47,641 bases of DNA. It comes from an uncultured Alphaproteobacteria bacterium (GTDB lineage: Bacteria > Pseudomonadota > Alphaproteobacteria > RF32 > CAG-239). The notes under the pieces were generated by a model. The model was not told where the DNA came from, did no database searches, and saw only the letters and a program-made list of their open reading frames with translations. The DNA lies in contig CALYBB010000024.1 of assembly GCA_944393715.1 (NCBI GenBank), positions 1 through 47,641 of the forward strand. Reading direction: 5' to 3'. The translations under genes and the position numbers were made by a program. Shown in pieces: positions 1 through 47,641 of this stretch (position 1 is the stretch's first letter; every line of letters begins with the position of its first letter).

Positions 1-813
1 TTCAAATTCGTTGATTGTTTGTTGCAAAGTTTGTTGCAAAATTTCGATATTTTTTTTGTCGCTCAAATAACGCGTCAACCATTTTGATATCATATCCCGA
101 TGGTTTGATGTCTTGGAAATACCGATAAAAACTGGAATATTCCATAAGGTCTGCTTGGCCGGAGCCACCTGCTGCATTAATCCAAGTCGAGCGGCTTCGA
201 GCATTCCGTTATAGTAGCTTGTAATAATATAATCCGCTTCTTTGGTAAAAAGTTTTTCAAACATCTGATATGCCGAATCAACTTCCAGAGGTTTTAATGC
301 CGCAACTTTTTTTTCTACGTAGTCGGTAAAGACCTCTCTTGTGTTGCGGACACCTTTAAATTTTTTTAAATCTTCCGTCGATTTGATGTTATTGATGCGA
401 TTCGGCAGCATAAACACTGTTATTGGGTTATAGAGCGGCGCAGGAAAAACAAGCTTAAGTCCCTTAAACATCTCGGTTTGATTATAGGCACCGATGAAGA
501 TATCGATATCGCCCTGACGAACTTTTTGCACCAAATCATCAACATTTGGTTGTAACAAATTATATTGGATCTTAAGGTTGGCCTCTTTGACAAAACGATC
601 TATCATCGGCTGAAAAACCGTATGGAAACTTCCGTAGACCTTTGAATCAGGGTAATCGACAAAGCCAAACGGCGCATAATTGATATAGCCTGTCAATTTC
701 AATTCGGTTACTCTGCTGGGGTGTTTATCTTCGTAACGGACAAAAGCTTCGGCGTTATTTATTGAGAGGATCAATACACAGACACCAAAAAATGTGAGCA
801 GTATTTTTTTCAT
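1..813 (-). CDS. Periplasmic substrate-binding protein of transporter type (SBP_bac_3-like), 3' end cut by window
   Basis: Reading frame is open from an ATG at 813 to the window edge (271 codons, no stop). The N-terminus is a typical signal peptide: MKKILLTFFGVCVLIL followed by an Ala-containing cleavage region, so the product is exported. The mature part contains phrases typical of family 3 solute-binding proteins: GYINYAPFGF near the start, DDLVQKVRQGDIDIFIGAY (the site where ligand-binding proteins carry G.xDxx), and later an F..KEADYIITSYYNG segment. It probably binds a small polar solute or amino acid in the periplasm for an ABC transporter, or acts as a sensor protein; no permease or ATPase gene is in view. 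It is transcribed away from flaF, and the 94-bp gap must hold both promoters. The ligand cannot be predicted. Confidence 0.75.
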   Translation of the reverse strand, partial: MKKILLTFFGVCVLILSINNAEAFVRYEDKHPSRVTELKLTGYINYAPFGFVDYPDSKVYGSFHTVFQPMIDRFVKEANLKIQYNLLQPNVDDLVQKVRQGDIDIFIGAYNQTEMFKGLKLVFPAPLYNPITVFMLPNRINNIKSTEDLKKFKGVRNTREVFTDYVEKKVAALKPLEVDSAYQMFEKLFTKEADYIITSYYNGMLEAARLGLMQQVAPAKQTLWNIPVFIGISKTSNHRDMISKWLTRYLSDKKNIEILQQTLQQTINEFE

Positions 814-907
814 GGTTGCTTTTATCTCCGTAATTAATTATATTAGACTGGAGTGAGATTTATTATAACATTTGACGGGTTAATTTTATTTTAAGGATAC
901 AAAAAAA

Positions 908-1273
908 ATGGATACCCTTGGCAGTTACGCCCAGAACGAAATCGCCGGCATGAATGAAGCCGAGCTGGAGTCGCGCGCGCTTATCAAGACGGCTTCGGCG
1001 CTGAACAAAGTTAAGGAAAATTGGGAAGAATCAAAAGGGGAGCTACAGCAAGCTTTGGATAAAAATCGCCGACTGTGGAGTGTTCTGGCATCGGCCATGC
1101 AAGAAGAAGATTGCCCCCAGCCAAAGGAAGTTAAACAAAACATCTTGAATTTGGCTTCGTTTATTTTCCAGCGTACGCTTGAAGTCTCTGCTCATCCGGC
1201 GCCGGAGAAATTGGATATCTTGATCAATATTAACATGAATATCGCCCGCGGATTGTCCGGCAAAGCCGATTGA
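908..1273 (+). CDS. flaF: Flagellar biosynthesis regulator FlaF
   Basis: The 121-aa protein is the usual FlaF size and carries the family pattern: an ESRALIKTASALNKVK helix near residue 25, NRRLWSVLASAM around residue 53, and a C-terminal helix with LDILININMNIARGLSG. FlaF is an alphaproteobacterial cytoplasmic protein that promotes flagellin synthesis and assembly, usually opposite the translational repressor FlbT. No flbT or flagellin gene is next to it here, although a hook protein gene lies 2.5 kb downstream. An AAGGA ribosome-binding site lies 9 nt before the ATG. The gene is alone in its transcription unit and converges with a small gene on the other strand. Confidence 0.88.
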   Translation: MDTLGSYAQNEIAGMNEAELESRALIKTASALNKVKENWEESKGELQQALDKNRRLWSVLASAMQEEDCPQPKEVKQNILNLASFIFQRTLEVSAHPAPEKLDILININMNIARGLSGKAD

Positions 1274-1277
1274 TCTG

Positions 1278-1478
1278 TTACGGCCATAGAAAATTTTGTT
1301 TTTCTTTCAAGGGATTGTTTATTTCATAGCGGCAGAGTGTCAGATAATTTTCTTTTTCCCATAAATAGCGCTGCTGCAGCAATATGTCTTTTGGGCAGGG
1401 GCTGTTGAATCGATTAGGGGTCGGCCGTATTTGTCTTCTGTTCGGCAGGATGTTCTTTTTCAAGTTGTTTGTTTGCAT
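1278..1478 (-). CDS. Small hypothetical protein, 66 aa
   Basis: The frame runs upstream to 1532, but the ATG at 1478 has a clear GGAG 6 nt ahead of it, so this is the likely start. The product is hydrophilic, Asn/Pro-rich at the N-terminus (QTNNLKKNILPNRRQIRP), and ends with an aromatic-rich segment (YLWEKENYLTLCRYEINNP). No membrane segment, metal cluster or known domain is visible. It ends 4 nt from the flaF stop, tail to tail, with no terminator between them. Function unknown; the good ribosome-binding site is the main argument for a real gene. Confidence 0.5.
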   Translation of the reverse strand: MQTNNLKKNILPNRRQIRPTPNRFNSPCPKDILLQQRYLWEKENYLTLCRYEINNPLKEKQNFLWP

Positions 1479-1556
1479 TTTAAACTCCGTTTTTTTACAA
1501 TATAGGCCTAAAAAAACTTTTTCAAAGCTCAATTTGCATTTTTATAAAAAAAATCA

Positions 1557-1585
1557 TTGACTATCCGAAATAAATATATTATCAA
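1557..1585 (+). promoter_or_regulatory. Promoter of tRNA-Leu
   Basis: TTGACT at 1557-1562 and TATCAA at 1580-1585 are separated by 17 nt and end 13 nt before the tRNA 5' end, which fits a sigma-70 promoter serving the tRNA alone. Confidence 0.6.
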
Positions 1586-1598
1586 TGCTTCAGCTTAA

Positions 1599-1684
1599 GG
1601 GGGTATGGCGGAATTGGTAGACGCGCTAGACTCAAAATCTTGTGGCCTCAGGCCGTGTCAGTTCAAGTCTGACTACCCCTACCA
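1599..1684 (+). tRNA. tRNA-Leu (anticodon CAA)
   Basis: An 86-nt class II tRNA with encoded CCA. The acceptor stem pairs GGGGGTA with TACCCCT (one G-T pair), followed by discriminator A. The D arm is GGCGGAATTGGTAGACGC, the anticodon loop CTCAAAA gives CAA (reads UUG), the variable arm is long (GTGGCC...GGCCGTG type), and the T loop is TTCAAGT. The anticodon stem has one T-T mismatch at its second pair. Confidence 0.95.
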
Positions 1685-1691
1685 TTTTTGT

Positions 1692-1733
1692 AAAGCTTTG
1701 TAGGTCGTTGATTTACAAAGCTTTTTCGTTTTT
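1692..1733 (+). terminator. Rho-independent terminator after tRNA-Leu
   Basis: An 11-bp inverted repeat (AAAGCTTTGTA / TACAAAGCTTT) with an 11-nt loop is followed by TTCGTTTTT, directly after the tRNA. Confidence 0.75.
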
Positions 1734-1946
1734 AAACGTCAGGTTTTGCAAATTCACTTTCGGGTTTTGAGAGGATGGCCTATATTATTTTGAATCAAAT
1801 ATTTTAACTTCAAAATATTTCTATTCGCTGTTTTTTTGTCAAGGAATCAAAACAGTCGCCTTAGTTTTGGATAACTTATTAAAAAATGGTTTCTTTTTAC
1901 AAAAAATCTGTTATAACCTAAGGTAACTTTTGAATGTTTTGGCACT

Positions 1947-3182
1947 ATGTCAATGAAATATAAAGAAAAAATAAAATTTAGGAAAGCATATTCTCCGCAT
2001 TATGCTGAGAGGAAACCGTTTTTTTCCGAAAAAGAAATTATTTTTCGGAATGCCGGAAAGGCGATGGTTTTTAAATTTTCGTCTCGGCTGCAGGTGTTTA
2101 TTTTGGCTGCTTTTTGCTTGATCGCCGGATGGAGCGGATATTCTTATTATATGTATAATAAATCAGGAAGGATTATTCTCAATAAAGATCAGGAACTGGT
2201 TGAAACCCGTGATGCCTACGTGGATCTGATGAGTGATTTTGTGGCTATTCAAAAAAACATTGACGAAGTTTTGACTTCAATGAATGACGATAAAAGCAAA
2301 GAAATTGACAGATATAAACGTCAGGCAATGGTTGTTGAAGATAAAATAAAGCAAATTACTGCCGAAAAATCTTGGGCCGATGATAAAAAGATTAATGATA
2401 AAGTTAATATCAACGAGGTTATTTTGCAGCGGGATTTGGCTGCTGCCGAACGTGATGCGCTTAAAGAACAGCTGAAAGAACTTGAAACGGCTGTTCAAAA
2501 CATAAAAAAAGCAGAAATAGAAGTCTTTAATAAGGTTGAAGCTATAGCTTCGAAAGAAATTGGCAAGATTAAAAGCGCTTTTACCAAAGTTAACAGCTCA
2601 CTCAGGCAGCAGGGGCTATACTTTAATCCGTTGGCTAATTCCAAAAAAAGACAAGCACAGGGGGGAACTTTTGTTTCGGACTCCGCCTTGGAGCTGCAAG
2701 ATGAAAAAATTATTCAGAAAATAAGCAGTATCTATAAGGCTGTTGATGATTTGGAATATTATCGCGAGGTTAGCCAGTATGTGCCGATAGGAAAGCCGGT
2801 GTGGAGTTACTGGGTCAGTTCGAAATTCGGCACCCGCAGTGACCCTTTTAATAAACGCGCCGCCACACACAAAGGTATTGATTTAGCTTCAAGACAGGGC
2901 AATAAAATTAAAGTTATGGCTAAAGGAAAGGTCGTTAAGACCCAGCATTCCAACAAAGGTTATGGAAATCTGGTTGTGGTTGACCACGGCAACGGTTTTA
3001 TGACAAAATATGCACATTTGCATAAAATTTATGTCAAAAACGGCGAGCATTTGGAAATTAACGACGCCGTTGGCGAAGTTGGAAATACCGGTCGCTCTAC
3101 AGGGCCACATCTGCATTATGAAATTTTGTACCGTGGCCGGCCTGTGGATCCGATGCCTTTTATGCAGGCTAAAATATCGTAG
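1947..3182 (+). CDS. M23 (LytM) peptidoglycan endopeptidase, membrane-anchored, bactofilin partner
   Basis: A 411-aa protein with a basic cytoplasmic N-terminus, one transmembrane helix (about residues 48-68, LQVFILAAFCLIAGWSGYSY), a long charged coiled coil (about 75-230) and a C-terminal M23 metallopeptidase domain. The zinc ligands are visible: H308 and D312 in HKGID, and H390 in HLHYE, with the auxiliary HLH around 357-359. M23 enzymes cleave peptide crosslinks of murein in the periplasm. The gene sits 20 bp upstream of a bactofilin gene; such bactofilin/M23 pairs shape cells in several alphaproteobacteria, so local cell-wall remodelling directed by the bactofilin is the likely role. The start is uncertain: ATGs at 1947 and 1953 both have weak ribosome-binding sites. 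Confidence 0.88.
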   Translation: MSMKYKEKIKFRKAYSPHYAERKPFFSEKEIIFRNAGKAMVFKFSSRLQVFILAAFCLIAGWSGYSYYMYNKSGRIILNKDQELVETRDAYVDLMSDFVAIQKNIDEVLTSMNDDKSKEIDRYKRQAMVVEDKIKQITAEKSWADDKKINDKVNINEVILQRDLAAAERDALKEQLKELETAVQNIKKAEIEVFNKVEAIASKEIGKIKSAFTKVNSSLRQQGLYFNPLANSKKRQAQGGTFVSDSALELQDEKIIQKISSIYKAVDDLEYYREVSQYVPIGKPVWSYWVSSKFGTRSDPFNKRAATHKGIDLASRQGNKIKVMAKGKVVKTQHSNKGYGNLVVVDHGNGFMTKYAHLHKIYVKNGEHLEINDAVGEVGNTGRSTGPHLHYEILYRGRPVDPMPFMQAKIS

Positions 3183-3202
3183 TTTTTGAAAGGAAACAAG
3201 AG

Positions 3203-3652
3203 ATGAAAAGATTAAAAAGGCTTATTTATTTAAAATTGGCGCGGCGTTTGAGCAAAAGCACGACAGGTGCTCCGGTTCCGAGCATTATCAGCGAGAACAC
3301 CAAAGTCAATGGTGATATTTTGAGCGATGGCATTATTCATATTGATGGTCAGGTGGAAGGTGATGTGGCCTGCGATGAGTTGGTTATCGGCGTAAAAGGT
3401 AGCGTTAATGGCTCAATTAAGGCAAATAATTTGCAACTTTATGGTGTTTTAAAAGGCAAGGCCTTGGTCGATAATCTGTTTGTTGCCAAATCTGCCAAAC
3501 TTATTGGCGATGCCGCACATAATACCATTGCTATTGAACCCGGCGCTTATATTGACGGTCATTGTATTCGTCAGGGAGGTCCTATTCCTGCCGAGGCCGG
3601 CAAACCGGATTTGATGCTGGTCGACAAAACAAAAAAGCTCCGCCATGCGTGA
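3203..3652 (+). CDS. Bactofilin (polymer-forming cytoskeletal protein)
   Basis: At 149 aa it is standard bactofilin size. The central region (about residues 30-130) shows the right-handed beta-helix repeat pattern: NTKVNGDILSDGIIHIDGQV, then EGDVACDELVIGVKGSVNGSI, then KANNLQLYGVLKGKALVDNL. Both ends are flexible. Bactofilins polymerise without nucleotide on the inner face of the membrane and recruit wall enzymes. An AAGGAAAC ribosome-binding site precedes the ATG, the M23 gene is 20 bp upstream, and a strong terminator follows, so the two genes form a two-cistron operon. Confidence 0.9.
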   Translation: MKRLKRLIYLKLARRLSKSTTGAPVPSIISENTKVNGDILSDGIIHIDGQVEGDVACDELVIGVKGSVNGSIKANNLQLYGVLKGKALVDNLFVAKSAKLIGDAAHNTIAIEPGAYIDGHCIRQGGPIPAEAGKPDLMLVDKTKKLRHA

Positions 3653-3680
3653 GTTGACCGTTTCTGTTTATCTTTCGAAG

Positions 3681-3702
3681 CCGCCCTTTGGGGCGGTTTT
3701 TT
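3681..3702 (+). terminator. Terminator of the M23-bactofilin operon
   Basis: A CCGCCC / GGGCGG stem with a TTTG loop is followed by TTTTTT. Confidence 0.9.
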
Positions 3703-3772
3703 ATTGTTTGCCATATTTGGCATAAAAATTGCATTTATTTTAGCAGGAAAATTTAAACAGAAGAGGTTTAAA

Positions 3773-4978
3773 ATGACAATAGCCAGCTTTATTCCGTCAG
3801 TTACGGGTATGGAAGCCATGAGTCATGCGCAGCAGACCGTGGCGGAAAATATTGCCAATATGAATACTACCGGATACAAACAGAACGAAACTTTGTTTTA
3901 TACCCTACTCGGCTCGGAAGGCGTTAATGCCGGAGCTCAGAGCGGCTTGCATTCGTCGCGTGTTGACATAACCGGTGTTAATTATTACGACCGCACCAAT
4001 ATTGGTATTGAAGGCAATGTGCAGTCGACCGGCAACGGTTTTGATGTGGCTATCAGCGGGAACAGCAATGCTTTTTTTACCTTAGATGACGGGTATGGTA
4101 ATCTTTATTATACGCGCGCCGGCGATTTTTCGCGGTTGACGCAAAACGGTGTTACTTATTTGGTATCCAGCGGGGGATTATATGTTCAGGGTTTTGCCGC
4201 AACAGAGGATGGATTTAGCCAAACGTTGTCAGATATTGTAATAGAGGCTCCGGAAACTATTCCGCAAAAGGAAACCACAGAAGCCTCCATCATTGCGAAT
4301 GTTCCGGCTAAAGATGTTGATCGCAGCGTCTACAGCATCCGCATTTATTCTGAAAATTATGATGGTGCAAACCTTAACATGATTTTGGAAAAAATCGATG
4401 GTCGCGACAATAGTTGGAATTTGTCGTTTGAGCTTGAGGACGGAACGGCTGTCGGTGATTCAAACGAGATTATTTTTAACACTGACGGAACTGTCAAAAC
4501 GCCGCAAAATATTACGGCCTCAATTGCTTGGAATGACGGCTCATCAAGCAGTGTTAATATTGATATATCGGCAATGACGCAATATGGTGAAAGTTCGCAA
4601 ATAACACAAATCCAGCAAAACGGCTTTCCATCAGGAAATTTAACCTCTTTAGGGTTTGATGATGATGGCGTTCTAAGGGCTCAGTATAGCAACGGCAGCG
4701 ATGTCGATATTGCCAAATTGGCCATAACCGGCTTTACGGCTCCGGAAAATTTGCTGCCTTATAACAACACAATGTTTGAGGCTAACGGCGAAACCGGAGA
4801 AAGCTATTATGTTGAACCGGAAGGCATCATAACACCGCAATCTATTGAAGCGGCTGCCGTCAATCTAGAAGAAGAATTTTCGCAAATGATTGTCGTGCAA
4901 CGAGCCTATAGTTTGAATGCTCAAAGCTTTACCGTTAACAATGAAATGCTTTCAGTTTTGGTGGATTTGGTCAGCTAA
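3773..4978 (+). CDS. flgE: Flagellar hook protein, FlgE/FlgF/FlgG family
   Basis: The frame extends upstream to 3704, but the ATG at 3773 follows AGAGG by 6 nt and gives the usual N-terminus: a rod-type helix containing GMEAMSHAQQTVAENIANMN with TTGYKQNE. The C-terminus has the paired Flg_bbr_C helix (EEEFSQMIVVQRAYSLNAQS followed by FTVNNEMLSVLVDL). At 401 aa with a central insert containing LGFDDDGVLRAQYSNG, it matches hook protein FlgE better than the shorter rod proteins FlgF and FlgG. It is exported by the flagellar type III apparatus and polymerises into the hook. No hook-cap or hook-length gene is adjacent, so the flagellar genes here look dispersed. Confidence 0.82.
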   Translation: MTIASFIPSVTGMEAMSHAQQTVAENIANMNTTGYKQNETLFYTLLGSEGVNAGAQSGLHSSRVDITGVNYYDRTNIGIEGNVQSTGNGFDVAISGNSNAFFTLDDGYGNLYYTRAGDFSRLTQNGVTYLVSSGGLYVQGFAATEDGFSQTLSDIVIEAPETIPQKETTEASIIANVPAKDVDRSVYSIRIYSENYDGANLNMILEKIDGRDNSWNLSFELEDGTAVGDSNEIIFNTDGTVKTPQNITASIAWNDGSSSSVNIDISAMTQYGESSQITQIQQNGFPSGNLTSLGFDDDGVLRAQYSNGSDVDIAKLAITGFTAPENLLPYNNTMFEANGETGESYYVEPEGIITPQSIEAAAVNLEEEFSQMIVVQRAYSLNAQSFTVNNEMLSVLVDLVS

Positions 4979-4999
4979 AATATATCAAAGTATTGAGGT

Positions 5000-5431
5000 A
5001 TGGGATATTTTTTGAAACTATTTTTGATTGTTTGGAATTTTTGGTTTTCTCTGCCCGATAAAATAAGATTTTTGTTGGTCGGCGGTTTTAATGCCTCGGT
5101 ATCTTATTTGATGTATGTGGGATTTGTATTGTGGCTCGGCGAAAACAGGTACTGGCTTTCCATGACGCTTGCTTGGATATTTTCGTCTTTTATTTCTTTT
5201 ACGACGCAAAAAGTTTTTGTCTTCTGCACCAAAGGAAAATTTTGCGACTGGATAACGGAATATATTAAATGTGTCGGCGTTTGGATAGTTGCCTATATCA
5301 TCAATACCGTAATGCTGGAAATCTTTGTTAAGGCCGCTGAGATTAATGTCTATTTGGCGCAATTTCTGGCTATTATCTGCACGACTGTTTCCAGCTATAT
5401 TTTATTTAAGTATTTTGCCTTTAGACACTAA
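5000..5431 (+). CDS. GtrA-like four-helix membrane protein
   Basis: A 143-aa protein with four predicted membrane spans. It carries the GtrA family opening IRFLLVGGFNASVSYLMYVG and the central WIFSSFISFTTQKVFVF segment; the C-terminus is ILFKYFAFRH. GtrA-like proteins are thought to move lipid-linked sugars across the inner membrane for cell-surface polysaccharide decoration. No glycosyltransferase lies next to it. It starts 21 bp after the hook gene and may be co-transcribed. A GAGG ends 1 nt before the ATG, unusually close, so a slightly later start is possible. Confidence 0.82.
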   Translation: MGYFLKLFLIVWNFWFSLPDKIRFLLVGGFNASVSYLMYVGFVLWLGENRYWLSMTLAWIFSSFISFTTQKVFVFCTKGKFCDWITEYIKCVGVWIVAYIINTVMLEIFVKAAEINVYLAQFLAIICTTVSSYILFKYFAFRH

Positions 5432-5464
5432 AAAAGAGCTCCTTTTATTGAGGAGCCCTTTTTT
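5431..5464. terminator. Bidirectional terminator
   Basis: A GAGCTCC..GGAGCCC hairpin is flanked by AAAAAA on the left and TTTTTT on the right. It lies between convergent genes and serves both. Confidence 0.85.
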
Positions 5465-5475
5465 GGTTTTTTATT

Positions 5476-5796
5476 TTATTTGGATTTTTTGGCAGCTTTT
5501 TTAGTCGAAGCTTTGACCGTCTTTTTGCTGGAAGACGACTTGAGCGCCGAAGCCGGTTTTAGAATAATCGATTTAACATTACGCAGTGCTGCTGTTCTTG
5601 CCGAAACACTCTTTTTAGGCATCAGCACCTTGATCGAAGAAGCTTTTTTTGGAGCTTTTAACTGAACGGAGACCTGATTGGAAAGCTGGCTGATGGCCGC
5701 ATCCCAATCACTCAAGCTTGAATTGGCCGGACAGCCGTTGTTTTTCCAGATATAGTAAGCCGCTTCACGAATAGCATCTTCATTAAATTTGTACAT
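5476..5796 (-). CDS. DUF2934-type protein with lysine-rich tail
   Basis: The 106-aa product has an N-terminal DUF2934-like helix pair (residues 5-38: IREAAYYIWKNNGCP then SDWDAAISQL, the AAY.IW...G.P...DW pattern). It ends in a Ser/Ala/Lys-rich tail of about 60 residues resembling histone-H1-like or AlgP tails, which suggests nucleic-acid binding. The function of DUF2934 is not known. Monocistronic, with its terminator shared with the gene on the opposite strand. Confidence 0.7.
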   Translation of the reverse strand: MYKFNEDAIREAAYYIWKNNGCPANSSLSDWDAAISQLSNQVSVQLKAPKKASSIKVLMPKKSVSARTAALRNVKSIILKPASALKSSSSKKTVKASTKKAAKKSK

Positions 5797-5929
5797 TTCA
5801 GTTCTCCGAAAAATTAGATTGTTACGTTCTGTGTTATCTTTTATAGGCGTTATTGGTTAAAAAAAAGTTTAGATCTTATTATTTTTTCGGATATTGTTTC
5901 TTTTTTTCTTTCAATCTTTATTTTGATGA

Positions 5930-6003
5930 CGCAGCTCCGACCGCGCACTCCTCACGCCACAAAAAAACCGGCTCTACGGCCGGATTTTCTGATGGCGGGA
6001 GTG
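5930..6003 (-). repeat. Duplicated tRNA-Asp 3' tail plus terminator, copy A (orphan)
   Basis: This 74-bp segment is an exact copy of 6139-6212. It holds the last 11 nt of tRNA-Asp (CACTCCCGCCA on the minus strand) and the downstream CCGGC/GCCGG terminator, but the rest of the tRNA is absent. The 135 bp between the copies show no gene. The stretch 5797-5929 upstream of copy A is AT-rich and empty apart from the DUF2934 promoter region. Confidence 0.85.
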
Positions 6004-6138
6004 GACTAAGGCTCATCCAGTTTGAGTTGTAACGCTCGCTCTTATCGCCCATGCTCATCGCTCGCTAACAACTCTGCACCGCAACGGCCTCGCAGCCAAA
6101 TCATTGGCTGCTCCTCACGTTGCGCCACGCGACAAGGT

Positions 6139-6212
6139 CGCAGCTCCGACCGCGCACTCCTCACGCCACAAAAAAACCGGCTCTACGGCCGGATTTTCTG
6201 ATGGCGGGAGTG
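6139..6212 (-). repeat. Duplicated tRNA-Asp 3' tail plus terminator, copy B (functional)
   Basis: Exact 74-bp match to 5930-6003. This copy is joined to the complete tRNA-Asp. Confidence 0.85.
6170..6192 (-). terminator. Terminator of tRNA-Asp
   Basis: Read on the minus strand, CCGGC..GCCGG is followed by seven T residues, 10 nt after the tRNA 3' end. The same hairpin occurs in copy A of the repeat. Confidence 0.8.
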
Positions 6213-6278
6213 ACGGGGCTCGGACCCGCGACCTTCTGCGTGACAGGCAGACGCTCTAACCAGCTGAGCTACACCCCC
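6202..6278 (-). tRNA. tRNA-Asp (anticodon GTC)
   Basis: A 77-nt tRNA with encoded CCA. The acceptor GGGGGTG pairs with CACTCCC, the D arm is GCTCAGCTGGTTAGAGC, the anticodon arm CTGCC-TGTCACG-CAG gives GTC, and the T arm is GCGGG-TCCGAGC-CCCGT. Confidence 0.95.
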
Positions 6279-6293
6279 TTAAAACGAGTTTCC

Positions 6294-6321
6294 TTATAAA
6301 CAACAAAAAGCATAATTGCAA
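6294..6321 (-). promoter_or_regulatory. Promoter of tRNA-Asp
   Basis: On the minus strand TTGCAA (6321-6316) and TTATAA (6299-6294) are 16 nt apart, ending 15 nt before the tRNA. Confidence 0.5.
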
Positions 6322-6406
6322 GAACTTTTTTTGTTTTTTTGCAATTTTTATCTTTTGTTCACTTTTATGTGATTATAATGGATTGGATGTACTTAGTTAT
6401 ACACAT

Positions 6407-7882
6407 ATGACTTTTTTGAGTCTTTATTTGCTTAGGCGAAATTTGTATACTGGCGAGAGTTTTAACTACAGAAGGTTGAAAAATTTGAGATTTATATTAA
6501 AATTAAAGCATCGGCAGAAAGTTATTAACGTTTGCTATTTTAGCGCCGTCTTGGCTGCTTTTGTTTTGTCTTTGGCTCATAATAACCGTGTGGAAGCTTC
6601 TGTTGATACGAAGGATTATTTCTCGTATCTAATGATTGAGAACAGTGTCAGCAATAATCTTGAGAAAGCTCCTGATTTTTCGGCAGAATCGGTTGATAAT
6701 ATCCGTGCCATGTTTGAAATGGTCGATAATCTGGTCAAACAGAGAAATGTTGAACAGACGCTTACCTTGAAAAGCGGCGACACTTTGATTTCCGCTTTGA
6801 AGCGCATTGGTGTAGACAGTGATACGGCCAATAGTATTTATTATTCGCTTAAAGAACATTATGACCCCAGAGATTTAAAGTCGGGGCAAGCTTTAACCAT
6901 CAATCTGGCCATTGATGCTCAAACGGATAAACTGGTTACCGTTAATTATTTGATTATTGAACCGGCTGCCGGCGAAAGAGTTATCACAGCTTTAAAAGAT
7001 AAGGCTTATCAGACTTATGTTGAAAAAGAAGAATTTATTGATGAAGTAAATTCTCAGTCCGGAGAAATTAATGGGAATCTTTCTAATGCCATGCGTGATA
7101 AAGGGATTCCAATGCGTGTGGTCAGCAATTTTATTAATCTCTTTTCTTATGCTGTTGATTTTAAACGTGATATCCGGCAGGGAGACGGTTTTGAGATTGT
7201 TTACGAAAGTCAGGTTACTTCTGACGGAAGCCAGATTAAGAGCGGTGATATTCTTTATGCTGCTTTGAATTTGCGAGGACAGAAAATTGCCTTATACCGT
7301 TTTGAGAAATCTAACGGCAGCGCCGAATATTATGATGCTAAAGGGCGGGCGCTGAAAAAGACGCTTGACCGTAAGCCGATGTCTTTTAAAAATGCCCGTA
7401 TATCCTCGCCTTTTGGCAAAAGATATCACCCTATTTTGAAAAAATATAAGATTCACTGGGGCGTTGATTACGCAGCACCCAAGGGAACTTTGATTTATGC
7501 CGGTGGCGATGGAGTGGTTCAAGTAGCTAAATATAATGGATCCTATGGTAATTATATTAAAATTCGTCATAATTCCGAATTCTCGACAGCGTATGGGCAT
7601 ATGAGCGGTTTTGCTAAGGGAATACGCCCAGGTGTGCGTGTCAAACAAGGACAGGTTATTGGTTATGTCGGTTCGACCGGACGTTCTACCGGACCACATT
7701 TGCATTATGAAGTTATAAAAAATGGTCGAAGGGTTAATCCTCGGACAATCAAAGCAGCAACCGGAGAAAACTTGAAGGGGAATGCTTTGTCGCAATTTAA
7801 GAGAGTTGTGGCACAGATTGATCGCGATTATGGCAGAGCCTTTGCTTCTAAGCCGCAAGACACCAAATTAGCACAAAAATAA
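6407..7882 (+). CDS. Murein DD-endopeptidase, MepM-like (M23 family)
   Basis: The frame opens with TTG at 6383, but the ATG at 6407 is a more ordinary start; neither has a convincing ribosome-binding site. In 6383 numbering there is one hydrophobic anchor (about 48-66), an OapA/LysM-like region (about 120-200, TLKSGDTLISALKRIGV) and a C-terminal M23 domain with zinc ligands H358 and D362 (HWGVD) and H441 (HLHYE), plus GHM at 406. This is the MepM/YebA layout: a periplasmic enzyme cleaving D-Ala-mDAP crosslinks to let new murein in. It is monocistronic with its own terminator and is the last chromosomal gene before the phage module. Confidence 0.88.
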   Translation: MTFLSLYLLRRNLYTGESFNYRRLKNLRFILKLKHRQKVINVCYFSAVLAAFVLSLAHNNRVEASVDTKDYFSYLMIENSVSNNLEKAPDFSAESVDNIRAMFEMVDNLVKQRNVEQTLTLKSGDTLISALKRIGVDSDTANSIYYSLKEHYDPRDLKSGQALTINLAIDAQTDKLVTVNYLIIEPAAGERVITALKDKAYQTYVEKEEFIDEVNSQSGEINGNLSNAMRDKGIPMRVVSNFINLFSYAVDFKRDIRQGDGFEIVYESQVTSDGSQIKSGDILYAALNLRGQKIALYRFEKSNGSAEYYDAKGRALKKTLDRKPMSFKNARISSPFGKRYHPILKKYKIHWGVDYAAPKGTLIYAGGDGVVQVAKYNGSYGNYIKIRHNSEFSTAYGHMSGFAKGIRPGVRVKQGQVIGYVGSTGRSTGPHLHYEVIKNGRRVNPRTIKAATGENLKGNALSQFKRVVAQIDRDYGRAFASKPQDTKLAQK

Positions 7883-7888
7883 CTTTAA

Positions 7889-7918
7889 GCCTCCGTTTTA
7901 GTCCGGAGGCTTTTATTT
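7889..7918 (+). terminator. Terminator of the MepM-like gene
   Basis: A GCCTCCG / CGGAGGC hairpin is followed by TTTTATTT. It marks the left chromosome/phage boundary. Confidence 0.9.
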
Positions 7919-8150
7919 AATTTTTGCAGATTTCCAGTTGCAAACGTAACTTATTGATTCTTGCCAGCCATTCCCAAAAAGCCGGAGCATTGTTTAGTCG
8001 GCTTATTTCTGCTGCTACCTTGGGACCGGCGACCGGATAGGTCGGACAAATGTCATAGTTGTCCGCGGCGCATGAGCTCAAGCAACTCAGACTGAGCAGC
8101 ATGAGGCTCAGCCAAAATTTTGGCCTCTTTGTTTTTGACATATCTGACAA
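7917..8150 (-). CDS. Outer-membrane spanin subunit (Rz1-like lipoprotein)
   Basis: A 77-aa product with a lipoprotein signal peptide (FWLSLMLLSLSCLSSC, lipobox Cys near residue 28) and a short periplasmic part with CPTYPVAGPKVAAEI. The same small size, Pro in the mature part and overlap with an inner-membrane partner are typical of Rz1 o-spanins, which fuse inner and outer membranes in the last step of lysis. Its first 98 bp overlap the i-spanin gene in another frame. The last gene of the leftward phage operon. Confidence 0.72.
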   Translation of the reverse strand: MSDMSKTKRPKFWLSLMLLSLSCLSSCAADNYDICPTYPVAGPKVAAEISRLNNAPAFWEWLARINKLRLQLEICKN

Positions 8151-8250
8151 CCTTTACTTGTTTGGTTACGATCTGATTTTGACAATGGCTCTGTCCTAAA
8201 AAATAACTGAATATTAGGAGTAAAGCCAAAATAAGTATCCGTAACTGCAT
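8053..8250 (-). CDS. Inner-membrane spanin subunit (Rz-like)
   Basis: The frame extends to 8316, but the ATG at 8250 yields a sensible 65-aa type II membrane protein: an N-terminal anchor (MQLRILILALLLIFSYFLG) followed by a charged helix (VTKQVKVVRYVKNKEAKILA). It overlaps the o-spanin gene out of frame, as Rz/Rz1 pairs do. The periplasmic domain is shorter than that of lambda Rz. Confidence 0.7.
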   Translation of the reverse strand: MQLRILILALLLIFSYFLGQSHCQNQIVTKQVKVVRYVKNKEAKILAEPHAAQSELLELMRRGQL

Positions 8251-8260
8251 ATTTTCTACC

Positions 8261-8731
8261 CTATAACGTAAATTTTCCGGTTTTAATGACACGGGCAATA
8301 CGTTCGGCTCGCACACCGGTATCCTGAGCGTATTTTGACGACAAACATTCGGCTGCTGCCGTGTTATAATTGCCGCAAGCTAGTGCCTCTAGCATTCTTC
8401 TAAATTGCAAAAGGCCGTTGATACCTAGGTTAAACGCCATATCGAGCAATGCATATTGCCGCTCATCATCAAGTTCCTTAAAAAAAGCTATCTTCTTTTT
8501 GCATTCTTTTGTTATGCGTTTAATATCGTTGTGCAACAGATATATTGCCGCACCTTTGGTGATGCCGTGCCGCCAGTCGCCGACGACTTTTTCTTCTTCG
8601 GGTGTCAGCGGATTGGTATCCAGACACCGACCGACGCCGATAGTCTGTTTGCCGCTGGTACAAAAATAGGGCTTTAATCTCAAGCCCTCGTGAATTTGCA
8701 ACCGTTGTGAAATCGTGTATAAATCAAGCAA
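8261..8731 (-). CDS. Phage endolysin, T4-type lysozyme (glycoside hydrolase 24), TTG start
   Basis: A 156-aa muramidase with the family triad E-8aa-C-5aa-T: E15 (IHEGLRLK), C24 and T30 (QTIGVG). Cys replaces T4 Asp20, a common variant in phage lysozymes. The C-terminus has the usual helical domain (LLDMAFNLGINGLLQF, then RAERIARVIKTGKF). No signal sequence is visible, so a holin should release it. The longer frame to 8776 reads through a terminator hairpin; the best start is TTG at 8731 with GGGAGAG 7 nt upstream. This start is a re-created one: a 35-bp copy of the original ATG-started 5' end lies at 9884-9918. Confidence 0.85.
   Translation of the reverse strand: MLDLYTISQRLQIHEGLRLKPYFCTSGKQTIGVGRCLDTNPLTPEEEKVVGDWRHGITKGAAIYLLHNDIKRITKECKKKIAFFKELDDERQYALLDMAFNLGINGLLQFRRMLEALACGNYNTAAAECLSSKYAQDTGVRAERIARVIKTGKFTL
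8696..8730 (-). repeat. 35-bp direct repeat, copy 1 (inside the lysozyme 5' end)
   Basis: Perfect match to 9884-9918. It covers codons 2-12 of the lysozyme gene and one edge of the inserted toxin-antitoxin cassette. Confidence 0.95.
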
Positions 8732-8747
8732 AGTTTTACTCTCCCAT

Positions 8748-8771
8748 AAAAAAGCCCTGCCTAAGCAGAGC
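8748..8771 (-). terminator. Terminator hairpin directly before the lysozyme ribosome-binding site
   Basis: On the minus strand GCTCTGC-TTAG-GCAGGGC (7 bp, one T-G pair) is followed by TTTTTT; the T-run ends only 2 nt before the GGGAGAG of the lysozyme gene. It should cut transcription into lysozyme and the spanins, or act as a conditional attenuator. Confidence 0.75.
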
Positions 8772-8800
8772 ATCATTAATCAAATTTACCTATCCTAAAT

Positions 8801-8839
8801 AAAAAAAGAGCGCATCTTTAAAGAAACGCTCCTTTTTTA
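8801..8839. terminator. Terminator after the toxin-antitoxin pair
   Basis: A GAGCG/CGCTC hairpin is flanked by seven A residues on one side and six T residues on the other, so it works on both strands. It closes the leftward pair 8888-9755. Confidence 0.75.
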
Positions 8840-8887
8840 TACTCAAATAATTATATTCCTTTTATTTCTTGCCTCATATTATTTTTT

Positions 8888-9313
8888 CTAATGTTTATAA
8901 ACCTTAAAATTAAAATCAATCCACAAAATATGAAATACTTCGTCTTCTCGAAATCCAATCATAGGAGCAAGCCCGTTATAACGAATAGCTATTAAATTCG
9001 TATCGTCTTTAACACAGGCTGGCAATGGAACTTTCAGACAGGATTTATCTATTTTTTCTTGTCCAGTACCATGACGGCTGGATTGAAAAATATCCTGCCA
9101 TGTTGTTTGCGAAAGTTGAGCCATTTTTTTGAGCAGAGCTATCTTGTCACCATCAGGACATTCATCAACACCAAATCCTTTTTGTATATATCTTAACGAA
9201 AATACCGGATTCTTTTTGTTACTCGATTCTTTTATCTGTCGATATATTAAACAATCTGGACATTTGGCCTGGAATGCCCCTCTGGCGACGATGTCAGGCT
9301 TCTTTATTCCCAT
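8888..9313 (-). CDS. Putative toxin partner of the Panacea-domain antitoxin
   Basis: A 141-aa protein with no signal or membrane segment. Visible features are a CPDCLIYR cysteine pair (C18, C21), an RHGTGQEKI segment near residue 80 and a conserved-looking C-terminus (IRYNGLAPMIGF, then VFHILWIDFNFKVYKH). It lies 1 bp downstream of a Panacea/SocA-like gene in the same direction and has its own terminator, the arrangement of PanAT toxin-antitoxin modules, where diverse toxins pair with one antitoxin domain. I know similar uncharacterised proteins beside DUF4065 genes but no activity for them. The toxin role is inferred from position. Confidence 0.55.
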   Translation of the reverse strand: MGIKKPDIVARGAFQAKCPDCLIYRQIKESSNKKNPVFSLRYIQKGFGVDECPDGDKIALLKKMAQLSQTTWQDIFQSSRHGTGQEKIDKSCLKVPLPACVKDDTNLIAIRYNGLAPMIGFREDEVFHILWIDFNFKVYKH

Positions 9314-9314
9314 T

Positions 9315-9755
9315 TTAAGCCAATCTGCTTTTAAAGAATTTTATCATTTCTTCATCAGAAATAATATCATTTGCAGTCTTATTATACGAATTTTGCCAAG
9401 GCGTTTCTTGGTGTGTCATCTCACGAAGACGCCAAGCTGAAAATTGACCATATGTTTGATAAACATCATCCAAAAATGAGCGGATGTTTTCAGGGATGCT
9501 GTTAATATCAAAATCTGCATCAGCAATAAGACAAGAGGCATGTTCATTCTTATATTTATGATAAAGCTCTGCAACAACAGGGCCATGCTGCCATGCACGG
9601 ATATCGTTATCAAAAAGACGCTTTCCATACATAGCTAAATAAAATCCTTGCGCATAATAGCAAAGCTTTTGCAGCTTCAAATTAGAAATGCAATCATCAT
9701 CATCCGGATCAACGCATGACAAAAAATAGTTAGCAACATTATATACTGATAACAT
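9315..9755 (-). CDS. Panacea (DUF4065/SocA-like) antitoxin
   Basis: A 146-aa protein matching the Panacea domain throughout: VYNVANYFL at the N-terminus, ISNLKLQKLCYYAQGFYLA (residues 24-42), AWQHGPVVAELYHKYKN (about 54-70) and a C-terminal LREMTHQETPW. This domain neutralises many unrelated toxins, and the original SocA acts as a ClpXP adaptor. It is first in a two-gene leftward operon. The 130 bp upstream are AT-rich with several TTACATAATG-like repeats (9833-9850) that could be operators. The pair interrupts the lysis cassette as a mobile 'moron'. Confidence 0.85.
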   Translation of the reverse strand: MLSVYNVANYFLSCVDPDDDDCISNLKLQKLCYYAQGFYLAMYGKRLFDNDIRAWQHGPVVAELYHKYKNEHASCLIADADFDINSIPENIRSFLDDVYQTYGQFSAWRLREMTHQETPWQNSYNKTANDIISDEEMIKFFKSRLA

Positions 9756-9880
9756 AGCACCTCTCTTTTTAAGTCTATTTAATTAAATACAGGTAAACAT
9801 TACGTAAATATTTTGTTACATTTTGTCAAATCAATTAATGTTACATAATGCAACTTTCATGCCAATTATTGAAACGCAAT

Positions 9881-9919
9881 TTATTGCAACCGTTGTGAAA
9901 TCGTGTATAAATCAAGCAT
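9881..9919 (-). pseudogene. Orphan 5' end of the original lysozyme gene (12 codons)
   Basis: An ATG at 9919, with a GGAG inside the end of the upstream holin-region gene, starts MLDLYTISQRLQ, identical to residues 1-12 of the lysozyme, and then runs into TAA. It is the stump left when the toxin-antitoxin cassette was inserted. Confidence 0.85.
9884..9918 (-). repeat. 35-bp direct repeat, copy 2
   Basis: Perfect match to 8696-8730; the 1188-bp period contains the toxin-antitoxin pair and two terminators. Confidence 0.95.
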
Positions 9920-9922
9920 AAT

Positions 9923-10072
9923 TTAAGCTCCTATCAATAACAGCAATCCGTTAATCAACGCGCTCCAGCCTTTGCCTACAGCTTCGGCCTGCGCCGGACT
10001 GATAAAACAAACGGCGGCATAAATCAAAGCCGCCGTTATCAGGATGATATATTTGGCGTATTCTCTTTTCAT
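9923..10072 (-). CDS. Small membrane protein of the lysis cassette, 49 aa
   Basis: Too short for usual gene callers. The product starts MKREYAKYIILITAALIYAA and has two hydrophobic stretches (about 7-22 and 38-49) around a polar turn (SPAQAEAVGKGWSAL). The ATG overlaps the stop of the previous gene as ATGA, so translation is probably coupled. Its position just before the original lysozyme start suggests a holin, antiholin or pinholin-type protein; alternatively the first stretch is a signal peptide. Confidence 0.6.
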   Translation of the reverse strand: MKREYAKYIILITAALIYAAVCFISPAQAEAVGKGWSALINGLLLLIGA

Positions 10073-10314
10073 GGTTTTTTACTCTTTTTTTTGTCATCAA
10101 ATAACATATCTAACTTAACTTTAACCTCGGTCAGCAAGTCGTTTTGCTTGGACAACAGCCGTGTCAGATTTTCCATACGCAAATCATGACTATCATAAAT
10201 TTTTTCCAATGTTGACACTCTGGTTTCAATGTTACCCTGCCAGCGGCCGATACGGATAAAATTGACAATAACACCGCACATGGCCGCCAATCCCGTGATA
10301 AGTCCCCAATCCAT
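10069..10314 (-). CDS. Holin-like membrane protein with coiled coil
   Basis: An 81-aa protein with one N-terminal transmembrane segment (WGLITGLAAMCGVIVNFIRI), then a heptad-patterned helix (VSTLEKIYDSHDLRMENLTR...) and a lysine-rich end (KKKSKKP). This resembles XhlA-type haemolysin/holin accessory proteins, though the order of segments is reversed in some of those. It overlaps the next small membrane gene by 4 bp and heads the lysis cassette. Confidence 0.55.
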   Translation of the reverse strand: MDWGLITGLAAMCGVIVNFIRIGRWQGNIETRVSTLEKIYDSHDLRMENLTRLLSKQNDLLTEVKVKLDMLFDDKKKSKKP

Positions 10315-10330
10315 TTAATTTCCTTTCTCA

Positions 10331-10718
10331 TTATCCTTTATAAATGATTTTAATGTAGCCATTACCGCCAGCTGCATTCGAAGCTCCTCTGGCACCAGCT
10401 CCATATCTCCCATAAACGGAAATACCACCGTCCGGTGGAGTAGCAGTAGCGCCAAGAGATTTGTTTACCTGAATTACCAGCGGTTAATAAACTCTGACAG
10501 ATAATTTCTGGAGTGCTTCCGCCTGATCCGCCACCGGCTTTAGAGTATGCGCGGCTGCCTTTCCAAAAATATCCGCCGCCGATACAGTAGACCTCATATT
10601 TTCCTTTGCCCAAAATTTCGACGTTATACGTCCCCTGTGTTGAACTTTCAAAAATAACCTGGTCTTTCTTATACGGACAAGACTTTAATAATAAATTCTT
10701 GCTCCACAATTCCATCAT
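10331..10718 (-). pseudogene. Glycine-rich tail fibre protein, frameshifted
   Basis: The frame begins with an ATG at 10718 behind GGGAGG and reads as a typical glycine-rich phage fibre tip (KGKYEVYCIGGG, SKAGGGSGGSTPE, SLLTAGNSGK). From the AAA at 10460-10462 the reading frame becomes senseless (SWRYCYSTGRW...) and stops at 10362. One base fewer there restores LGATATPPDGG, ISVYGRYGAGARGASNAAGG and NGYIKIIYKG, ending with TAA at 10331. Single-base insertion, sequencing error or frameshift cannot be told apart. Confidence 0.7.
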
Positions 10719-10795
10719 CGGCCGGCCCTCCCAAAGGACAAACCCTGATGCTCTGCCGGCTTTTGAGGTTTACCTCCCCTACAATTTTGCGGTGT

Positions 10796-11179
10796 TTAAG
10801 CATTTTTGGTATTTCCCTCCGTTGTTTCCGGTTTCGGGTATTTGGACTTAACTGCGGCGATTGTTTTCCGCCAAAGATTTGTGCCGTTGACTTGATCCCA
10901 ATAAATCATATCCAGCTGATCGGTTATATCCGGATAAGCCTGTCGGCGAAGTTCCAAATAACTCGGTTCGGATATAGCGGTAAAGACCGGCACAATCCGG
11001 TCGTTTTCAATCTTCCAGCCTGCCTGCTGTTTTCCCTTGGGCGCCACTACTGAATCAACCGGCAGATAACCGGCCGCCAGCACATTCGCCTCATTTAGCC
11101 CCCAATTGGAAACCCCGGGAATATCCCGTGGCGCATATTCCAAGTTACCGTTTTCTAAAATCTTAGCATATTCTGTCAT
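10796..11179 (-). CDS. Phage tail-fibre accessory protein, XkdW-like C-terminus
   Basis: A 127-aa protein. The last 50 residues carry the common fibre-associated pattern LRRQAYPDITDQLDMIYWD followed by an AAVKSKYPKPE end, seen in XkdW-like and tail-fibre accessory proteins of many phages. The N-terminus (MTEYAKILENGNLEYAPRDI) resembles short proteins that cap fibre genes. Exact role not known. Between it and the next gene (10719-10795) is a second GGGGAGG ribosome-binding-like site without a start codon. Confidence 0.55.
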   Translation of the reverse strand: MTEYAKILENGNLEYAPRDIPGVSNWGLNEANVLAAGYLPVDSVVAPKGKQQAGWKIENDRIVPVFTAISEPSYLELRRQAYPDITDQLDMIYWDQVNGTNLWRKTIAAVKSKYPKPETTEGNTKNA

Positions 11180-11187
11180 TGTCTTTC

Positions 11188-11469
11188 CTATTCATATAAA
11201 TCATACTCATATATTCTAATTCCAATTTGCATACCCCAAAGTATAATTTCATCTTCTTTAATTATAATATCAGGTGCCATATCAGTAACGAATTTAAGTT
11301 CAGAACTATGAGTAACTCTAGCACCGTGAATATCTTTTCTATAAAACTTTCTAACAGACCCCACTGGAATAGGTATATAATTATAAATTTCTTCATACGT
11401 AAAATAGCATGCAAATATCGGTTCTTTTTTACCTGTCGCTAAAAGCTTTTTACTATTCAGACACAACAT
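11188..11469 (-). CDS. Hypothetical phage protein, 93 aa
   Basis: The frame runs up to 11547, but that would overlap the fibre gene; the ATG at 11469 follows AGGAGGGG by 9 nt and starts immediately after the upstream stop. The product is mixed alpha/beta with an aromatic-rich centre (ACYFTYEEIYNYIPIPVG) and ends IGIRIYEYDLYE. No known domain. Its base composition is more AT-rich than the flanking fibre genes, which suggests a separate origin (a fibre-region insertion). Confidence 0.55.
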   Translation of the reverse strand: MLCLNSKKLLATGKKEPIFACYFTYEEIYNYIPIPVGSVRKFYRKDIHGARVTHSSELKFVTDMAPDIIIKEDEIILWGMQIGIRIYEYDLYE

Positions 11470-11470
11470 C

Positions 11471-12682
11471 TTACGCAGCCCCTCCTTTCGGCAAAGTGCC
11501 GGCGACCCAAGCGCCCAGCGCATTGTCGTAATCAAAATAAAAATCATAATTGCCAGCTTCGATTTCCGGTGTTTCTTTATTAAAGAAATTGGTTGTTCCC
11601 CAGGTTATCACCGGCGTACCGGTAACGGCCGCCATCACCTTGATTTGGTTAAAATATCCGGTTGTCACGCTTGCCGGCAGACTGAATGTCGTATCGCCGC
11701 TGATACTCATTTGGTAAATTTTGGTGGTTTCCAGTGTAACCGTGCCGGACGTCGCCGTAATCTGAACAATCGGCTGCTGATAATCGGCTATGGCCTCGCC
11801 GGCGGCACTGACAGCCGCAACGGCACTGTCCTTGGCGGTATTGATGCCGGAAACGGCAGCGGTCTCAGCTTCATCGGCCGCGGTTTCAATCCCTGTTTTT
11901 TCCGTAGCCGCCAGAGAACTGATTTCGCTCTTTGATGTGTTGGTCAACGTGGTAATCTCGCTTTTGGCGGCGCTGACCGTGGTATCAAAATCACCAAGTT
12001 CGGTTACCGCCTGATTAGCCAGATTTTTGGCTTCTTCGGCATCCGCCGCGCTGCCCGCTGCCGCCGTTGCTGATGTTGCGGCTGCTGCGGCACTGTCGTC
12101 AACCGCTTGTTGTTTGGCGGTCGCATTGTCATTAAAAGCCTGTAATTTATTTGTGTAGTTATCATTAAAAGCTGTTGTTTTGGCAGCAGCATTGGCATCA
12201 AAATCATTCTGTTTATCCGCAGCGTGGGTATCAAAACCCGTTACGACATCTTCCGCACCCGTCGCGCTTTCTGCCGCGGCCGTGGCGCTCAAAGCGGCGG
12301 CTGAAGCTGATGCTGATGCGGCGTCAGCATAGCCCTCAGCCGAGGTTAAAGCCGTATCCAAATCCGGCGTAATATTGGCGGCGACATAAGCTTCAATCTG
12401 TGCATTGGCACCATCGACCGAATTGTTAATTGTTTCCGTTGCCGCAGCTGATGCTGCCGCAGCCGCATCAGCAACGCCTTGAGCAATCTCTGCGGCCATA
12501 TCTGCTTCAGCCTGATCAATGACGTCGTCGAGTTGTGGTTTGGCAACATCCTGCACATAGGAGTCAATTTCTTTTTGCCCGGATTCAATATAGCGTAATG
12601 CACAATTGATATCGAGACTGACCTCATCTTGAAACAGAACTTCGATTTTTTGTCCGGAACCTAAAATGATCGTATTTTCCAT
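11471..12682 (-). CDS. Phage tail fibre, alanine-rich coiled-coil stalk
   Basis: A 403-aa protein. The N-terminal 40 residues (MENTIILGSGQKIEVLF...) look like a tail-attachment domain. Residues about 55-300 are an Ala/Thr/Asp-rich heptad region (ADAAAAASAAATETINNSV and similar), the trimeric stalk of many podovirus fibres. The C-terminal 100 residues form a beta-rich knob (VTLETTKIYQMSISGDTTFS, WVAGTLPKGG). It attaches to the virion tail and probably contributes to host recognition. Confidence 0.75.
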   Translation of the reverse strand: MENTIILGSGQKIEVLFQDEVSLDINCALRYIESGQKEIDSYVQDVAKPQLDDVIDQAEADMAAEIAQGVADAAAAASAAATETINNSVDGANAQIEAYVAANITPDLDTALTSAEGYADAASASASAAALSATAAAESATGAEDVVTGFDTHAADKQNDFDANAAAKTTAFNDNYTNKLQAFNDNATAKQQAVDDSAAAAATSATAAAGSAADAEEAKNLANQAVTELGDFDTTVSAAKSEITTLTNTSKSEISSLAATEKTGIETAADEAETAAVSGINTAKDSAVAAVSAAGEAIADYQQPIVQITATSGTVTLETTKIYQMSISGDTTFSLPASVTTGYFNQIKVMAAVTGTPVITWGTTNFFNKETPEIEAGNYDFYFDYDNALGAWVAGTLPKGGAA

Positions 12683-12689
12683 TGTTTTT

Positions 12690-13049
12690 TTACTCCGTTA
12701 CGTTGCGACTGACCACAAATGATGCCACCTTGGAGACATCGCCGGGATAAACGGTATGGATTTCGCCATTGGCAAAAGTTGCCTGAATATCGGTAATATA
12801 ATCACCTTCCACCGCTAAATTTTTGGTATCTGCCGGCAAAATAGTCAGATGAGCCTTGCCTTTAGAAGCATCATCAATAATGCCTGTTTTGGTGAGCAAA
12901 ACCTTGTTGTCTTCACGGTTTCTGACTTGCATTTTGAGCTCGGCGTCGGTTATATCCAGAAGCCCATCCTCGGTTTGAAACTGCAACTGAATGGTAAAGC
13001 TGTCACCCTGACGAACTTCAATCAGTTGCGACATAATTTTTCCGACCAT
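12690..13049 (-). CDS. Phage baseplate/tail protein, BppU-like N-terminal domain
   Basis: A 119-aa protein with the pattern of upper-baseplate or fibre-connecting Ig-like domains: VRQGDSFTIQLQFQTEDG, DITDAELKMQVRNREDNKV and a later GDYITDIQATFANGEIHTV. The first ATG (13049) has GGAGG 8 nt upstream, within the end of the preceding gene. Probably joins fibres to the tail. No catalytic features. Confidence 0.6.
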   Translation of the reverse strand: MVGKIMSQLIEVRQGDSFTIQLQFQTEDGLLDITDAELKMQVRNREDNKVLLTKTGIIDDASKGKAHLTILPADTKNLAVEGDYITDIQATFANGEIHTVYPGDVSKVASFVVSRNVTE

Positions 13050-13052
13050 CTC

Positions 13053-13829
13053 TTATTCCTCCTTTTTTGCTTTAATAAACCAGTAAACCGCGTGGTTTTC
13101 CGGTGTTACATGCGCGGAATTGCCGTAAATTTCATTTGATTTTGATGCATCTAAAAGCAATTTAACGTTGGAACCGCCGGAACCGTAATCTGCTCCCTGA
13201 CCTCCGATAGTTTCACCGTAAAGAGCACCTTCTCCGACAATACCGCCCCAAGCGTAACGGTTAGCCGTAAAACTGCCGGTGATGTTTGGCAAGCCCTCTT
13301 CCTGAGCGGTATATATATCCTCAGCCGAATTGCCACCGAGACCACGCAGAAATTTTCCGCGGTAGTCCGGTACGTTAAATGTGGTAACACCATTGCCTTC
13401 GCCAAAATTGGTGCCAATGAGGGAAAACAAATCGGCATAATCGTTGCGGGATACTTCTTGGCCGTTGCATAACAGCCAGTTACCATGATTAGATGCAATA
13501 ACAGAGGCCTTGATATCGCCAATTTTAATCAAAGCATTCATTATTTCTTTGATCACCGCAGTATTGTCGGAAACGCTCTTGTCCAGCTGGCTGCGATTGA
13601 CGGCATCCGCCGGAAGCGTGCCGTTGGCGACATTCATCAGTTTGAAGTTGCCGGCATTAAAATTTCCCTCCATTTTGGAGTTGCCGTTTTTCAGGAAGCA
13701 CTGGCTGAGACCATCAGCAAAATTATCGTCTTCTTCATCCATGTGATCCGTTACGATATCAATATCATTAATACGATCATCTTCCCAATTATGTAAACGG
13801 GAAAACATCCCTTCACTGTCAAATGGCAT
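13053..13829 (-). CDS. Tail fibre protein with phage tail-collar domain
   Basis: A 258-aa protein. After an acidic N-terminus, the region around 50-80 (MEGNFNAGNFKLMNVANGT) is a fibre shaft repeat. Residues about 115-170 form a collar domain: ASNHGNWLLCNGQEVSRNDY, ADLFSLIGTNFGEG, FNVPDYRGKFLRG. The C-terminus ends HAVYWFIKAKKEE, the usual end of collar fibres. Starts 2 bp after the S74 gene. Confidence 0.8.
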   Translation of the reverse strand: MPFDSEGMFSRLHNWEDDRINDIDIVTDHMDEEDDNFADGLSQCFLKNGNSKMEGNFNAGNFKLMNVANGTLPADAVNRSQLDKSVSDNTAVIKEIMNALIKIGDIKASVIASNHGNWLLCNGQEVSRNDYADLFSLIGTNFGEGNGVTTFNVPDYRGKFLRGLGGNSAEDIYTAQEEGLPNITGSFTANRYAWGGIVGEGALYGETIGGQGADYGSGGSNVKLLLDASKSNEIYGNSAHVTPENHAVYWFIKAKKEE

Positions 13830-13831
13830 GG

Positions 13832-14767
13832 TTAATTCTCCTTATTTTTTGATGATGTTGCATTTTTTCTGGCCGGCAACGGTTTGCTGGCTACATCATA
13901 ACGAACACGCAAGAATCCGTCGTCGCCTTCAATAACCGCCGCCGGAATAACTTTTTGCACCTCTTGAGCAATCAGACCGATCAGAGGCACATGCGACCCT
14001 TTGAAATTAAAACAATAAACCGTCAGGCCGTTGTCTAACCTGCCGACCGGAATTGCATTTTCTTTAAGACGTTCATCAGATAATAAAAACGGCGTGGCTG
14101 CCGAAATGGCTGAACTTAAAAATTGGTTGCCGGTATTTTGGTACATTTGGTTATTATATTGTTGATTTTGTGCGATCCGGTTATCGGCGCCGCTTTGGAC
14201 TTTATATTTATCCATAGCAATATCATAGCCGGAATAAGAATTTTGCAGCGCCTGTAACAACTGATTGATATAATTGCTTTGTGCCGTATTGCTAAAACCG
14301 GCTGCAACCAATTGATCATTGAGGCTTTTTGAATAAGCATTCTGACCAGCCAAAACCGATTCATATGCCGCCTGATTCAAAGCATTGTTTTGAGTATTCT
14401 GCAAATCGGTCATGGCTCGGGAATAAGCATCTGAACCAACCGAAATACCCTGATTGGCCAGACGTGTTGCCAAATCAGACGTCTGATTGGCAAACTGCGG
14501 CTGCAATTTGTTAAGGTAAGAGTTATATACGGCCTGCTCGGCTCGTTGTCTGGCATCATCTGAAGCGCTGATGCTGAAATTATAATTTCCCATGTTGTTA
14601 AGCTGGTTGGATGCGTTGGCGGCATAAGTAGTCAGATTATTTAAAGTCTGATCATAGTTTGTCGTATTATAGTTGTTCAGATAATTAAGAATTTCTTGTT
14701 CGCCACCGTACATTGAGGTGCTTGCCTCAGCGCCGCCGCCAAAAATTTTGCCTACTGTTTTACTCAT
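13832..14767 (-). CDS. Virion protein with C-terminal peptidase S74 (self-cleaving chaperone) domain
   Basis: A 311-aa protein. Residues 30-215 are a Gln/Asn-rich helical region (LNNYNTTNYDQTLNNLTTY; GSDAYSRAMTDLQNTQNNAL), rather like phage ejection or internal virion proteins. The C-terminal 80 residues form the intramolecular chaperone: LLSDERLKENA places the Ser-Lys dyad at S230 and K235, and LIGLIAQEVQKVIPAAV follows. In endosialidases and fibres this domain drives trimer assembly and then cuts itself off before the Ser. The pairing of such an N-terminus with S74 is common in short podoviruses. Confidence 0.75.
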   Translation of the reverse strand: MSKTVGKIFGGGAEASTSMYGGEQEILNYLNNYNTTNYDQTLNNLTTYAANASNQLNNMGNYNFSISASDDARQRAEQAVYNSYLNKLQPQFANQTSDLATRLANQGISVGSDAYSRAMTDLQNTQNNALNQAAYESVLAGQNAYSKSLNDQLVAAGFSNTAQSNYINQLLQALQNSYSGYDIAMDKYKVQSGADNRIAQNQQYNNQMYQNTGNQFLSSAISAATPFLLSDERLKENAIPVGRLDNGLTVYCFNFKGSHVPLIGLIAQEVQKVIPAAVIEGDDGFLRVRYDVASKPLPARKNATSSKNKEN

Positions 14768-14787
14768 ATTTTTCTCCTTATATGTTG

Positions 14788-15222
14788 TTAAAATTTACGT
14801 TCCGTTTTTAATAATCCCATAAAAAAGCAATCGGCGCCGTCATCGCGATAGCGCCGCAGAAGTCCTTCTTGTCTAAATCCCAGTTTTTTAACCAGCCGCA
14901 GACAATCTTTGTTATTGGTATTAACTAAAAGGCTTATTCTTTCGACCTTGAAAAAGTCAAAAGCCAAACCGAAAACGGCTTTTAATATCCGGCGGCTGCA
15001 CCATCTTTTATCCATGGTATAAATTGTCCAATACAAATCCCTGCCAAAACGGATATCATGATAAATCAGCCCGCCAATAAGCCGGCCGTTACTGATAAAA
15101 CCAATTGTGCAATATTCCGGATTAAGCCATTTGTCGTCACAGCCTAAACCAGCACAAATCCATTTGGTAATGCGCCCTTTGGCATCCAAAATCATATTAC
15201 AAAACGCCGCTGGCTCGCTCAT
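14788..15222 (-). CDS. Phage-encoded GNAT acetyltransferase
   Basis: A GNAT-fold protein of 144 aa from the ATG at 15222 (GGGGG 7 nt upstream; the frame extends to 15240). Visible parts are the RLIGGLIYHDIRFGRD beta strands, the RWCSRRILKAVFGLAFDFF helix in place of the usual acetyl-CoA loop, and the motif B-like LLVNTNNKDCLRLVKKLGF followed by EGLLRRYR. Such acetyltransferases are common in virion operons of podoviruses of proteobacteria; their substrate is unknown. It overlaps the end of the nozzle gene. Confidence 0.7.
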   Translation of the reverse strand: MSEPAAFCNMILDAKGRITKWICAGLGCDDKWLNPEYCTIGFISNGRLIGGLIYHDIRFGRDLYWTIYTMDKRWCSRRILKAVFGLAFDFFKVERISLLVNTNNKDCLRLVKKLGFRQEGLLRRYRDDGADCFFMGLLKTERKF

Positions 15223-16753
15223 AGCGCACCCCCGTATCAAACCACTCGATCAAATTGCCTCTGGTTTTGGTTTTGAAAACAACTGATGCTTTAAATCCTG
15301 TAGCCGAGTTAGCAATCCACTGCGAGCGGATGGTTCCTTTTAAGGTCTGCCATTTGGTGCCAATCGAATTGGAAAGACATGACCACGGCGCCTCATTCCA
15401 TTTGGTAATGCCGACACTGCCGACATTTTCGGCATAAGATACTTTGCGTTCTTCAAAATCCATATTGGTATAAATAACCAGCGCATACTGTGCTGATGAT
15501 TTGGTGCGCGGATTTAAGAGCTGAATTTTTTTCAAACCGGCAAAACCCAAATTACTGAATGCCTGCTGAACCTCGCCATAAATATGATTGCCGCCGTCGG
15601 AATAACCGTCGTCAAACCGATAAATGCCATAATCCGACCCGAAGTACAGCCGTCCGTCGAACAATTCCCAACAATAGGATTTGATATTGGTGAAGCGACA
15701 CCACGCACCGGTATTTAAGTTAATAACATGCTGCTCAAAATTGCGCGAAACCGGAACATTAAACAAAGCGTACCCGCCTTTTGGATAAATAATACCATGC
15801 CAACCGTCTTTGTTTTTGTTTGAGGCCGTGCGATCCAATACCAAGCCGCGGATTTTGTCGGAAAAAGCCAGCGCCGAAGCACCGGCTTGATTTAGCGGCA
15901 AGACCTTTGACAAAGGCATATAGCCGTCTTCGGTAATCAGCACCACATCGCCCTGATATTGAAAAGCGCAGCGATAACCTATCGGTCTTGGTATTTTATA
16001 TGATCCTTTCAGTTCCCAATCATCCGCCGAATTCGGATTATAACCTGAATAAACCAAAACTTCGCCCTCTGAAGTAATAAAGACAGTTAAATCATCTATT
16101 CCCTGTCCTCCGTCCCGCGTCCAGCCGCAAATCGACATAATATGCCCGCCAAAACGCGCAGCCTGACTTAAATCAAATGATTTTAAGGTGCCTGAAACAT
16201 TACCGGCTGATGCCGTGTACCAAACCGTCATTGATCCGCGCTCGACAAACCACAAAAACTGTTTTGAAATCGCTCCGGCAATAATTTTAGATGCTGTTAG
16301 GCCTTCGGCACTGAATGCCCAATCGCCAAAAACATCATCGCCGTTGTCATCGACATAAAACATTTTCGGCGTATCGACCCCGTTCATAAAAAACAAACGA
16401 CCTTTATACTGAACAGTCTGACAACGATTTTCCGTGAAAGTGATGCCGCTGTATTCCGTTACGTTTTGTTTTGATGATACGTTATAGGCTTTGCCTTCGG
16501 CAATACCTATAAAACGCGGCTCATTATATCTGTCGTAAGAAGCTAAAGTCAAAAAACGTTTGTTGTTCTTAAAATAAACGCTATAGCCGCGGCGCAATGA
16601 CAAACTGGTATCTCCTGGAATATAATTATCCAAAACGACAGCATCTGCCGCCGACATAGTATCCAAACTATCGCGAACATTTAACCCTCCGACCGGTGCC
16701 GGAAGCGTATAGTTGACTGATTTATTACTTCGATTAATCGGACGTATTGGCAT
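15197..16753 (-). CDS. Podovirus tail nozzle/stabilisation protein (beta-propeller)
   Basis: A 518-aa protein. The ATG at 16753 has GGAG 9 nt upstream and is preferred over the frame start at 16780. The opening (YTLPAPVGGLNVRDSL, ADAVVLDNYIPG, SLRRGYSVYF) is the standard N-terminus of phage nozzle proteins, followed by propeller blades rich in Trp/Tyr (RLFFMNGVDTPKMFYVDD; LTVFITSEGEVLVYSGYNP; GRLYFGSDYGIYRFDDGY). In podoviruses this protein sits under the adaptor ring and seals the tail. It overlaps the adaptor gene by 20 bp. Confidence 0.75.
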   Translation of the reverse strand: MPIRPINRSNKSVNYTLPAPVGGLNVRDSLDTMSAADAVVLDNYIPGDTSLSLRRGYSVYFKNNKRFLTLASYDRYNEPRFIGIAEGKAYNVSSKQNVTEYSGITFTENRCQTVQYKGRLFFMNGVDTPKMFYVDDNGDDVFGDWAFSAEGLTASKIIAGAISKQFLWFVERGSMTVWYTASAGNVSGTLKSFDLSQAARFGGHIMSICGWTRDGGQGIDDLTVFITSEGEVLVYSGYNPNSADDWELKGSYKIPRPIGYRCAFQYQGDVVLITEDGYMPLSKVLPLNQAGASALAFSDKIRGLVLDRTASNKNKDGWHGIIYPKGGYALFNVPVSRNFEQHVINLNTGAWCRFTNIKSYCWELFDGRLYFGSDYGIYRFDDGYSDGGNHIYGEVQQAFSNLGFAGLKKIQLLNPRTKSSAQYALVIYTNMDFEERKVSYAENVGSVGITKWNEAPWSCLSNSIGTKWQTLKGTIRSQWIANSATGFKASVVFKTKTRGNLIEWFDTGVRYERASGVL

Positions 16754-17447
16754 TGACAACAACTCCTGCTGCGACCGCATCGAAAGTAACTCCGGACAAG
16801 CAAATATCTTTTACGGACAGCGATGCGGCAAATTTTTTCTTTAATTCCTTTTCATATTCGGCGTATTCTTCGGCATAATCCATGCCATTGCGTTTTAACC
16901 AGCGCCAAAGGATCCCAAGCTTGACCAAATATTCATCAAAGACCGGAATATCGGTATTTTTGGTAACAGAACTTTTTTCTTCATAACCGCGCTGCGGATC
17001 CAGACAAACCGTATTTGAACGATATTGAAACACAATTTTTATTCCATCGGGCGGCGGGGTTAAGAATTTTATCATACCGTTTTGAATTTTGAATTTTGTT
17101 TGCGATGTGGTTTCGCAAAAATATTTTTCTCTCATCCACTCTTCCGGATTAATTGCCCCGATAACTTTTTCGTGTTCATCCTTAATATAAACCGTATTAT
17201 TGATCAGACAGTAAAAATCGGGGCAAATGTCGTCCAGTAAATACCAACAGCGGCTGCCAGAGGTGCGCAAAATACCTTCTTTGGTTAGTTCCTGCCAATC
17301 GCCATAACGCAGCAAACTGTCCAAAGATGATTTGGCTATGCTAAAAAAAATGCTGTCTTGCTGCGAAGCACTATTAAACAAATCTTCCGGTCGTTTGGTT
17401 GCCGCTATATCGGCAGCTTCGCGGCAAATATCCAAGATTGATTTCAT
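16734..17447 (-). CDS. Phage adaptor / head-to-tail connector protein
   Basis: A 237-aa protein between nozzle and head genes, with features of gp4/gp11-type adaptors: an N-terminal helix with ILDICREAADIAATKRPEDL, SLLRYGDWQELTKEG, a beta-rich middle (TKFKIQNGMIKFLTPPPDG, IVFQYRSNTVCL) and a helical end (YLVKLGILWRWLKRNGMDYA). It should form the dodecameric ring below the portal. Its ATG overlaps the stop of the next upstream gene by 4 bp. Confidence 0.7.
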   Translation of the reverse strand: MKSILDICREAADIAATKRPEDLFNSASQQDSIFFSIAKSSLDSLLRYGDWQELTKEGILRTSGSRCWYLLDDICPDFYCLINNTVYIKDEHEKVIGAINPEEWMREKYFCETTSQTKFKIQNGMIKFLTPPPDGIKIVFQYRSNTVCLDPQRGYEEKSSVTKNTDIPVFDEYLVKLGILWRWLKRNGMDYAEEYAEYEKELKKKFAASLSVKDICLSGVTFDAVAAGVVVNANTSD

Positions 17448-18001
17448 TTCTTTTTTCTCCTGCTTTTTAAATTTTTAAGAGCGTTTATTTCTGCCTCCAA
17501 CGCAGCAATTTTTTGTTTATATTCCGCCTCAAGCTTTTCAATATCCAAAGTTTGTTTAACTTTGCGGCTGCCCTCAAGAAAACGCTGCGCCAAAATCCTT
17601 TCTTCTTCAATCCCTAGATCTTTGGCATGAACATCACTTAAATCCGCCAAGGCCTCAATCGTAAAAATGCCGCGGTATTTACAAGTTTCAATTTCGCTTA
17701 GAGTCAAAAAAGCAAACTGTTCAAGCGGTGTGCCATTTTCAACTTGTTTGCGCGAAAGCTGATAACGAGCATACTCAACCGGAAAACGGGCAATTTTCTC
17801 ATCCGTTGCCGGCTGATCAAAAACCTCGGTGGTGTTGTCTCGAATGCGTATCTCGCAATAACATACGTTTTTAAAAACCGGCAAACCGTTGGTATCCAGC
17901 CGATCAGTCTTGACGGGGCGATCATAAAAACGTGCTGCCAAACTGTCATTGCGGTGGTTCTTGTTTTGCTCAATAAGGTTTTGATAAGTGGCAAAATCCA
18001 T
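17444..18001 (-). CDS. Phage head-region protein with C-terminal coiled coil
   Basis: A 185-aa protein between capsid and adaptor. Residues 75-140 carry a pattern recurrent in podovirus head clusters: FPVEYARYQLSRKQVENGTP, QFAFLTLSEIETCKYRGIF, TIEALADLSDVHAKDLGI. It ends in a heptad helix (LEAEYKQKIAALEAEINALK) and a lysine-rich tail. The middle part resembles a helix-hairpin-helix-like ending. Likely a structural or assembly protein; no activity known. Confidence 0.6.
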   Translation of the reverse strand: MDFATYQNLIEQNKNHRNDSLAARFYDRPVKTDRLDTNGLPVFKNVCYCEIRIRDNTTEVFDQPATDEKIARFPVEYARYQLSRKQVENGTPLEQFAFLTLSEIETCKYRGIFTIEALADLSDVHAKDLGIEEERILAQRFLEGSRKVKQTLDIEKLEAEYKQKIAALEAEINALKNLKSRRKKK

Positions 18002-18020
18002 GTTTTTGTTCCTTTACTCC

Positions 18021-18054
18021 TAAACAAAAGGCAGGCTTCGTGCAAAGCCTGCCC
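18021..18054 (-). terminator. Terminator after the capsid gene
   Basis: On the minus strand GGGCAGGCTT-TGCACG-AAGCCTGCC is followed by TTTTGTTTA. It should lower expression of the tail genes relative to capsid. Confidence 0.85.
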
Positions 18055-18077
18055 TTCCGTGCCTATAAAAATTACGG

Positions 18078-19082
18078 TTATGCGGTCTCACCGCTATTCG
18101 ATTCCTGTCCGCCGGTTGAAGTATTGTTAATCAAAACTCCCTGCAACGCGGCATTGGACATGGTCATATTGCCGGCCCAGCCGATAATCCGGTATAAAGC
18201 ATCCTGATTAACCGCCAAGCGATCACCGCCAATAACTTTCATATTGCGGTCTTTATGCGGCCGCAGGTACAAATAATCGGTATTTAGGAAATACATGTGA
18301 TTAGCCGGACAATGACCGCCCTGACCGCCGTCAAAGATGACCTCGGCGCCTTTAAATTTCAGATTGGTGAAACCGGCATCGGCCAATTTAGGATCACTGA
18401 AACGCTGCTGCGGCTGCAAAGCCTGTTCGTACATTGCGTACATAATGTCGTCGGCAACGATCAAATCCGGTTTATCAACTCCACGCGAACATTTCATGTA
18501 CATTTCATCCATGGTCTGAATGATGTTTGATGAACTCAAACCGGAAACAGTTTTGGCCTGATTGCGCCAAAATTCGTTGCCGGAAGTTGCGCGGTTGATA
18601 TTACCGACCGTACCGGTTGACGGCGAATCGGCTACCAAAAGCTTCAAGCCGCCGATTGCTTTGCCATTAGAGGCCGTACCGTCGCCGTAAAGCGCCGCTG
18701 AAAGTTGGTTGCACATGGTTTTTTCGGCATTTTGGATACGTTTTTCCATCAACTCCAGAACTTGTTCTTTGCCAGAGTTTTTGAGCAAATCTTCACCGGA
18801 AACGGCCACCGGAACAGCACAAAGCTTGATGGCATATTCGGCGGCGGTAAACAACTGTTTGGGCGTGTAGTCAATCGTATCGTAGCCTGAATACCAAACC
18901 ATATCACCTTCACCGTATTCTAATTCCTCCAAAATTTTGGAACCGCCGGTAATGACGCGAACATTGTCTTTTGTTTTAAGTTTCGACAACAATGCATTGT
19001 TTTTGGAGACATTGTCGGCCAATTTGCCGGCACGTGATTCCAAAGTGGTCGTAAACAAATCATTATAATTACTGTTAGCCAT
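18078..19082 (-). CDS. Major capsid protein
   Basis: A 334-aa protein in the right position (after scaffold, before a strong terminator) with features of HK97-fold capsids of podoviruses: N-terminal arm with LFTTTLESRAGKLADNVSKN, P-domain-like LVADDIMYAMYEQALQP, and a C-terminal MYFLNTDYLYLRPHKDRNMK strand. It forms the icosahedral shell on the scaffold. The ribosome-binding site is AGGAAAAAAAGA-like just before the ATG. Identification rests on gene order plus these segments. Confidence 0.8.
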   Translation of the reverse strand: MANSNYNDLFTTTLESRAGKLADNVSKNNALLSKLKTKDNVRVITGGSKILEELEYGEGDMVWYSGYDTIDYTPKQLFTAAEYAIKLCAVPVAVSGEDLLKNSGKEQVLELMEKRIQNAEKTMCNQLSAALYGDGTASNGKAIGGLKLLVADSPSTGTVGNINRATSGNEFWRNQAKTVSGLSSSNIIQTMDEMYMKCSRGVDKPDLIVADDIMYAMYEQALQPQQRFSDPKLADAGFTNLKFKGAEVIFDGGQGGHCPANHMYFLNTDYLYLRPHKDRNMKVIGGDRLAVNQDALYRIIGWAGNMTMSNAALQGVLINNTSTGGQESNSGETA

Positions 19083-19106
19083 TCTTTTTTTCCTTTGTTA
19101 AAAAAA

Positions 19107-19958
19107 TTAAAGTTCGCCATTTAAGGCCGCAAAACGCATTTCAAGTTCTTCCCTTAAACTCATATCCTTAGTGTCAAAATCGGCCTTGCCTTTAGGGGCA
19201 AAAGCCGCTTCTTTTGATTTTAAAGCGTCTTTGCTTTTGAGTTCGAGAGCTTCTTGGGAACGTTTTGCAATCAGTTTGTCGCGAGTGGAGGCGTTAAACC
19301 ACACTGCGGCTTCGTAAGCATCATCAAGGTTATCTGCCAGACCTTTTTGTAAAAGATCGTACATATCCCTGACGACTTCGCGAAAAAACGGGTGCTTTGC
19401 CCTGCCTTCAGCATCCTGCGCTGCGGCAAATTCTTCCACCTGTTTTTGCACCATTTTATCGGCCAGAGCTGCCGATATCTGCTGTGCCGATTTGCCATCT
19501 GCCGCCCGAAACGGCATTGAACCGCCGCCGACATGATAAGCCGCCGCCAGCATATTAACCGTATCAGCCGGCTTGCGGCTCAGCATTTCATCTATGCGAA
19601 TCATATTGTCCAGCCATTCTCGTGCGGATTTAATGCCATAACCGCGCAGCTCATCGGCACGCGTGGCATAGGCATCTTCTAACCATTGATACGCTCCGAT
19701 CCGATGGCGCAGATCATCGAAGCCCCGCTCAATTTCCTGTTCGCGGACACATAAATATTTACGCCATTCGGGCGATAAAGAAGCAAAGGTTTCAGCATAT
19801 TCTTTTGAATATCCCGCAGGCGCAGACAAATATTCATCACCGCTTTTGTTTTTTGCTGAATTATCGTTCCCCGCAGAAATTGATCTTGAACTTTTTGGAG
19901 CCTTATCAATTTCCAATTCACGAGCAACGCGTTCAAGTTCTTTTCTTACTTCACTCAT
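19107..19958 (-). CDS. Phage scaffolding protein
   Basis: The open frame begins at 20135, but the ATG at 19958 follows GAGG by 8 nt and gives a 283-aa, highly charged, helical protein (MSEVRKELERVARELEIDKA; LAAAYHVGGGSMPFRAADGK; SLREELEMRFAALNGEL). High Glu/Lys/Ala content, no hydrophobic core and a position between portal and capsid are those of a procapsid scaffold. The first 8 bp overlap the preceding small gene. Confidence 0.72.
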   Translation of the reverse strand: MSEVRKELERVARELEIDKAPKSSRSISAGNDNSAKNKSGDEYLSAPAGYSKEYAETFASLSPEWRKYLCVREQEIERGFDDLRHRIGAYQWLEDAYATRADELRGYGIKSAREWLDNMIRIDEMLSRKPADTVNMLAAAYHVGGGSMPFRAADGKSAQQISAALADKMVQKQVEEFAAAQDAEGRAKHPFFREVVRDMYDLLQKGLADNLDDAYEAAVWFNASTRDKLIAKRSQEALELKSKDALKSKEAAFAPKGKADFDTKDMSLREELEMRFAALNGEL

Positions 19959-20181
19959 TCCATATCCTCTTTTTGTATTGTTGAACAATCTCGGCAAAAA
20001 TTTCTTTTTGCTGATTTTTTTCATTATTCTGTCGGATATTTTGCATATATTCGGCAGAATAATCAGACTGCAGCGCCAGATGATTGGCGCGCAGATAACG
20101 ATCAATGTCTTTAGCCGAGACAGCGACCGTTCCATCCGGCAGAAGAACTTCTGCCGAAAAATTCTTGGTAAAATACGTCAT
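19951..20181 (-). CDS. Small hypothetical phage protein, 76 aa
   Basis: Short protein between portal and scaffold starting MTYFTKNFSAEVLLPDGTVA, followed by VSAKDIDRYLRANHLALQSD. The rest is polar and helical (IRQNNEKNQQKEIFAEIVQQ). The 8-bp overlap with the scaffold gene and conserved-looking spacing suggest a real, translationally coupled gene. No domain recognised. Confidence 0.55.
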   Translation of the reverse strand: MTYFTKNFSAEVLLPDGTVAVSAKDIDRYLRANHLALQSDYSAEYMQNIRQNNEKNQQKEIFAEIVQQYKKRIWNE

Positions 20182-20216
20182 TTACGTATGCTTTCCGATT
20201 TTTGGTGAATACTTAT

Positions 20217-20249
20217 AAAAAAACCTTCATTGATTTAATGAAGGTTTTG
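20217..20249 (-). terminator. Terminator after the portal gene
   Basis: On the minus strand AAAACCTTCATTA-(AATC)-AATGAAGGTTTT is followed by further T residues. Packaging genes and head genes are therefore partly uncoupled. Confidence 0.8.
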
Positions 20250-20250
20250 A

Positions 20251-22071
20251 TTATTTGCCGGCGGCTTTTAGTGCCGTTTGTATTTCAAGTTGTTTGTTAT
20301 CAAACCGATTTTCGGTTATATTCTGTTGCTGCTGCAGCAACAGTTCCGCTTTTTTCAATTCATTTTGCTCTTTTTTGATTTGGTAATCCCAAGCGTTTTT
20401 TTGCTGTTGCAATCCCAATGACAACAATTGAGTATCCGGCCGTGATTCTACAACCGGATCCGGAGCGGATAATTCAGCGGCAATTTTATCAAAACTGCTG
20501 CTTAATATGCTTTCGTACTGACGTGCATTGGTTAATCCCGCAACAACACTGCCAATCATCTGGCGATAAACATCTAACAGCGCCGGCTGTTTGCTGACGA
20601 TATTAAAAGCCTGACCAATCATGGTGTGAATGGTGTTTATTGCTTTTAGGTTCTTTTCACTACGAAGATCTTCATTGAAAGAAACATCGCTTTCAACACC
20701 TAATATCATGCCGCGCAATTTATCTGTCTTAAGCAATCTAACCGCAGCATAAGCTTCCGGTGTATTTCTTTCGGAAACAGGCAGAAAAAACCGCAGCTTG
20801 TCGGCATCAAAGCATTCGCAGATGATCTCGGCTTTAATTTTAAATAGTCCGACAATAAAGTGCTGCATATCATTTTGACGGTCTTGATTGCGAAGTGTGC
20901 CAAAATTGGTTTTTTGGGTTACCGCTGTGGCGGTTTCACCAACCTTTGAACTGCCGCGCATGATATCGCTGACACCGGTTATTTCATAAACGGAATTAAT
21001 CAAATCCTGCCGACGTTGAGCTAAAGATTGAAGCGCCATGATATATTGATCTATCGGCATAAAATCAACAATATTTTTAATGCCTCCGGCTGATTTCAGG
21101 CGATCAAAGTCCGATACGGCAACCAAAGTTACATCTTTGTTCAAAATGTTGCCAAGTTCCGGAAAGGCATTGTCATAACAGCCGGATATTTTAAGAGCTT
21201 TCATTGTCCTTTCCATACGCGCCGTAACGCCATCAAGCTCATCCAAAAGCGGCTTAATCTGAGCATAATCCGGGACCGGTATCAAGCTGTCGTTGGTGCA
21301 GGTTGCCAAAAGAGGTTTGGGCAGCGGATAAAATCCGGTTAGGGAAAAAATGTTATCAATAACTTTTAGAAAATGTTGCGGACATGATTTGCTCAAGTAC
21401 AAAGTGCGTCCGCTTTGTTTATCCCAAATTTCATAAATCTCTATTGATTTATTTTTTTTGTCGCCTTCAAAAGACAAAGAAGCCGCAATCTCTTTACCGA
21501 AATTTGATACAACTTCATCCAAGCTCATATATTGACGAAGCGCAAACCAACCGCAATCTTCCCAAATTCCTACCTTATCCGAATCGGCTATGAAGTGCAG
21601 CGGATCGATATATTCCGTTGTAACAATCTCTTCGGTCTTTATTTCCAACGGACTGCCCGACATATCTTCTATCAGGCCGAATTTCGGGCGATAGCGTTCA
21701 ATAACAACGCCCATACCGCCAAGCAAAAAATCGTTGCGTGCGTATTTGATAACACTGTCAAAATCAAACTGTTCCAGATCCCAATCAAGAGCTTTTTCCA
21801 AAATGCGACAAGCCATATTTGAGATCTTGTCCGTTGTTTTATCTTTTCTTTCAATATAAGGACGCGGCTGCTTAAAATATAAAAAAGGCTTTAAGGTTTC
21901 AATTGAAGACCAAAAGATATTTTGTTTATCGCTTTTGGTCTCATTGCGATAATAGCGACGAATATCCTTTACCAACTGATGATAATCGCACCACTTGTTT
22001 TCGGCTCTGGTTATTTTTTCCAGCCATTCGCTTACTTCTGCTTCTTGAATTTTATTATTTTGTTTGCTCAT
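20251..22071 (-). CDS. Portal protein, P22-type
   Basis: From the ATG at 22071 (GGGAG 9 nt upstream; the frame extends to 22143) the protein is 606 aa. Typical portal segments are RAENKWCDYHQLVKDIRRYY, RNETKSDKQNIFWSSIETLK, FLYFKQPRPYIERKDKT and later GVSDIMRGSSKVGETATAV, with a long C-terminal Gln-rich barrel helix (QQQKNAWDYQIKKEQNELKK). The portal is the twelve-subunit ring through which DNA enters and leaves. It overlaps the GroES-like gene by 17 bp. Confidence 0.85.
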   Translation of the reverse strand: MSKQNNKIQEAEVSEWLEKITRAENKWCDYHQLVKDIRRYYRNETKSDKQNIFWSSIETLKPFLYFKQPRPYIERKDKTTDKISNMACRILEKALDWDLEQFDFDSVIKYARNDFLLGGMGVVIERYRPKFGLIEDMSGSPLEIKTEEIVTTEYIDPLHFIADSDKVGIWEDCGWFALRQYMSLDEVVSNFGKEIAASLSFEGDKKNKSIEIYEIWDKQSGRTLYLSKSCPQHFLKVIDNIFSLTGFYPLPKPLLATCTNDSLIPVPDYAQIKPLLDELDGVTARMERTMKALKISGCYDNAFPELGNILNKDVTLVAVSDFDRLKSAGGIKNIVDFMPIDQYIMALQSLAQRRQDLINSVYEITGVSDIMRGSSKVGETATAVTQKTNFGTLRNQDRQNDMQHFIVGLFKIKAEIICECFDADKLRFFLPVSERNTPEAYAAVRLLKTDKLRGMILGVESDVSFNEDLRSEKNLKAINTIHTMIGQAFNIVSKQPALLDVYRQMIGSVVAGLTNARQYESILSSSFDKIAAELSAPDPVVESRPDTQLLSLGLQQQKNAWDYQIKKEQNELKKAELLLQQQQNITENRFDNKQLEIQTALKAAGK

Positions 22072-22321
22072 TTTCAAATACTCCCAAAATTGAACTTTCC
22101 CTGACGACAACGACATCCTCATCACAAGACGGTAAATCGTCAAAGATATGAAAAAGAACCTTATCTCCCTGTTTGACTGAAGTTACGGCATTACCGACGC
22201 TTTCAACCCATCCGACGGTTCGGCTACGGTGATAATCGTCGGCAAGGATGATGCCGCCGGAGGTTTTTTCTTTATCCGGCTCAAGCCGGATAAAAACCCG
22301 ATCGCTAATTGCTTTAATCAT
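22055..22321 (-). CDS. GroES-like co-chaperonin encoded in the packaging operon
   Basis: An 88-aa protein with the complete co-chaperonin signature: ISDRVFIRLEPDKEKTSGGI (residues 4-23, containing the mobile loop KTSGGIIL), then GWVESVGNAVTSVKQGDKVL and a C-terminal VVVVRESSILGV. Cellular GroES is about 95 aa. Phage versions such as T4 gp31 replace host GroES for capsid folding. Placed between terminase and portal, it probably helps fold the capsid or portal with host GroEL. Confidence 0.8.
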   Translation of the reverse strand: MIKAISDRVFIRLEPDKEKTSGGIILADDYHRSRTVGWVESVGNAVTSVKQGDKVLFHIFDDLPSCDEDVVVVRESSILGVFENEQTK

Positions 22322-22353
22322 ATTTTGTCTCCTTATTTATTATTACACAGGCT

Positions 22354-23676
22354 TTACCATTTGCTTTCGCCAACTTCGGCGAACATGTCTTCTATGACAA
22401 CATGTCCTCGGCCGAAAGTCTTGGTTTTGCCAAGGTCATAAACCGGTTCGGCAAAAGTTAAAACAAAAGCGTCCGCCTTATCCGGCGAACGCCCTAATCT
22501 TTTTTTGACATCTTCTTTGCTCTCAAGCAACAGTCTTCCTCTGGCATCATATTTTTTGTTGACCGAACAGAGTTCGTTTAACAGATCTTCATCTGGCGGC
22601 AGCTGCACCGGAAGCTCCTGATTGAGCCAGACAGCGGCATTATTCCACATTTCGGCGCGGCGGTTGGCATAACGCTCCTCCAAAATGGCTTTGGCGCCAA
22701 AATTTACCGCACGGATAATATCACGGAATCCTCTGGAGGCAAGAATATCATAAACTCCGCCGCCGACACCGCCGGCATCCAAAAATATTCTGGCCGGCGC
22801 ATAATCTGCAATAATACCTTGGCAATAGTTAGCTATGCTGACGATATCCTGTTTGTTTAAGGTTTCAAATTTCAGACACCAGCGACCGCGCCGAAAACAA
22901 AAAACCGTTCGATCATCGCCGAAACGCGCTATGTCCAATCCGATAATCAGCGGCGAATCGGTTGATGATATTTTGGCTTCAAAAGCTCGTCGGACCATCT
23001 GAGGTGCAATCAGTTTTGCCGCTCCCTGAACCAGCGGCTGCCCAAGCCAGATGTGCATATAGTCATCCGGTGCTTCTTTGCGGCATTTTTCGGCTTGTAA
23101 TTTTAGCTCCTCAGGACAAAAAGGATTATCATCATAATTAACGCGGCGCACCAAAGTGCGTTCGTCCGGTGCTGCCGCCAGCAAAATCCATAATGGATCA
23201 TTTTCCTCCTCCCGATTCATAGAAATCCAGATTTCCGATCCATCTTTTCGGATAGTCGGCGACAGGATATCCCACGATTTTTTGGAGATGCTCTGCCCTT
23301 CTTCAATCCACGCGATATCAACTCCTTCAAGTGATTTTATTTTTTGGATATCCTGATCACGCAGTCCTTTAAATATGAATTGTGTTCCGGTAATTTTGTT
23401 CTCAATTTTGGTTTCCCTGATTTGATAATCATTCAATTGGTAAAAAGCTATGCGGTCGCACAACAGGCGGTAAACCGAATCTTTAATACTGTCCTGAACT
23501 TCACGCAGGCAGGCAATTACGAGCTTTTGCATGCGCCCTTTAATCAGCAGGCTGTCTGCAAAGGCGTAAGATTTTCCTCCGCCGCGGCCGCCATAATAAA
23601 ATTTAATGCGCCAATGCTCAGTCAGCAAAGGCGCAAATGCTCGGGGTATCCGAGCAATTATCGTCTGATTATTCAT
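22354..23676 (-). CDS. Terminase large subunit
   Basis: A 440-aa packaging motor. The ATPase domain has Walker A YYGGRGGGKS (residues 27-36) and Walker B GVDIAWIEEG (118-127). The nuclease domain has RNase H-like acidic residues in IIGLDIARFGDDRTV (D248), ARIFLDAGGVGGG (about D301) and SPDKADAFVLTF (near 410). It cuts concatemers and pumps DNA into the procapsid. It follows the small subunit by 14 bp. Confidence 0.92.
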   Translation of the reverse strand: MNNQTIIARIPRAFAPLLTEHWRIKFYYGGRGGGKSYAFADSLLIKGRMQKLVIACLREVQDSIKDSVYRLLCDRIAFYQLNDYQIRETKIENKITGTQFIFKGLRDQDIQKIKSLEGVDIAWIEEGQSISKKSWDILSPTIRKDGSEIWISMNREEENDPLWILLAAAPDERTLVRRVNYDDNPFCPEELKLQAEKCRKEAPDDYMHIWLGQPLVQGAAKLIAPQMVRRAFEAKISSTDSPLIIGLDIARFGDDRTVFCFRRGRWCLKFETLNKQDIVSIANYCQGIIADYAPARIFLDAGGVGGGVYDILASRGFRDIIRAVNFGAKAILEERYANRRAEMWNNAAVWLNQELPVQLPPDEDLLNELCSVNKKYDARGRLLLESKEDVKKRLGRSPDKADAFVLTFAEPVYDLGKTKTFGRGHVVIEDMFAEVGESKW

Positions 23677-23690
23677 TCTGGATTCCTTTT

Positions 23691-24095
23691 TTATTTGGTT
23701 ACAAATTCAACCAAAACTTTTTTTAATTCTTCGTTTAAAAGGTTGTCGGCATTATCCTGCCAGTCGGCCGGAAAATTGTTTTTTAAAATAAAATCTGCCT
23801 TGTGCAGACGGACGCACTGGTCGACTAAATAAGCCTCGCATTTTTTTCTGGCTCGGCGGATAAGCTCTGCAAATTCCGGTTTTTTTTGGTATTCATCTAG
23901 TTCTTTGCTTGAAATTCCGAGATAATCACATAAGCCAGTTAAGTGCAACGGTGCTTGTTCGGAAATTTCTACTACCTCACCCTTTTTAGCGTTGTAAATT
24001 TCTACCTTATGATTGGCGCGCTCAACAAAATACTTTTCAATTTTGCGCTCCATTGCAGAAACACTCTGATATTTGACGGGCGTTGCTAATCCCAT
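23691..24095 (-). CDS. Terminase small subunit (gp3-like)
   Basis: A 134-aa DNA-recognition subunit directly upstream of the large subunit. Recognisable parts are PLHLTGLCDYLGISSKELDE (HTH-like), FAELIRRARKKCEAYLVDQC and FILKNNFPADWQDN, the pattern of P22 gp3-type packaging proteins. It should bind pac or cos DNA and form the ring that loads the motor. Confidence 0.8.
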   Translation of the reverse strand: MGLATPVKYQSVSAMERKIEKYFVERANHKVEIYNAKKGEVVEISEQAPLHLTGLCDYLGISSKELDEYQKKPEFAELIRRARKKCEAYLVDQCVRLHKADFILKNNFPADWQDNADNLLNEELKKVLVEFVTK

Positions 24096-24141
24096 AAAAA
24101 CTCCTTTTAATTAGCATATCAAAAGTTTTTACAACGACAAT

Positions 24142-24177
24142 AAAAAAGTGAGAAAGTTTTTGACCCACTTTCTCACT
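24142..24177 (-). terminator. Strong terminator upstream of the terminase genes
   Basis: On the minus strand AGTGAGAAAGT-GGGTCAAAA-ACTTTCTCACT is followed by TTTTTTA. It ends the early leftward transcript (24239-24949) before the terminase genes, so late genes need antitermination or another promoter. Confidence 0.85.
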
Positions 24178-24238
24178 ATACTTGGTTTTATACATCCACC
24201 CGACGGATATGTCAATAGGGGGAAAGCATAATTTTTTT

Positions 24239-24382
24239 TCACCACCACATAAAAACTCTTCCAAGTATAGGAATTTCAATGGCTATACTACAAATTATAT
24301 GTGTGGATAAGTAGCCCAATTTAAGTTGGTTAATTAAATTTAGAGCCAGAAATAACAGCGTATAAATTTCAACAAAGTCCAT
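24239..24382 (-). CDS. Small hydrophobic protein, 47 aa
   Basis: Too short for usual gene callers. An ATG at 24382 with AGGACG 9 nt upstream starts MDFVEIYTLLFLALNLINQL; the product is hydrophobic throughout and ends LGRVFMWW. Probably a membrane peptide. It lies between the DUF6456-like gene and the strong terminator, so it is likely expressed in the same early transcript. The remainder of 24096-24469 holds that terminator and otherwise AT-rich spacer. Confidence 0.5.
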   Translation of the reverse strand: MDFVEIYTLLFLALNLINQLKLGYLSTHIICSIAIEIPILGRVFMWW

Positions 24383-24469
24383 ATTTATCGTCCTTATTTA
24401 AAATTAACACATTGTTTGTATTATATATTGTTGCTTATGTAAAGTTTTAATTATAATATTTATATATTT

Positions 24470-24949
24470 TCAACTTTTAGTATATGTTTCGATAATGCGA
24501 TCCAGACCACGGCACAAATCTATCCGGCATAAAAAATAAAAATATGTTTTTTGGCGTTCGCTAAGCTGCGGAGGAACTATCGGCTCTTTTTCCTCAAGAC
24601 AGACGCGCCTGACAACCGGCCAAAATTCTGGTGGAACCGAGCGGACAGCTCGACGATAGCGATTTTGGGCATCTAGCGATTCCATACTTTCGTTTTTAAC
24701 AGACGAATCGATTTTGTCGTTAAAAATAAATCCTGAATGTAACTTAAAGCGATTCGCCAGATGATAATCCAGCATAAATTTTAAACCAAAACGCAGTCTA
24801 TCATCTGCACCGTAGCGTGAATTTTTGAGTTCCAGCCATCCTTTGTTGTGCCAAATTTCCAGCAGTGTTTGCTTATAAAAACAACCGTTTTTTTTGATCA
24901 AACCTTTGGCTAAAGCATCCTCTCTGTCGGTGTATTGCTTGTGTTTCAT
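24470..24949 (-). CDS. Phage regulatory protein, DUF6456-like C-terminus
   Basis: A 159-aa basic protein. The C-terminal half (NRYRRAVRSVPPEFWPVVRR, VCLEEKEPI, QKTYFYFLCRIDLCRGLDRI) resembles the DUF6456 domain of alphaproteobacterial prophages, a short helical region related to phage late-gene regulators. The N-terminus (LIKKNGCFYKQTLLEIWHNK) is unfamiliar. Promoter and operators lie just upstream, shared with the divergent repressor, so repression in the lysogen and a role in switching on late genes are plausible. Tentative. Confidence 0.5.
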   Translation of the reverse strand: MKHKQYTDREDALAKGLIKKNGCFYKQTLLEIWHNKGWLELKNSRYGADDRLRFGLKFMLDYHLANRFKLHSGFIFNDKIDSSVKNESMESLDAQNRYRRAVRSVPPEFWPVVRRVCLEEKEPIVPPQLSERQKTYFYFLCRIDLCRGLDRIIETYTKS

Positions 24950-24967
24950 TTTCGAGCCCCTCCTATT

Positions 24968-25003
24968 ATTGTATTATTACAATGCTTGCCGGTGTAAAGT
25001 CAA
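24968..25003 (-). promoter_or_regulatory. Leftward phage promoter with operator
   Basis: On the minus strand TTGACT (25003-24998) and TAATAA (24979-24974) are 18 nt apart. A perfect inverted repeat ATTGTA-TTAT-TACAAT (24968-24983) covers the -10 box, a good position for repression by the divergent repressor. Confidence 0.6.
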
Positions 25004-25030
25004 TGTAAATTTTTAAAAGAACAAAACCTG

Positions 25031-25059
25031 TTTACAAAGTTGTAAAATTGCCATATAGT
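25031..25059 (+). promoter_or_regulatory. Promoter of the repressor gene with autoregulatory operator
   Basis: TTTACA (25031-25036) and TATAGT (25054-25059) are 17 nt apart. The palindrome TTTACAA-AG-TTGTAAA (25031-25046) overlaps the -35 box and shares the TTGTA/TACAA half-site with the operator at 24968. Confidence 0.65.
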
Positions 25060-25095
25060 TCTCTTGTGTTTTAACGGTGTTTGGGAGTGTGTTTG

Positions 25096-25800
25096 ATGGA
25101 TAAGCTGCAGCAGGTTAGAAATTTTTTAGAAAAAACAGTCAAAGAAAAGGGTATCAGCCTGAATGCTCTTTCGCTGCAAATAGGCAAAAATTCCACTTAT
25201 TTGTTCCATTTTATTAAAAGACATTCGCCCAAGCGTTTGGATGAAAATACTCGCAGAAAACTCGCCAAAATACTTGATGTCTCAGAGCAGGATTTGTGTG
25301 ATTTTCCACTGCCGTCGACTTTGATACAAGACAAGCTCGATACTATTTCCAGTTTATTCAATCTGGGAAAAAACAAAACGGAATCCTTGCTCTCTTTTGA
25401 TGTTATTGATATGGATGCCTCAGGAAGAGGACGTTTTGAGCAATTAAAAAAGAATGTTATTGGTCAAATTTTAATGACGCCGAAAACGGCTGCTGTTTAT
25501 ACGCAGACAAAACCTGAATATATCAAGATTCTAAAAGCTTCCGGAGAAGCCATGGTTCCCACCATCAATCCCGGAGATATGCTCTGGCTTGATACATCGT
25601 GCAGCACGCCTTCGGCTGATGGGATATATCTTTTGAATGCCGGAAGCGATGTTTTGATCCGGCGACTGCAAATTAATCCTTTTGATAAATCTATTGATGT
25701 TTCTTCCGACAATAAAGCTTATCGTTCGTGGACGATTGCCGACTATAAGAAACTTGATATTTGCGGTAAGATTATTTTTGTTTCGCACCGACTGACTTAA
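25096..25800 (+). CDS. XRE-type phage repressor with catalytically inactive S24 domain
   Basis: The ATG at 25096 has GGGAG 9 nt upstream (the frame opens at 25081); 234 aa. An N-terminal HTH (about 10-65, GISLNALSLQIGKNSTYLFH) is followed by a LexA/CI-type domain. The nucleophile motif, normally GDSMxPT, reads GEAMVPT with Ala at 152, and the general-base Lys of VKRLQ is Arg (IRRLQ, R189). The expected Ala-Gly scissile bond region reads DASGRG. The domain can still dimerise but probably cannot cleave itself in the SOS response. Divergent from the phage early gene with two palindromic operators between. Confidence 0.85.
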   Translation: MDKLQQVRNFLEKTVKEKGISLNALSLQIGKNSTYLFHFIKRHSPKRLDENTRRKLAKILDVSEQDLCDFPLPSTLIQDKLDTISSLFNLGKNKTESLLSFDVIDMDASGRGRFEQLKKNVIGQILMTPKTAAVYTQTKPEYIKILKASGEAMVPTINPGDMLWLDTSCSTPSADGIYLLNAGSDVLIRRLQINPFDKSIDVSSDNKAYRSWTIADYKKLDICGKIIFVSHRLT

Positions 25801-25903
25801 AGTCAATTCTTAATTATCCACGCATATTGTAAAAAGACATTGCTATATTGACTTTGTATTCTTTTTGCTGTTTATTGTTGTATATTAACAACGGAAAAAT
25901 ACA

Positions 25904-26164
25904 ATGACTGATGAGCAATTAACTTTTATTCTTAATACTGTTTTTTTTGATTTTGAAGATAATATCTTTGTCAATGACGGGGTTTGGCCGCGCAAAGTCA
26001 ATCTGATTTTTGCCTTTGCCGACTACATTGAAGAAATGACCGATGCCGAAATCGCCTATTATCTTGAAACCGAAAACCCAAAACTGATTGAAAAATTTCG
26101 CCTGACAGCACGAAAAGGGATTGAACTCTGGCTTAAGCAAAATATGAAAACGCTGATGATGTAG
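25904..26164 (+). CDS. Hypothetical protein, 86 aa
   Basis: A small acidic helical protein (MTDEQLTFILNTVFFDFEDN, then AFADYIEEMTDAEIAYYLE and a KLIEKFRLTARKGIELWLKQ helix). No known domain, no membrane segment. A TTGACT at about 25849 may be its -35 box. It could be the last gene of the phage region or the first chromosomal gene after it; nothing in the sequence decides. Confidence 0.5.
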   Translation: MTDEQLTFILNTVFFDFEDNIFVNDGVWPRKVNLIFAFADYIEEMTDAEIAYYLETENPKLIEKFRLTARKGIELWLKQNMKTLMM

Positions 26165-26183
26165 CCCAAAACAAAAAAAGCGA

Positions 26184-26514
26184 TTACCGACCTTTTCCGC
26201 CTAACATTTTGAGCTTTATTTTCTTTATTTGTTCATCGTTCAGCAGGATATTTTTACGTTCGACTTTTTGAGCTATTTTTTTGCGTAATTTGTGATGCTG
26301 CCATCAGGCTCCCCATGGCAGCTTTGTTCTCAGTAGTTTCTGTTGATTTTCCTTTGAGCTGCAATATTGTTGATATGCTCAGCAATAATAAGCAGCCGGC
26401 ACAAAGCAGCAGACTTATAATAAAATAATGTTTATAAGCCGCTGCCAATGCTGTCAAGGATATGACCAGAGTAACGAAACGTATTGCCCGCATATTTACA
26501 AACTGTTCAGCCAT
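26184..26514 (-). pseudogene. Two-helix membrane protein interrupted at an A7 run (frameshift)
   Basis: The frame from 26514 starts MAEQFVNMRAIRFVTLVISL and has two membrane spans (about 11-28, 30-48), then a soluble tail, stopping at 26254. At the seven-A run (26276-26282 on the minus strand) one base fewer gives a continuous, sensible basic tail, QKIAQKVERKNILLND then EQIKKIKLKMLGGKGR, ending at 26184. Transcriptional slippage on A7 could produce both forms; decay or an assembly error is equally possible. The start overlaps the end of the flavodoxin gene. Confidence 0.55.
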
Positions 26515-27113
26515 ATGGCTATTTTGTTGTCAACCTGAGCGCTGTATTTATCTGGCAGATTGTTAAATGAGGCGCCCTTTCCTATTTTGGCATTTTTGGC
26601 TTTTGAGGCAAAATCTTCAAAAAAAGTGCCGTAGTTGCTGCCCTGCGTCGAAAAAGGAACAACCTTTTTACCGCCGAAATCGGCCTGCCGCAAAAATGAC
26701 AACACCGGTGTTGCTATCGTATACCACCAAACCGGCGCGCCGACAAACACTGTGTCGTATTTTGAAAAATCGGGCAACGCACCTGCCAACCCAGGGTAAT
26801 TTTCAGTTTTGAGCTGCCGGCGCAAAGTCAGATAATACCATGGTGTTGTATTTAATTTTTCTTTGGTCTTTATTTCATAAATATCAGCTCTGGCTTTTGA
26901 TGCAATACGTTCGGCAATATCCTTTGTGTGTCCGCTCAATGAATAATAAACCACCAAAACCCGCCCCAGATTTTTGGTTATGCCAACCGGAGCTCCGGCA
27001 TAGGGCGCCATTTCTTTTGCATTTTTTTGCGCAACGCGCCACAAATGGACACCGCCGGCGGCTAATCCGATGACGACTGCGGTCAGCAATATACAGAGCA
27101 AATATCTGAGCAT
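26496..27113 (-). CDS. Membrane-anchored flavodoxin-fold protein
   Basis: From the ATG at 27113 (GAGGAG ahead; the frame opens at 27143) the protein is 205 aa. An N-terminal transmembrane helix (LLCILLTAVVIGLAAGGVHL) precedes a flavodoxin domain: FMN phosphate loop VVYYSLSGHTKDIAERIA, the VFVGAPVWWYTIATPVLSFL segment and PFSTQGSNYGTFF. Membrane-tethered flavodoxins are expected to carry electrons to membrane or periplasmic redox partners, or to act as quinone reductases. Related to the soluble one at 35262-35744. Confidence 0.82.
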   Translation of the reverse strand: MLRYLLCILLTAVVIGLAAGGVHLWRVAQKNAKEMAPYAGAPVGITKNLGRVLVVYYSLSGHTKDIAERIASKARADIYEIKTKEKLNTTPWYYLTLRRQLKTENYPGLAGALPDFSKYDTVFVGAPVWWYTIATPVLSFLRQADFGGKKVVPFSTQGSNYGTFFEDFASKAKNAKIGKGASFNNLPDKYSAQVDNKIAIWLNSL

Positions 27114-27220
27114 TATTTTCTCCTCTTTAGGGTTGAGAATCATTTATTGTTTTTTAAGAGTTACACGCCTATATTTAAAATTCAAGTGTTTTATTGCTCC
27201 AAAATTTTGAGAATCAAGAA

Positions 27221-27790
27221 ATGCTGGATAGAAGCCTTTGGTATCGTTTGTTTTGGCTTTTTAGGGCCAATGTCATTATCAGCTGTCTGGCCGTCGGCGG
27301 CGGTTATGTGATTATTCCATTAATAAAAAAGCAATTTATTGATGACAAAAGAGTTTTTTCTTTTGATGATTTGATGGAAATGGCCGCGGTGGCACAATCG
27401 GCGCCCGGCGCAATTGCGATTAACATGGCGGCTTTGACCGGTTACCGGATAGCCGGATTTATCGGCGCAGCGGTTAGCTGTGTGGGTTCCATTCTGCCGC
27501 CGCTGATCATTATGTCGGTTGTGGCGATTTGCTACGAACAGCTGGTTAATAATCCGCAGGTCAATGCCGCACTCAAAGGTATGACGGCAGCGATTGCAGC
27601 ACTTATGATCAATGTGGTGATTGATATGGGTAAAAATGTTGTCCGCAATAAAGAGGCGCTCGGCATTTTCTTGATGCTGGCGGTGTTTGCCGCAGCATTT
27701 GTCTTCAACGTTAATGCTATCTTGCTGATTATTGTTTCCGTAATTACTTATACCCTGTTTGTGCGAATCTGCCATAAAGACGGAGCTTAA
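27221..27790 (+). CDS. chrA: Chromate transporter, N-terminal half (short-chain ChrA)
   Basis: A five-to-six-span membrane protein of 189 aa from the ATG at 27221 (the frame opens with TTG at 27194). Family motifs: CLAVGGGYVIIPLIKKQF, AVAQSAPGAIAINMAALTGY, GYRIAGFIGAAVSCVGSILP. This half pairs with the next gene, 2 bp away, to form a complete ChrA-type carrier. Members of the family export chromate, but for half-size pairs the natural substrate is often unknown. Confidence 0.85.
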   Translation: MLDRSLWYRLFWLFRANVIISCLAVGGGYVIIPLIKKQFIDDKRVFSFDDLMEMAAVAQSAPGAIAINMAALTGYRIAGFIGAAVSCVGSILPPLIIMSVVAICYEQLVNNPQVNAALKGMTAAIAALMINVVIDMGKNVVRNKEALGIFLMLAVFAAAFVFNVNAILLIIVSVITYTLFVRICHKDGA

Positions 27791-27792
27791 AA

Positions 27793-28356
27793 ATGATGGA
27801 TACACTTATTGACCTGGCGATTAATTTTTGGAAAATCGGCACTTTCAGCATCGGCGGCGGTTATGCCATTATCGCGCTGATTGAAGATTTGCTGGTCGAT
27901 CAATATCATTGGCTAAGCTTAAAAGAATACACCGATATCATCACCATCTCGCAGATGACTCCGGGGCCTCTGGCCATTAATGCCTCAAGTTTTACTGGAC
28001 TTAAAGTTGCCGGATTTTTAGGCGCGATCGTAGCAACCGTCAGCTGTGTGATTTCAGGATTTGTTATCTCGTTGGTCTGTTATGTGTTTTTTAACCATCA
28101 CCGCGACAACAACACTGTGATGACTGTTTTGCGCGGGCTCAAATCCATCGCTACGGGGCTTATCGGTGCGGCCGGTAGCGGGATTCTGCTGCTGGCGCTG
28201 ACCGGACATAATAAACTGAGTTTTACCGTTGCTCAATTTGATATCTGGGCTTTTTTTATTGCTGTCGGTTCTTTTATTTTGCTGCGGCGGTTTAAAATCG
28301 GACCGGTATGGATTATGCTGATAAGTGCCGTTGTCGGACTGGCCGTATATGCTTAA
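27793..28356 (+). CDS. chrA: Chromate transporter, C-terminal half (short-chain ChrA)
   Basis: The partner half, 187 aa, with the same duplicated pattern: WKIGTFSIGGGYAIIALIED, ISQMTPGPLAINASSFTGLK, GFLGAIVATVSCVISGFVIS. The start codon follows the upstream stop by 2 bp, so the halves are translated together as a heterodimer. A bidirectional terminator follows. Confidence 0.85.
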   Translation: MMDTLIDLAINFWKIGTFSIGGGYAIIALIEDLLVDQYHWLSLKEYTDIITISQMTPGPLAINASSFTGLKVAGFLGAIVATVSCVISGFVISLVCYVFFNHHRDNNTVMTVLRGLKSIATGLIGAAGSGILLLALTGHNKLSFTVAQFDIWAFFIAVGSFILLRRFKIGPVWIMLISAVVGLAVYA

Positions 28357-28360
28357 AACA

Positions 28361-28393
28361 AAAGCGCCCTCTTTATTCAAGAGGGGCACTTTA
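28361..28393. terminator. Bidirectional terminator between chrA and hsp20
   Basis: A GCGCCCTCTT / AAGAGGGGC hairpin has T residues on both sides on the respective strands and lies between convergent genes. Confidence 0.8.
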
Positions 28394-28411
28394 TCGTTTT
28401 GAATCAAACAA

Positions 28412-28891
28412 TTATTTGTGGCTGATGGAAATTTTTTTCTTTTTGCCCTGTTCGTTTTGCGATTTCGGGAACAAAACTTTTAAGACACCGTCTTTGTAAT
28501 CGGCTTTGGCGTCATCAAACTTCAGATCCCACGGCAGCGGAATTGTCCGTTTGAAGGAGCCGTAAGAAAACTCGGAGAAATAACTTCCCTTGCGGTTTTC
28601 TTTCTTTTCCTGTTTCTTTTCGCCGCTGATGGTTAAGTAGCCGTCGGAAGAAACTTCCAAATCAATGTTGTTTTCCGGAATTCCCGGCATTTCAGCCGAA
28701 ACGACAACATCGTTTTCGTTCTCCTCAACTTCGACTTTGGGCATGCTCTGGCGCAGGGCTGCCGGCGCTTCCAACGGCAGATCGAGCATATTGCCGAAAA
28801 AGCTGTTGATCAGATCACTAAACTCATTATTAAAACCATAACGCAGCGGTGTGTTGTGGCGTTCTTTACGATTCATAATTTCGTTTGACAT
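28412..28891 (-). CDS. Hsp20 / alpha-crystallin small heat shock protein
   Basis: From the ATG at 28891 (AGGAG 7 nt upstream; the frame opens at 28924) the protein is 159 aa. The alpha-crystallin domain (about 55-150) contains VEVEENENDVVVSAEMPGIP, DLEVSSDGYLTISGEKKQEK, FSYGSFKRTIPLPWDLKFDD and ADYKDGVLKVLFPK. It is an ATP-independent holdase that keeps unfolding proteins soluble in the cytoplasm. A heat-shock promoter precedes it. C-terminal Lys-rich tail. Confidence 0.92.
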   Translation of the reverse strand: MSNEIMNRKERHNTPLRYGFNNEFSDLINSFFGNMLDLPLEAPAALRQSMPKVEVEENENDVVVSAEMPGIPENNIDLEVSSDGYLTISGEKKQEKKENRKGSYFSEFSYGSFKRTIPLPWDLKFDDAKADYKDGVLKVLFPKSQNEQGKKKKISISHK

Positions 28892-28940
28892 TTTCAATCT
28901 CCTTTTTAATCCGTTATTTGACATCTTTTGCTATAGAATC

Positions 28941-28969
28941 AGTTAGGAAGTCTGTTTGGCAGATTCAAG
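28941..28969 (-). promoter_or_regulatory. RpoH (sigma-32) promoter of hsp20
   Basis: On the minus strand CTTG (28969-28966), an 18-nt spacer and CCTAACT (28947-28941) fit the alphaproteobacterial RpoH consensus CTTG-N17/18-CYTATNT in six of seven -10 bases. Confidence 0.7.
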
Positions 28970-29015
28970 AGATTTGAAAAAAATTTTATTCTTTATTCAA
29001 ATCCTGAAAAATCTA

Positions 29016-29028
29016 TTGACTTAGAGTA
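29016..29028 (+). promoter_or_regulatory. Half of a MerR-type promoter/operator
   Basis: TTGACTTAGAGTA is identical to the -35 and left half-operator of the MerR-type promoter at 36859-36889, but the right half is missing; the sequence continues with GGCGCC. Confidence 0.45.
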
Positions 29029-29043
29029 GGCGCCGATTTGGAG

Positions 29044-29250
29044 ATGAAGGAGATTAGAAAGCTTCTGGAAAAAGAAGGCGTGGCGTATTCTGATGGCGGG
29101 TATTCGTGGAGGGACAAGCCTTCAACTTCTGCATATAAAGAAAAAATTGAGGAAGCTGTCAAATCCGGAAAGACACCGGTTTTTGTTGGGTTGGCTGTTG
29201 ATTCGCCTGTTCCGGAAAACACAGTTAATGTGGATCATCATAATGAATAA
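29044..29250 (+). pseudogene. Truncated N-terminus of a DHH-like phosphoesterase or related protein
   Basis: From the ATG at 29044 a 68-residue product starts MKEIRKLLEKEGVAYSDGGY and ends FVGLAVDSPVPEN, TVNVDHHNE then stop. An alternating beta/alpha start and a DHH motif at the end of a strand look like the beginning of a DHH-type phosphohydrolase, but the rest is missing. The convergent gene's 3' end begins 19 bp later. A real small protein is also possible. Confidence 0.4.
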
Positions 29251-29268
29251 GATGGTTGAAATCATATA

Positions 29269-30678
29269 TTACGATGCCGTGCGGTCAGCCGATTTGGCCC
29301 ATACAGGGCTTGTCCGGACTTCTGCTACCGCGTTAGCCGGTTTCGGACGCAGTTTTGCAATTGGCTCAGGTTCAGGAATATCCAAAGATACTCTGCGCGC
29401 ATGTTTGGGATTCATATCGCCGTTTGGCGCCCGTAAAATGCCATTGTCTTTTTCGGCATAGAGCCTAATCATATTTTTGCGGTCGTCTTTGTGTAAATCG
29501 TCATGCAAAATGCCGCCGATGACCATTTCCATATTTGATATATCGTTTATGGTAAAGCGGTCTGTCGGATCAGGAAGCATGGCATGGTATTTTTCGGGAA
29601 TTTTATGGTGAATGGAAATATGTTTTTTGGCAATTTCGTCCTGACGCAACTCGTTGGCGGTTTTGTAGTCTCTTTCCTCAGACGGCGACAGCAGCGCTAA
29701 TTTCGGAAGATCGTTTTTACCTAACTTCAACGACTTAATCCACGAACTAATGTTGGTTTTAATATAATTTTCTTTGCTGCTGTTTTTATCCGGATTGGCC
29801 GATTGGTTTTTGTAAAACCATAAACCTTCTGCCACTGCGGTATACGCCTGCTTTGCCGTCTGCCGAATTGTTTCATCAGACAGCGACGGATTGCCGCTAA
29901 GTTCGCGGAGGCGAACGTAGTAGGCATTGTCAACAATTGACGGATTGTGATGCAGATTTTCGCCAAGTCCCAGCAAAGTCCCCATCATTTTTAAAAATTT
30001 CTTTTTGCTGTTTTCATCGGTATTGAAATGCTTACGCAATTCGTTATTAACTTTCTCATTTTCCGGAGCGTAAATGTCTATGCTTCCGGCGGCGGCTATC
30101 TGACTTTCGATTGAGGCAGCATTTGGGGCAATCAGCGGGTGTTCTTTGCGGGTTGCTTTATAAACAGCATAATCCGCTGACATATTTTCGCGCAGTTTTA
30201 TGGCGTTGCCGCGTTTGGGGTTATCAATAATCTTTTGCAAATCGCCGAGGCTGTTCTTCTTTAAGAAATCGGCAAAATCTTTTTCGGCTCTCGGGTCTGC
30301 AAATAAATTTCTCAATGAAGCTAATTGCTCATCACGGGCGTGTAAAGCTTTGCCGCGTATAATTGCCAGTAATTCGTCATCGTTTTTGAGGCTGCTGTTT
30401 TCATCCAAAACGCCGGCTTGCTGCAATTTAACCTCGGCGGCGACGCCTTCATCAAAAAATCTATCGTCTTCAAAGGCTTTTAGCTTTTTTTTCTGTAATT
30501 CAACCAGCTCGGCCTTATATTCTTTGAACGCTTCCGAATTTTTATCCAGCCCGTCGCAAAAATTGCAAATATCATAAATTTTTATCAGCCGGTTGGCATA
30601 ATAAATACGGTTAATCAGAGCCTGATAATTGCTGCCCGGCTGCGGGGAGGATTTTTTGGATTGTTTTTGCTGCGCCAT
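29269..30678 (-). CDS. Large helical protein with HNH-like nuclease C-terminus
   Basis: The ATG at 30678 follows AGGAG closely (the frame opens at 30771); 469 aa. The N-terminal 340 residues are charged and alpha-helical (LQKKKLKAFEDDRFFDEGVA and similar) with no known domain. The C-terminal part holds a GHH/HNH pattern: SIHHKIPEKYHA (H357, H358), ISNMEMVIGG (N382 region) and LHDDLHKDD (H392, H396), as in metal-dependent HNH nucleases. It then ends in a Pro-rich tail. It may be a nuclease effector such as a toxin or defence protein. No secretion signal or immunity gene is evident. Confidence 0.55.
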   Translation of the reverse strand: MAQQKQSKKSSPQPGSNYQALINRIYYANRLIKIYDICNFCDGLDKNSEAFKEYKAELVELQKKKLKAFEDDRFFDEGVAAEVKLQQAGVLDENSSLKNDDELLAIIRGKALHARDEQLASLRNLFADPRAEKDFADFLKKNSLGDLQKIIDNPKRGNAIKLRENMSADYAVYKATRKEHPLIAPNAASIESQIAAAGSIDIYAPENEKVNNELRKHFNTDENSKKKFLKMMGTLLGLGENLHHNPSIVDNAYYVRLRELSGNPSLSDETIRQTAKQAYTAVAEGLWFYKNQSANPDKNSSKENYIKTNISSWIKSLKLGKNDLPKLALLSPSEERDYKTANELRQDEIAKKHISIHHKIPEKYHAMLPDPTDRFTINDISNMEMVIGGILHDDLHKDDRKNMIRLYAEKDNGILRAPNGDMNPKHARRVSLDIPEPEPIAKLRPKPANAVAEVRTSPVWAKSADRTAS

Positions 30679-30836
30679 GGTATGCTCCTTTTGGATAAAA
30701 AAGCCATCGCTTTTGATATTTTTATTATAACTTTTCGGACAAAATTTGTCAATAAATGAAAATATTGACAAAACACGCGAATCGTGCTATGTTGTTTGCC
30801 GCTAAAATGATTATTAATTAAAATTATAAAAAAAAT

Positions 30837-31187
30837 ATGAAAGCTTTTGAATTTCTTAAGACCGTGTTCAATCTGCGCGGCAAAAAAATCTCCTGGGGGG
30901 TCATTGAGGTGTTGACATCAACAAAATGTGAGTATCGTGCCGGTCTCATCATCAAGGGCAGCAATCTGTTTGTTGACCTTTGCGAAAGGCGCTTTTACTC
31001 ACCGGTATCCCTGCCCGAGTTGAGCCGTCAGATTTATCCCGCACGTCGGGTGCCCTGCGGCAACAAGGTAACCTTTGAAGTTGTTGATAACAGTTTCAAA
31101 CACGTTACTTTGTCAAAAAATTTTATCAGGGACATCTATGGTGTCGCTTGGTACACTCCCGAGCTTGAGAACGAATACCTTCTTTAG
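30837..31187 (+). CDS. Hypothetical protein, 116 aa
   Basis: A basic beta-rich protein (MKAFEFLKTVFNLRGKKISW, then GVIEVLTSTKCEYRAGLIIK). No signal peptide or transmembrane helix. A good terminator follows its stop, which supports a real gene. No family recognised. It is divergent from the HNH-like gene. Confidence 0.5.
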   Translation: MKAFEFLKTVFNLRGKKISWGVIEVLTSTKCEYRAGLIIKGSNLFVDLCERRFYSPVSLPELSRQIYPARRVPCGNKVTFEVVDNSFKHVTLSKNFIRDIYGVAWYTPELENEYLL

Positions 31188-31202
31188 CCATAATATATTT
31201 TT

Positions 31203-31245
31203 GAAAACCGCGCTCCGCTTTGGCCGAGCACGGTTTTCTTTTTTT
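31203..31245 (+). terminator. Terminator of the 116-aa gene
   Basis: GAAAACCG-C-GCTC / GAGC-A-CGGTTTTC with a 10-nt loop is followed by TTTTTTT. Confidence 0.85.
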
Positions 31246-31254
31246 ATATACTGG

Positions 31255-31737
31255 TTATTTTTCCCGCGTCTCCAGCGCCGCCAGCAAATCACCGATGGTC
31301 AGTTCCGAAAACGGCTGCGGCGGAACATCTACCGGCGTCACGAGGCCGAAAACCGGCGAACCGGTTTGCCGCAGAGAAAGCGCCGCTCGGAATTGTGCGC
31401 TAAAAACCGCCGTGCGACAATGAGCCAGACCTTTTTTGCGACTCCAATAACGCGATGAATTGCCACCGGAAAGCGGGCTGCCGGTGATGGAGAAAAAATA
31501 TTTATCCTCCTGACGCCAGGCGGTTTGCTCCCAAAGCTGCAACAACTCGCCAACGGTCAATGATATTGACGACACATACAAAGGAAAGGCGCCGCAGCCT
31601 TTCAAGTGAATACGGCTTAATTCCGGCGTGGCCAAAATAAAATCCTGATGCCGCAAAATTAAATCCAGATGATTGAAAAATTCGTTTAAGTCATGATCGG
31701 CAGGATCTTCCGCCCGAGCAAAAAATTTAATTGTCAT
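31255..31737 (-). CDS. Hypothetical protein, 160 aa
   Basis: A mixed alpha/beta soluble protein with MTIKFFARAEDPADHDLNEF at the start, LYVSSISLTVGELLQLWEQ in the middle and a Pro-rich VTPVDVPPQPFSELTIGDLL end. No catalytic motif, signal or membrane span found. Start ATG at 31737 with AGGAG upstream. Its last bases run up to the T-run of the opposite gene's terminator. Unknown function. Confidence 0.5.
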   Translation of the reverse strand: MTIKFFARAEDPADHDLNEFFNHLDLILRHQDFILATPELSRIHLKGCGAFPLYVSSISLTVGELLQLWEQTAWRQEDKYFFSITGSPLSGGNSSRYWSRKKGLAHCRTAVFSAQFRAALSLRQTGSPVFGLVTPVDVPPQPFSELTIGDLLAALETREK

Positions 31738-31859
31738 AGCTAAATCTCCTTTTAGTCCTCTTAAAAGCGGGACAAGTCGGTTAATAAATCCACTTTTGCG
31801 TCATCTCAGACGATGACAAAGATTGTTTTAGCAACTTAAAGCTAAAATGTAAATTCTTT

Positions 31860-32144
31860 TTAAGACTTTATATAATTTATATAGTCAGAAAAGCGTGCCA
31901 AAACCTGCAGGCATTGTTGCCGCAAAGCGCTATCATCGGGCATAAATTCGGCCGATGACGCCAGTTTGGCAGCCAAAGAGCCGATAAGCTGCGGGTCGCG
32001 GACTTTGGCGATATTAATTCCCTCTTTTTGCAAAAGATAAGACGAGACCTTAGCGTAGGCCAGACGAACACTTGCGTCATCCGGCTTGCCCTGCCAGAAG
32101 TTCTCAAGATGCAAAAATTTTTCAAAAGACAAATCTTTTTCCAT
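31860..32144 (-). CDS. Small helical protein, divergent pair partner, 94 aa
   Basis: A hydrophilic all-helical protein (MEKDLSFEKFLHLENFWQGK, then AYAKVSSYLLQKEGINIAKV) with no known domain. It has a GGAGG ribosome-binding site and one of the best promoters in the window (TTGACA-17-TATACA). It is divergently paired with the 235-aa gene, sharing a 142-bp control region with palindromes; size and control suggest a regulator or antitoxin-like role, but nothing proves it. Confidence 0.5.
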   Translation of the reverse strand: MEKDLSFEKFLHLENFWQGKPDDASVRLAYAKVSSYLLQKEGINIAKVRDPQLIGSLAAKLASSAEFMPDDSALRQQCLQVLARFSDYINYIKS

Positions 32145-32178
32145 CTAATACCTCCGTAAAATTTATATTACGGTATAT

Positions 32179-32264
32179 TGTATAACATTATTTTATAAAA
32201 ATGTCAAGATTTTTATAAAACATCATAATTTTATATTGATTTTTATAATTTTATAGTTTATAAT
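32179..32264. promoter_or_regulatory. Divergent promoters with paired TTTTATAAAA palindromes
   Basis: Leftward: TTGACA (32207-32202), 17 nt, TATACA (32184-32179). Rightward: TTGATT (32236-32241), 17 nt, TATAAT (32259-32264). Two identical palindromes TTTTATAAAA at 32191-32200 and 32211-32220 lie exactly 20 bp apart and flank the leftward -35 box; two further TTTTATA copies lie to the right. Confidence 0.65.
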
Positions 32265-32286
32265 TATATAATATAAGGAGAAATCT

Positions 32287-32994
32287 ATGGATAACAATTC
32301 TATGCTTCATCATTGGTGCCGCTTTGTTCTTGAGGAAGGAATCGTGCCTCCGGTTATTATTCGCAAACTAAATGCCGTTGATTCCGATTTAAGTGAAAAT
32401 GGCGCTTTGCTGGCTAAGATTTTGAAAGAAAGAGAGAATTTTAAATGTCCGCAAGAATTGGCCAATCTTGGGGATGTTGAAGCGGCAGCACAGGCAGCTT
32501 TTTTAGGAGATCCGGAACTGACCTCATGGCTGGATGAGGCCGGAATGCTGCTTGATATAATATCCGTTTACGGTCGCGGCGACAGCCGTCTGTCTAGTAC
32601 CGGCGATGTTGTCGACGGTGCCTGCAAAAGCTTTATAAAATCATGCTATCTGGTTGCCGCAACTCAGAAAGACAAATACCTCGGACTGCCGCAAACACCG
32701 ATTTTGTTTCGCTCTTTGTCGGATGACGAACGTCAGCAACAGGCGTTTGCTCATTATCTGCAATATGACAGTCCTAAAAAATACGCTGCCAACAGTGCAA
32801 CAAGCTATGTTAGCTATCTGAACAGCCTGCTCAGGCAGTCCGGCGTTAATGTTAATGTTTGGGAGATTGATAATCCTCAAACTCTTAAAGAGCTCTCGCA
32901 ACATCTCCGCGCGAAAGGAAATGCCCAATCCCGTTATTGGATTGCTCTGGAAAGATATATGGATTTTTTAATTTTTAAAAACAGCGGCGCCTGA
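32287..32994 (+). CDS. Hypothetical protein with SAM-like helical C-terminus, 235 aa
   Basis: An acidic, soluble protein. The N-terminal half (CRFVLEEGIVPPVIIRKLNA, GDPELTSWLDEAGMLLDII) is unfamiliar. The C-terminal 75 residues (SATSYVSYLNSLLRQSGVNV, TLKELSQHLRAKGNAQSRYW, IALERYMDFL) resemble the helical domain found at the N-terminus of some restriction enzymes and tyrosine recombinases. No catalytic residues follow it, so it is probably a binding or regulatory protein. Strong promoter and AAGGAG ribosome-binding site. Confidence 0.5.
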   Translation: MDNNSMLHHWCRFVLEEGIVPPVIIRKLNAVDSDLSENGALLAKILKERENFKCPQELANLGDVEAAAQAAFLGDPELTSWLDEAGMLLDIISVYGRGDSRLSSTGDVVDGACKSFIKSCYLVAATQKDKYLGLPQTPILFRSLSDDERQQQAFAHYLQYDSPKKYAANSATSYVSYLNSLLRQSGVNVNVWEIDNPQTLKELSQHLRAKGNAQSRYWIALERYMDFLIFKNSGA

Positions 32995-33075
32995 AAATTT
33001 TGCCTGTTGTTCAAATTATTATTCTGCTTTGGCGCAACTATATTGGAAACAGCTAATTGACGAAAGGATAAAGAT

Positions 33076-33210
33076 ATGTGGTATGTTAAACTCAATGATA
33101 CCGTGTTACCGACACCCTATCAGAACTTCAGCGATTGTCTCAGGGAATGCAAACGTCTGCAGCGCCAGATGTGTGCCGTATTTACCGAACCGGTATTTAT
33201 TCAATCTTAA
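33076..33210 (+). CDS. Small protein, 44 aa, upstream of tag
   Basis: Too short for usual gene callers. An ATG with AGGATAAAG upstream gives MWYVKLNDTVLPTPYQNFSD then CLRECKRLQRQM and a short end. It lies 6 bp before tag and is probably co-transcribed with it. Three Cys are present but no recognised domain. Confidence 0.45.
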   Translation: MWYVKLNDTVLPTPYQNFSDCLRECKRLQRQMCAVFTEPVFIQS

Positions 33211-33216
33211 AACAAG

Positions 33217-33798
33217 ATGCAAGATTTTGTTGACGGGCGCTGCGGCTGGTGCGGACAAGATCCTTTATACGTCCGCTACCATGATGAGGAATGGGGGCGT
33301 CCGGTTTATGATGACGACACATTGTTTGAATTTTTGCTGCTGGAGGGCGCTCAGGCCGGTTTGTCGTGGATAACCGTTTTGCGCAAACGCGATGCCTACC
33401 GACAGGCGTTTTGCCAATTTAAGGCCAACAAAGTGGCTCAGATGACATCGGCCGATATTGAGCGGCTACTGCAGTGTAACGGCATTATCAAAAACCGTCT
33501 TAAAATCGCGGCGGCAATCCATAATGCCCGACTGTTTCTTGAAGTGCAAAAAGAATTCGGCAGCTTTTATGACTATGTTCTGTCGTTTTTGCCAGAGCAA
33601 AAACCGATTGTGCATCACTTTTCGTCTTTGAGCCAAATTCCCGTTTGTTCGGCGGAATCTAGAACCTTGAGCCGCGATATGAAAAAACGCGGTTTTAAAT
33701 TCTGCGGCCCGACGATCTGCTACTCTTTTTTGCAGGCCACCGGTTTTATCAATGACCATCTGGAAGGTTGCCGCTGCCGACAGACTTCTTCGGAGTAG
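33217..33798 (+). CDS. tag: DNA-3-methyladenine glycosylase I
   Basis: A 193-aa protein matching Tag in full: RCGWCGQDPLYVRYHDEEWG near the N-terminus (two of the zinc Cys), LFEFLLLEGAQAGLSWITVL, the base-flipping GLSW and RKR segments, and GPTICYSFLQATGFINDH near the end with CRC. It removes 3-methyladenine from alkylated DNA in base excision repair. Its last 50 bp overlap the convergent anmK gene. Confidence 0.92.
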   Translation: MQDFVDGRCGWCGQDPLYVRYHDEEWGRPVYDDDTLFEFLLLEGAQAGLSWITVLRKRDAYRQAFCQFKANKVAQMTSADIERLLQCNGIIKNRLKIAAAIHNARLFLEVQKEFGSFYDYVLSFLPEQKPIVHHFSSLSQIPVCSAESRTLSRDMKKRGFKFCGPTICYSFLQATGFINDHLEGCRCRQTSSE

Positions 33799-35083
33799 CT
33801 TGCGAAAAAGATGATTGCCAGCCTTTGGCGGCACGATTAACGGCATCGGCATATTGCACCAACGACACGGCAGAGGGATAAGCAATTCGGCCGCAAACGA
33901 TATCAGCGCCGACGGCTGTTGTTTCGGGAAGCTGCCATGGCTTGTTTTCTAGGCGATAACGCGCCATATCAGCAAACAAACGCGCCTCCATGTAATCACC
34001 AAAGGCAGAAAATCTGATTTGCGGCGCACTTTTGAATGAAGCCGTCAACTGATGAAAAGCCGCTTGATGTTCCGGCAAAACATAACCATTCCCCGCCAGT
34101 AAATCCGTTAAAGCTTCTTTTACAAGCGGATTTTTCCAGCCGCCTCCAAACAAGATAAACGACGATGGCAGGGAAATATCGTTCGGCAGGTTGGTCAATG
34201 CATAGACTGCTATATATGCGGCAAAATATTCAAAACTGCGAACGGCATCTTCCAATTTAATATTACGGGCTGCAATTTCGGCAAAAATCTGCTCCGTATG
34301 ATAATAAGCCGGATCGCCCGATTTGGGCAGCGGCGCCTCGTAATAGTGTCGACCGCAATCAAACATATATTGCAGCAACGACATATCCGGCCGACCGCAC
34401 CGCCCAATCCGACCGTCGCGATCATAAAGCTCTGTCGTATGGCGGCGGATATAGGCATCAATGTATTCGTTGCAGGGGCCGGCATCTGCCGCAATAATCG
34501 CTTTGCCGTCAATTACGATGCTAAAATTAGAGGTATTGCCGCCGTTATAATAACAGCCATCGCCTTCAATCATGGCAATATGCGCATTGTGCAGCGGTGC
34601 CAGCGGCGCGCCGTCAAAACCGGCCATCAATAGATCTGAGCGAAAATCATATACTACCGGAATGCCGGTTAAATCAGCCAGCATTTGCCCCGACCCTATT
34701 TGCAAGGTATAGGGCTCGGAGCCGTCACGACGCGCCTTGGACGGCGGATTATGGTCTAATGTTTTGCCATGAAATCCGATAGCGGTTATTGTTGATTTGT
34801 CAATTTGATTATCTTGGCACATTGCTTCAATACAAGCGGCGACCTGTCTGATATATTCATCATGAACTTTCCAGAAAAACGGATCGGATGTAATTTCGGC
34901 ACAATTTTTTTCCTGCACGCGGCGGCGTAAATCTTCAACCTTTGTCTGCATATCTTTACTATACGGTTTGGTATGGTTGCAAATGTCCGTCATGCGGCTG
35001 CCATCAAAATCGGTCAAAACCAAATCTATGGCATCCATAGAATTGCCTGTCATATTGCCGATAATTCTGTACTTTGTCATCAT
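33749..35083 (-). CDS. anmK: Anhydro-N-acetylmuramic acid kinase
   Basis: A 444-aa ASKHA-fold sugar kinase with RIIGNMTGNSMDAIDLVLTD at the N-terminus (phosphate loop GNSMD), TAIGFHGKTLDHNPP (catalytic region), QIGSGQMLADLTGIPVVYDF and a GGGWKN adenine-site segment near residue 325. It phosphorylates 1,6-anhydroMurNAc in murein recycling, fitting the two M23 endopeptidases nearby. ATG at 35083 or 35080. The 3' end overlaps tag by 50 bp on the opposite strand. Confidence 0.9.
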   Translation of the reverse strand: MMTKYRIIGNMTGNSMDAIDLVLTDFDGSRMTDICNHTKPYSKDMQTKVEDLRRRVQEKNCAEITSDPFFWKVHDEYIRQVAACIEAMCQDNQIDKSTITAIGFHGKTLDHNPPSKARRDGSEPYTLQIGSGQMLADLTGIPVVYDFRSDLLMAGFDGAPLAPLHNAHIAMIEGDGCYYNGGNTSNFSIVIDGKAIIAADAGPCNEYIDAYIRRHTTELYDRDGRIGRCGRPDMSLLQYMFDCGRHYYEAPLPKSGDPAYYHTEQIFAEIAARNIKLEDAVRSFEYFAAYIAVYALTNLPNDISLPSSFILFGGGWKNPLVKEALTDLLAGNGYVLPEHQAAFHQLTASFKSAPQIRFSAFGDYMEARLFADMARYRLENKPWQLPETTAVGADIVCGRIAYPSAVSLVQYADAVNRAAKGWQSSFSQATPKKSVGSGNLPDGH

Positions 35084-35205
35084 AAAACCCTTTTCGTTTC
35101 TGCTATATGCTAATTGAACTTCCGCCGTATTGTCAATATCAGAGTTAAATGCGGAAAATTATGATCACCGGCGATATTACTGTTCATTGATACTTCAGGG
35201 TATGC

Positions 35206-35244
35206 AAAAACACCCGCTGCGTAACTGCCGCGGGTGTTTTTATT
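35206..35244 (-). terminator. Terminator downstream of the flavodoxin gene
   Basis: ACACCCGC / GCGGGTGT hairpin with T-runs on both strands (TTTTTATTTT rightward, TTTTTG leftward). It closes the hydrolase-flavodoxin operon. Confidence 0.8.
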
Positions 35245-35261
35245 TTGTCCCTGTGTTTAGA

Positions 35262-35744
35262 TTACAGCCATTCGGCTGCCCAAATTTTGAGCTCATCCGA
35301 TGATACATTTTCCGGAAAACGTTTTCCGACAAAAACTTTTGCTTTGGGCGCCAAGGCCTGCATATTTTTACCGGAATCGCCAATCGGGCTCATGCCTGAG
35401 GTAGCAAACGGAACAACGGTTTTGCCGCTGAAATCATAAGCTTCCATAAAGGTGTCAATAATCGACGGCTCGCGGTACCACCAAACCGGAAAACCGACAA
35501 ACACAACATCATAAGCGCCCATATTTTCAACTCTTGAAGATATTGCTGGGCGGCAGCTTTTATCGTTCATCTCAACTGAGCTGCGGCTGTGTTTGTCCTG
35601 CCAATTTAAATCGGCCTCGGTATAAGGCTGCGCCGGAATGATACGAAACAAATCTGCGCCGGCTGCTTGAGCCAAACGCTCGGCGACCTGCTCGGTAACG
35701 CCGCTGGCACTGAAACAGGCCACTAATGCTTTTTTATTGCTCAT
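35262..35744 (-). CDS. Flavodoxin-like protein
   Basis: From the ATG at 35744 (AAGGAAAAAA ahead; the frame opens at 35798) the protein is 160 aa. The fold is clear: ALVACFSASGVTEQVAERLA phosphate loop, VVFVGFPVWWYREPSIIDTF and VVPFATSGMSPIGDSGKNMQ. Soluble and cytoplasmic. It follows the alpha/beta hydrolase gene by 17 bp and shares its MerR-type promoter. MerR-controlled flavodoxin/hydrolase operons usually answer to aldehyde or electrophile stress. Confidence 0.85.
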   Translation of the reverse strand: MSNKKALVACFSASGVTEQVAERLAQAAGADLFRIIPAQPYTEADLNWQDKHSRSSVEMNDKSCRPAISSRVENMGAYDVVFVGFPVWWYREPSIIDTFMEAYDFSGKTVVPFATSGMSPIGDSGKNMQALAPKAKVFVGKRFPENVSSDELKIWAAEWL

Positions 35745-35760
35745 GTTTTTTTCCTTTCTA

Positions 35761-36819
35761 TTATAAATTTTGTTTGAAAAATTGTTCAATCTTATCAAAC
35801 GGAATCACGTCCATCTTGTAATACAAATCGGTGTGATTGGCGTTTGGTATAATCATAAGCTCTTTGTTGGCTCCGGTCAGTTTTTTGAAAGCATCTTCCG
35901 AGAAATAGCGGCTGTGCGCCTTTTCGCCGTGGATCATCAAAACCGGATTTTTGATGGTATGGCTGTAAGCCAAAATCGGCTGCGTTATTAAAGACAAAGC
36001 TGAAGTGGCGTTCCAAGCGCCGTTAGAACCGATGGAACGTTTGTGGAAACCAAGCGGCGTTTTGTAAAAATTAATATAGTCTTTAACAAACTGCGGCTCA
36101 TCTCCGGTAATTTTATCCGGCAACGGCGCGGCTTTGGCATAAGTTCCGTTTTGGGCATCTTGCGTGCGCTGGTCATTTAAGCTTTTGCGCATTTTGTATA
36201 AGTCTTCTTCCGACATCGAATCGTTGTAGCCCCAAGCGGTAACACGAGTCATGTCGTACATGGTTGAAGTTACAGTGGCCTTGATACGTGTATCCTGAGC
36301 CGCCGCATTCAGACCAAAACCACCGAAACCACAGATACCAATGATGCCGATTTTTTCTGAATCAACCTCCGGCAGAGTTATCAGATAATCCACCGCGGCA
36401 CTGAAATCATCGGTGTTAATATCCGGAGAGGCAACATCGCGAACCAAACCACCGCTCTCGCCGGTAAACGATGGATCGAACGCTAATGTGACGAATCCTC
36501 TTTCGGCCATAGTCTGGGCATAGCGCCCAGAGACTTGCTCTTTTACCGCGCCGAACGGACCGGAAACGGCAATTGCCGGCAGGCGTTTTGCTTTTTTGTT
36601 TTTCGGCATATACAAATCGCCAACCAACGGAATGCCAAAACGGTTTTTGAAAATGACCTTGTGGGTATCGACCTTGTCGCTTTTGGCAAAGGTTTTGTCC
36701 CATTCTGTCGTCAATGGCTGAAGACCGCCAATATTCTTCTTCGGATACAAATAATGGGTAGCCACGGCGGCTACCAAAGCCCCGATGACTGCGGATCCAA
36801 AAATCGTAAACATCTTCAT
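35761..36819 (-). CDS. Alpha/beta hydrolase with Cys nucleophile (dienelactone hydrolase-like), membrane-anchored
   Basis: A 352-aa protein with an N-terminal membrane anchor (FTIFGSAVIGALVAAVATHY), then an alpha/beta hydrolase: LPAIAVSGPFGAVKEQVSGR, FVTLAFDPSFTGESGG, the nucleophile elbow GIIGICGFGGFGLN (Cys instead of Ser, about residue 163), and the acid/His end VLMIHGEKAHSRYF and PNANHTDLY. The Cys elbow and lid region are seen in dienelactone hydrolases and in stress-related alpha/beta hydrolases such as YcjY. It is first in the operon with the flavodoxin. Confidence 0.82.
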   Translation of the reverse strand: MKMFTIFGSAVIGALVAAVATHYLYPKKNIGGLQPLTTEWDKTFAKSDKVDTHKVIFKNRFGIPLVGDLYMPKNKKAKRLPAIAVSGPFGAVKEQVSGRYAQTMAERGFVTLAFDPSFTGESGGLVRDVASPDINTDDFSAAVDYLITLPEVDSEKIGIIGICGFGGFGLNAAAQDTRIKATVTSTMYDMTRVTAWGYNDSMSEEDLYKMRKSLNDQRTQDAQNGTYAKAAPLPDKITGDEPQFVKDYINFYKTPLGFHKRSIGSNGAWNATSALSLITQPILAYSHTIKNPVLMIHGEKAHSRYFSEDAFKKLTGANKELMIIPNANHTDLYYKMDVIPFDKIEQFFKQNL

Positions 36820-36858
36820 ATTATCCTCGCTTTTTAATTATATCATTTTATCGACTAT

Positions 36859-36889
36859 ACGATAATTCTTAAAGTATACTCTAAGTCAA
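36859..36889 (-). promoter_or_regulatory. MerR-type promoter of the hydrolase-flavodoxin operon
   Basis: On the minus strand TTGACT (36889-36884) and TATCGT (36864-36859) are 19 nt apart, the overlong spacing that needs a MerR-family twister. The spacer holds CTTAGAGTATACTTTAAG (36868-36885), an almost perfect palindrome of the AdhR/NmlR type. No MerR gene is in the window. Confidence 0.7.
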
Positions 36890-36998
36890 TAATTTTTTTA
36901 CTGATGCCGGATTTATTTTTTATTATCTTTTTTTATTATCTTTTTTATAAAATATTAATTGTTTATGGTTATCTTGATTATATTGTTATTATAGGGAG

Positions 36999-37955
36999 AT
37001 GAAGACTTTGTTTGATACTATTTATGATTTCTTGAACATTCTCTTTGCGGAAGAGACATTGTATCAATATATTGGGTATGCCGCCGCAATTGCAACTGTC
37101 GCTGCGTTTGCTATCCAAAGCGTAAGGATTTTGCTGACCAAAAATATTTCCGGTCTTTCGAGCTATATGTATATGATGTATAGTCTGGCGCTTATTTGTT
37201 GGTTTGCTTATGGCGTATTTATCGAAGCTTGGCCGCTGGCAATTTCTAATTTCATTACCTTTTTCTTTACGTTTACAATTTTGCTCCAGATTATTTATTA
37301 TGATGAAGAAGACAAAGTTGAGCGTCTCAGACGCGATAGTTTGACCGGTGTATTTAATTTGGATTATTACACCTCCTATCTGCCGGGGGTTGCGATTGAA
37401 GCGCGTGTTAAAAGTGAGCCTTTTTGCATTATTACGGCTAAAATTGCTAATTTGGAGGCTATTCACGAATCGATGGGCGGCAAATACAAAAATCGAGCTT
37501 TGAAGAGAACGGCCAAAGCGCTCGACAACGCTTTGCGCGGCGATGACTTTGTGGCGCGGATAGGTGATAATGAGTTTATCATTTATATTGCCAATCTGCA
37601 AAAAAATTCGGCTAAAAATGTTGTTTTACGCGTGTGGGAGTCTGTTAATGCTTTGGAAATCAGGAAGTCTGAAAAAGAAGCCTCTAAAGTTGAGTTATTG
37701 ATGGGCGTTTGCCGTTCCGATCTTGGTGGCACTCTTGAAGATTTGAGAACTAAATCCAGACAGGCCTTAGAGGAAGCCACAAGCAAAAGGGCCGTTGTCT
37801 TTTACGCTCCTAAAGCCGAGGCTGCGGCTAAGAAGAAAGATAGCACGGCTCCTTTAAAGAAAAAAGATCAAAAAATAAAAGAGGCTGACACGCTACAACA
37901 GGTTAAGGCATCCGCAAAAAAGAGAAAAGAAAAAGCCGCAACGAAGTCAAAATGA
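36999..37955 (+). CDS. PQ-loop (SemiSWEET) membrane domain fused to a degenerate GGDEF domain
   Basis: A 318-aa protein. Residues 25-100 form three transmembrane helices with the SWEET/PQ-loop pattern: IGYAAAIATVAAFAIQSVRI (the PQ-like IQ), KNISGLSSYMYM, WFAYG and N84. From residue 112 a GGDEF fold follows: RRDSLTGVFNLDYYTSYLPG and, at the active-site loop, RIGDNEFII where RxGG(D/E)EF is expected, so cyclase activity is unlikely. A Lys/Ala-rich tail (about 270-318) ends it. The SD AGGGAG is 1 nt from the ATG but 9 nt from a TTG at 37008, which may be the true start. It could be a sugar-sensing c-di-GMP effector or a regulator. Confidence 0.75.
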   Translation: MKTLFDTIYDFLNILFAEETLYQYIGYAAAIATVAAFAIQSVRILLTKNISGLSSYMYMMYSLALICWFAYGVFIEAWPLAISNFITFFFTFTILLQIIYYDEEDKVERLRRDSLTGVFNLDYYTSYLPGVAIEARVKSEPFCIITAKIANLEAIHESMGGKYKNRALKRTAKALDNALRGDDFVARIGDNEFIIYIANLQKNSAKNVVLRVWESVNALEIRKSEKEASKVELLMGVCRSDLGGTLEDLRTKSRQALEEATSKRAVVFYAPKAEAAAKKKDSTAPLKKKDQKIKEADTLQQVKASAKKRKEKAATKSK

Positions 37956-38029
37956 TATTATTAATGTGCGGATGGCATATTGAGGCGAAAGTATCGCAAC
38001 AGTATTTGAATGATAAAGCATTATACCGC

Positions 38030-39631
38030 TTACATTTGGTCTTTTGAAATATAATTTTCTTCGTAATCTTTTGAGGAATCAAGAGTGATGGCATCGACTT
38101 CGCTTTCTTTATAATAGCGTTTTATGTCATCAAAGTCGTCTATTGAATAGCTCAGTCCTACGGCGACGGCTGTCCGTGCGCAATCAATATTTTTGTTTTC
38201 GGTAATGAAATCTTTTTGATTCCTTTTAACATCGATAAGACGGAATCCTCGACAGCGCCTATAACCGAAATGGTCACCGCAATTTTTTTTGAGCCAGGCG
38301 GTTAGATCTTCCTCTATCAAATTCATGTAGAAAGCTATCGCCGAACCACCACCGCCAATAGCTAAAGGCACTGTTTCACGCCATTCTCTGGCGTGCGGAT
38401 CTCTTTCTCTATAGGTTGAAAACAGAACTTTTTTAAAACTTGTCAAAATCTTGTTTTTGTATTTTGCAACATCTTCATGTTGGCACTGTTTTATTTCCTC
38501 GACAACCAAATAGTCTTCTTCATCAGTTACAATATGGTCAAGGCTTTGAGCTGCAATCACTCTTTCTTTTTGCGCGACTAAGCTATTAAAGGCATTTTTA
38601 TAATTAAACAACGCAGACTGATACTCTTTGGTGCCCAAAGGTTCAACCTTTGATTTGAAAAAAGAATATATGATATTGCCAGCATCTTCTTTAACTCTGA
38701 ACGTGCAAATATCCAGCGTTCCTGCTCCGATATCCGAAACACAGTATAAGCCTTCGTGAGAAATATCGTTGCGTTTGATGTATGACTGAATTGACGCAAT
38801 AATCTCAGGTACAATATTCAAGGCCGTTTTATCTTCTTCCATAACAGGAGATTTAGCCGATATGTCGGAAAAAGCAGACAGATAATATGCCTCTTTTAGA
38901 ACCTGAAGAAACTTGGCATTATCGCCGTCGTTGTTAAATTGGACAGACGGTATGCCCAGATTTACCTGCCAGATGATATTTTTGTTTTTGACGATATCAT
39001 CGCGCCCATGTTTCTTGACAAACCAACTTTTAATATATCGCAAGACCAAAGCGATGTAGGCACGAAAATATATATCTGCATTTTTTTCGCTACGGATGAA
39101 ATTCAGCTTTAGGTTTGTACACGTATGGGGCTGTCCGTATTCAGGCAATGAAAAGATGCCGTTTTTTTCGCATAAATACGTCGGAAGGAGGTATTCTTCT
39201 CCAGTTATTCCGTATTTGCCAAAATCAACAATATAAAAAGCATCATTGTCTGCATAGACTTCTTTAATAACGGCTTTAGTGGTTGATGTTCCGACATCAA
39301 GCCCGATACATAAGTCAATATCTTCTTTTTTTGACGGGGTAAAAATATCTCTAAATCTGAATTCATTGGGCGGCGTTAAGGATTGGGTTTGAGTTTCGGC
39401 GGTGTTTTGTTCGCGGTGTTTCCAAAACCTTTTTGTAACGGTTTGTTCCTCAAGATACCTTTTGCCTTTTACTATTTTTTCGACCACAAGCGGCCGAACC
39501 TTTTTAATGCCGGCATAGTGCATGTTTTTGGCTTTATTTTCATCATCAACCAAGGCATGTTCATCACGCCCGAGCATTTTATTTTTCAGAGCACGCAACT
39601 TTGCCATATTTTCATCATCTAATATTCCCAT
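38030..39631 (-). CDS. Hsp70/actin-fold (ASKHA) ATPase paired with a SNF2 helicase
   Basis: A 533-aa protein with an N-terminal basic helical segment (about 1-100), then the ASKHA ATPase: phosphate 1 IDLCIGLDVGTSTTKAVI (105-122), phosphate 2 CVSDIGAGTLDICTF (297-311) and adenosine loop PLAIGGGGSAIA (422-433). The substrate-binding domain of DnaK is absent; the N-terminal extension takes its place. It starts 1 bp after the helicase gene stop, with the helicase gene first. The helicase-ASKHA association is not one I recognise as an established system; a defence or DNA-remodelling role is inferred. Confidence 0.78.
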   Translation of the reverse strand: MGILDDENMAKLRALKNKMLGRDEHALVDDENKAKNMHYAGIKKVRPLVVEKIVKGKRYLEEQTVTKRFWKHREQNTAETQTQSLTPPNEFRFRDIFTPSKKEDIDLCIGLDVGTSTTKAVIKEVYADNDAFYIVDFGKYGITGEEYLLPTYLCEKNGIFSLPEYGQPHTCTNLKLNFIRSEKNADIYFRAYIALVLRYIKSWFVKKHGRDDIVKNKNIIWQVNLGIPSVQFNNDGDNAKFLQVLKEAYYLSAFSDISAKSPVMEEDKTALNIVPEIIASIQSYIKRNDISHEGLYCVSDIGAGTLDICTFRVKEDAGNIIYSFFKSKVEPLGTKEYQSALFNYKNAFNSLVAQKERVIAAQSLDHIVTDEEDYLVVEEIKQCQHEDVAKYKNKILTSFKKVLFSTYRERDPHAREWRETVPLAIGGGGSAIAFYMNLIEEDLTAWLKKNCGDHFGYRRCRGFRLIDVKRNQKDFITENKNIDCARTAVAVGLSYSIDDFDDIKRYYKESEVDAITLDSSKDYEENYISKDQM

Positions 39632-39632
39632 T

Positions 39633-42600
39633 TTATCCTGCCTTTACCAGAACCATGCAAACATCTGTTTTTTCGGCTTTTATATTTTTGTTGTTTTCTA
39701 TTTTCAACAATCTGTCTTCAATCTTTTGCCGCAAAATTGAAAATTTTCCTTCCACGGCGGGCAGCATTTTTTCGTTGTGGCTTTCGATATATTTTTGTTT
39801 TGTTACGGCTAATTGTGCTTTTTTTAGATCCAGATGCCTTTGCAAGGTTGCCTTTTGCATTTCCGCTTTGTCAAAATTTTGATTTTCGATATCTTTTACC
39901 GTATTTTCATAACTTTCCAGATTAGATATCATAATATCTTCGGACATTTTACCGAGCTTATCGTAATTCAAGCCGCTGCGTTCGTTCCACAAACGCCCTT
40001 TGTTGAGTGCCTCAAGAAGAATTTTTTTGGCCACTTCGCCTTCCAGCCACTGCCCCGTTTGGACATTTTGACCGTTGTATATCAGTTTTTCATATGCGAC
40101 AACACCTCTTGCCGACATTAATGAAACACCGATCAAGAACAAGCCTTTGTTGTCGCTGTTTTCCACTTTAATGGCTGAGGTCGGCGCATAATTATTTTTG
40201 GGATCAATATCGTGCAAAAATCTGACAATCGGGTGGAATTGATTGATTGTTTCAACAGTACCTTTTGATTTTATCACGACATTATTGGTAAACACACAGG
40301 GGATGCTGCCGTATTCGCGCAAAAGAAGGCTGTTAGAGCTTAGTCCGTTGGCGCGGCAATAGTCTTCATAAGCCACACGAAAAGACGAATCCACCGTAAT
40401 TTCGTATTTATACGCCGTTGAAGTTTTAGCTATTGTGGTGTTTTGATAAAGTTTTGTTAGTGTATCGAGGACATAATTGGCAATATCCTGAGATGTAATA
40501 ATGTTGTCTTCATCTTTTGCTTTTTGGATCTCGCGCAAAACATAATCGCCATAGGCGGTCAATTGCGAGGCCTCCGCTTCCAGCTTATTATTTTGTTCTT
40601 CTTTATTTATGATTGCCATTCTTGTTTGTTCTATTCTGGCATTCTGTTCTTCAGGCGACAGCAGAAGCAAATCGACGGATAGTCTCTTGAACATATCGCC
40701 CAAGATAATTTCAAAATCGCCTAAAGAACTGGTGCAGATATCAAATTTTGCATAGAGTTTGTCGTAGATGCGTTTGTCTATGGTGGTGTCGTGAAACATG
40801 TTCCATATAAGAATTTTATCATTTTTTTGCCCGATGCGGTCAAGACGGCCTATTCTTTGCTCAACGCGCATGGGATTCCACGGCAAATCGTAGTTAATCA
40901 GCAACCGGCAAAATTGCAAATCGACACCTTCGCTTCCGACCTCTGATGCCAGTAATATCCTTTGATCTTCGTCTTTTTCAAACTTTTCCAATATTGTATC
41001 TTTATCTTTTACCTTGCCTGAAATAACAGATCCTTTGATACCGTCTTCCGCCAATCTTTTTTGCAGATATTCCAAGGTTGATATAAAAGAGGAAAATAAG
41101 ACAATTTTATCTCGAGGATATTTTTGCGCAATCTGTTTTATGACATCAAGCAGACGCTGATATTTTGTATCATTAGCATATAAAGCATCAAGATCTTTGA
41201 TGCCCTCGACGGTATTGTAAATTTGATTCATAAAATCCGTAATTTCAATTTTTTCAAATTCGTTGTCGCCGTCATCGTAGTAAATATCGTCCAATCTTTG
41301 TTTCCATAAAACAAGCGAAGCGTAGATGCTGCTGGACATCATCCTTTGCGGCATACACAACAAAAACTTAGCTAAGTGCTCATTTCCTTTTTGCGCGGCA
41401 TATTTCCGCACCGTGGCAGAGATTGCATCATAAACGATATTTTCTTCCGGCGTCATTTTAATTTCTTCCGGAATAGCCTCGCGAACAACCTTATATTCTT
41501 GTATATCTCTTTTTCTGGTACGGTTAATGATATATCCAAGAGAATTTATGCTGTCTATTTCGTAAGCAAAATGGTGCAATCGGCTTTGGAGCAAATCCGG
41601 CGTATGTTCAATCTCATCTTGCATGACCGCTAATTGTTTGCTGTTTTTGAACAAGCCTAGGACATCATGCGCATGGACCTCATTTATTAAGGCTAAAATG
41701 CTTTTTTTGTTCAGTCTTTCTGCCAACAGGCCGTCGCGGAGTTTTATCAACGGTTTGTTAATGGCCAAAATTTCATCAAAAGAACTGCCGCTGACATATT
41801 CCCGCGAAAAATTTGCCGGATCCAGCAAGCTGAGCAGCGACAAAAGATCTTCCGATTTGTTTTGTATCGGTGTGGCCGACAGAAACGCCGCATATTCCGA
41901 TACCTCTCTTAACGAACGGGCAATTTTATAAATCTGCGTTTCGGGATTACGCAGATAATGAGCCTCATCAACAATCAACAAATCAAATATCTTTTCGCCT
42001 TTATCCGCTAAATCATCAAAAGTCTGGCGGACAATATTGCCTTTGTCTTTTTCGTTATCCTCTTTATTTCTTCTTTCGTCTTTACTCCGCGTAACCAAAC
42101 CCTGACGGCTGCAAATTAAAACGAACTCATCTTCTTCTTTGTTTTGGGCGGCTGCAATCAGTTCTCTGGCATCAATTATTTCGGCTTTTACGCCCATTTT
42201 TTTCTTTAGTTCATCTTTCCATTTTTGGCGCAAAATCCCCGGACAAACAATCAGCAGCTTTTTAAAATTAAAGCGCTGTTTCAGCTCTGTCCAGATTAGG
42301 CCGGCTTCAATCGTTTTGCCCAAACCAACTTCGTCGGCGATTAAAACGCTGTTTGAAGCGGAGTTAATTATCTTCATTACCGGTTTGAATTGGTGCGCAT
42401 AAAAATCCGTATTAGTTGTTTCCATACTGTAAAGCATATCATTGAGATTTCCGTTCAGACGGATTTTGGTAATCTCCCGACGAACATCCTCAACAGAATT
42501 AAATATGTTTTTGGCCACCAACGACGGCAAATCATCAAAAATCTCATCATTTTCGCAAAGCGCCAAATAACTTTCTGGATATTGGGTAATTTGTTTGTCA

Positions 42601-42704
42601 AATTTCACATACCAAAAAATGCGGTCGCGCTTGACCGTTTTTTTCTGCAGTATCCCTATTTTCTGCGGATTTGATTTCAGGAAGACTTTGTTGTTTATTT
42701 CCAT
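39633..42704 (-). CDS. SNF2/RapA-like DNA-translocating ATPase (1023 aa)
   Basis: A complete SF2 SNF2 motor. Motif I LIADEVGLGKTIEAG (121-135), Ia LIVCPGILRQKW, II LLIVDEAHYLRNP (242-254), III FLSATPIQNKS (274-284), IV RDKIVLFSSFIST (531-543), V LASEVGSEGVDLQF (585-598), VI RVEQRIGRLDRIGQ (613-626). The C-terminal 250 residues end in long coiled coils (residues about 920-1010). No nuclease or methylase domain is visible. The layout resembles RapA and the SNF2 helicase DrmD of DISARM; here it is the first gene of a two-gene unit with the Hsp70-like protein. Weak ribosome-binding site AGAATATCT before the ATG. Confidence 0.9.
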   Translation of the reverse strand: MEINNKVFLKSNPQKIGILQKKTVKRDRIFWYVKFDKQITQYPESYLALCENDEIFDDLPSLVAKNIFNSVEDVRREITKIRLNGNLNDMLYSMETTNTDFYAHQFKPVMKIINSASNSVLIADEVGLGKTIEAGLIWTELKQRFNFKKLLIVCPGILRQKWKDELKKKMGVKAEIIDARELIAAAQNKEEDEFVLICSRQGLVTRSKDERRNKEDNEKDKGNIVRQTFDDLADKGEKIFDLLIVDEAHYLRNPETQIYKIARSLREVSEYAAFLSATPIQNKSEDLLSLLSLLDPANFSREYVSGSSFDEILAINKPLIKLRDGLLAERLNKKSILALINEVHAHDVLGLFKNSKQLAVMQDEIEHTPDLLQSRLHHFAYEIDSINSLGYIINRTRKRDIQEYKVVREAIPEEIKMTPEENIVYDAISATVRKYAAQKGNEHLAKFLLCMPQRMMSSSIYASLVLWKQRLDDIYYDDGDNEFEKIEITDFMNQIYNTVEGIKDLDALYANDTKYQRLLDVIKQIAQKYPRDKIVLFSSFISTLEYLQKRLAEDGIKGSVISGKVKDKDTILEKFEKDEDQRILLASEVGSEGVDLQFCRLLINYDLPWNPMRVEQRIGRLDRIGQKNDKILIWNMFHDTTIDKRIYDKLYAKFDICTSSLGDFEIILGDMFKRLSVDLLLLSPEEQNARIEQTRMAIINKEEQNNKLEAEASQLTAYGDYVLREIQKAKDEDNIITSQDIANYVLDTLTKLYQNTTIAKTSTAYKYEITVDSSFRVAYEDYCRANGLSSNSLLLREYGSIPCVFTNNVVIKSKGTVETINQFHPIVRFLHDIDPKNNYAPTSAIKVENSDNKGLFLIGVSLMSARGVVAYEKLIYNGQNVQTGQWLEGEVAKKILLEALNKGRLWNERSGLNYDKLGKMSEDIMISNLESYENTVKDIENQNFDKAEMQKATLQRHLDLKKAQLAVTKQKYIESHNEKMLPAVEGKFSILRQKIEDRLLKIENNKNIKAEKTDVCMVLVKAG

Positions 42705-42781
42705 TAGATATTCTTTAACTTATATTGCCATAGCTTCATCTATAGTAGTAAACAATGGTTTGAAAATCAACTACTTTTATT

Positions 42782-43165
42782 ACAACAAGAAGACGTCAAG
42801 CAATTATTGCTAAAAGTGAAAAAATTGATGGCTCCAAGATAACTATAGATGATTTAGCCGCGATTGATAAAGACACCAATTTAGGTGATAAGCAAGCCTT
42901 TCTTTGGGCTGTGGGGAGATATTTGCAGTTGATGTAAAGGATTTTACCAAAGAAGGAAAAATGGATTTACTCAAAAAGTTTATTGAAGAAGGATAAAAAG
43001 AGCTAAAAACGGACCAATTGTTATTTATGCACCGGATAATTTAGTTGGTAAAATTATTGGTAAAGACGGTAAAATATTAAAGGATTGAGTCAAGAATCAG
43101 GTGCGCGTTTTAAGGTTGTAAAAGCCAGCGAAAAACAGATAATACGGGAAACGCCTCCGATGAAA
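42782..43165 (+). pseudogene. Decayed KH-domain protein gene
   Basis: Readable pieces in shifting frames show a former gene. About 42783-42938 reads RRRQAIIAKSEKIDGSKITI then DDLAAIDKDTN and stops. The next frame has VKDFTKEGKMDLLKKFIEEG and stops. About 43010-43087 gives GPIVIYAPDNLVGKIIGKDG then KILK, the KH-domain GxxG loop, and after a further frameshift SQESGARFKVVKASEKQIIR. At least two frameshifts and two stops. The remainder of 42705-43594 holds the left flanking repeat and AT-rich sequence. Confidence 0.6.
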
Positions 43166-43254
43166 AAAACAATACTTTCATACGATGGGCTACTTCGGGC
43201 AAAGGAAGGAAATAATTTATAATCTAACTTATTAAACAAACAAGAAGTTCCTGC

Positions 43255-43375
43255 GAAAAAGTTCGGACAAAGTGAAAAAAATGACTACTAAAAAATGAAA
43301 CATCCGAACTTGCTAAAAGCCTTGAAAATAAAAGAAAAAGCAGCCGTTTTACCGACTGCCGTTTGTATTGGTGAT
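43255..43375 (+). repeat. Left flanking direct repeat (~121 bp) of the AT-rich island
   Basis: Aligns with 47408-47529: shared blocks GAAAAAGTTCGGACAAA, GAAACATCCGAACT and AAAAGCCTTG.AAATAAAAGA, then AAAAAGCAG..., and TTTGTATTGGTGAT at the end. Inside lies an inverted repeat AGTTCGGA (43260-43267) / TCCGAACT (43303-43310). Confidence 0.8.
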
Positions 43376-43594
43376 GCCAGCGTAATGAATCTCGAACTTT
43401 TACTTTCTCAAAGTATTATCTGACGACAATGAGTTTGTATGAAGAAATTAAAAGAAATAATGTTATATCTCTGCAATTATTATAAACTCATGACGATTAT
43501 ATTTTTATTTGTACCGAAATTTATATTTGGCCAATAAATTCTCTCTATTTTCCTCTTTAGGCAGATTCTTAATTTGATGTGGCTTTTATTAAAA

Positions 43595-45271
43595 TTACTT
43601 TTCTCGGTATACCATATCATCAGGTATATAGCCTCTATTGTTAGAAAAGATTCTGTTTTCTTCACTTTGAAATCTGCTGATACTTAAATTAATTTCTTCA
43701 ATTAATTTTTTTATTATAGATCGATTTAAAAATACAGAAAGAGGGTATGCCTTGATTGCACCTATTTTAATATCTGTACCTTTTATTTTGTAGCTACGTG
43801 AAGAAGTGTAAGCAAAGCTTATTTTACCTTGTAAACTTAAATGTTTTATATAATTACTGTATTTTATATTATATTCTTTAATTTTATTAATTTCTTTCAG
43901 TGGTAATTTTAAAATTTCTTGCAAATCTAAATTTTTATATTCCGCAGGTTTTATGATAAACAGCGTTGCTAATCCTTCTGTTTCTTTATTGATAATTTCT
44001 ATGCTAGAGTTCAAACTTAATTTTTTTCTAAAAAATTCTGTTTCAGAAAATAAACATCCAACCAATTGGCAGTACCCTTTAATTCCTAGAGTTTTTAAAC
44101 TGATTAAAGCAGAAATAGGACCAGAAGCCGATCTAGTAAGCTCTAAAGATGTTTCAAATGGAGCAAAAGATCCCCAACTTAAATTTTCATATGGTATATT
44201 TTTTTTAGGATTTAAATTAAAATATGCATTTCTATCTTTTATTAAAAAAAGACTGGATATATATGGACAAAATCCTGTTTTATGGAAATCTACACCAATT
44301 GAGTCTGCATATTTTATTTCTTCTATTTTTTTGCTAAGTTTTTTTATTTTTTCTATAGATGATTTGTCAAAATGGCAACAGTTTTCATTAAAATCATATT
44401 TCTTAAAAAATAACCATACCCAACCTATAACAGCATCTACATGAATATGTGGAGAGTAACTTAAATTATATTTTTTTATAATTTTTTTGTTTAATTTAAA
44501 TATTTTTTTTATAGGGTCAACAGCATATTCAACTGTACTGCAACCATTAATATTATATCCTAAAAATATTTTTCCAGCTTCTATATTTTCTTGAATAATT
44601 TGTTCTAATACCTCCATCTTAATTTGATCATTTTCGTCACAAGGTGCTTCAATGCAATTATTTTCTCCAATTCCTAGCCAGTTACACACTTCATAATGGC
44701 AAGGGTGAGCTTTGGCACTAGTTATTATAAAATACCTTTTTCCAGAAATTCCTTGCTGAATAACTGATGGATCTGCTTTATTTAAGGCTATTTTAGTAGC
44801 ATATAAATTAGTACCTTTTCCACCAAAAGTAAAAATTCCATGTGAATTTTTCCAATCCCAGCCTATTAAATCGCATAAGTATTTGCTAACTTCTAATTCA
44901 CTAGCGAGTAACCTTCCTGAATATTGGTCTTCTGCAATATTAGGATTAAAAATGTTTGTAAAACATATTCCCGCTAGAGAAGCTAAATTGACAGGAGGGA
45001 TAACATTAATCATAGTCCCTGGATTAATCCAATTGGGAATATTTTGATACATAGGAGAAATATATTGAAAAACATCTTGAGGATTCATATGATCAAAATT
45101 CAATTCACAATTTTGAATATATTCCATATAATTAAAATTTTCAGATCCTTTAAAAAAGGGTTTAGCATAGTTAGTGTACTTATCTATAGCCTTTTCACAT
45201 TGTTTGATTAATTTTATCGAATAATTTAAATTTGACTTTTTATAACCACCAAAATATTTGCTAATGTACAT
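43595..45271 (-). CDS. Group II PLP-dependent decarboxylase
   Basis: A 558-aa fold-type I PLP enzyme. GIFTFGGKGTNLYATKIAL (146-164) is the cofactor-phosphate loop, SAKAHPCHYEVCNWLGIG (185-202) holds the ring-stacking H189, PHIHVDAVIGW (D279) binds the pyridine nitrogen and DSIGVDFHKTGFCPY (K331) carries the Schiff-base lysine. This is the pattern of glutamate/tyrosine/diaminobutyrate decarboxylases; the usual SGGTEAN is changed to FGGKGTN and the substrate is unknown. It starts 11 bp inside the nucleotidyltransferase gene's 3' end. Coding region very AT-rich compared with the main chromosome. Confidence 0.85.
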   Translation of the reverse strand: MYISKYFGGYKKSNLNYSIKLIKQCEKAIDKYTNYAKPFFKGSENFNYMEYIQNCELNFDHMNPQDVFQYISPMYQNIPNWINPGTMINVIPPVNLASLAGICFTNIFNPNIAEDQYSGRLLASELEVSKYLCDLIGWDWKNSHGIFTFGGKGTNLYATKIALNKADPSVIQQGISGKRYFIITSAKAHPCHYEVCNWLGIGENNCIEAPCDENDQIKMEVLEQIIQENIEAGKIFLGYNINGCSTVEYAVDPIKKIFKLNKKIIKKYNLSYSPHIHVDAVIGWVWLFFKKYDFNENCCHFDKSSIEKIKKLSKKIEEIKYADSIGVDFHKTGFCPYISSLFLIKDRNAYFNLNPKKNIPYENLSWGSFAPFETSLELTRSASGPISALISLKTLGIKGYCQLVGCLFSETEFFRKKLSLNSSIEIINKETEGLATLFIIKPAEYKNLDLQEILKLPLKEINKIKEYNIKYSNYIKHLSLQGKISFAYTSSRSYKIKGTDIKIGAIKAYPLSVFLNRSIIKKLIEEINLSISRFQSEENRIFSNNRGYIPDDMVYREK

Positions 45272-46151
45272 AATAATCTTTCCTTGCTATATTGCTAATT
45301 ATTTGACAATTTGTCTTTTTTCTATCTTCAACAGTTTTTTCCTTATAATAATTTATATAATATTTCTTACTTAAATTAATAAACTCTAATGCAGATTTAT
45401 ATATGCTTTGATCCTTATTAAAAAACAAAATATTCTGTTCTTCTTCTTTTAACTCTAATATATTGTCAAATTGATATTTTAAGTGTTTATGCAAACATAC
45501 CGGATATTTTCTTTTGTACATAAATAACCATTTTATAAAATGATTCCTTGTCTTATATAAATGATCCATAATATCGGGATCTTTTGTTTCTGCAAGGAAT
45601 TCTATACGTTTAGTATATCCTTCCAATCGTTTTCCTAAAATATCTAATCTTTTTCTCCTAAGATCATTATTGTAAAAGGGCAAAAAATCTCTTTCTATTC
45701 GTTTCTTTTCTGGAATTTCACCAAATAAAGGTATTCCGTGCTGATATAAAGCACCAATTATCATATCAATACTATCATAAGAAGATGTTTTGTCGATGTT
45801 TTCTATTCTTGGCACTTCAGGAGAGAGAATTGTTATGTCAAACGCAATATCAGGATGCTTGATATAGAATTCTATTCTGCGAGCGACATAGTCGTCAATA
45901 CTTACGGGATTTTTATCTTTAAAATCTTGATTGCTATTGCGAACAACTTCTACTATTTCATTAGCATCCAGCGAATTCATTTTATCTGTATACACACAAA
46001 TATCTATATCCGAAACACCAGGAATAAAACCTTTTTTATAGGTAGATGAACCGTAAATTTGAGCTGCTTGAATTTTTAAAGGGGCTAAATCTTTTTGGAG
46101 GTATTCTTTTATGTCTAATAATGCCTTTTTATATTTTTCAAAAAAGAACAT
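45261..46151 (-). CDS. Minimal nucleotidyltransferase (pol beta-like)
   Basis: A 296-aa protein with the core motif IYGSSTYKKGFIPGVSDIDI (32-51): GSS followed by the two catalytic Asp (D48, D50), then a third candidate Asp in DIAFDITILSP (about 105). The C-terminal half is helical (KRLEGYTKRIEFLAETKDPD; LYKTRNHFIKWLFMYKRKYP), like the accessory helix of MNT/DUF4037 proteins. It would transfer NMP to a small molecule or protein. Good GGAGAAAAA ribosome-binding site and 1 bp after the phosphodiesterase gene. Part of the same AT-rich operon. Confidence 0.82.
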   Translation of the reverse strand: MFFFEKYKKALLDIKEYLQKDLAPLKIQAAQIYGSSTYKKGFIPGVSDIDICVYTDKMNSLDANEIVEVVRNSNQDFKDKNPVSIDDYVARRIEFYIKHPDIAFDITILSPEVPRIENIDKTSSYDSIDMIIGALYQHGIPLFGEIPEKKRIERDFLPFYNNDLRRKRLDILGKRLEGYTKRIEFLAETKDPDIMDHLYKTRNHFIKWLFMYKRKYPVCLHKHLKYQFDNILELKEEEQNILFFNKDQSIYKSALEFINLSKKYYINYYKEKTVEDRKKTNCQIISNIARKDYYVH

Positions 46152-46152
46152 A

Positions 46153-47259
46153 TTAATTTTTCTCCAATAAAATTAATGGAACAAACATTTCCTCTTTACT
46201 TAAACCCGCATGATCAGCTTTTAATGATTTAAACTCTTTTTCCCCTGTAGAATATCGCAACGATTTATTGCCCTTAGATATTGCTACGAATTGGCCTAAG
46301 AAATTTGGTACTTCAGAATGCATTTTTCCACTTCCTAAAATTCCGCTTCCTAAAAATTCCTCTTTCGTATATAAATGAAAATCATTTTCAAATATCTCTT
46401 TGAATTTTGAATAAAAATATTTTTCATTATTCTCTTTGATAAAAAAAGTAATAAATCTGGCTTCTAATGCAGGTGGGCGTAAAAATGTATTACATAATTC
46501 AGAATATTTATTTAAATAAATTTCTTCTACGTCAATTTCGCCATGATCTGCAGAAATAATGACTAGAGAATCTTTTAGGCTATTATTTAGTTTTTGTATA
46601 TTATAATCAATGTCTAATAAAATATTTTTTACTTCATTGCTATTAGTACCATATTGATGCGTAGAATGATCAGGCTCAATCCAATATGCGCAAAATAATT
46701 TCGAATTATCATTTTTAGTTGCTAAAGCAATAATTTTGTCACACATTTCTTGAAAGCTATCAACCCCACCAACTTCAAAAGATGGAAAAATCTTATGATA
46801 TTCAATAGAAGGATTATTTTTAATAATTTTTTCATATATAGTTTCATATTTTAAAATATCTTTATATGGAGCTGGTGTCTCCATTTTTTTCCCACTATAA
46901 AATGCCTTGTTTCTGAAAGTTTCTATAATTTCATCGTATTTTCGATAGTAGCACATCCATCCCAGCCAGCCACTTTCCCATGGTGATAAGCCAGAATGAA
47001 AAGCTGTCGTTGCTGCGGCAGTTGTTGGGGGAAAGACTGAAGATATTTGTGCAATGATATGTTGCCGTATAAAGCTGTCTTTAGAAAGATTTTTTTCAAT
47101 TAAATCTATCCCCATCCCATCCAAAATGAGAAGGATAATATTTTTATGTTTATTTAAAAGTTTTTTATCTAAAATATCCAAAGAAGGGTGATATATTGGT
47201 AATCCATAATATTTAAGAAGTGAATTGCTAACTGCAAGAATATTATTTTTATTAATCAT
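46153..47259 (-). CDS. Alkaline phosphatase-superfamily phosphodiesterase/nucleotide pyrophosphatase
   Basis: From the ATG at 47259 (GGAG 6 nt before; the frame opens at 47271) the protein is 368 aa. Family metal and nucleophile sites (numbered from 47271): NIILLILDGMGIDLI (D51), FPPTTAAATTAFHSGLSP (nucleophile T83 or T84), CAYWIEPDHSTHQYG (metal D and H), VIISADHGE (D, H) and ADHAGLSKEEM (C-terminal metal H). This is the type I phosphodiesterase/nucleotide pyrophosphatase group acting on phosphate mono- or diesters with two metals. No signal peptide, so it is cytoplasmic. First gene of the island operon. Confidence 0.85.
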   Translation of the reverse strand: MINKNNILAVSNSLLKYYGLPIYHPSLDILDKKLLNKHKNIILLILDGMGIDLIEKNLSKDSFIRQHIIAQISSVFPPTTAAATTAFHSGLSPWESGWLGWMCYYRKYDEIIETFRNKAFYSGKKMETPAPYKDILKYETIYEKIIKNNPSIEYHKIFPSFEVGGVDSFQEMCDKIIALATKNDNSKLFCAYWIEPDHSTHQYGTNSNEVKNILLDIDYNIQKLNNSLKDSLVIISADHGEIDVEEIYLNKYSELCNTFLRPPALEARFITFFIKENNEKYFYSKFKEIFENDFHLYTKEEFLGSGILGSGKMHSEVPNFLGQFVAISKGNKSLRYSTGEKEFKSLKADHAGLSKEEMFVPLILLEKN

Positions 47260-47280
47260 AAACTTCTCCATTTTTAATAG

Positions 47281-47308
47281 AAAATACCATTCTTTTGCAT
47301 ATTGTCAA
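47281..47308 (-). promoter_or_regulatory. Promoter of the island operon
   Basis: On the minus strand TTGACA (47308-47303), a 16-nt spacer and TATTTT (47286-47281) lie 22 bp before the ATG of the phosphodiesterase. Confidence 0.6.
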
Positions 47309-47407
47309 TTATATTTTTCATTATATAATAGAATGTTATGGAATATGCAATGTATGTCCCCAGCTACTAGTCTCGCTTAACACATTGAAAAATAGATAAA
47401 ACAGATT

Positions 47408-47529
47408 GAAAAAGTTCGGACAAATTGAAAAAATGATGATTTTTGAAAATGAAACATCCGAACTCAAGAAAAGCCTTGGAAATAAAAGAAAAAGCAGGCA
47501 TTTTTCAGCCTGCTGTTTGTATTGGTGAT
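47408..47529 (+). repeat. Right flanking direct repeat (~122 bp) of the AT-rich island
   Basis: Imperfect copy of 43255-43375 in the same orientation, with the conserved inverted repeat AGTTCGGA (47413-47420) / TCCGAACT (47457-47464). Beyond it (47530-47641) the sequence turns GC-richer with no gene recognised. Confidence 0.8.
47483..47514 (-). terminator. Terminator hairpin inside the right flanking repeat
   Basis: On the minus strand AGCAGGC-(8 nt)-GCCTGCT is followed by TTTTTCTTTT. The left copy (about 43338-43361) keeps the hairpin with one mismatch. It would stop transcription entering the island from the right. Confidence 0.7.
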
Positions 47530-47641
47530 CCGGGCGGGATTATTACGCTACGCTTCATTCACAGCGCTCATCGGCTTTACAGCCGACCGGCATCCTTAAA
47601 GTCTGCCTTTCGCTTGTAGTCGAACCCAACTTTATGGCTTC

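Follow-up and report, generated by a model that had tools for sequence, protein, structure and literature searches.

Two adjoining genes on the minus strand of the window, by which we mean the whole stretch of 47,641 nucleotides that was analysed, encode a SNF2 motor protein and an ASKHA ATPase (Table 1). Both open reading frames are real, and their coordinates and the spacing of 1 bp between the SNF2 stop and the ASKHA start are exactly those given by a sequence-only reading of this DNA. An AGGA sequence lies a few bases upstream of the ASKHA start, and the junction fits translational coupling, the median gap in the family being 2 bp. No Rfam RNA was found in the region of the pair, and promoter and terminator scans of the same region gave results close to those obtained with shuffles.

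The immediate neighbours of the pair in the window are a GGDEF gene, a decayed KH-like gene and an AT-rich PLP-enzyme operon, with no known defence genes among them. The decayed gene beside the pair had been predicted and does exist: positions 42705-43594 hold broken frames only, including PDNLVGKIIGKDGKILK on the plus strand, and look like a decayed KH-domain gene. Positions 43595-47271 are taken up by the AT-rich operon (28% G+C) with PLP decarboxylase-like, nucleotidyltransferase-like and phosphodiesterase-like genes, which is possibly a separate horizontally acquired cluster. A homologue of the GGDEF neighbour is present in three congeneric genomes; the surrounding gene order is absent there, and they provide no empty site to compare. 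The pair does not lie in a recognisable defence island in the window, and the nearest phage genes lie ~14 kb away in a probable prophage (positions 8261-23676), which contains genes for a phage lysozyme (8261-8776) and a terminase large subunit (22354-23676). Because the neighbours in the window are not known defence genes, a defence reading of this pair rests on its relatives.

Table 1. Position of the two genes and of their observed or predicted features in the window.
Feature	Position	Strand	Remarks
SNF2 gene (gene 1 of the pair)	39633..42704	-	RapA-like SNF2 motor, 1023 aa
N-terminal small all-beta (Tudor/SH3-like) domain, residues about 1-50	42555..42704	-	five strands in the model
Walker A DEVGLGKT, residues 124-131	42312..42335	-	D124 and V126-T131 invariant in 51 relatives, E125 in 50
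Walker B / DEAH, residues 246-249	41958..41969	-	D246 and E247 invariant in 51 relatives
C-terminal RapA-type region, residues about 740-1023	39636..40487	-	from model secondary structure; REase-like domain (presumed inactive), then beta sheet with two-helix coiled-coil insert (914-1005)
Junction SNF2/ASKHA	39631..39640	-	from sequence: AGGA, SNF2 stop TAA, one base (39632), ASKHA ATG
ASKHA gene (gene 2 of the pair)	38030..39631	-	Hsp70-like ATPase, 533 aa
Hsp70-type nucleotide-binding domain, residues 105-510	38102..39319	-	Hsp110 complex entry Z 23.4 (302 aligned, rmsd 4.2), DnaK 23.1, MreB 22.2
Phosphate-1 loop GLDVGTSTTK, residues 110-119	39275..39304	-	G110, D112, G114 and K119 invariant in 51
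K175, candidate equivalent of DnaK K70	39107..39109	-	invariant in 51; equivalence inferred from order and position
E276, candidate equivalent of DnaK E171	38804..38806	-	invariant in 51; within stretch profile-aligned to DnaK
Phosphate-2 loop DIGAGTLD, residues 300-307	38711..38734	-	D300 and G302 invariant; T305 and D307 in 50/51
Adenosine loop GGG, residues 427-429	38345..38353	-	invariant in 51
C-terminal tail SKDQM, residues 529-533	38033..38047	-	tail pattern in 24/51 relatives

The product of the first gene matched the Pfam models SNF2-rel_dom (4.5e-23) and Helicase_C (4.8e-21), and the motif residues D124-T131, D246-E247 and Q616-R623 are conserved across the family, which agrees with the earlier description of a full-length SNF2 motor with its helicase motifs. 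The PADLOC DrmD model PDLC02623 covered residues 9-1020 with 711.6 bits. An AlphaFold2 model of the protein (alignment of 31 sequences, pLDDT 80.3) matched RapA over residues 48-1023 (Z 23.3, 756 aligned) with an rmsd of 11.3, which presumably reflects domain shifts, and according to this model the protein has the whole-length domain architecture of RapA. By sequence, the motor alone aligns with RapA (E 8e-27), and the modelled core also matched the motors of INO80, SRCAP and SWR1 (Z 20-22). RapA and BrxHII carry Tudor domains at the N-terminus (PMC12839542), and the small N-terminal domain of the model would be of this Tudor/SH3-like type, judging from its position. The strands of the C-terminal part, the last of which is preceded by two long helices, fit the C-terminal domain of RapA and BrxHII, the REase-like domain of which is described as inactive (PMC12839542). 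Among the columns conserved to at least 85% in the REase-like region of the paired SNF2 proteins, no acidic-acidic-lysine catalytic set was present, and the domain is presumed to be inactive here as well. The SNF2 protein belongs to the RapA/DrmD/BrxHII branch, as the sequence-only reading had suggested.

For the ASKHA protein, Pfam yielded no match, HSP70 included. Its AlphaFold2 model (45 relatives aligned, mean pLDDT 78.6) found DnaK as the best Foldseek match (1.6e-11), and the model strongly supports an ATPase domain of the Hsp70/Hsp110/MreB type at residues 105-510, with MreB nearly tied with Hsp110 and DnaK. The protein adopts the actin/Hsp70 fold and contains the phosphate-1, phosphate-2 and adenosine loops, and its invariant residues fit the active site of Hsp70, where motif order points to probable equivalents of D8, K70, E171, D194 and T199 of DnaK. 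The catalytic residues are intact in both ATPases of the pair. Weak profile matches were obtained with crenactin, FtsA and ParM (E 0.14 for ParM). DnaK/Hsp110 and MreB are closest to the protein, rather than a sugar kinase or ParM, though absence from the ranked list does not exclude a family. The match to the PADLOC model PDC-M61B was limited to 45 residues (28.4 bits) at the phosphate-2 loop, and nine genomes or records contained no match to PDC-M61A, a model that did not match in any control genome either.

Because the ASKHA protein ends soon after residue 510, with about 20 residues past the nucleotide-binding domain, it has no substrate-binding domain. The earlier statement that it lost the substrate domain of DnaK is therefore right in that the window protein contains none, but a loss as an evolutionary event is not borne out. 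The basic N-terminal helix described as a gain is similarly a partial match: the N-terminal 103 aa have a net charge of +6 and two helices of low-to-middling confidence, but this segment varies from 2 to 315 aa and is nearly absent in some members, and is therefore not a defining feature of the family. At the other end, about half of the family (24 of 51 relatives) carries a short conserved tail of the SKDxV type, a pattern picked after seeing the data, compared with 0.06 occurrences expected in shuffles. In four relatives (L029:9003-10397, L030:9501-10937, L032:9357-10919 and L058:5012-6589), it is replaced by C-terminal paired CxxC motifs, mostly of the DnaJ-like CxxCxGxG form. The conserved tail and the CxxC termini hint at contacts with a partner.

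A plasmid protein search with the ASKHA sequence recovered relatives from Aminobacter, Shinella and a cyanobacterium that share 21-24% identity, all of them adjoining a SNF2 gene. When genome contigs were scanned, the single ASKHA query gave no match and a nine-member alignment was too diverse, and a four-member alignment resulted in 54 loci; together with the loci found before, 60 distinct ASKHA loci were obtained after dropping duplicates and non-relatives. The scan matches L084 and L085 turned out not to be relatives and were left out. In all 55 loci with sequence on both sides, including the window's own, a SNF2 gene adjoins the ASKHA gene, and the remaining five have ASKHA at or near a contig end. 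The order is SNF2 followed by ASKHA in 54 of the 55, with the median gap given above and one gap of 404 bp, while one locus (Leptolyngbya) shows the reverse gene order. Any other gene family near the pair was found in six of the 60 loci at most. The trees of both proteins agree with a Mantel r of 0.886 (0 of 5000 shuffles), to which shared species history contributes, and the SNF2 tree contains 28 of the 32 ASKHA splits that are well supported. According to the record titles, the loci are spread over several phyla of bacteria and also include one draft genome of Methanosarcinaceae; individual taxon assignments may be wrong because many records are MAGs.

The reciprocal searches led by SNF2 gave the same picture. 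All six plasmid records found at E < 1e-80 also contained an adjacent ASKHA gene, and overlapping genome samples (398 of Pseudomonadota, 385 of the window's class and 78 of a second class) contained 12 distinct SNF2 loci, seven of them followed by ASKHA, five by a sacsin/Hsp90-like GHKL gene and none unpaired. In the Pseudomonadota genomes with a SNF2 inside the Hsp70-partnered clade, ASKHA was adjacent in seven out of seven. This neighbourhood survey finds the homologues paired, not scattered in core genome positions, and the SNF2 and Hsp70-like genes almost certainly form a conserved two-gene module. The pair noticed by the sequence-only reading is thus correct, and the association is stronger than had been claimed.

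The five SNF2 loci with a sacsin/Hsp90-like GHKL ATPase gene behind them (L112:1038-7702, L113:20-6837, L114:372-4939, L117:2-4524 and L118:649-5376) form a sister group. Their partner was identified by Pfam SACS in L112-L114 and by GHKL motifs, without a Pfam match, in L117 and L118. The SNF2 tree supports the Hsp70-partnered clade with 0.963, the sacsin-partnered clade with 1.0 and both together against the other included SNF2s with 0.986. These TmtA-like pairs share the gene order, the tight spacing, a chaperone-type ATPase as partner and a sister SNF2 with the pair described here, but differ in having a GHKL ATPase in this role and, in four of five cases, an N-terminal SNF2 segment with an HEPN-like motif (RNRWAH).

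The SNF2 of the pair was present in just one of 35 congeneric genomes. Chromosomal copies are common among the ASKHA loci found, and the plasmid copies are mostly located on conjugative or mobilizable plasmids; phage-borne copies were not found in annotated phages or viral contigs. This rare and patchy distribution and the occurrence on conjugative plasmids bear out the earlier view that the pair is accessory. Hachiman, AbiE, cas I-D and McrBC genes adjoin plasmid or genome copies: one plasmid copy lies between an McrBC-like cluster and Hachiman/AbiE genes, and another one near type I-D cas genes. At three loci (L002, L029 and L031), the pair stands beside genes for McrC-like, McrB-like AAA and TM0106-type nuclease/helicase proteins. 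PADLOC matches below 1e-25 were obtained for nine of 20 large genes adjacent to pairs (Lamassu LmuB, GajB-like, DUF499, PDC-M16A, PDC-S68, DRT helicase, DrmMI-like, DrmD-like and a weak Dsr1), the other 11 giving none at this threshold, compared with none of 33 control genes. The one-sided exact test for this contrast gave about 4e-5, with control genes from chromosomal stretches of two pair-carrying genomes, small samples, test genes that are larger on the whole and a PADLOC collection that includes generic helicase models. The result agrees with a defence association of the relatives.

We consider the pair, with a probability of about 0.6, to be a horizontally spread RapA-type SNF2 protein with a dedicated Hsp70-like ATPase, co-translated with it and likely serving as an accessory anti-invader remodeller. 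The neighbours of the relatives make a defence role probable, and both proteins very likely act as one complex. Of the earlier label of a defence or DNA-remodelling system, the fixed two-gene unit, its accessory nature and the defence-type neighbours hold, and anti-phage activity is inferred. How such a complex might work can be proposed only tentatively: the motor would track along duplex DNA or perhaps engage RNA polymerase in the fashion of RapA, and the ASKHA protein, which is devoid of a peptide-binding domain, may control the motor as a switch or clamp driven by nucleotide, or hand over the target to a partner. The remodelling would be directed against phages or plasmids. Because the window copy contains no recognisable nuclease, it would act by blocking or displacement and not by cutting, or depend on a partner encoded elsewhere.

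Other explanations were weighed against this reading. The whole-length structural match of the SNF2 model with RapA, together with an Hsp70 fold that suggests remodelling of protein complexes, would also suit a transcription-recycling or stress machine, in which a RapA-like protein and its Hsp70-like regulator rescue stalled RNA polymerase to the benefit of the host and unrelated to phages. This seems rather improbable in view of its absence from 34 of 35 congeneric genomes, the copies on conjugative plasmids and the defence-type neighbours of the relatives. An accessory module of McrBC or type IV restriction, which feeds DNA or RNA to McrBC, is brought to mind by the three loci with McrC-like, McrB-like and TM0106-type genes and by the fusion of Hsp70-like domains with McrB (early NxD clades) and with CnuC (type III-A CoCoNuTs), as described in PMC11090510. 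With McrBC genes at just three of 60 loci and no McrC gene in the genome of the window, we regard this as unlikely, and McrBC as an obligate partner of the pair was rejected on the same count.

Two further readings have very little probability. The pair might be a piece of DISARM, with a DrmD helicase left over or recruited and the ASKHA gene as an incidental neighbour; the best PADLOC model of the SNF2 protein is indeed labelled DrmD, the pair of L047 adjoins a second, DrmD-like helicase (642.6 bits), and a DISARM-like association of McrBC is mentioned in the literature. However, the NCBIfam DISARM_DrmD score of 379.6 is below the cut-off of 610, the genome of the window contains no match to DUF1998/MZB (PF09369), no DrmA/B/C genes adjoin the pair, the paired SNF2s constitute a clade that excludes the other DrmD-like helicases under study, and the ASKHA neighbour is constant instead of incidental. 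The ASKHA protein might also be a cytomotive filament protein of the ParM/MreB type for DNA positioning, with SNF2 as DNA adaptor, since MreB comes within about 1 Z unit of Hsp70 and the profile weakly matches crenactin, FtsA and ParM; against this stand the invariant Hsp70-type K and E catalytic positions and the many chromosomal copies.

Among known systems, RapA (HepA), a Swi2/Snf2 protein that recycles RNA polymerase, shares the whole-length SNF2 architecture and the C-terminal sheet with a coiled-coil insert (PMC12839542), whereas the SNF2 of the pair has a single N-terminal Tudor-like domain, an obligate Hsp70-like neighbour, an accessory distribution and a sequence alignment restricted to the motor. 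DrmD of DISARM and BrxHII of BREX type 3 belong to the same RapA-like SNF2 branch, and the SNF2 of the pair matches the DrmD model PDLC02623 over its full length, but its NCBIfam score is below the DrmD cut-off and its clade is separate from the DrmD-like helicases included. No other DISARM or BREX genes stand alongside the pair in the window, the neighbours being unrelated, in keeping with the earlier view that DISARM lacks an ASKHA partner. PDLC02623 best fits the non-DISARM paired clade, with as much as 928.1 bits in L030, so that an annotation as "DrmD" may conceal the pair.

Compared to Hsp70/DnaK and Hsp110, the ASKHA protein has the same fold of the nucleotide-binding domain (Z 23) and catalytic set, but a variable N-terminal extension, no substrate-binding domain and no Pfam HSP70 match. 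CnuD of the CoCoNuTs and the Hsp70-like proteins fused to McrB likewise represent Hsp70-like ATPases recruited to defence operons, but they possess a substrate domain and degenerate Walker-like motifs (PMC11090510), whereas the ASKHA motifs of the pair are intact and its partner is SNF2 instead of McrB/McrC. Membership in CoCoNuT type III was rejected, as the genome of the window contains no McrC (PF10117) match and no McrBC gene is adjacent. The CoCoNuT work was the sole near relative found in a literature search outside subscription journals, where the SNF2-ASKHA pair was not described, although such absence is no proof. The pair represents a compact, widespread two-gene module hidden by annotation, with its SNF2 recorded as "DrmD" or "helicase" and the partner as "hypothetical protein".

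In the eukaryotic SWI/SNF, INO80 and SWR1 remodellers, a SNF2 motor is coupled to actin-fold ATPases (actin/ARP subunits) within large complexes. The combination of SNF2 with an actin-fold ATPase in the pair resembles this arrangement by analogy, with no HSA helix identified and no evidence of common ancestry. The sister SNF2-sacsin pairs support a broader view, in which SNF2 motors of immunity operate together with ATPases of the chaperone type. In its furthest form, which we offer as a speculation, immune RapA-like SNF2 motors would have repeatedly recruited chaperone-fold ATPases, Hsp70-like in one clade and Hsp90/sacsin-like in its sister, as obligate regulators, and would constitute a bacterial counterpart of the SNF2-actin/ARP pairing that strips or remodels invader nucleoprotein without cutting DNA.

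Follow-up and report, generated by a model that had tools for sequence, protein, structure and literature searches.

A three-enzyme operon in an uncultured alphaproteobacterium as probable cargo of a family of small cassettes stacked behind tRNA genes

How did a compact set of three enzyme genes come to lie between two similar repeats near the end of a contig, and in what sense do those repeats belong to it? The question is raised by a stretch of 47,641 nucleotides from an uncultured alphaproteobacterium (the window). On its minus strand, an NPP-like phosphodiesterase of the AlkP superfamily (46153-47271; 372 aa), a pol-beta-like nucleotidyltransferase (45261-46151; 296 aa) and a group II PLP decarboxylase (43595-45271; 558 aa) form a single operon bounded by two direct repeats. 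The tight packing, AT-richness and imperfect repeats reported in a preliminary description all held up: the ORF coordinates give exactly an 11-bp overlap between decarboxylase and nucleotidyltransferase and a 1-bp gap between nucleotidyltransferase and phosphodiesterase, GC content is 27.8% in 43376-47412 versus 42.0% in 1-43250, and a within-genome search aligned 43255-43375 with 47408-47529 on the same strand at 85% identity over 121 bp (E 8.5e-32). At E <= 0.001 the window's genome holds only these two repeat copies, plus one 28-bp match. A single promoter for the three genes is plausible; the best minus-strand promoter-like match is TTGACA-16-TATTTT (47308-47281), promoter-like matches being at chance level overall (28 found, 28.8 expected), and both repeats contain a minus-strand terminator-like hairpin (43360-43339 and 47514-47493). 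The unit had also been described as inserted or duplicated like a cassette. Insertion is supported by the recurrence of the gene order in two other genera, in foreign context outside the repeats; a duplication flanked by repeats did not stand, and simple duplication is rejected because the operon is single copy.

The repeats make sense as cassette ends: each is the left end (LE) of a single cassette, and the left-hand copy is therefore part of the neighbouring one. The common layout is a 118-bp LE with a terminator and an inverted repeat, then one to three genes, and a ~28-bp mimic of a tRNA 3' end (...GCATCACCA); unrelated cargo has the same two ends. In the window, the LE of the operon's cassette (47408..47535, minus strand; profile match 47413-47529) reads, in tRNA-strand order, ATCACCA/ATACAAAC, a terminator hairpin (AGCAGGC-TGAAAAAT-GCCTGCT), a T-run and, 3' of that run, an 8-bp inverted repeat (AGTTCGGA...TCCGAACT). 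The right end (RE; 43376..43407, minus strand) is a tRNA-3'-end mimic of a second type, AAAGTTCGAGATTCATTACGCTGGCATCACCA, whose final bases overlap the left repeat's profile match; this type is also found at loci L036, L113, L120, L177 and L180, each with other cargo. The unit carrying the operon is about 4.1 kb long and is followed by the LE of the downstream cassette (43255..43375, minus strand), identified by repeat comparison and profile match. Past it, 42750..43250 (minus strand) contains broken reading frames only, one resembling a KH-domain fragment, with no ORF of at least 80 aa listed, and may be read as decayed cargo. On the tRNA side of the operon's LE, 47528..47641 (minus strand) is non-coding and carries a tRNA-3'-like fragment (...AATCCCGCCCGGATCACCA) up to position 47641, where the contig terminates. 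No match was found in Rfam, and the RNAalifold consensus fold of the LE block has only 5 pairs; a specified two-helix structure has 89.9% paired cells and 4 pairs changed on both sides, modest support given that the sequences are related.

The preliminary description had allowed that the repeats might be dispersed intergenic elements at unrelated sites. Copies are indeed numerous (LEs in 99 of 152 family genomes), but they stand head-to-tail behind tRNA genes. Array statistics come from 44 stretches chosen for holding copies, many of them several, and are inflated to that extent: among 86 LE copies, 38 of 41 neighbouring pairs are co-oriented, with a median spacing of 1063 bp, and 53 of 61 ORFs lie on the tRNA strand. 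In these same pre-selected stretches, 24 LEs adjoin a tRNA 3' end, always in one orientation, and none lies at a tRNA in any other way; 20 of the partners are tRNA-Glu, the others being Lys, Pro and Met. A second family carries LEs at tRNA-Pro (3 in tandem), -Lys (2), -Met and -Glu. Filled and empty tRNA-Glu-ttc sites have the same upstream gene, which marks a fixed locus at which cassettes are present or absent. The cargo, mostly one gene per cassette, is varied (GNAT, NUDIX, methyltransferase, unknown). For the window's own genome, the assembly reaches 27 bp and 330 bp past the tRNA on the two tRNA-Glu contigs, and no LE lies beside the tRNA in either; the tRNA junction falls in an assembly gap, and tRNA anchoring for this genome is therefore drawn from its relatives.

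The junction itself can be placed. A 1.27-kb cassette, 98.3% identical in two genera (genomes G004 and G144), ends at ...GTTAAGCATC and is followed by the next LE in one genome and by a native terminator in the other (G144); since two genera have it in common, the junction is fixed inside the last bases of the tRNA. The RE motif TTCGNAA...GCATCACCA adjoins an LE at 22 of its 31 occurrences in 1.25 Mb, and the occurrences listed away from an LE, seven in number, each join another terminator at CCA. Some right ends fit no motif. The tRNA 3' part that is repeated at the cassette end is only ~8 bp.

The operon itself has moved recently. It had been left open that the three genes might never co-occur elsewhere; they do, in the same order and at 93-95% DNA identity, in two further genera of the same family. 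The conserved gene upstream of tRNA-Glu, taken as the standard for divergence between operon-bearing genera, is only 69-76% identical across these three. Counting the window's genome, 1 of 35 congeners has the operon and the other 34 lack it, and dN/dS of the three genes is 0.07-0.17, near 0.1, which shows purifying selection. Together, the identity across genera, the absence from congeners and the low dN/dS point to recent horizontal spread of working genes. In one operon-bearing genome (G106), the far flank of the operon is syntenic with the tRNA-Glu array of genome G108. A flanking SNF2 helicase failed as a synteny anchor for the window's genome, as congeners lack it too.

Conserved ends, tRNA abutment, polarity and junction thus indicate that the operon is cargo in one cassette of an additive island linked to a tRNA, and we consider it probable that this cassette is one of a family of small, non-autonomous units that insert at tRNA 3' ends and stack head-to-tail. 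Integration would be site-specific, chiefly at tRNA-Glu: an incoming cassette would recombine in the terminal bases of the tRNA (GATCACCA), which would stay whole while older cassettes are moved outward. The ~118-bp LE would give the tRNA a new terminator, its inverted repeat being the putative recombinase-binding site, while the genes, between one and three of them, would lie on the tRNA strand, followed by an RE that imitates the tRNA 3' end. A circular intermediate may be envisaged in which the LE-RE joint of one cassette reads ATCACCA and then ATTCAAAC. The recombinase would presumably act in trans: none dedicated to the task was found near the arrays, and the only tyrosine recombinases in the window's genome are two proteins of XerC/XerD size on other contigs.

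A genome with no more than these two tyrosine recombinases would also fit homologous recombination alone, the repeats being common terminators behind tRNA genes between which RecA exchanges the intervening DNA with no site-specific recombinase. Repeats of ~120 bp at 85-95% identity suffice for RecA exchange, and fused or rearranged units do occur (in G040 the operon copy is fused to another cassette and the border is lost). This reading is nevertheless unlikely: in G144 the far end of the cassette joins a native terminator that bears no relation to the repeat, and the joint, precisely at ATC/CCA, offers no more than about 8 bp of homology. RE motifs join other terminators at CCA in the seven further places, and both ends are common to unrelated cargo.

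An integron, with the repeats as attC sites and a tRNA-proximal attI served by IntI, would account for the length of the repeats (~120 bp) and for arrays of mostly single-gene cassettes of varied cargo in one orientation. It is very improbable and was rejected, contradicted by the tRNA 3' end as anchor in place of an attI beside intI, by the integrase model TIGR02249, which had no match over its cut-off in any of 20 genomes of the family, nearly all of them with arrays, and by the aligned repeat ends, which lack RYYYAAC ... GTTRRRY and have only inverted repeats of the GTTCGGA/TCCGAAC type. Scarcely credible is a composite transposon, or a dispersed IS- or REP-like repeat that was duplicated and happens to flank the genes. 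An AT-rich unit with direct repeats at both ends and many copies in the family might suggest it, yet no transposase was found among the unit's ORFs (ORF list, Pfam), the polarity at tRNA genes (24 versus 0) contradicts it, and G144 has a cassette without two flanking copies; it too was rejected. Derivation of the operon from a phage or plasmid was likewise discarded: no relatives of the decarboxylase were found in viral contigs, its nearest plasmid-borne homologues are about 28% identical, and no relatives of the nucleotidyltransferase were found in plasmids or phages. An anti-phage defence system was rejected as well, PADLOC being essentially negative (one weak 'Cyclase' match of the nucleotidyltransferase, 2.2e-4).

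What the cargo does can be approached through its parts. The phosphodiesterase matches Phosphodiest in Pfam (1.6e-18, 67.9 bits, cut-off 23) and, among its candidate residues D51, T83/T84, D201, H205, D242, H243 and H318, the alignment columns of D51, T83, D201, H205, D242 and H243 (metal ligands and nucleophile) are invariant. Its structure model (pLDDT 95.4) best matches ENPP5/ENPP6 in the PDB (Foldseek E 5.9e-17 to ENPP5). It thus resembles NPP/ENPP enzymes and phosphonoacetate hydrolase in its AlkP-superfamily fold and metal ligands, and differs in its 12-17% identity and in having no signal peptide obvious by eye. The decarboxylase, like DABA decarboxylase, GAD and TyrDC, belongs to the Pyridoxal_deC family (4e-11, 42.7 bits, cut-off 27) with catalytic H189 (PLP stacking), D279 and K331 (HK motif); unlike them, it falls far under the cut-off of every substrate-specific equivalog model (DABA, 61 of 900 bits; MfnA, 50 of 299; TyrDC, 39 of 905; PanP, 36 of 606). 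The nucleotidyltransferase lies just below the Polbeta cut-off (4.3e-5, 24.0 against 26.9 bits; NTP_transf_2, 0.0054), and a GS...DxD...D motif is visible by eye (GS34-35, D48/D50 in SDID, D105); it was absent from 385 genomes of the class outside the family. Probably the three synthesise or modify a small molecule linked to a nucleotide. The specific order of steps proposed earlier, in which the decarboxylase yields an amine, the nucleotidyltransferase activates or modifies it and the phosphodiesterase cuts a phosphoester, concerns the cargo and is compatible with the cassette explanation; judged from sequence, it is rather doubtful. The active-site signatures look intact, gene order and strong constraint are kept in three genera, and a divergent nucleotidyltransferase-decarboxylase pair in a fourth genus (62-68% identity) has the same 11-bp overlap. 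Against it stand the decarboxylase's low scores, the failed structure model of the nucleotidyltransferase (pLDDT 37), a search of open-licence PubMed Central papers that found none on the three-enzyme set, and phosphodiesterase relatives in about 31 family genomes that have neither other gene, so that this enzyme at least does not depend on them. The neighbourhoods of these lone phosphodiesterases were dropped as a clue to function, as neighbours vary and no LE adjoins.

Additive flexible genomic islands at tRNA genes are known from Alteromonas (PMC4119200), Ca. Actinomarinales (PMC7771536) and Methylophilaceae (fGI-2; PMC10872708). The present arrays have in common with them a tRNA target (in relatives), presence or absence at one locus, cassettes added in series, a direct repeat of the tRNA 3' end, passage between genera, mostly unknown cargo and units from 330 bp upward. 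Their repeat, in contrast, consists of the final 20-52 nt of the tRNA. Here most of it lies outside the tRNA, as a ~118-bp block (terminator and inverted repeat) that unrelated cargo has in common at tRNAs for Glu, Lys, Pro and Met; the tRNA-mimic RE is a separate feature, the median unit length is about 1 kb, and the units carry no recombinase. According to PMC10872708, tycheposons are also tRNA-bordered and cargo-carrying, span 4-200 kb and carry a tyrosine recombinase; the ~4.1-kb unit has none, its three ORFs being enzymes. Integron gene cassettes share the head-to-tail arrays, single orientation, roughly one gene each and varied cargo, and differ from these tRNA-anchored arrays in their integrase and attC end motifs. 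In the open-licence PubMed Central literature, tRNA islands are thus familiar, the common ~118-base end and a recombinase behind it are not described, and no paper on such arrays in RF32-like genomes was found.

Islands of this kind have been described case by case, mostly without a defined element. Here the conserved LE, RE motif and junction define a unit, so cassettes become countable and their boundaries predictable by sequence search, and what mobilises integrase-less tRNA islands becomes testable. A larger possibility, offered tentatively, is a form of cassette capture parallel to integrons, in which the 118-bp LE and tRNA-mimic RE would be served by a trans-acting dedicated recombinase or host XerC/XerD, giving a gene pool shared among genera and among at least two alphaproteobacterial families, with a new three-enzyme nucleotide-linked pathway as the cargo here. 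The cassettes offer a catalogue of genes exchanged among uncultured gut Alphaproteobacteria, many of unknown function; as the three enzymes are subject to purifying selection and have a very narrow distribution, their biochemistry could reveal a new small-molecule pathway.

Re-reading of the sequence bore out the layout given in the preliminary description: genes for a phosphodiesterase, a pol-beta-like nucleotidyltransferase and a group II PLP decarboxylase lie on the minus strand (43595-47271) with an 11-bp overlap and a 1-bp gap, flanked by same-strand repeats, and the unit is AT-rich (27.8% GC against 42.0% in the remainder of the window). Promoter-like sites occur at chance frequency, which leaves tight gene packing as the sole argument for the single promoter proposed for them. 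The repeats are 85% identical over 121 bp, and an E-value of 8.5e-32 in a search of the 1.4-Mb genome means that the match is not chance. The window cassette runs from its left end (47535-47408) to its right end (43407-43376); the left-hand repeat at 43375-43255 already belongs to the next cassette, serving as its left end, and the cargo of that one is decayed. Beyond it, 42750-43250 holds broken reading frames (one like a KH-domain fragment, IIGKDGK), which are read as that cargo. The contig is the entire window and stops 112 bp beyond the right repeat.

A 136-bp repeat query matched 99 of the 152 family genomes, frequently at multiple same-strand positions spaced by about 1 kb. Mapped with a profile, the copies line up in head-to-tail arrays, the first copy of which extends a few bases into the 3′ end of tRNA-Glu. 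Because the 44 stretches mapped were selected for carrying left-end copies, their figures describe arrays rather than all copies: 86 left ends, with the same orientation in 38 of 41 neighbouring pairs; 24 abutting a tRNA 3′ end and none at any tRNA otherwise; and 53 of 61 ORFs on the tRNA strand, in 38 units (26 with one ORF each). One copy in the family lies at tRNA-Lys-ttt, and another family of the class carries the left-end block behind tRNA-Pro-ggg (three in tandem), tRNA-Lys-ctt (two), tRNA-Met and tRNA-Glu (stretches L196, L197, L198 and L199). Insertion thus targets the 3′ ends of tRNA genes, with a preference for tRNA-Glu. At the tRNA-Glu-ttc locus the upstream gene is constant and the site is either filled (G012, G002, G006, G144) or blockless (G008, G009, G026, G046). 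Short non-coding units also lie behind tRNA-Glu-ttc in G009 and G106 (L146 1570-1880 and L148 1570-1830), each ending with a tRNA-Glu 3′ fragment and a distinct terminator, which suggests that further families of cassettes may use this site.

On the tRNA strand, the left end reads ATCACCA-ATnCAAAC, followed by a hairpin with a T-run (terminator) and an inverted repeat of 8 bp (AGTTCGGA...TCCGAACT, arms about 38 nt apart). Both helices have about 90% of cells paired and some two-sided changes, exceeding slid or shuffled controls, although the relatedness of the sequences weakens this support. An insertion of about 80 bp, perhaps a small repeat targeting the hairpin, occupies one shared point in the left ends of the G040 and G106 operon copies (L010 16913-16990, L036 11183-11261) and is also seen in split copies of other arrays. 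Most internal left ends are preceded by TCGTAAACCGTGAGTTAAGCATCACCA or AAAGTTCGAAATTCATTGCGTTGGCATCACCA, or close variants, with unrelated cargo. On the two strands of 1.25 Mb, the right-end motif turned up 31 times, 22 of them adjoining a left end; among the matches listed, 7 stand apart from any left end, with other terminators next.

G004 and G144, which differ in genus and in their tRNA-Glu genes, share a 1272-bp cassette at 98.3% identity. The right end of this cassette (...GTTAAGCATC) runs into ACCAATTCAAAC, the next left end, in G004 and into GCCACTAAAACACC, a native terminator, in G144. The crossover is thus limited to the tRNA's final few bases, an argument for site-specific recombination. 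Two PF00589 matches occur in the window's genome, both elsewhere than on this contig and both with the size and score of XerC/XerD. Across 18 genomes, the closest such match to a left end, among those listed, is XerC/XerD-like and about 13 kb away, and none of 20 genomes passed the integron-integrase profile cut-off. A recombinase would thus act in trans, unless it has been lost, and XerC/XerD are possible candidates.

The three-gene order recurs elsewhere: at the DNA level the unit is 95% identical to that of G040 (43532-47490) and 93% identical to that of G106 (43327-47490). The decarboxylase is absent from all 34 congeners yet 95% identical in G040, of a different genus; G106, of a third, was found through phosphodiesterase and nucleotidyltransferase searches (94-95%). 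By comparison, identity of the gene upstream of tRNA-Glu is only 69-76%, whether genomes of one genus or of different genera are compared. G185, from a fourth genus, carries a divergent nucleotidyltransferase-decarboxylase pair (62-68% identical) that retains the identical 11-bp overlap, and two operon copies in GTDB contigs belong to uncultured Alphaproteobacteria MAGs. The nucleotidyltransferase had no match in the class beyond the family and none was seen in plasmids or phages; phosphodiesterase relatives (31-54%) occur in about 31 further genomes of the family, where their neighbours vary and no repeats adjoin them.

Neither tRNA-Glu gene of the window's genome has a left end before its contig stops (27 bp downstream for ttc, on C50; 330 bp for ctc, on C21), so the anchoring tRNA is taken from relatives rather than read directly. 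The far flank of the G106 operon, which encodes a TrpRS-like protein among others, shares synteny with that of the tRNA-Glu-ctc array of G108, and a left end also follows G106's own tRNA-Glu-ctc, where the contig stops; together these give the operon a good, if indirect, placement. The G040 operon has become joined to another cassette, 92-99% identical to one of G172, and the border is lost. Elsewhere in the window, 38030-42704 encodes an SNF2/Helicase_C protein (1023 aa) beside a 533-aa protein resembling an actin/Hsp70-type ATPase, a pair probably acquired since helicase-domain matches occur in 4 of 34 congeners and are all weak. By eye, ORFs like a phage terminase small subunit and a LexA/S24-type repressor (~23700-25800) suggest a prophage remnant.

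The decarboxylase retains H189, D279 and K331 and matches none of the substrate models scored; the nucleotidyltransferase, read by eye, retains a GS...DxD...D motif. The phosphodiesterase is confidently modelled (pLDDT 95.4) as an NPP-type enzyme whose closest matches are ENPP5/ENPP6 and phosphonoacetate hydrolase. With dN/dS of 0.07-0.17 for all three, co-transfer and constraint make a joint pathway plausible; its order and substrates are guesses. Other array cargo includes glycosyltransferase 2, NUDIX, GNAT, kinase, inositol-phosphatase, HAD, methyltransferase, hexapeptide transferase and Tlde1-like domains and many unknowns. Among PADLOC defence profiles, the one match was a weak 'Cyclase' hit (2.2e-4) of the nucleotidyltransferase. 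A glycosyltransferase-2 cassette is near-identical in G164 and G050 at different array positions (L102 12421-13224, L108 4585-5388). A methyltransferase-domain protein in three arrays (L113 6183-7055, L116 518-1309, L180 9530-10321; 77% DNA identity between the first two) is possibly a common pool gene.

In Alteromonas, tRNAs are cassette targets in additive flexible genomic islands (PMC4119200); additive tRNA islands of Actinomarinales include transfer between genera (PMC7771536), and in those of Methylophilaceae the repeats copy the final 20 nt of tRNA-Lys and units start at 330 bp (PMC10872708). The arrays here share a 118-bp left end beyond the tRNA, used at several tRNAs by unrelated cargo; their right end is defined too, and they carry no recombinase. 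For this combination no description was found in the open-licence literature. Carried by hosts that, from relatedness and names, would live in the gut, the arrays belong among the additive flexible genomic islands at tRNAs.
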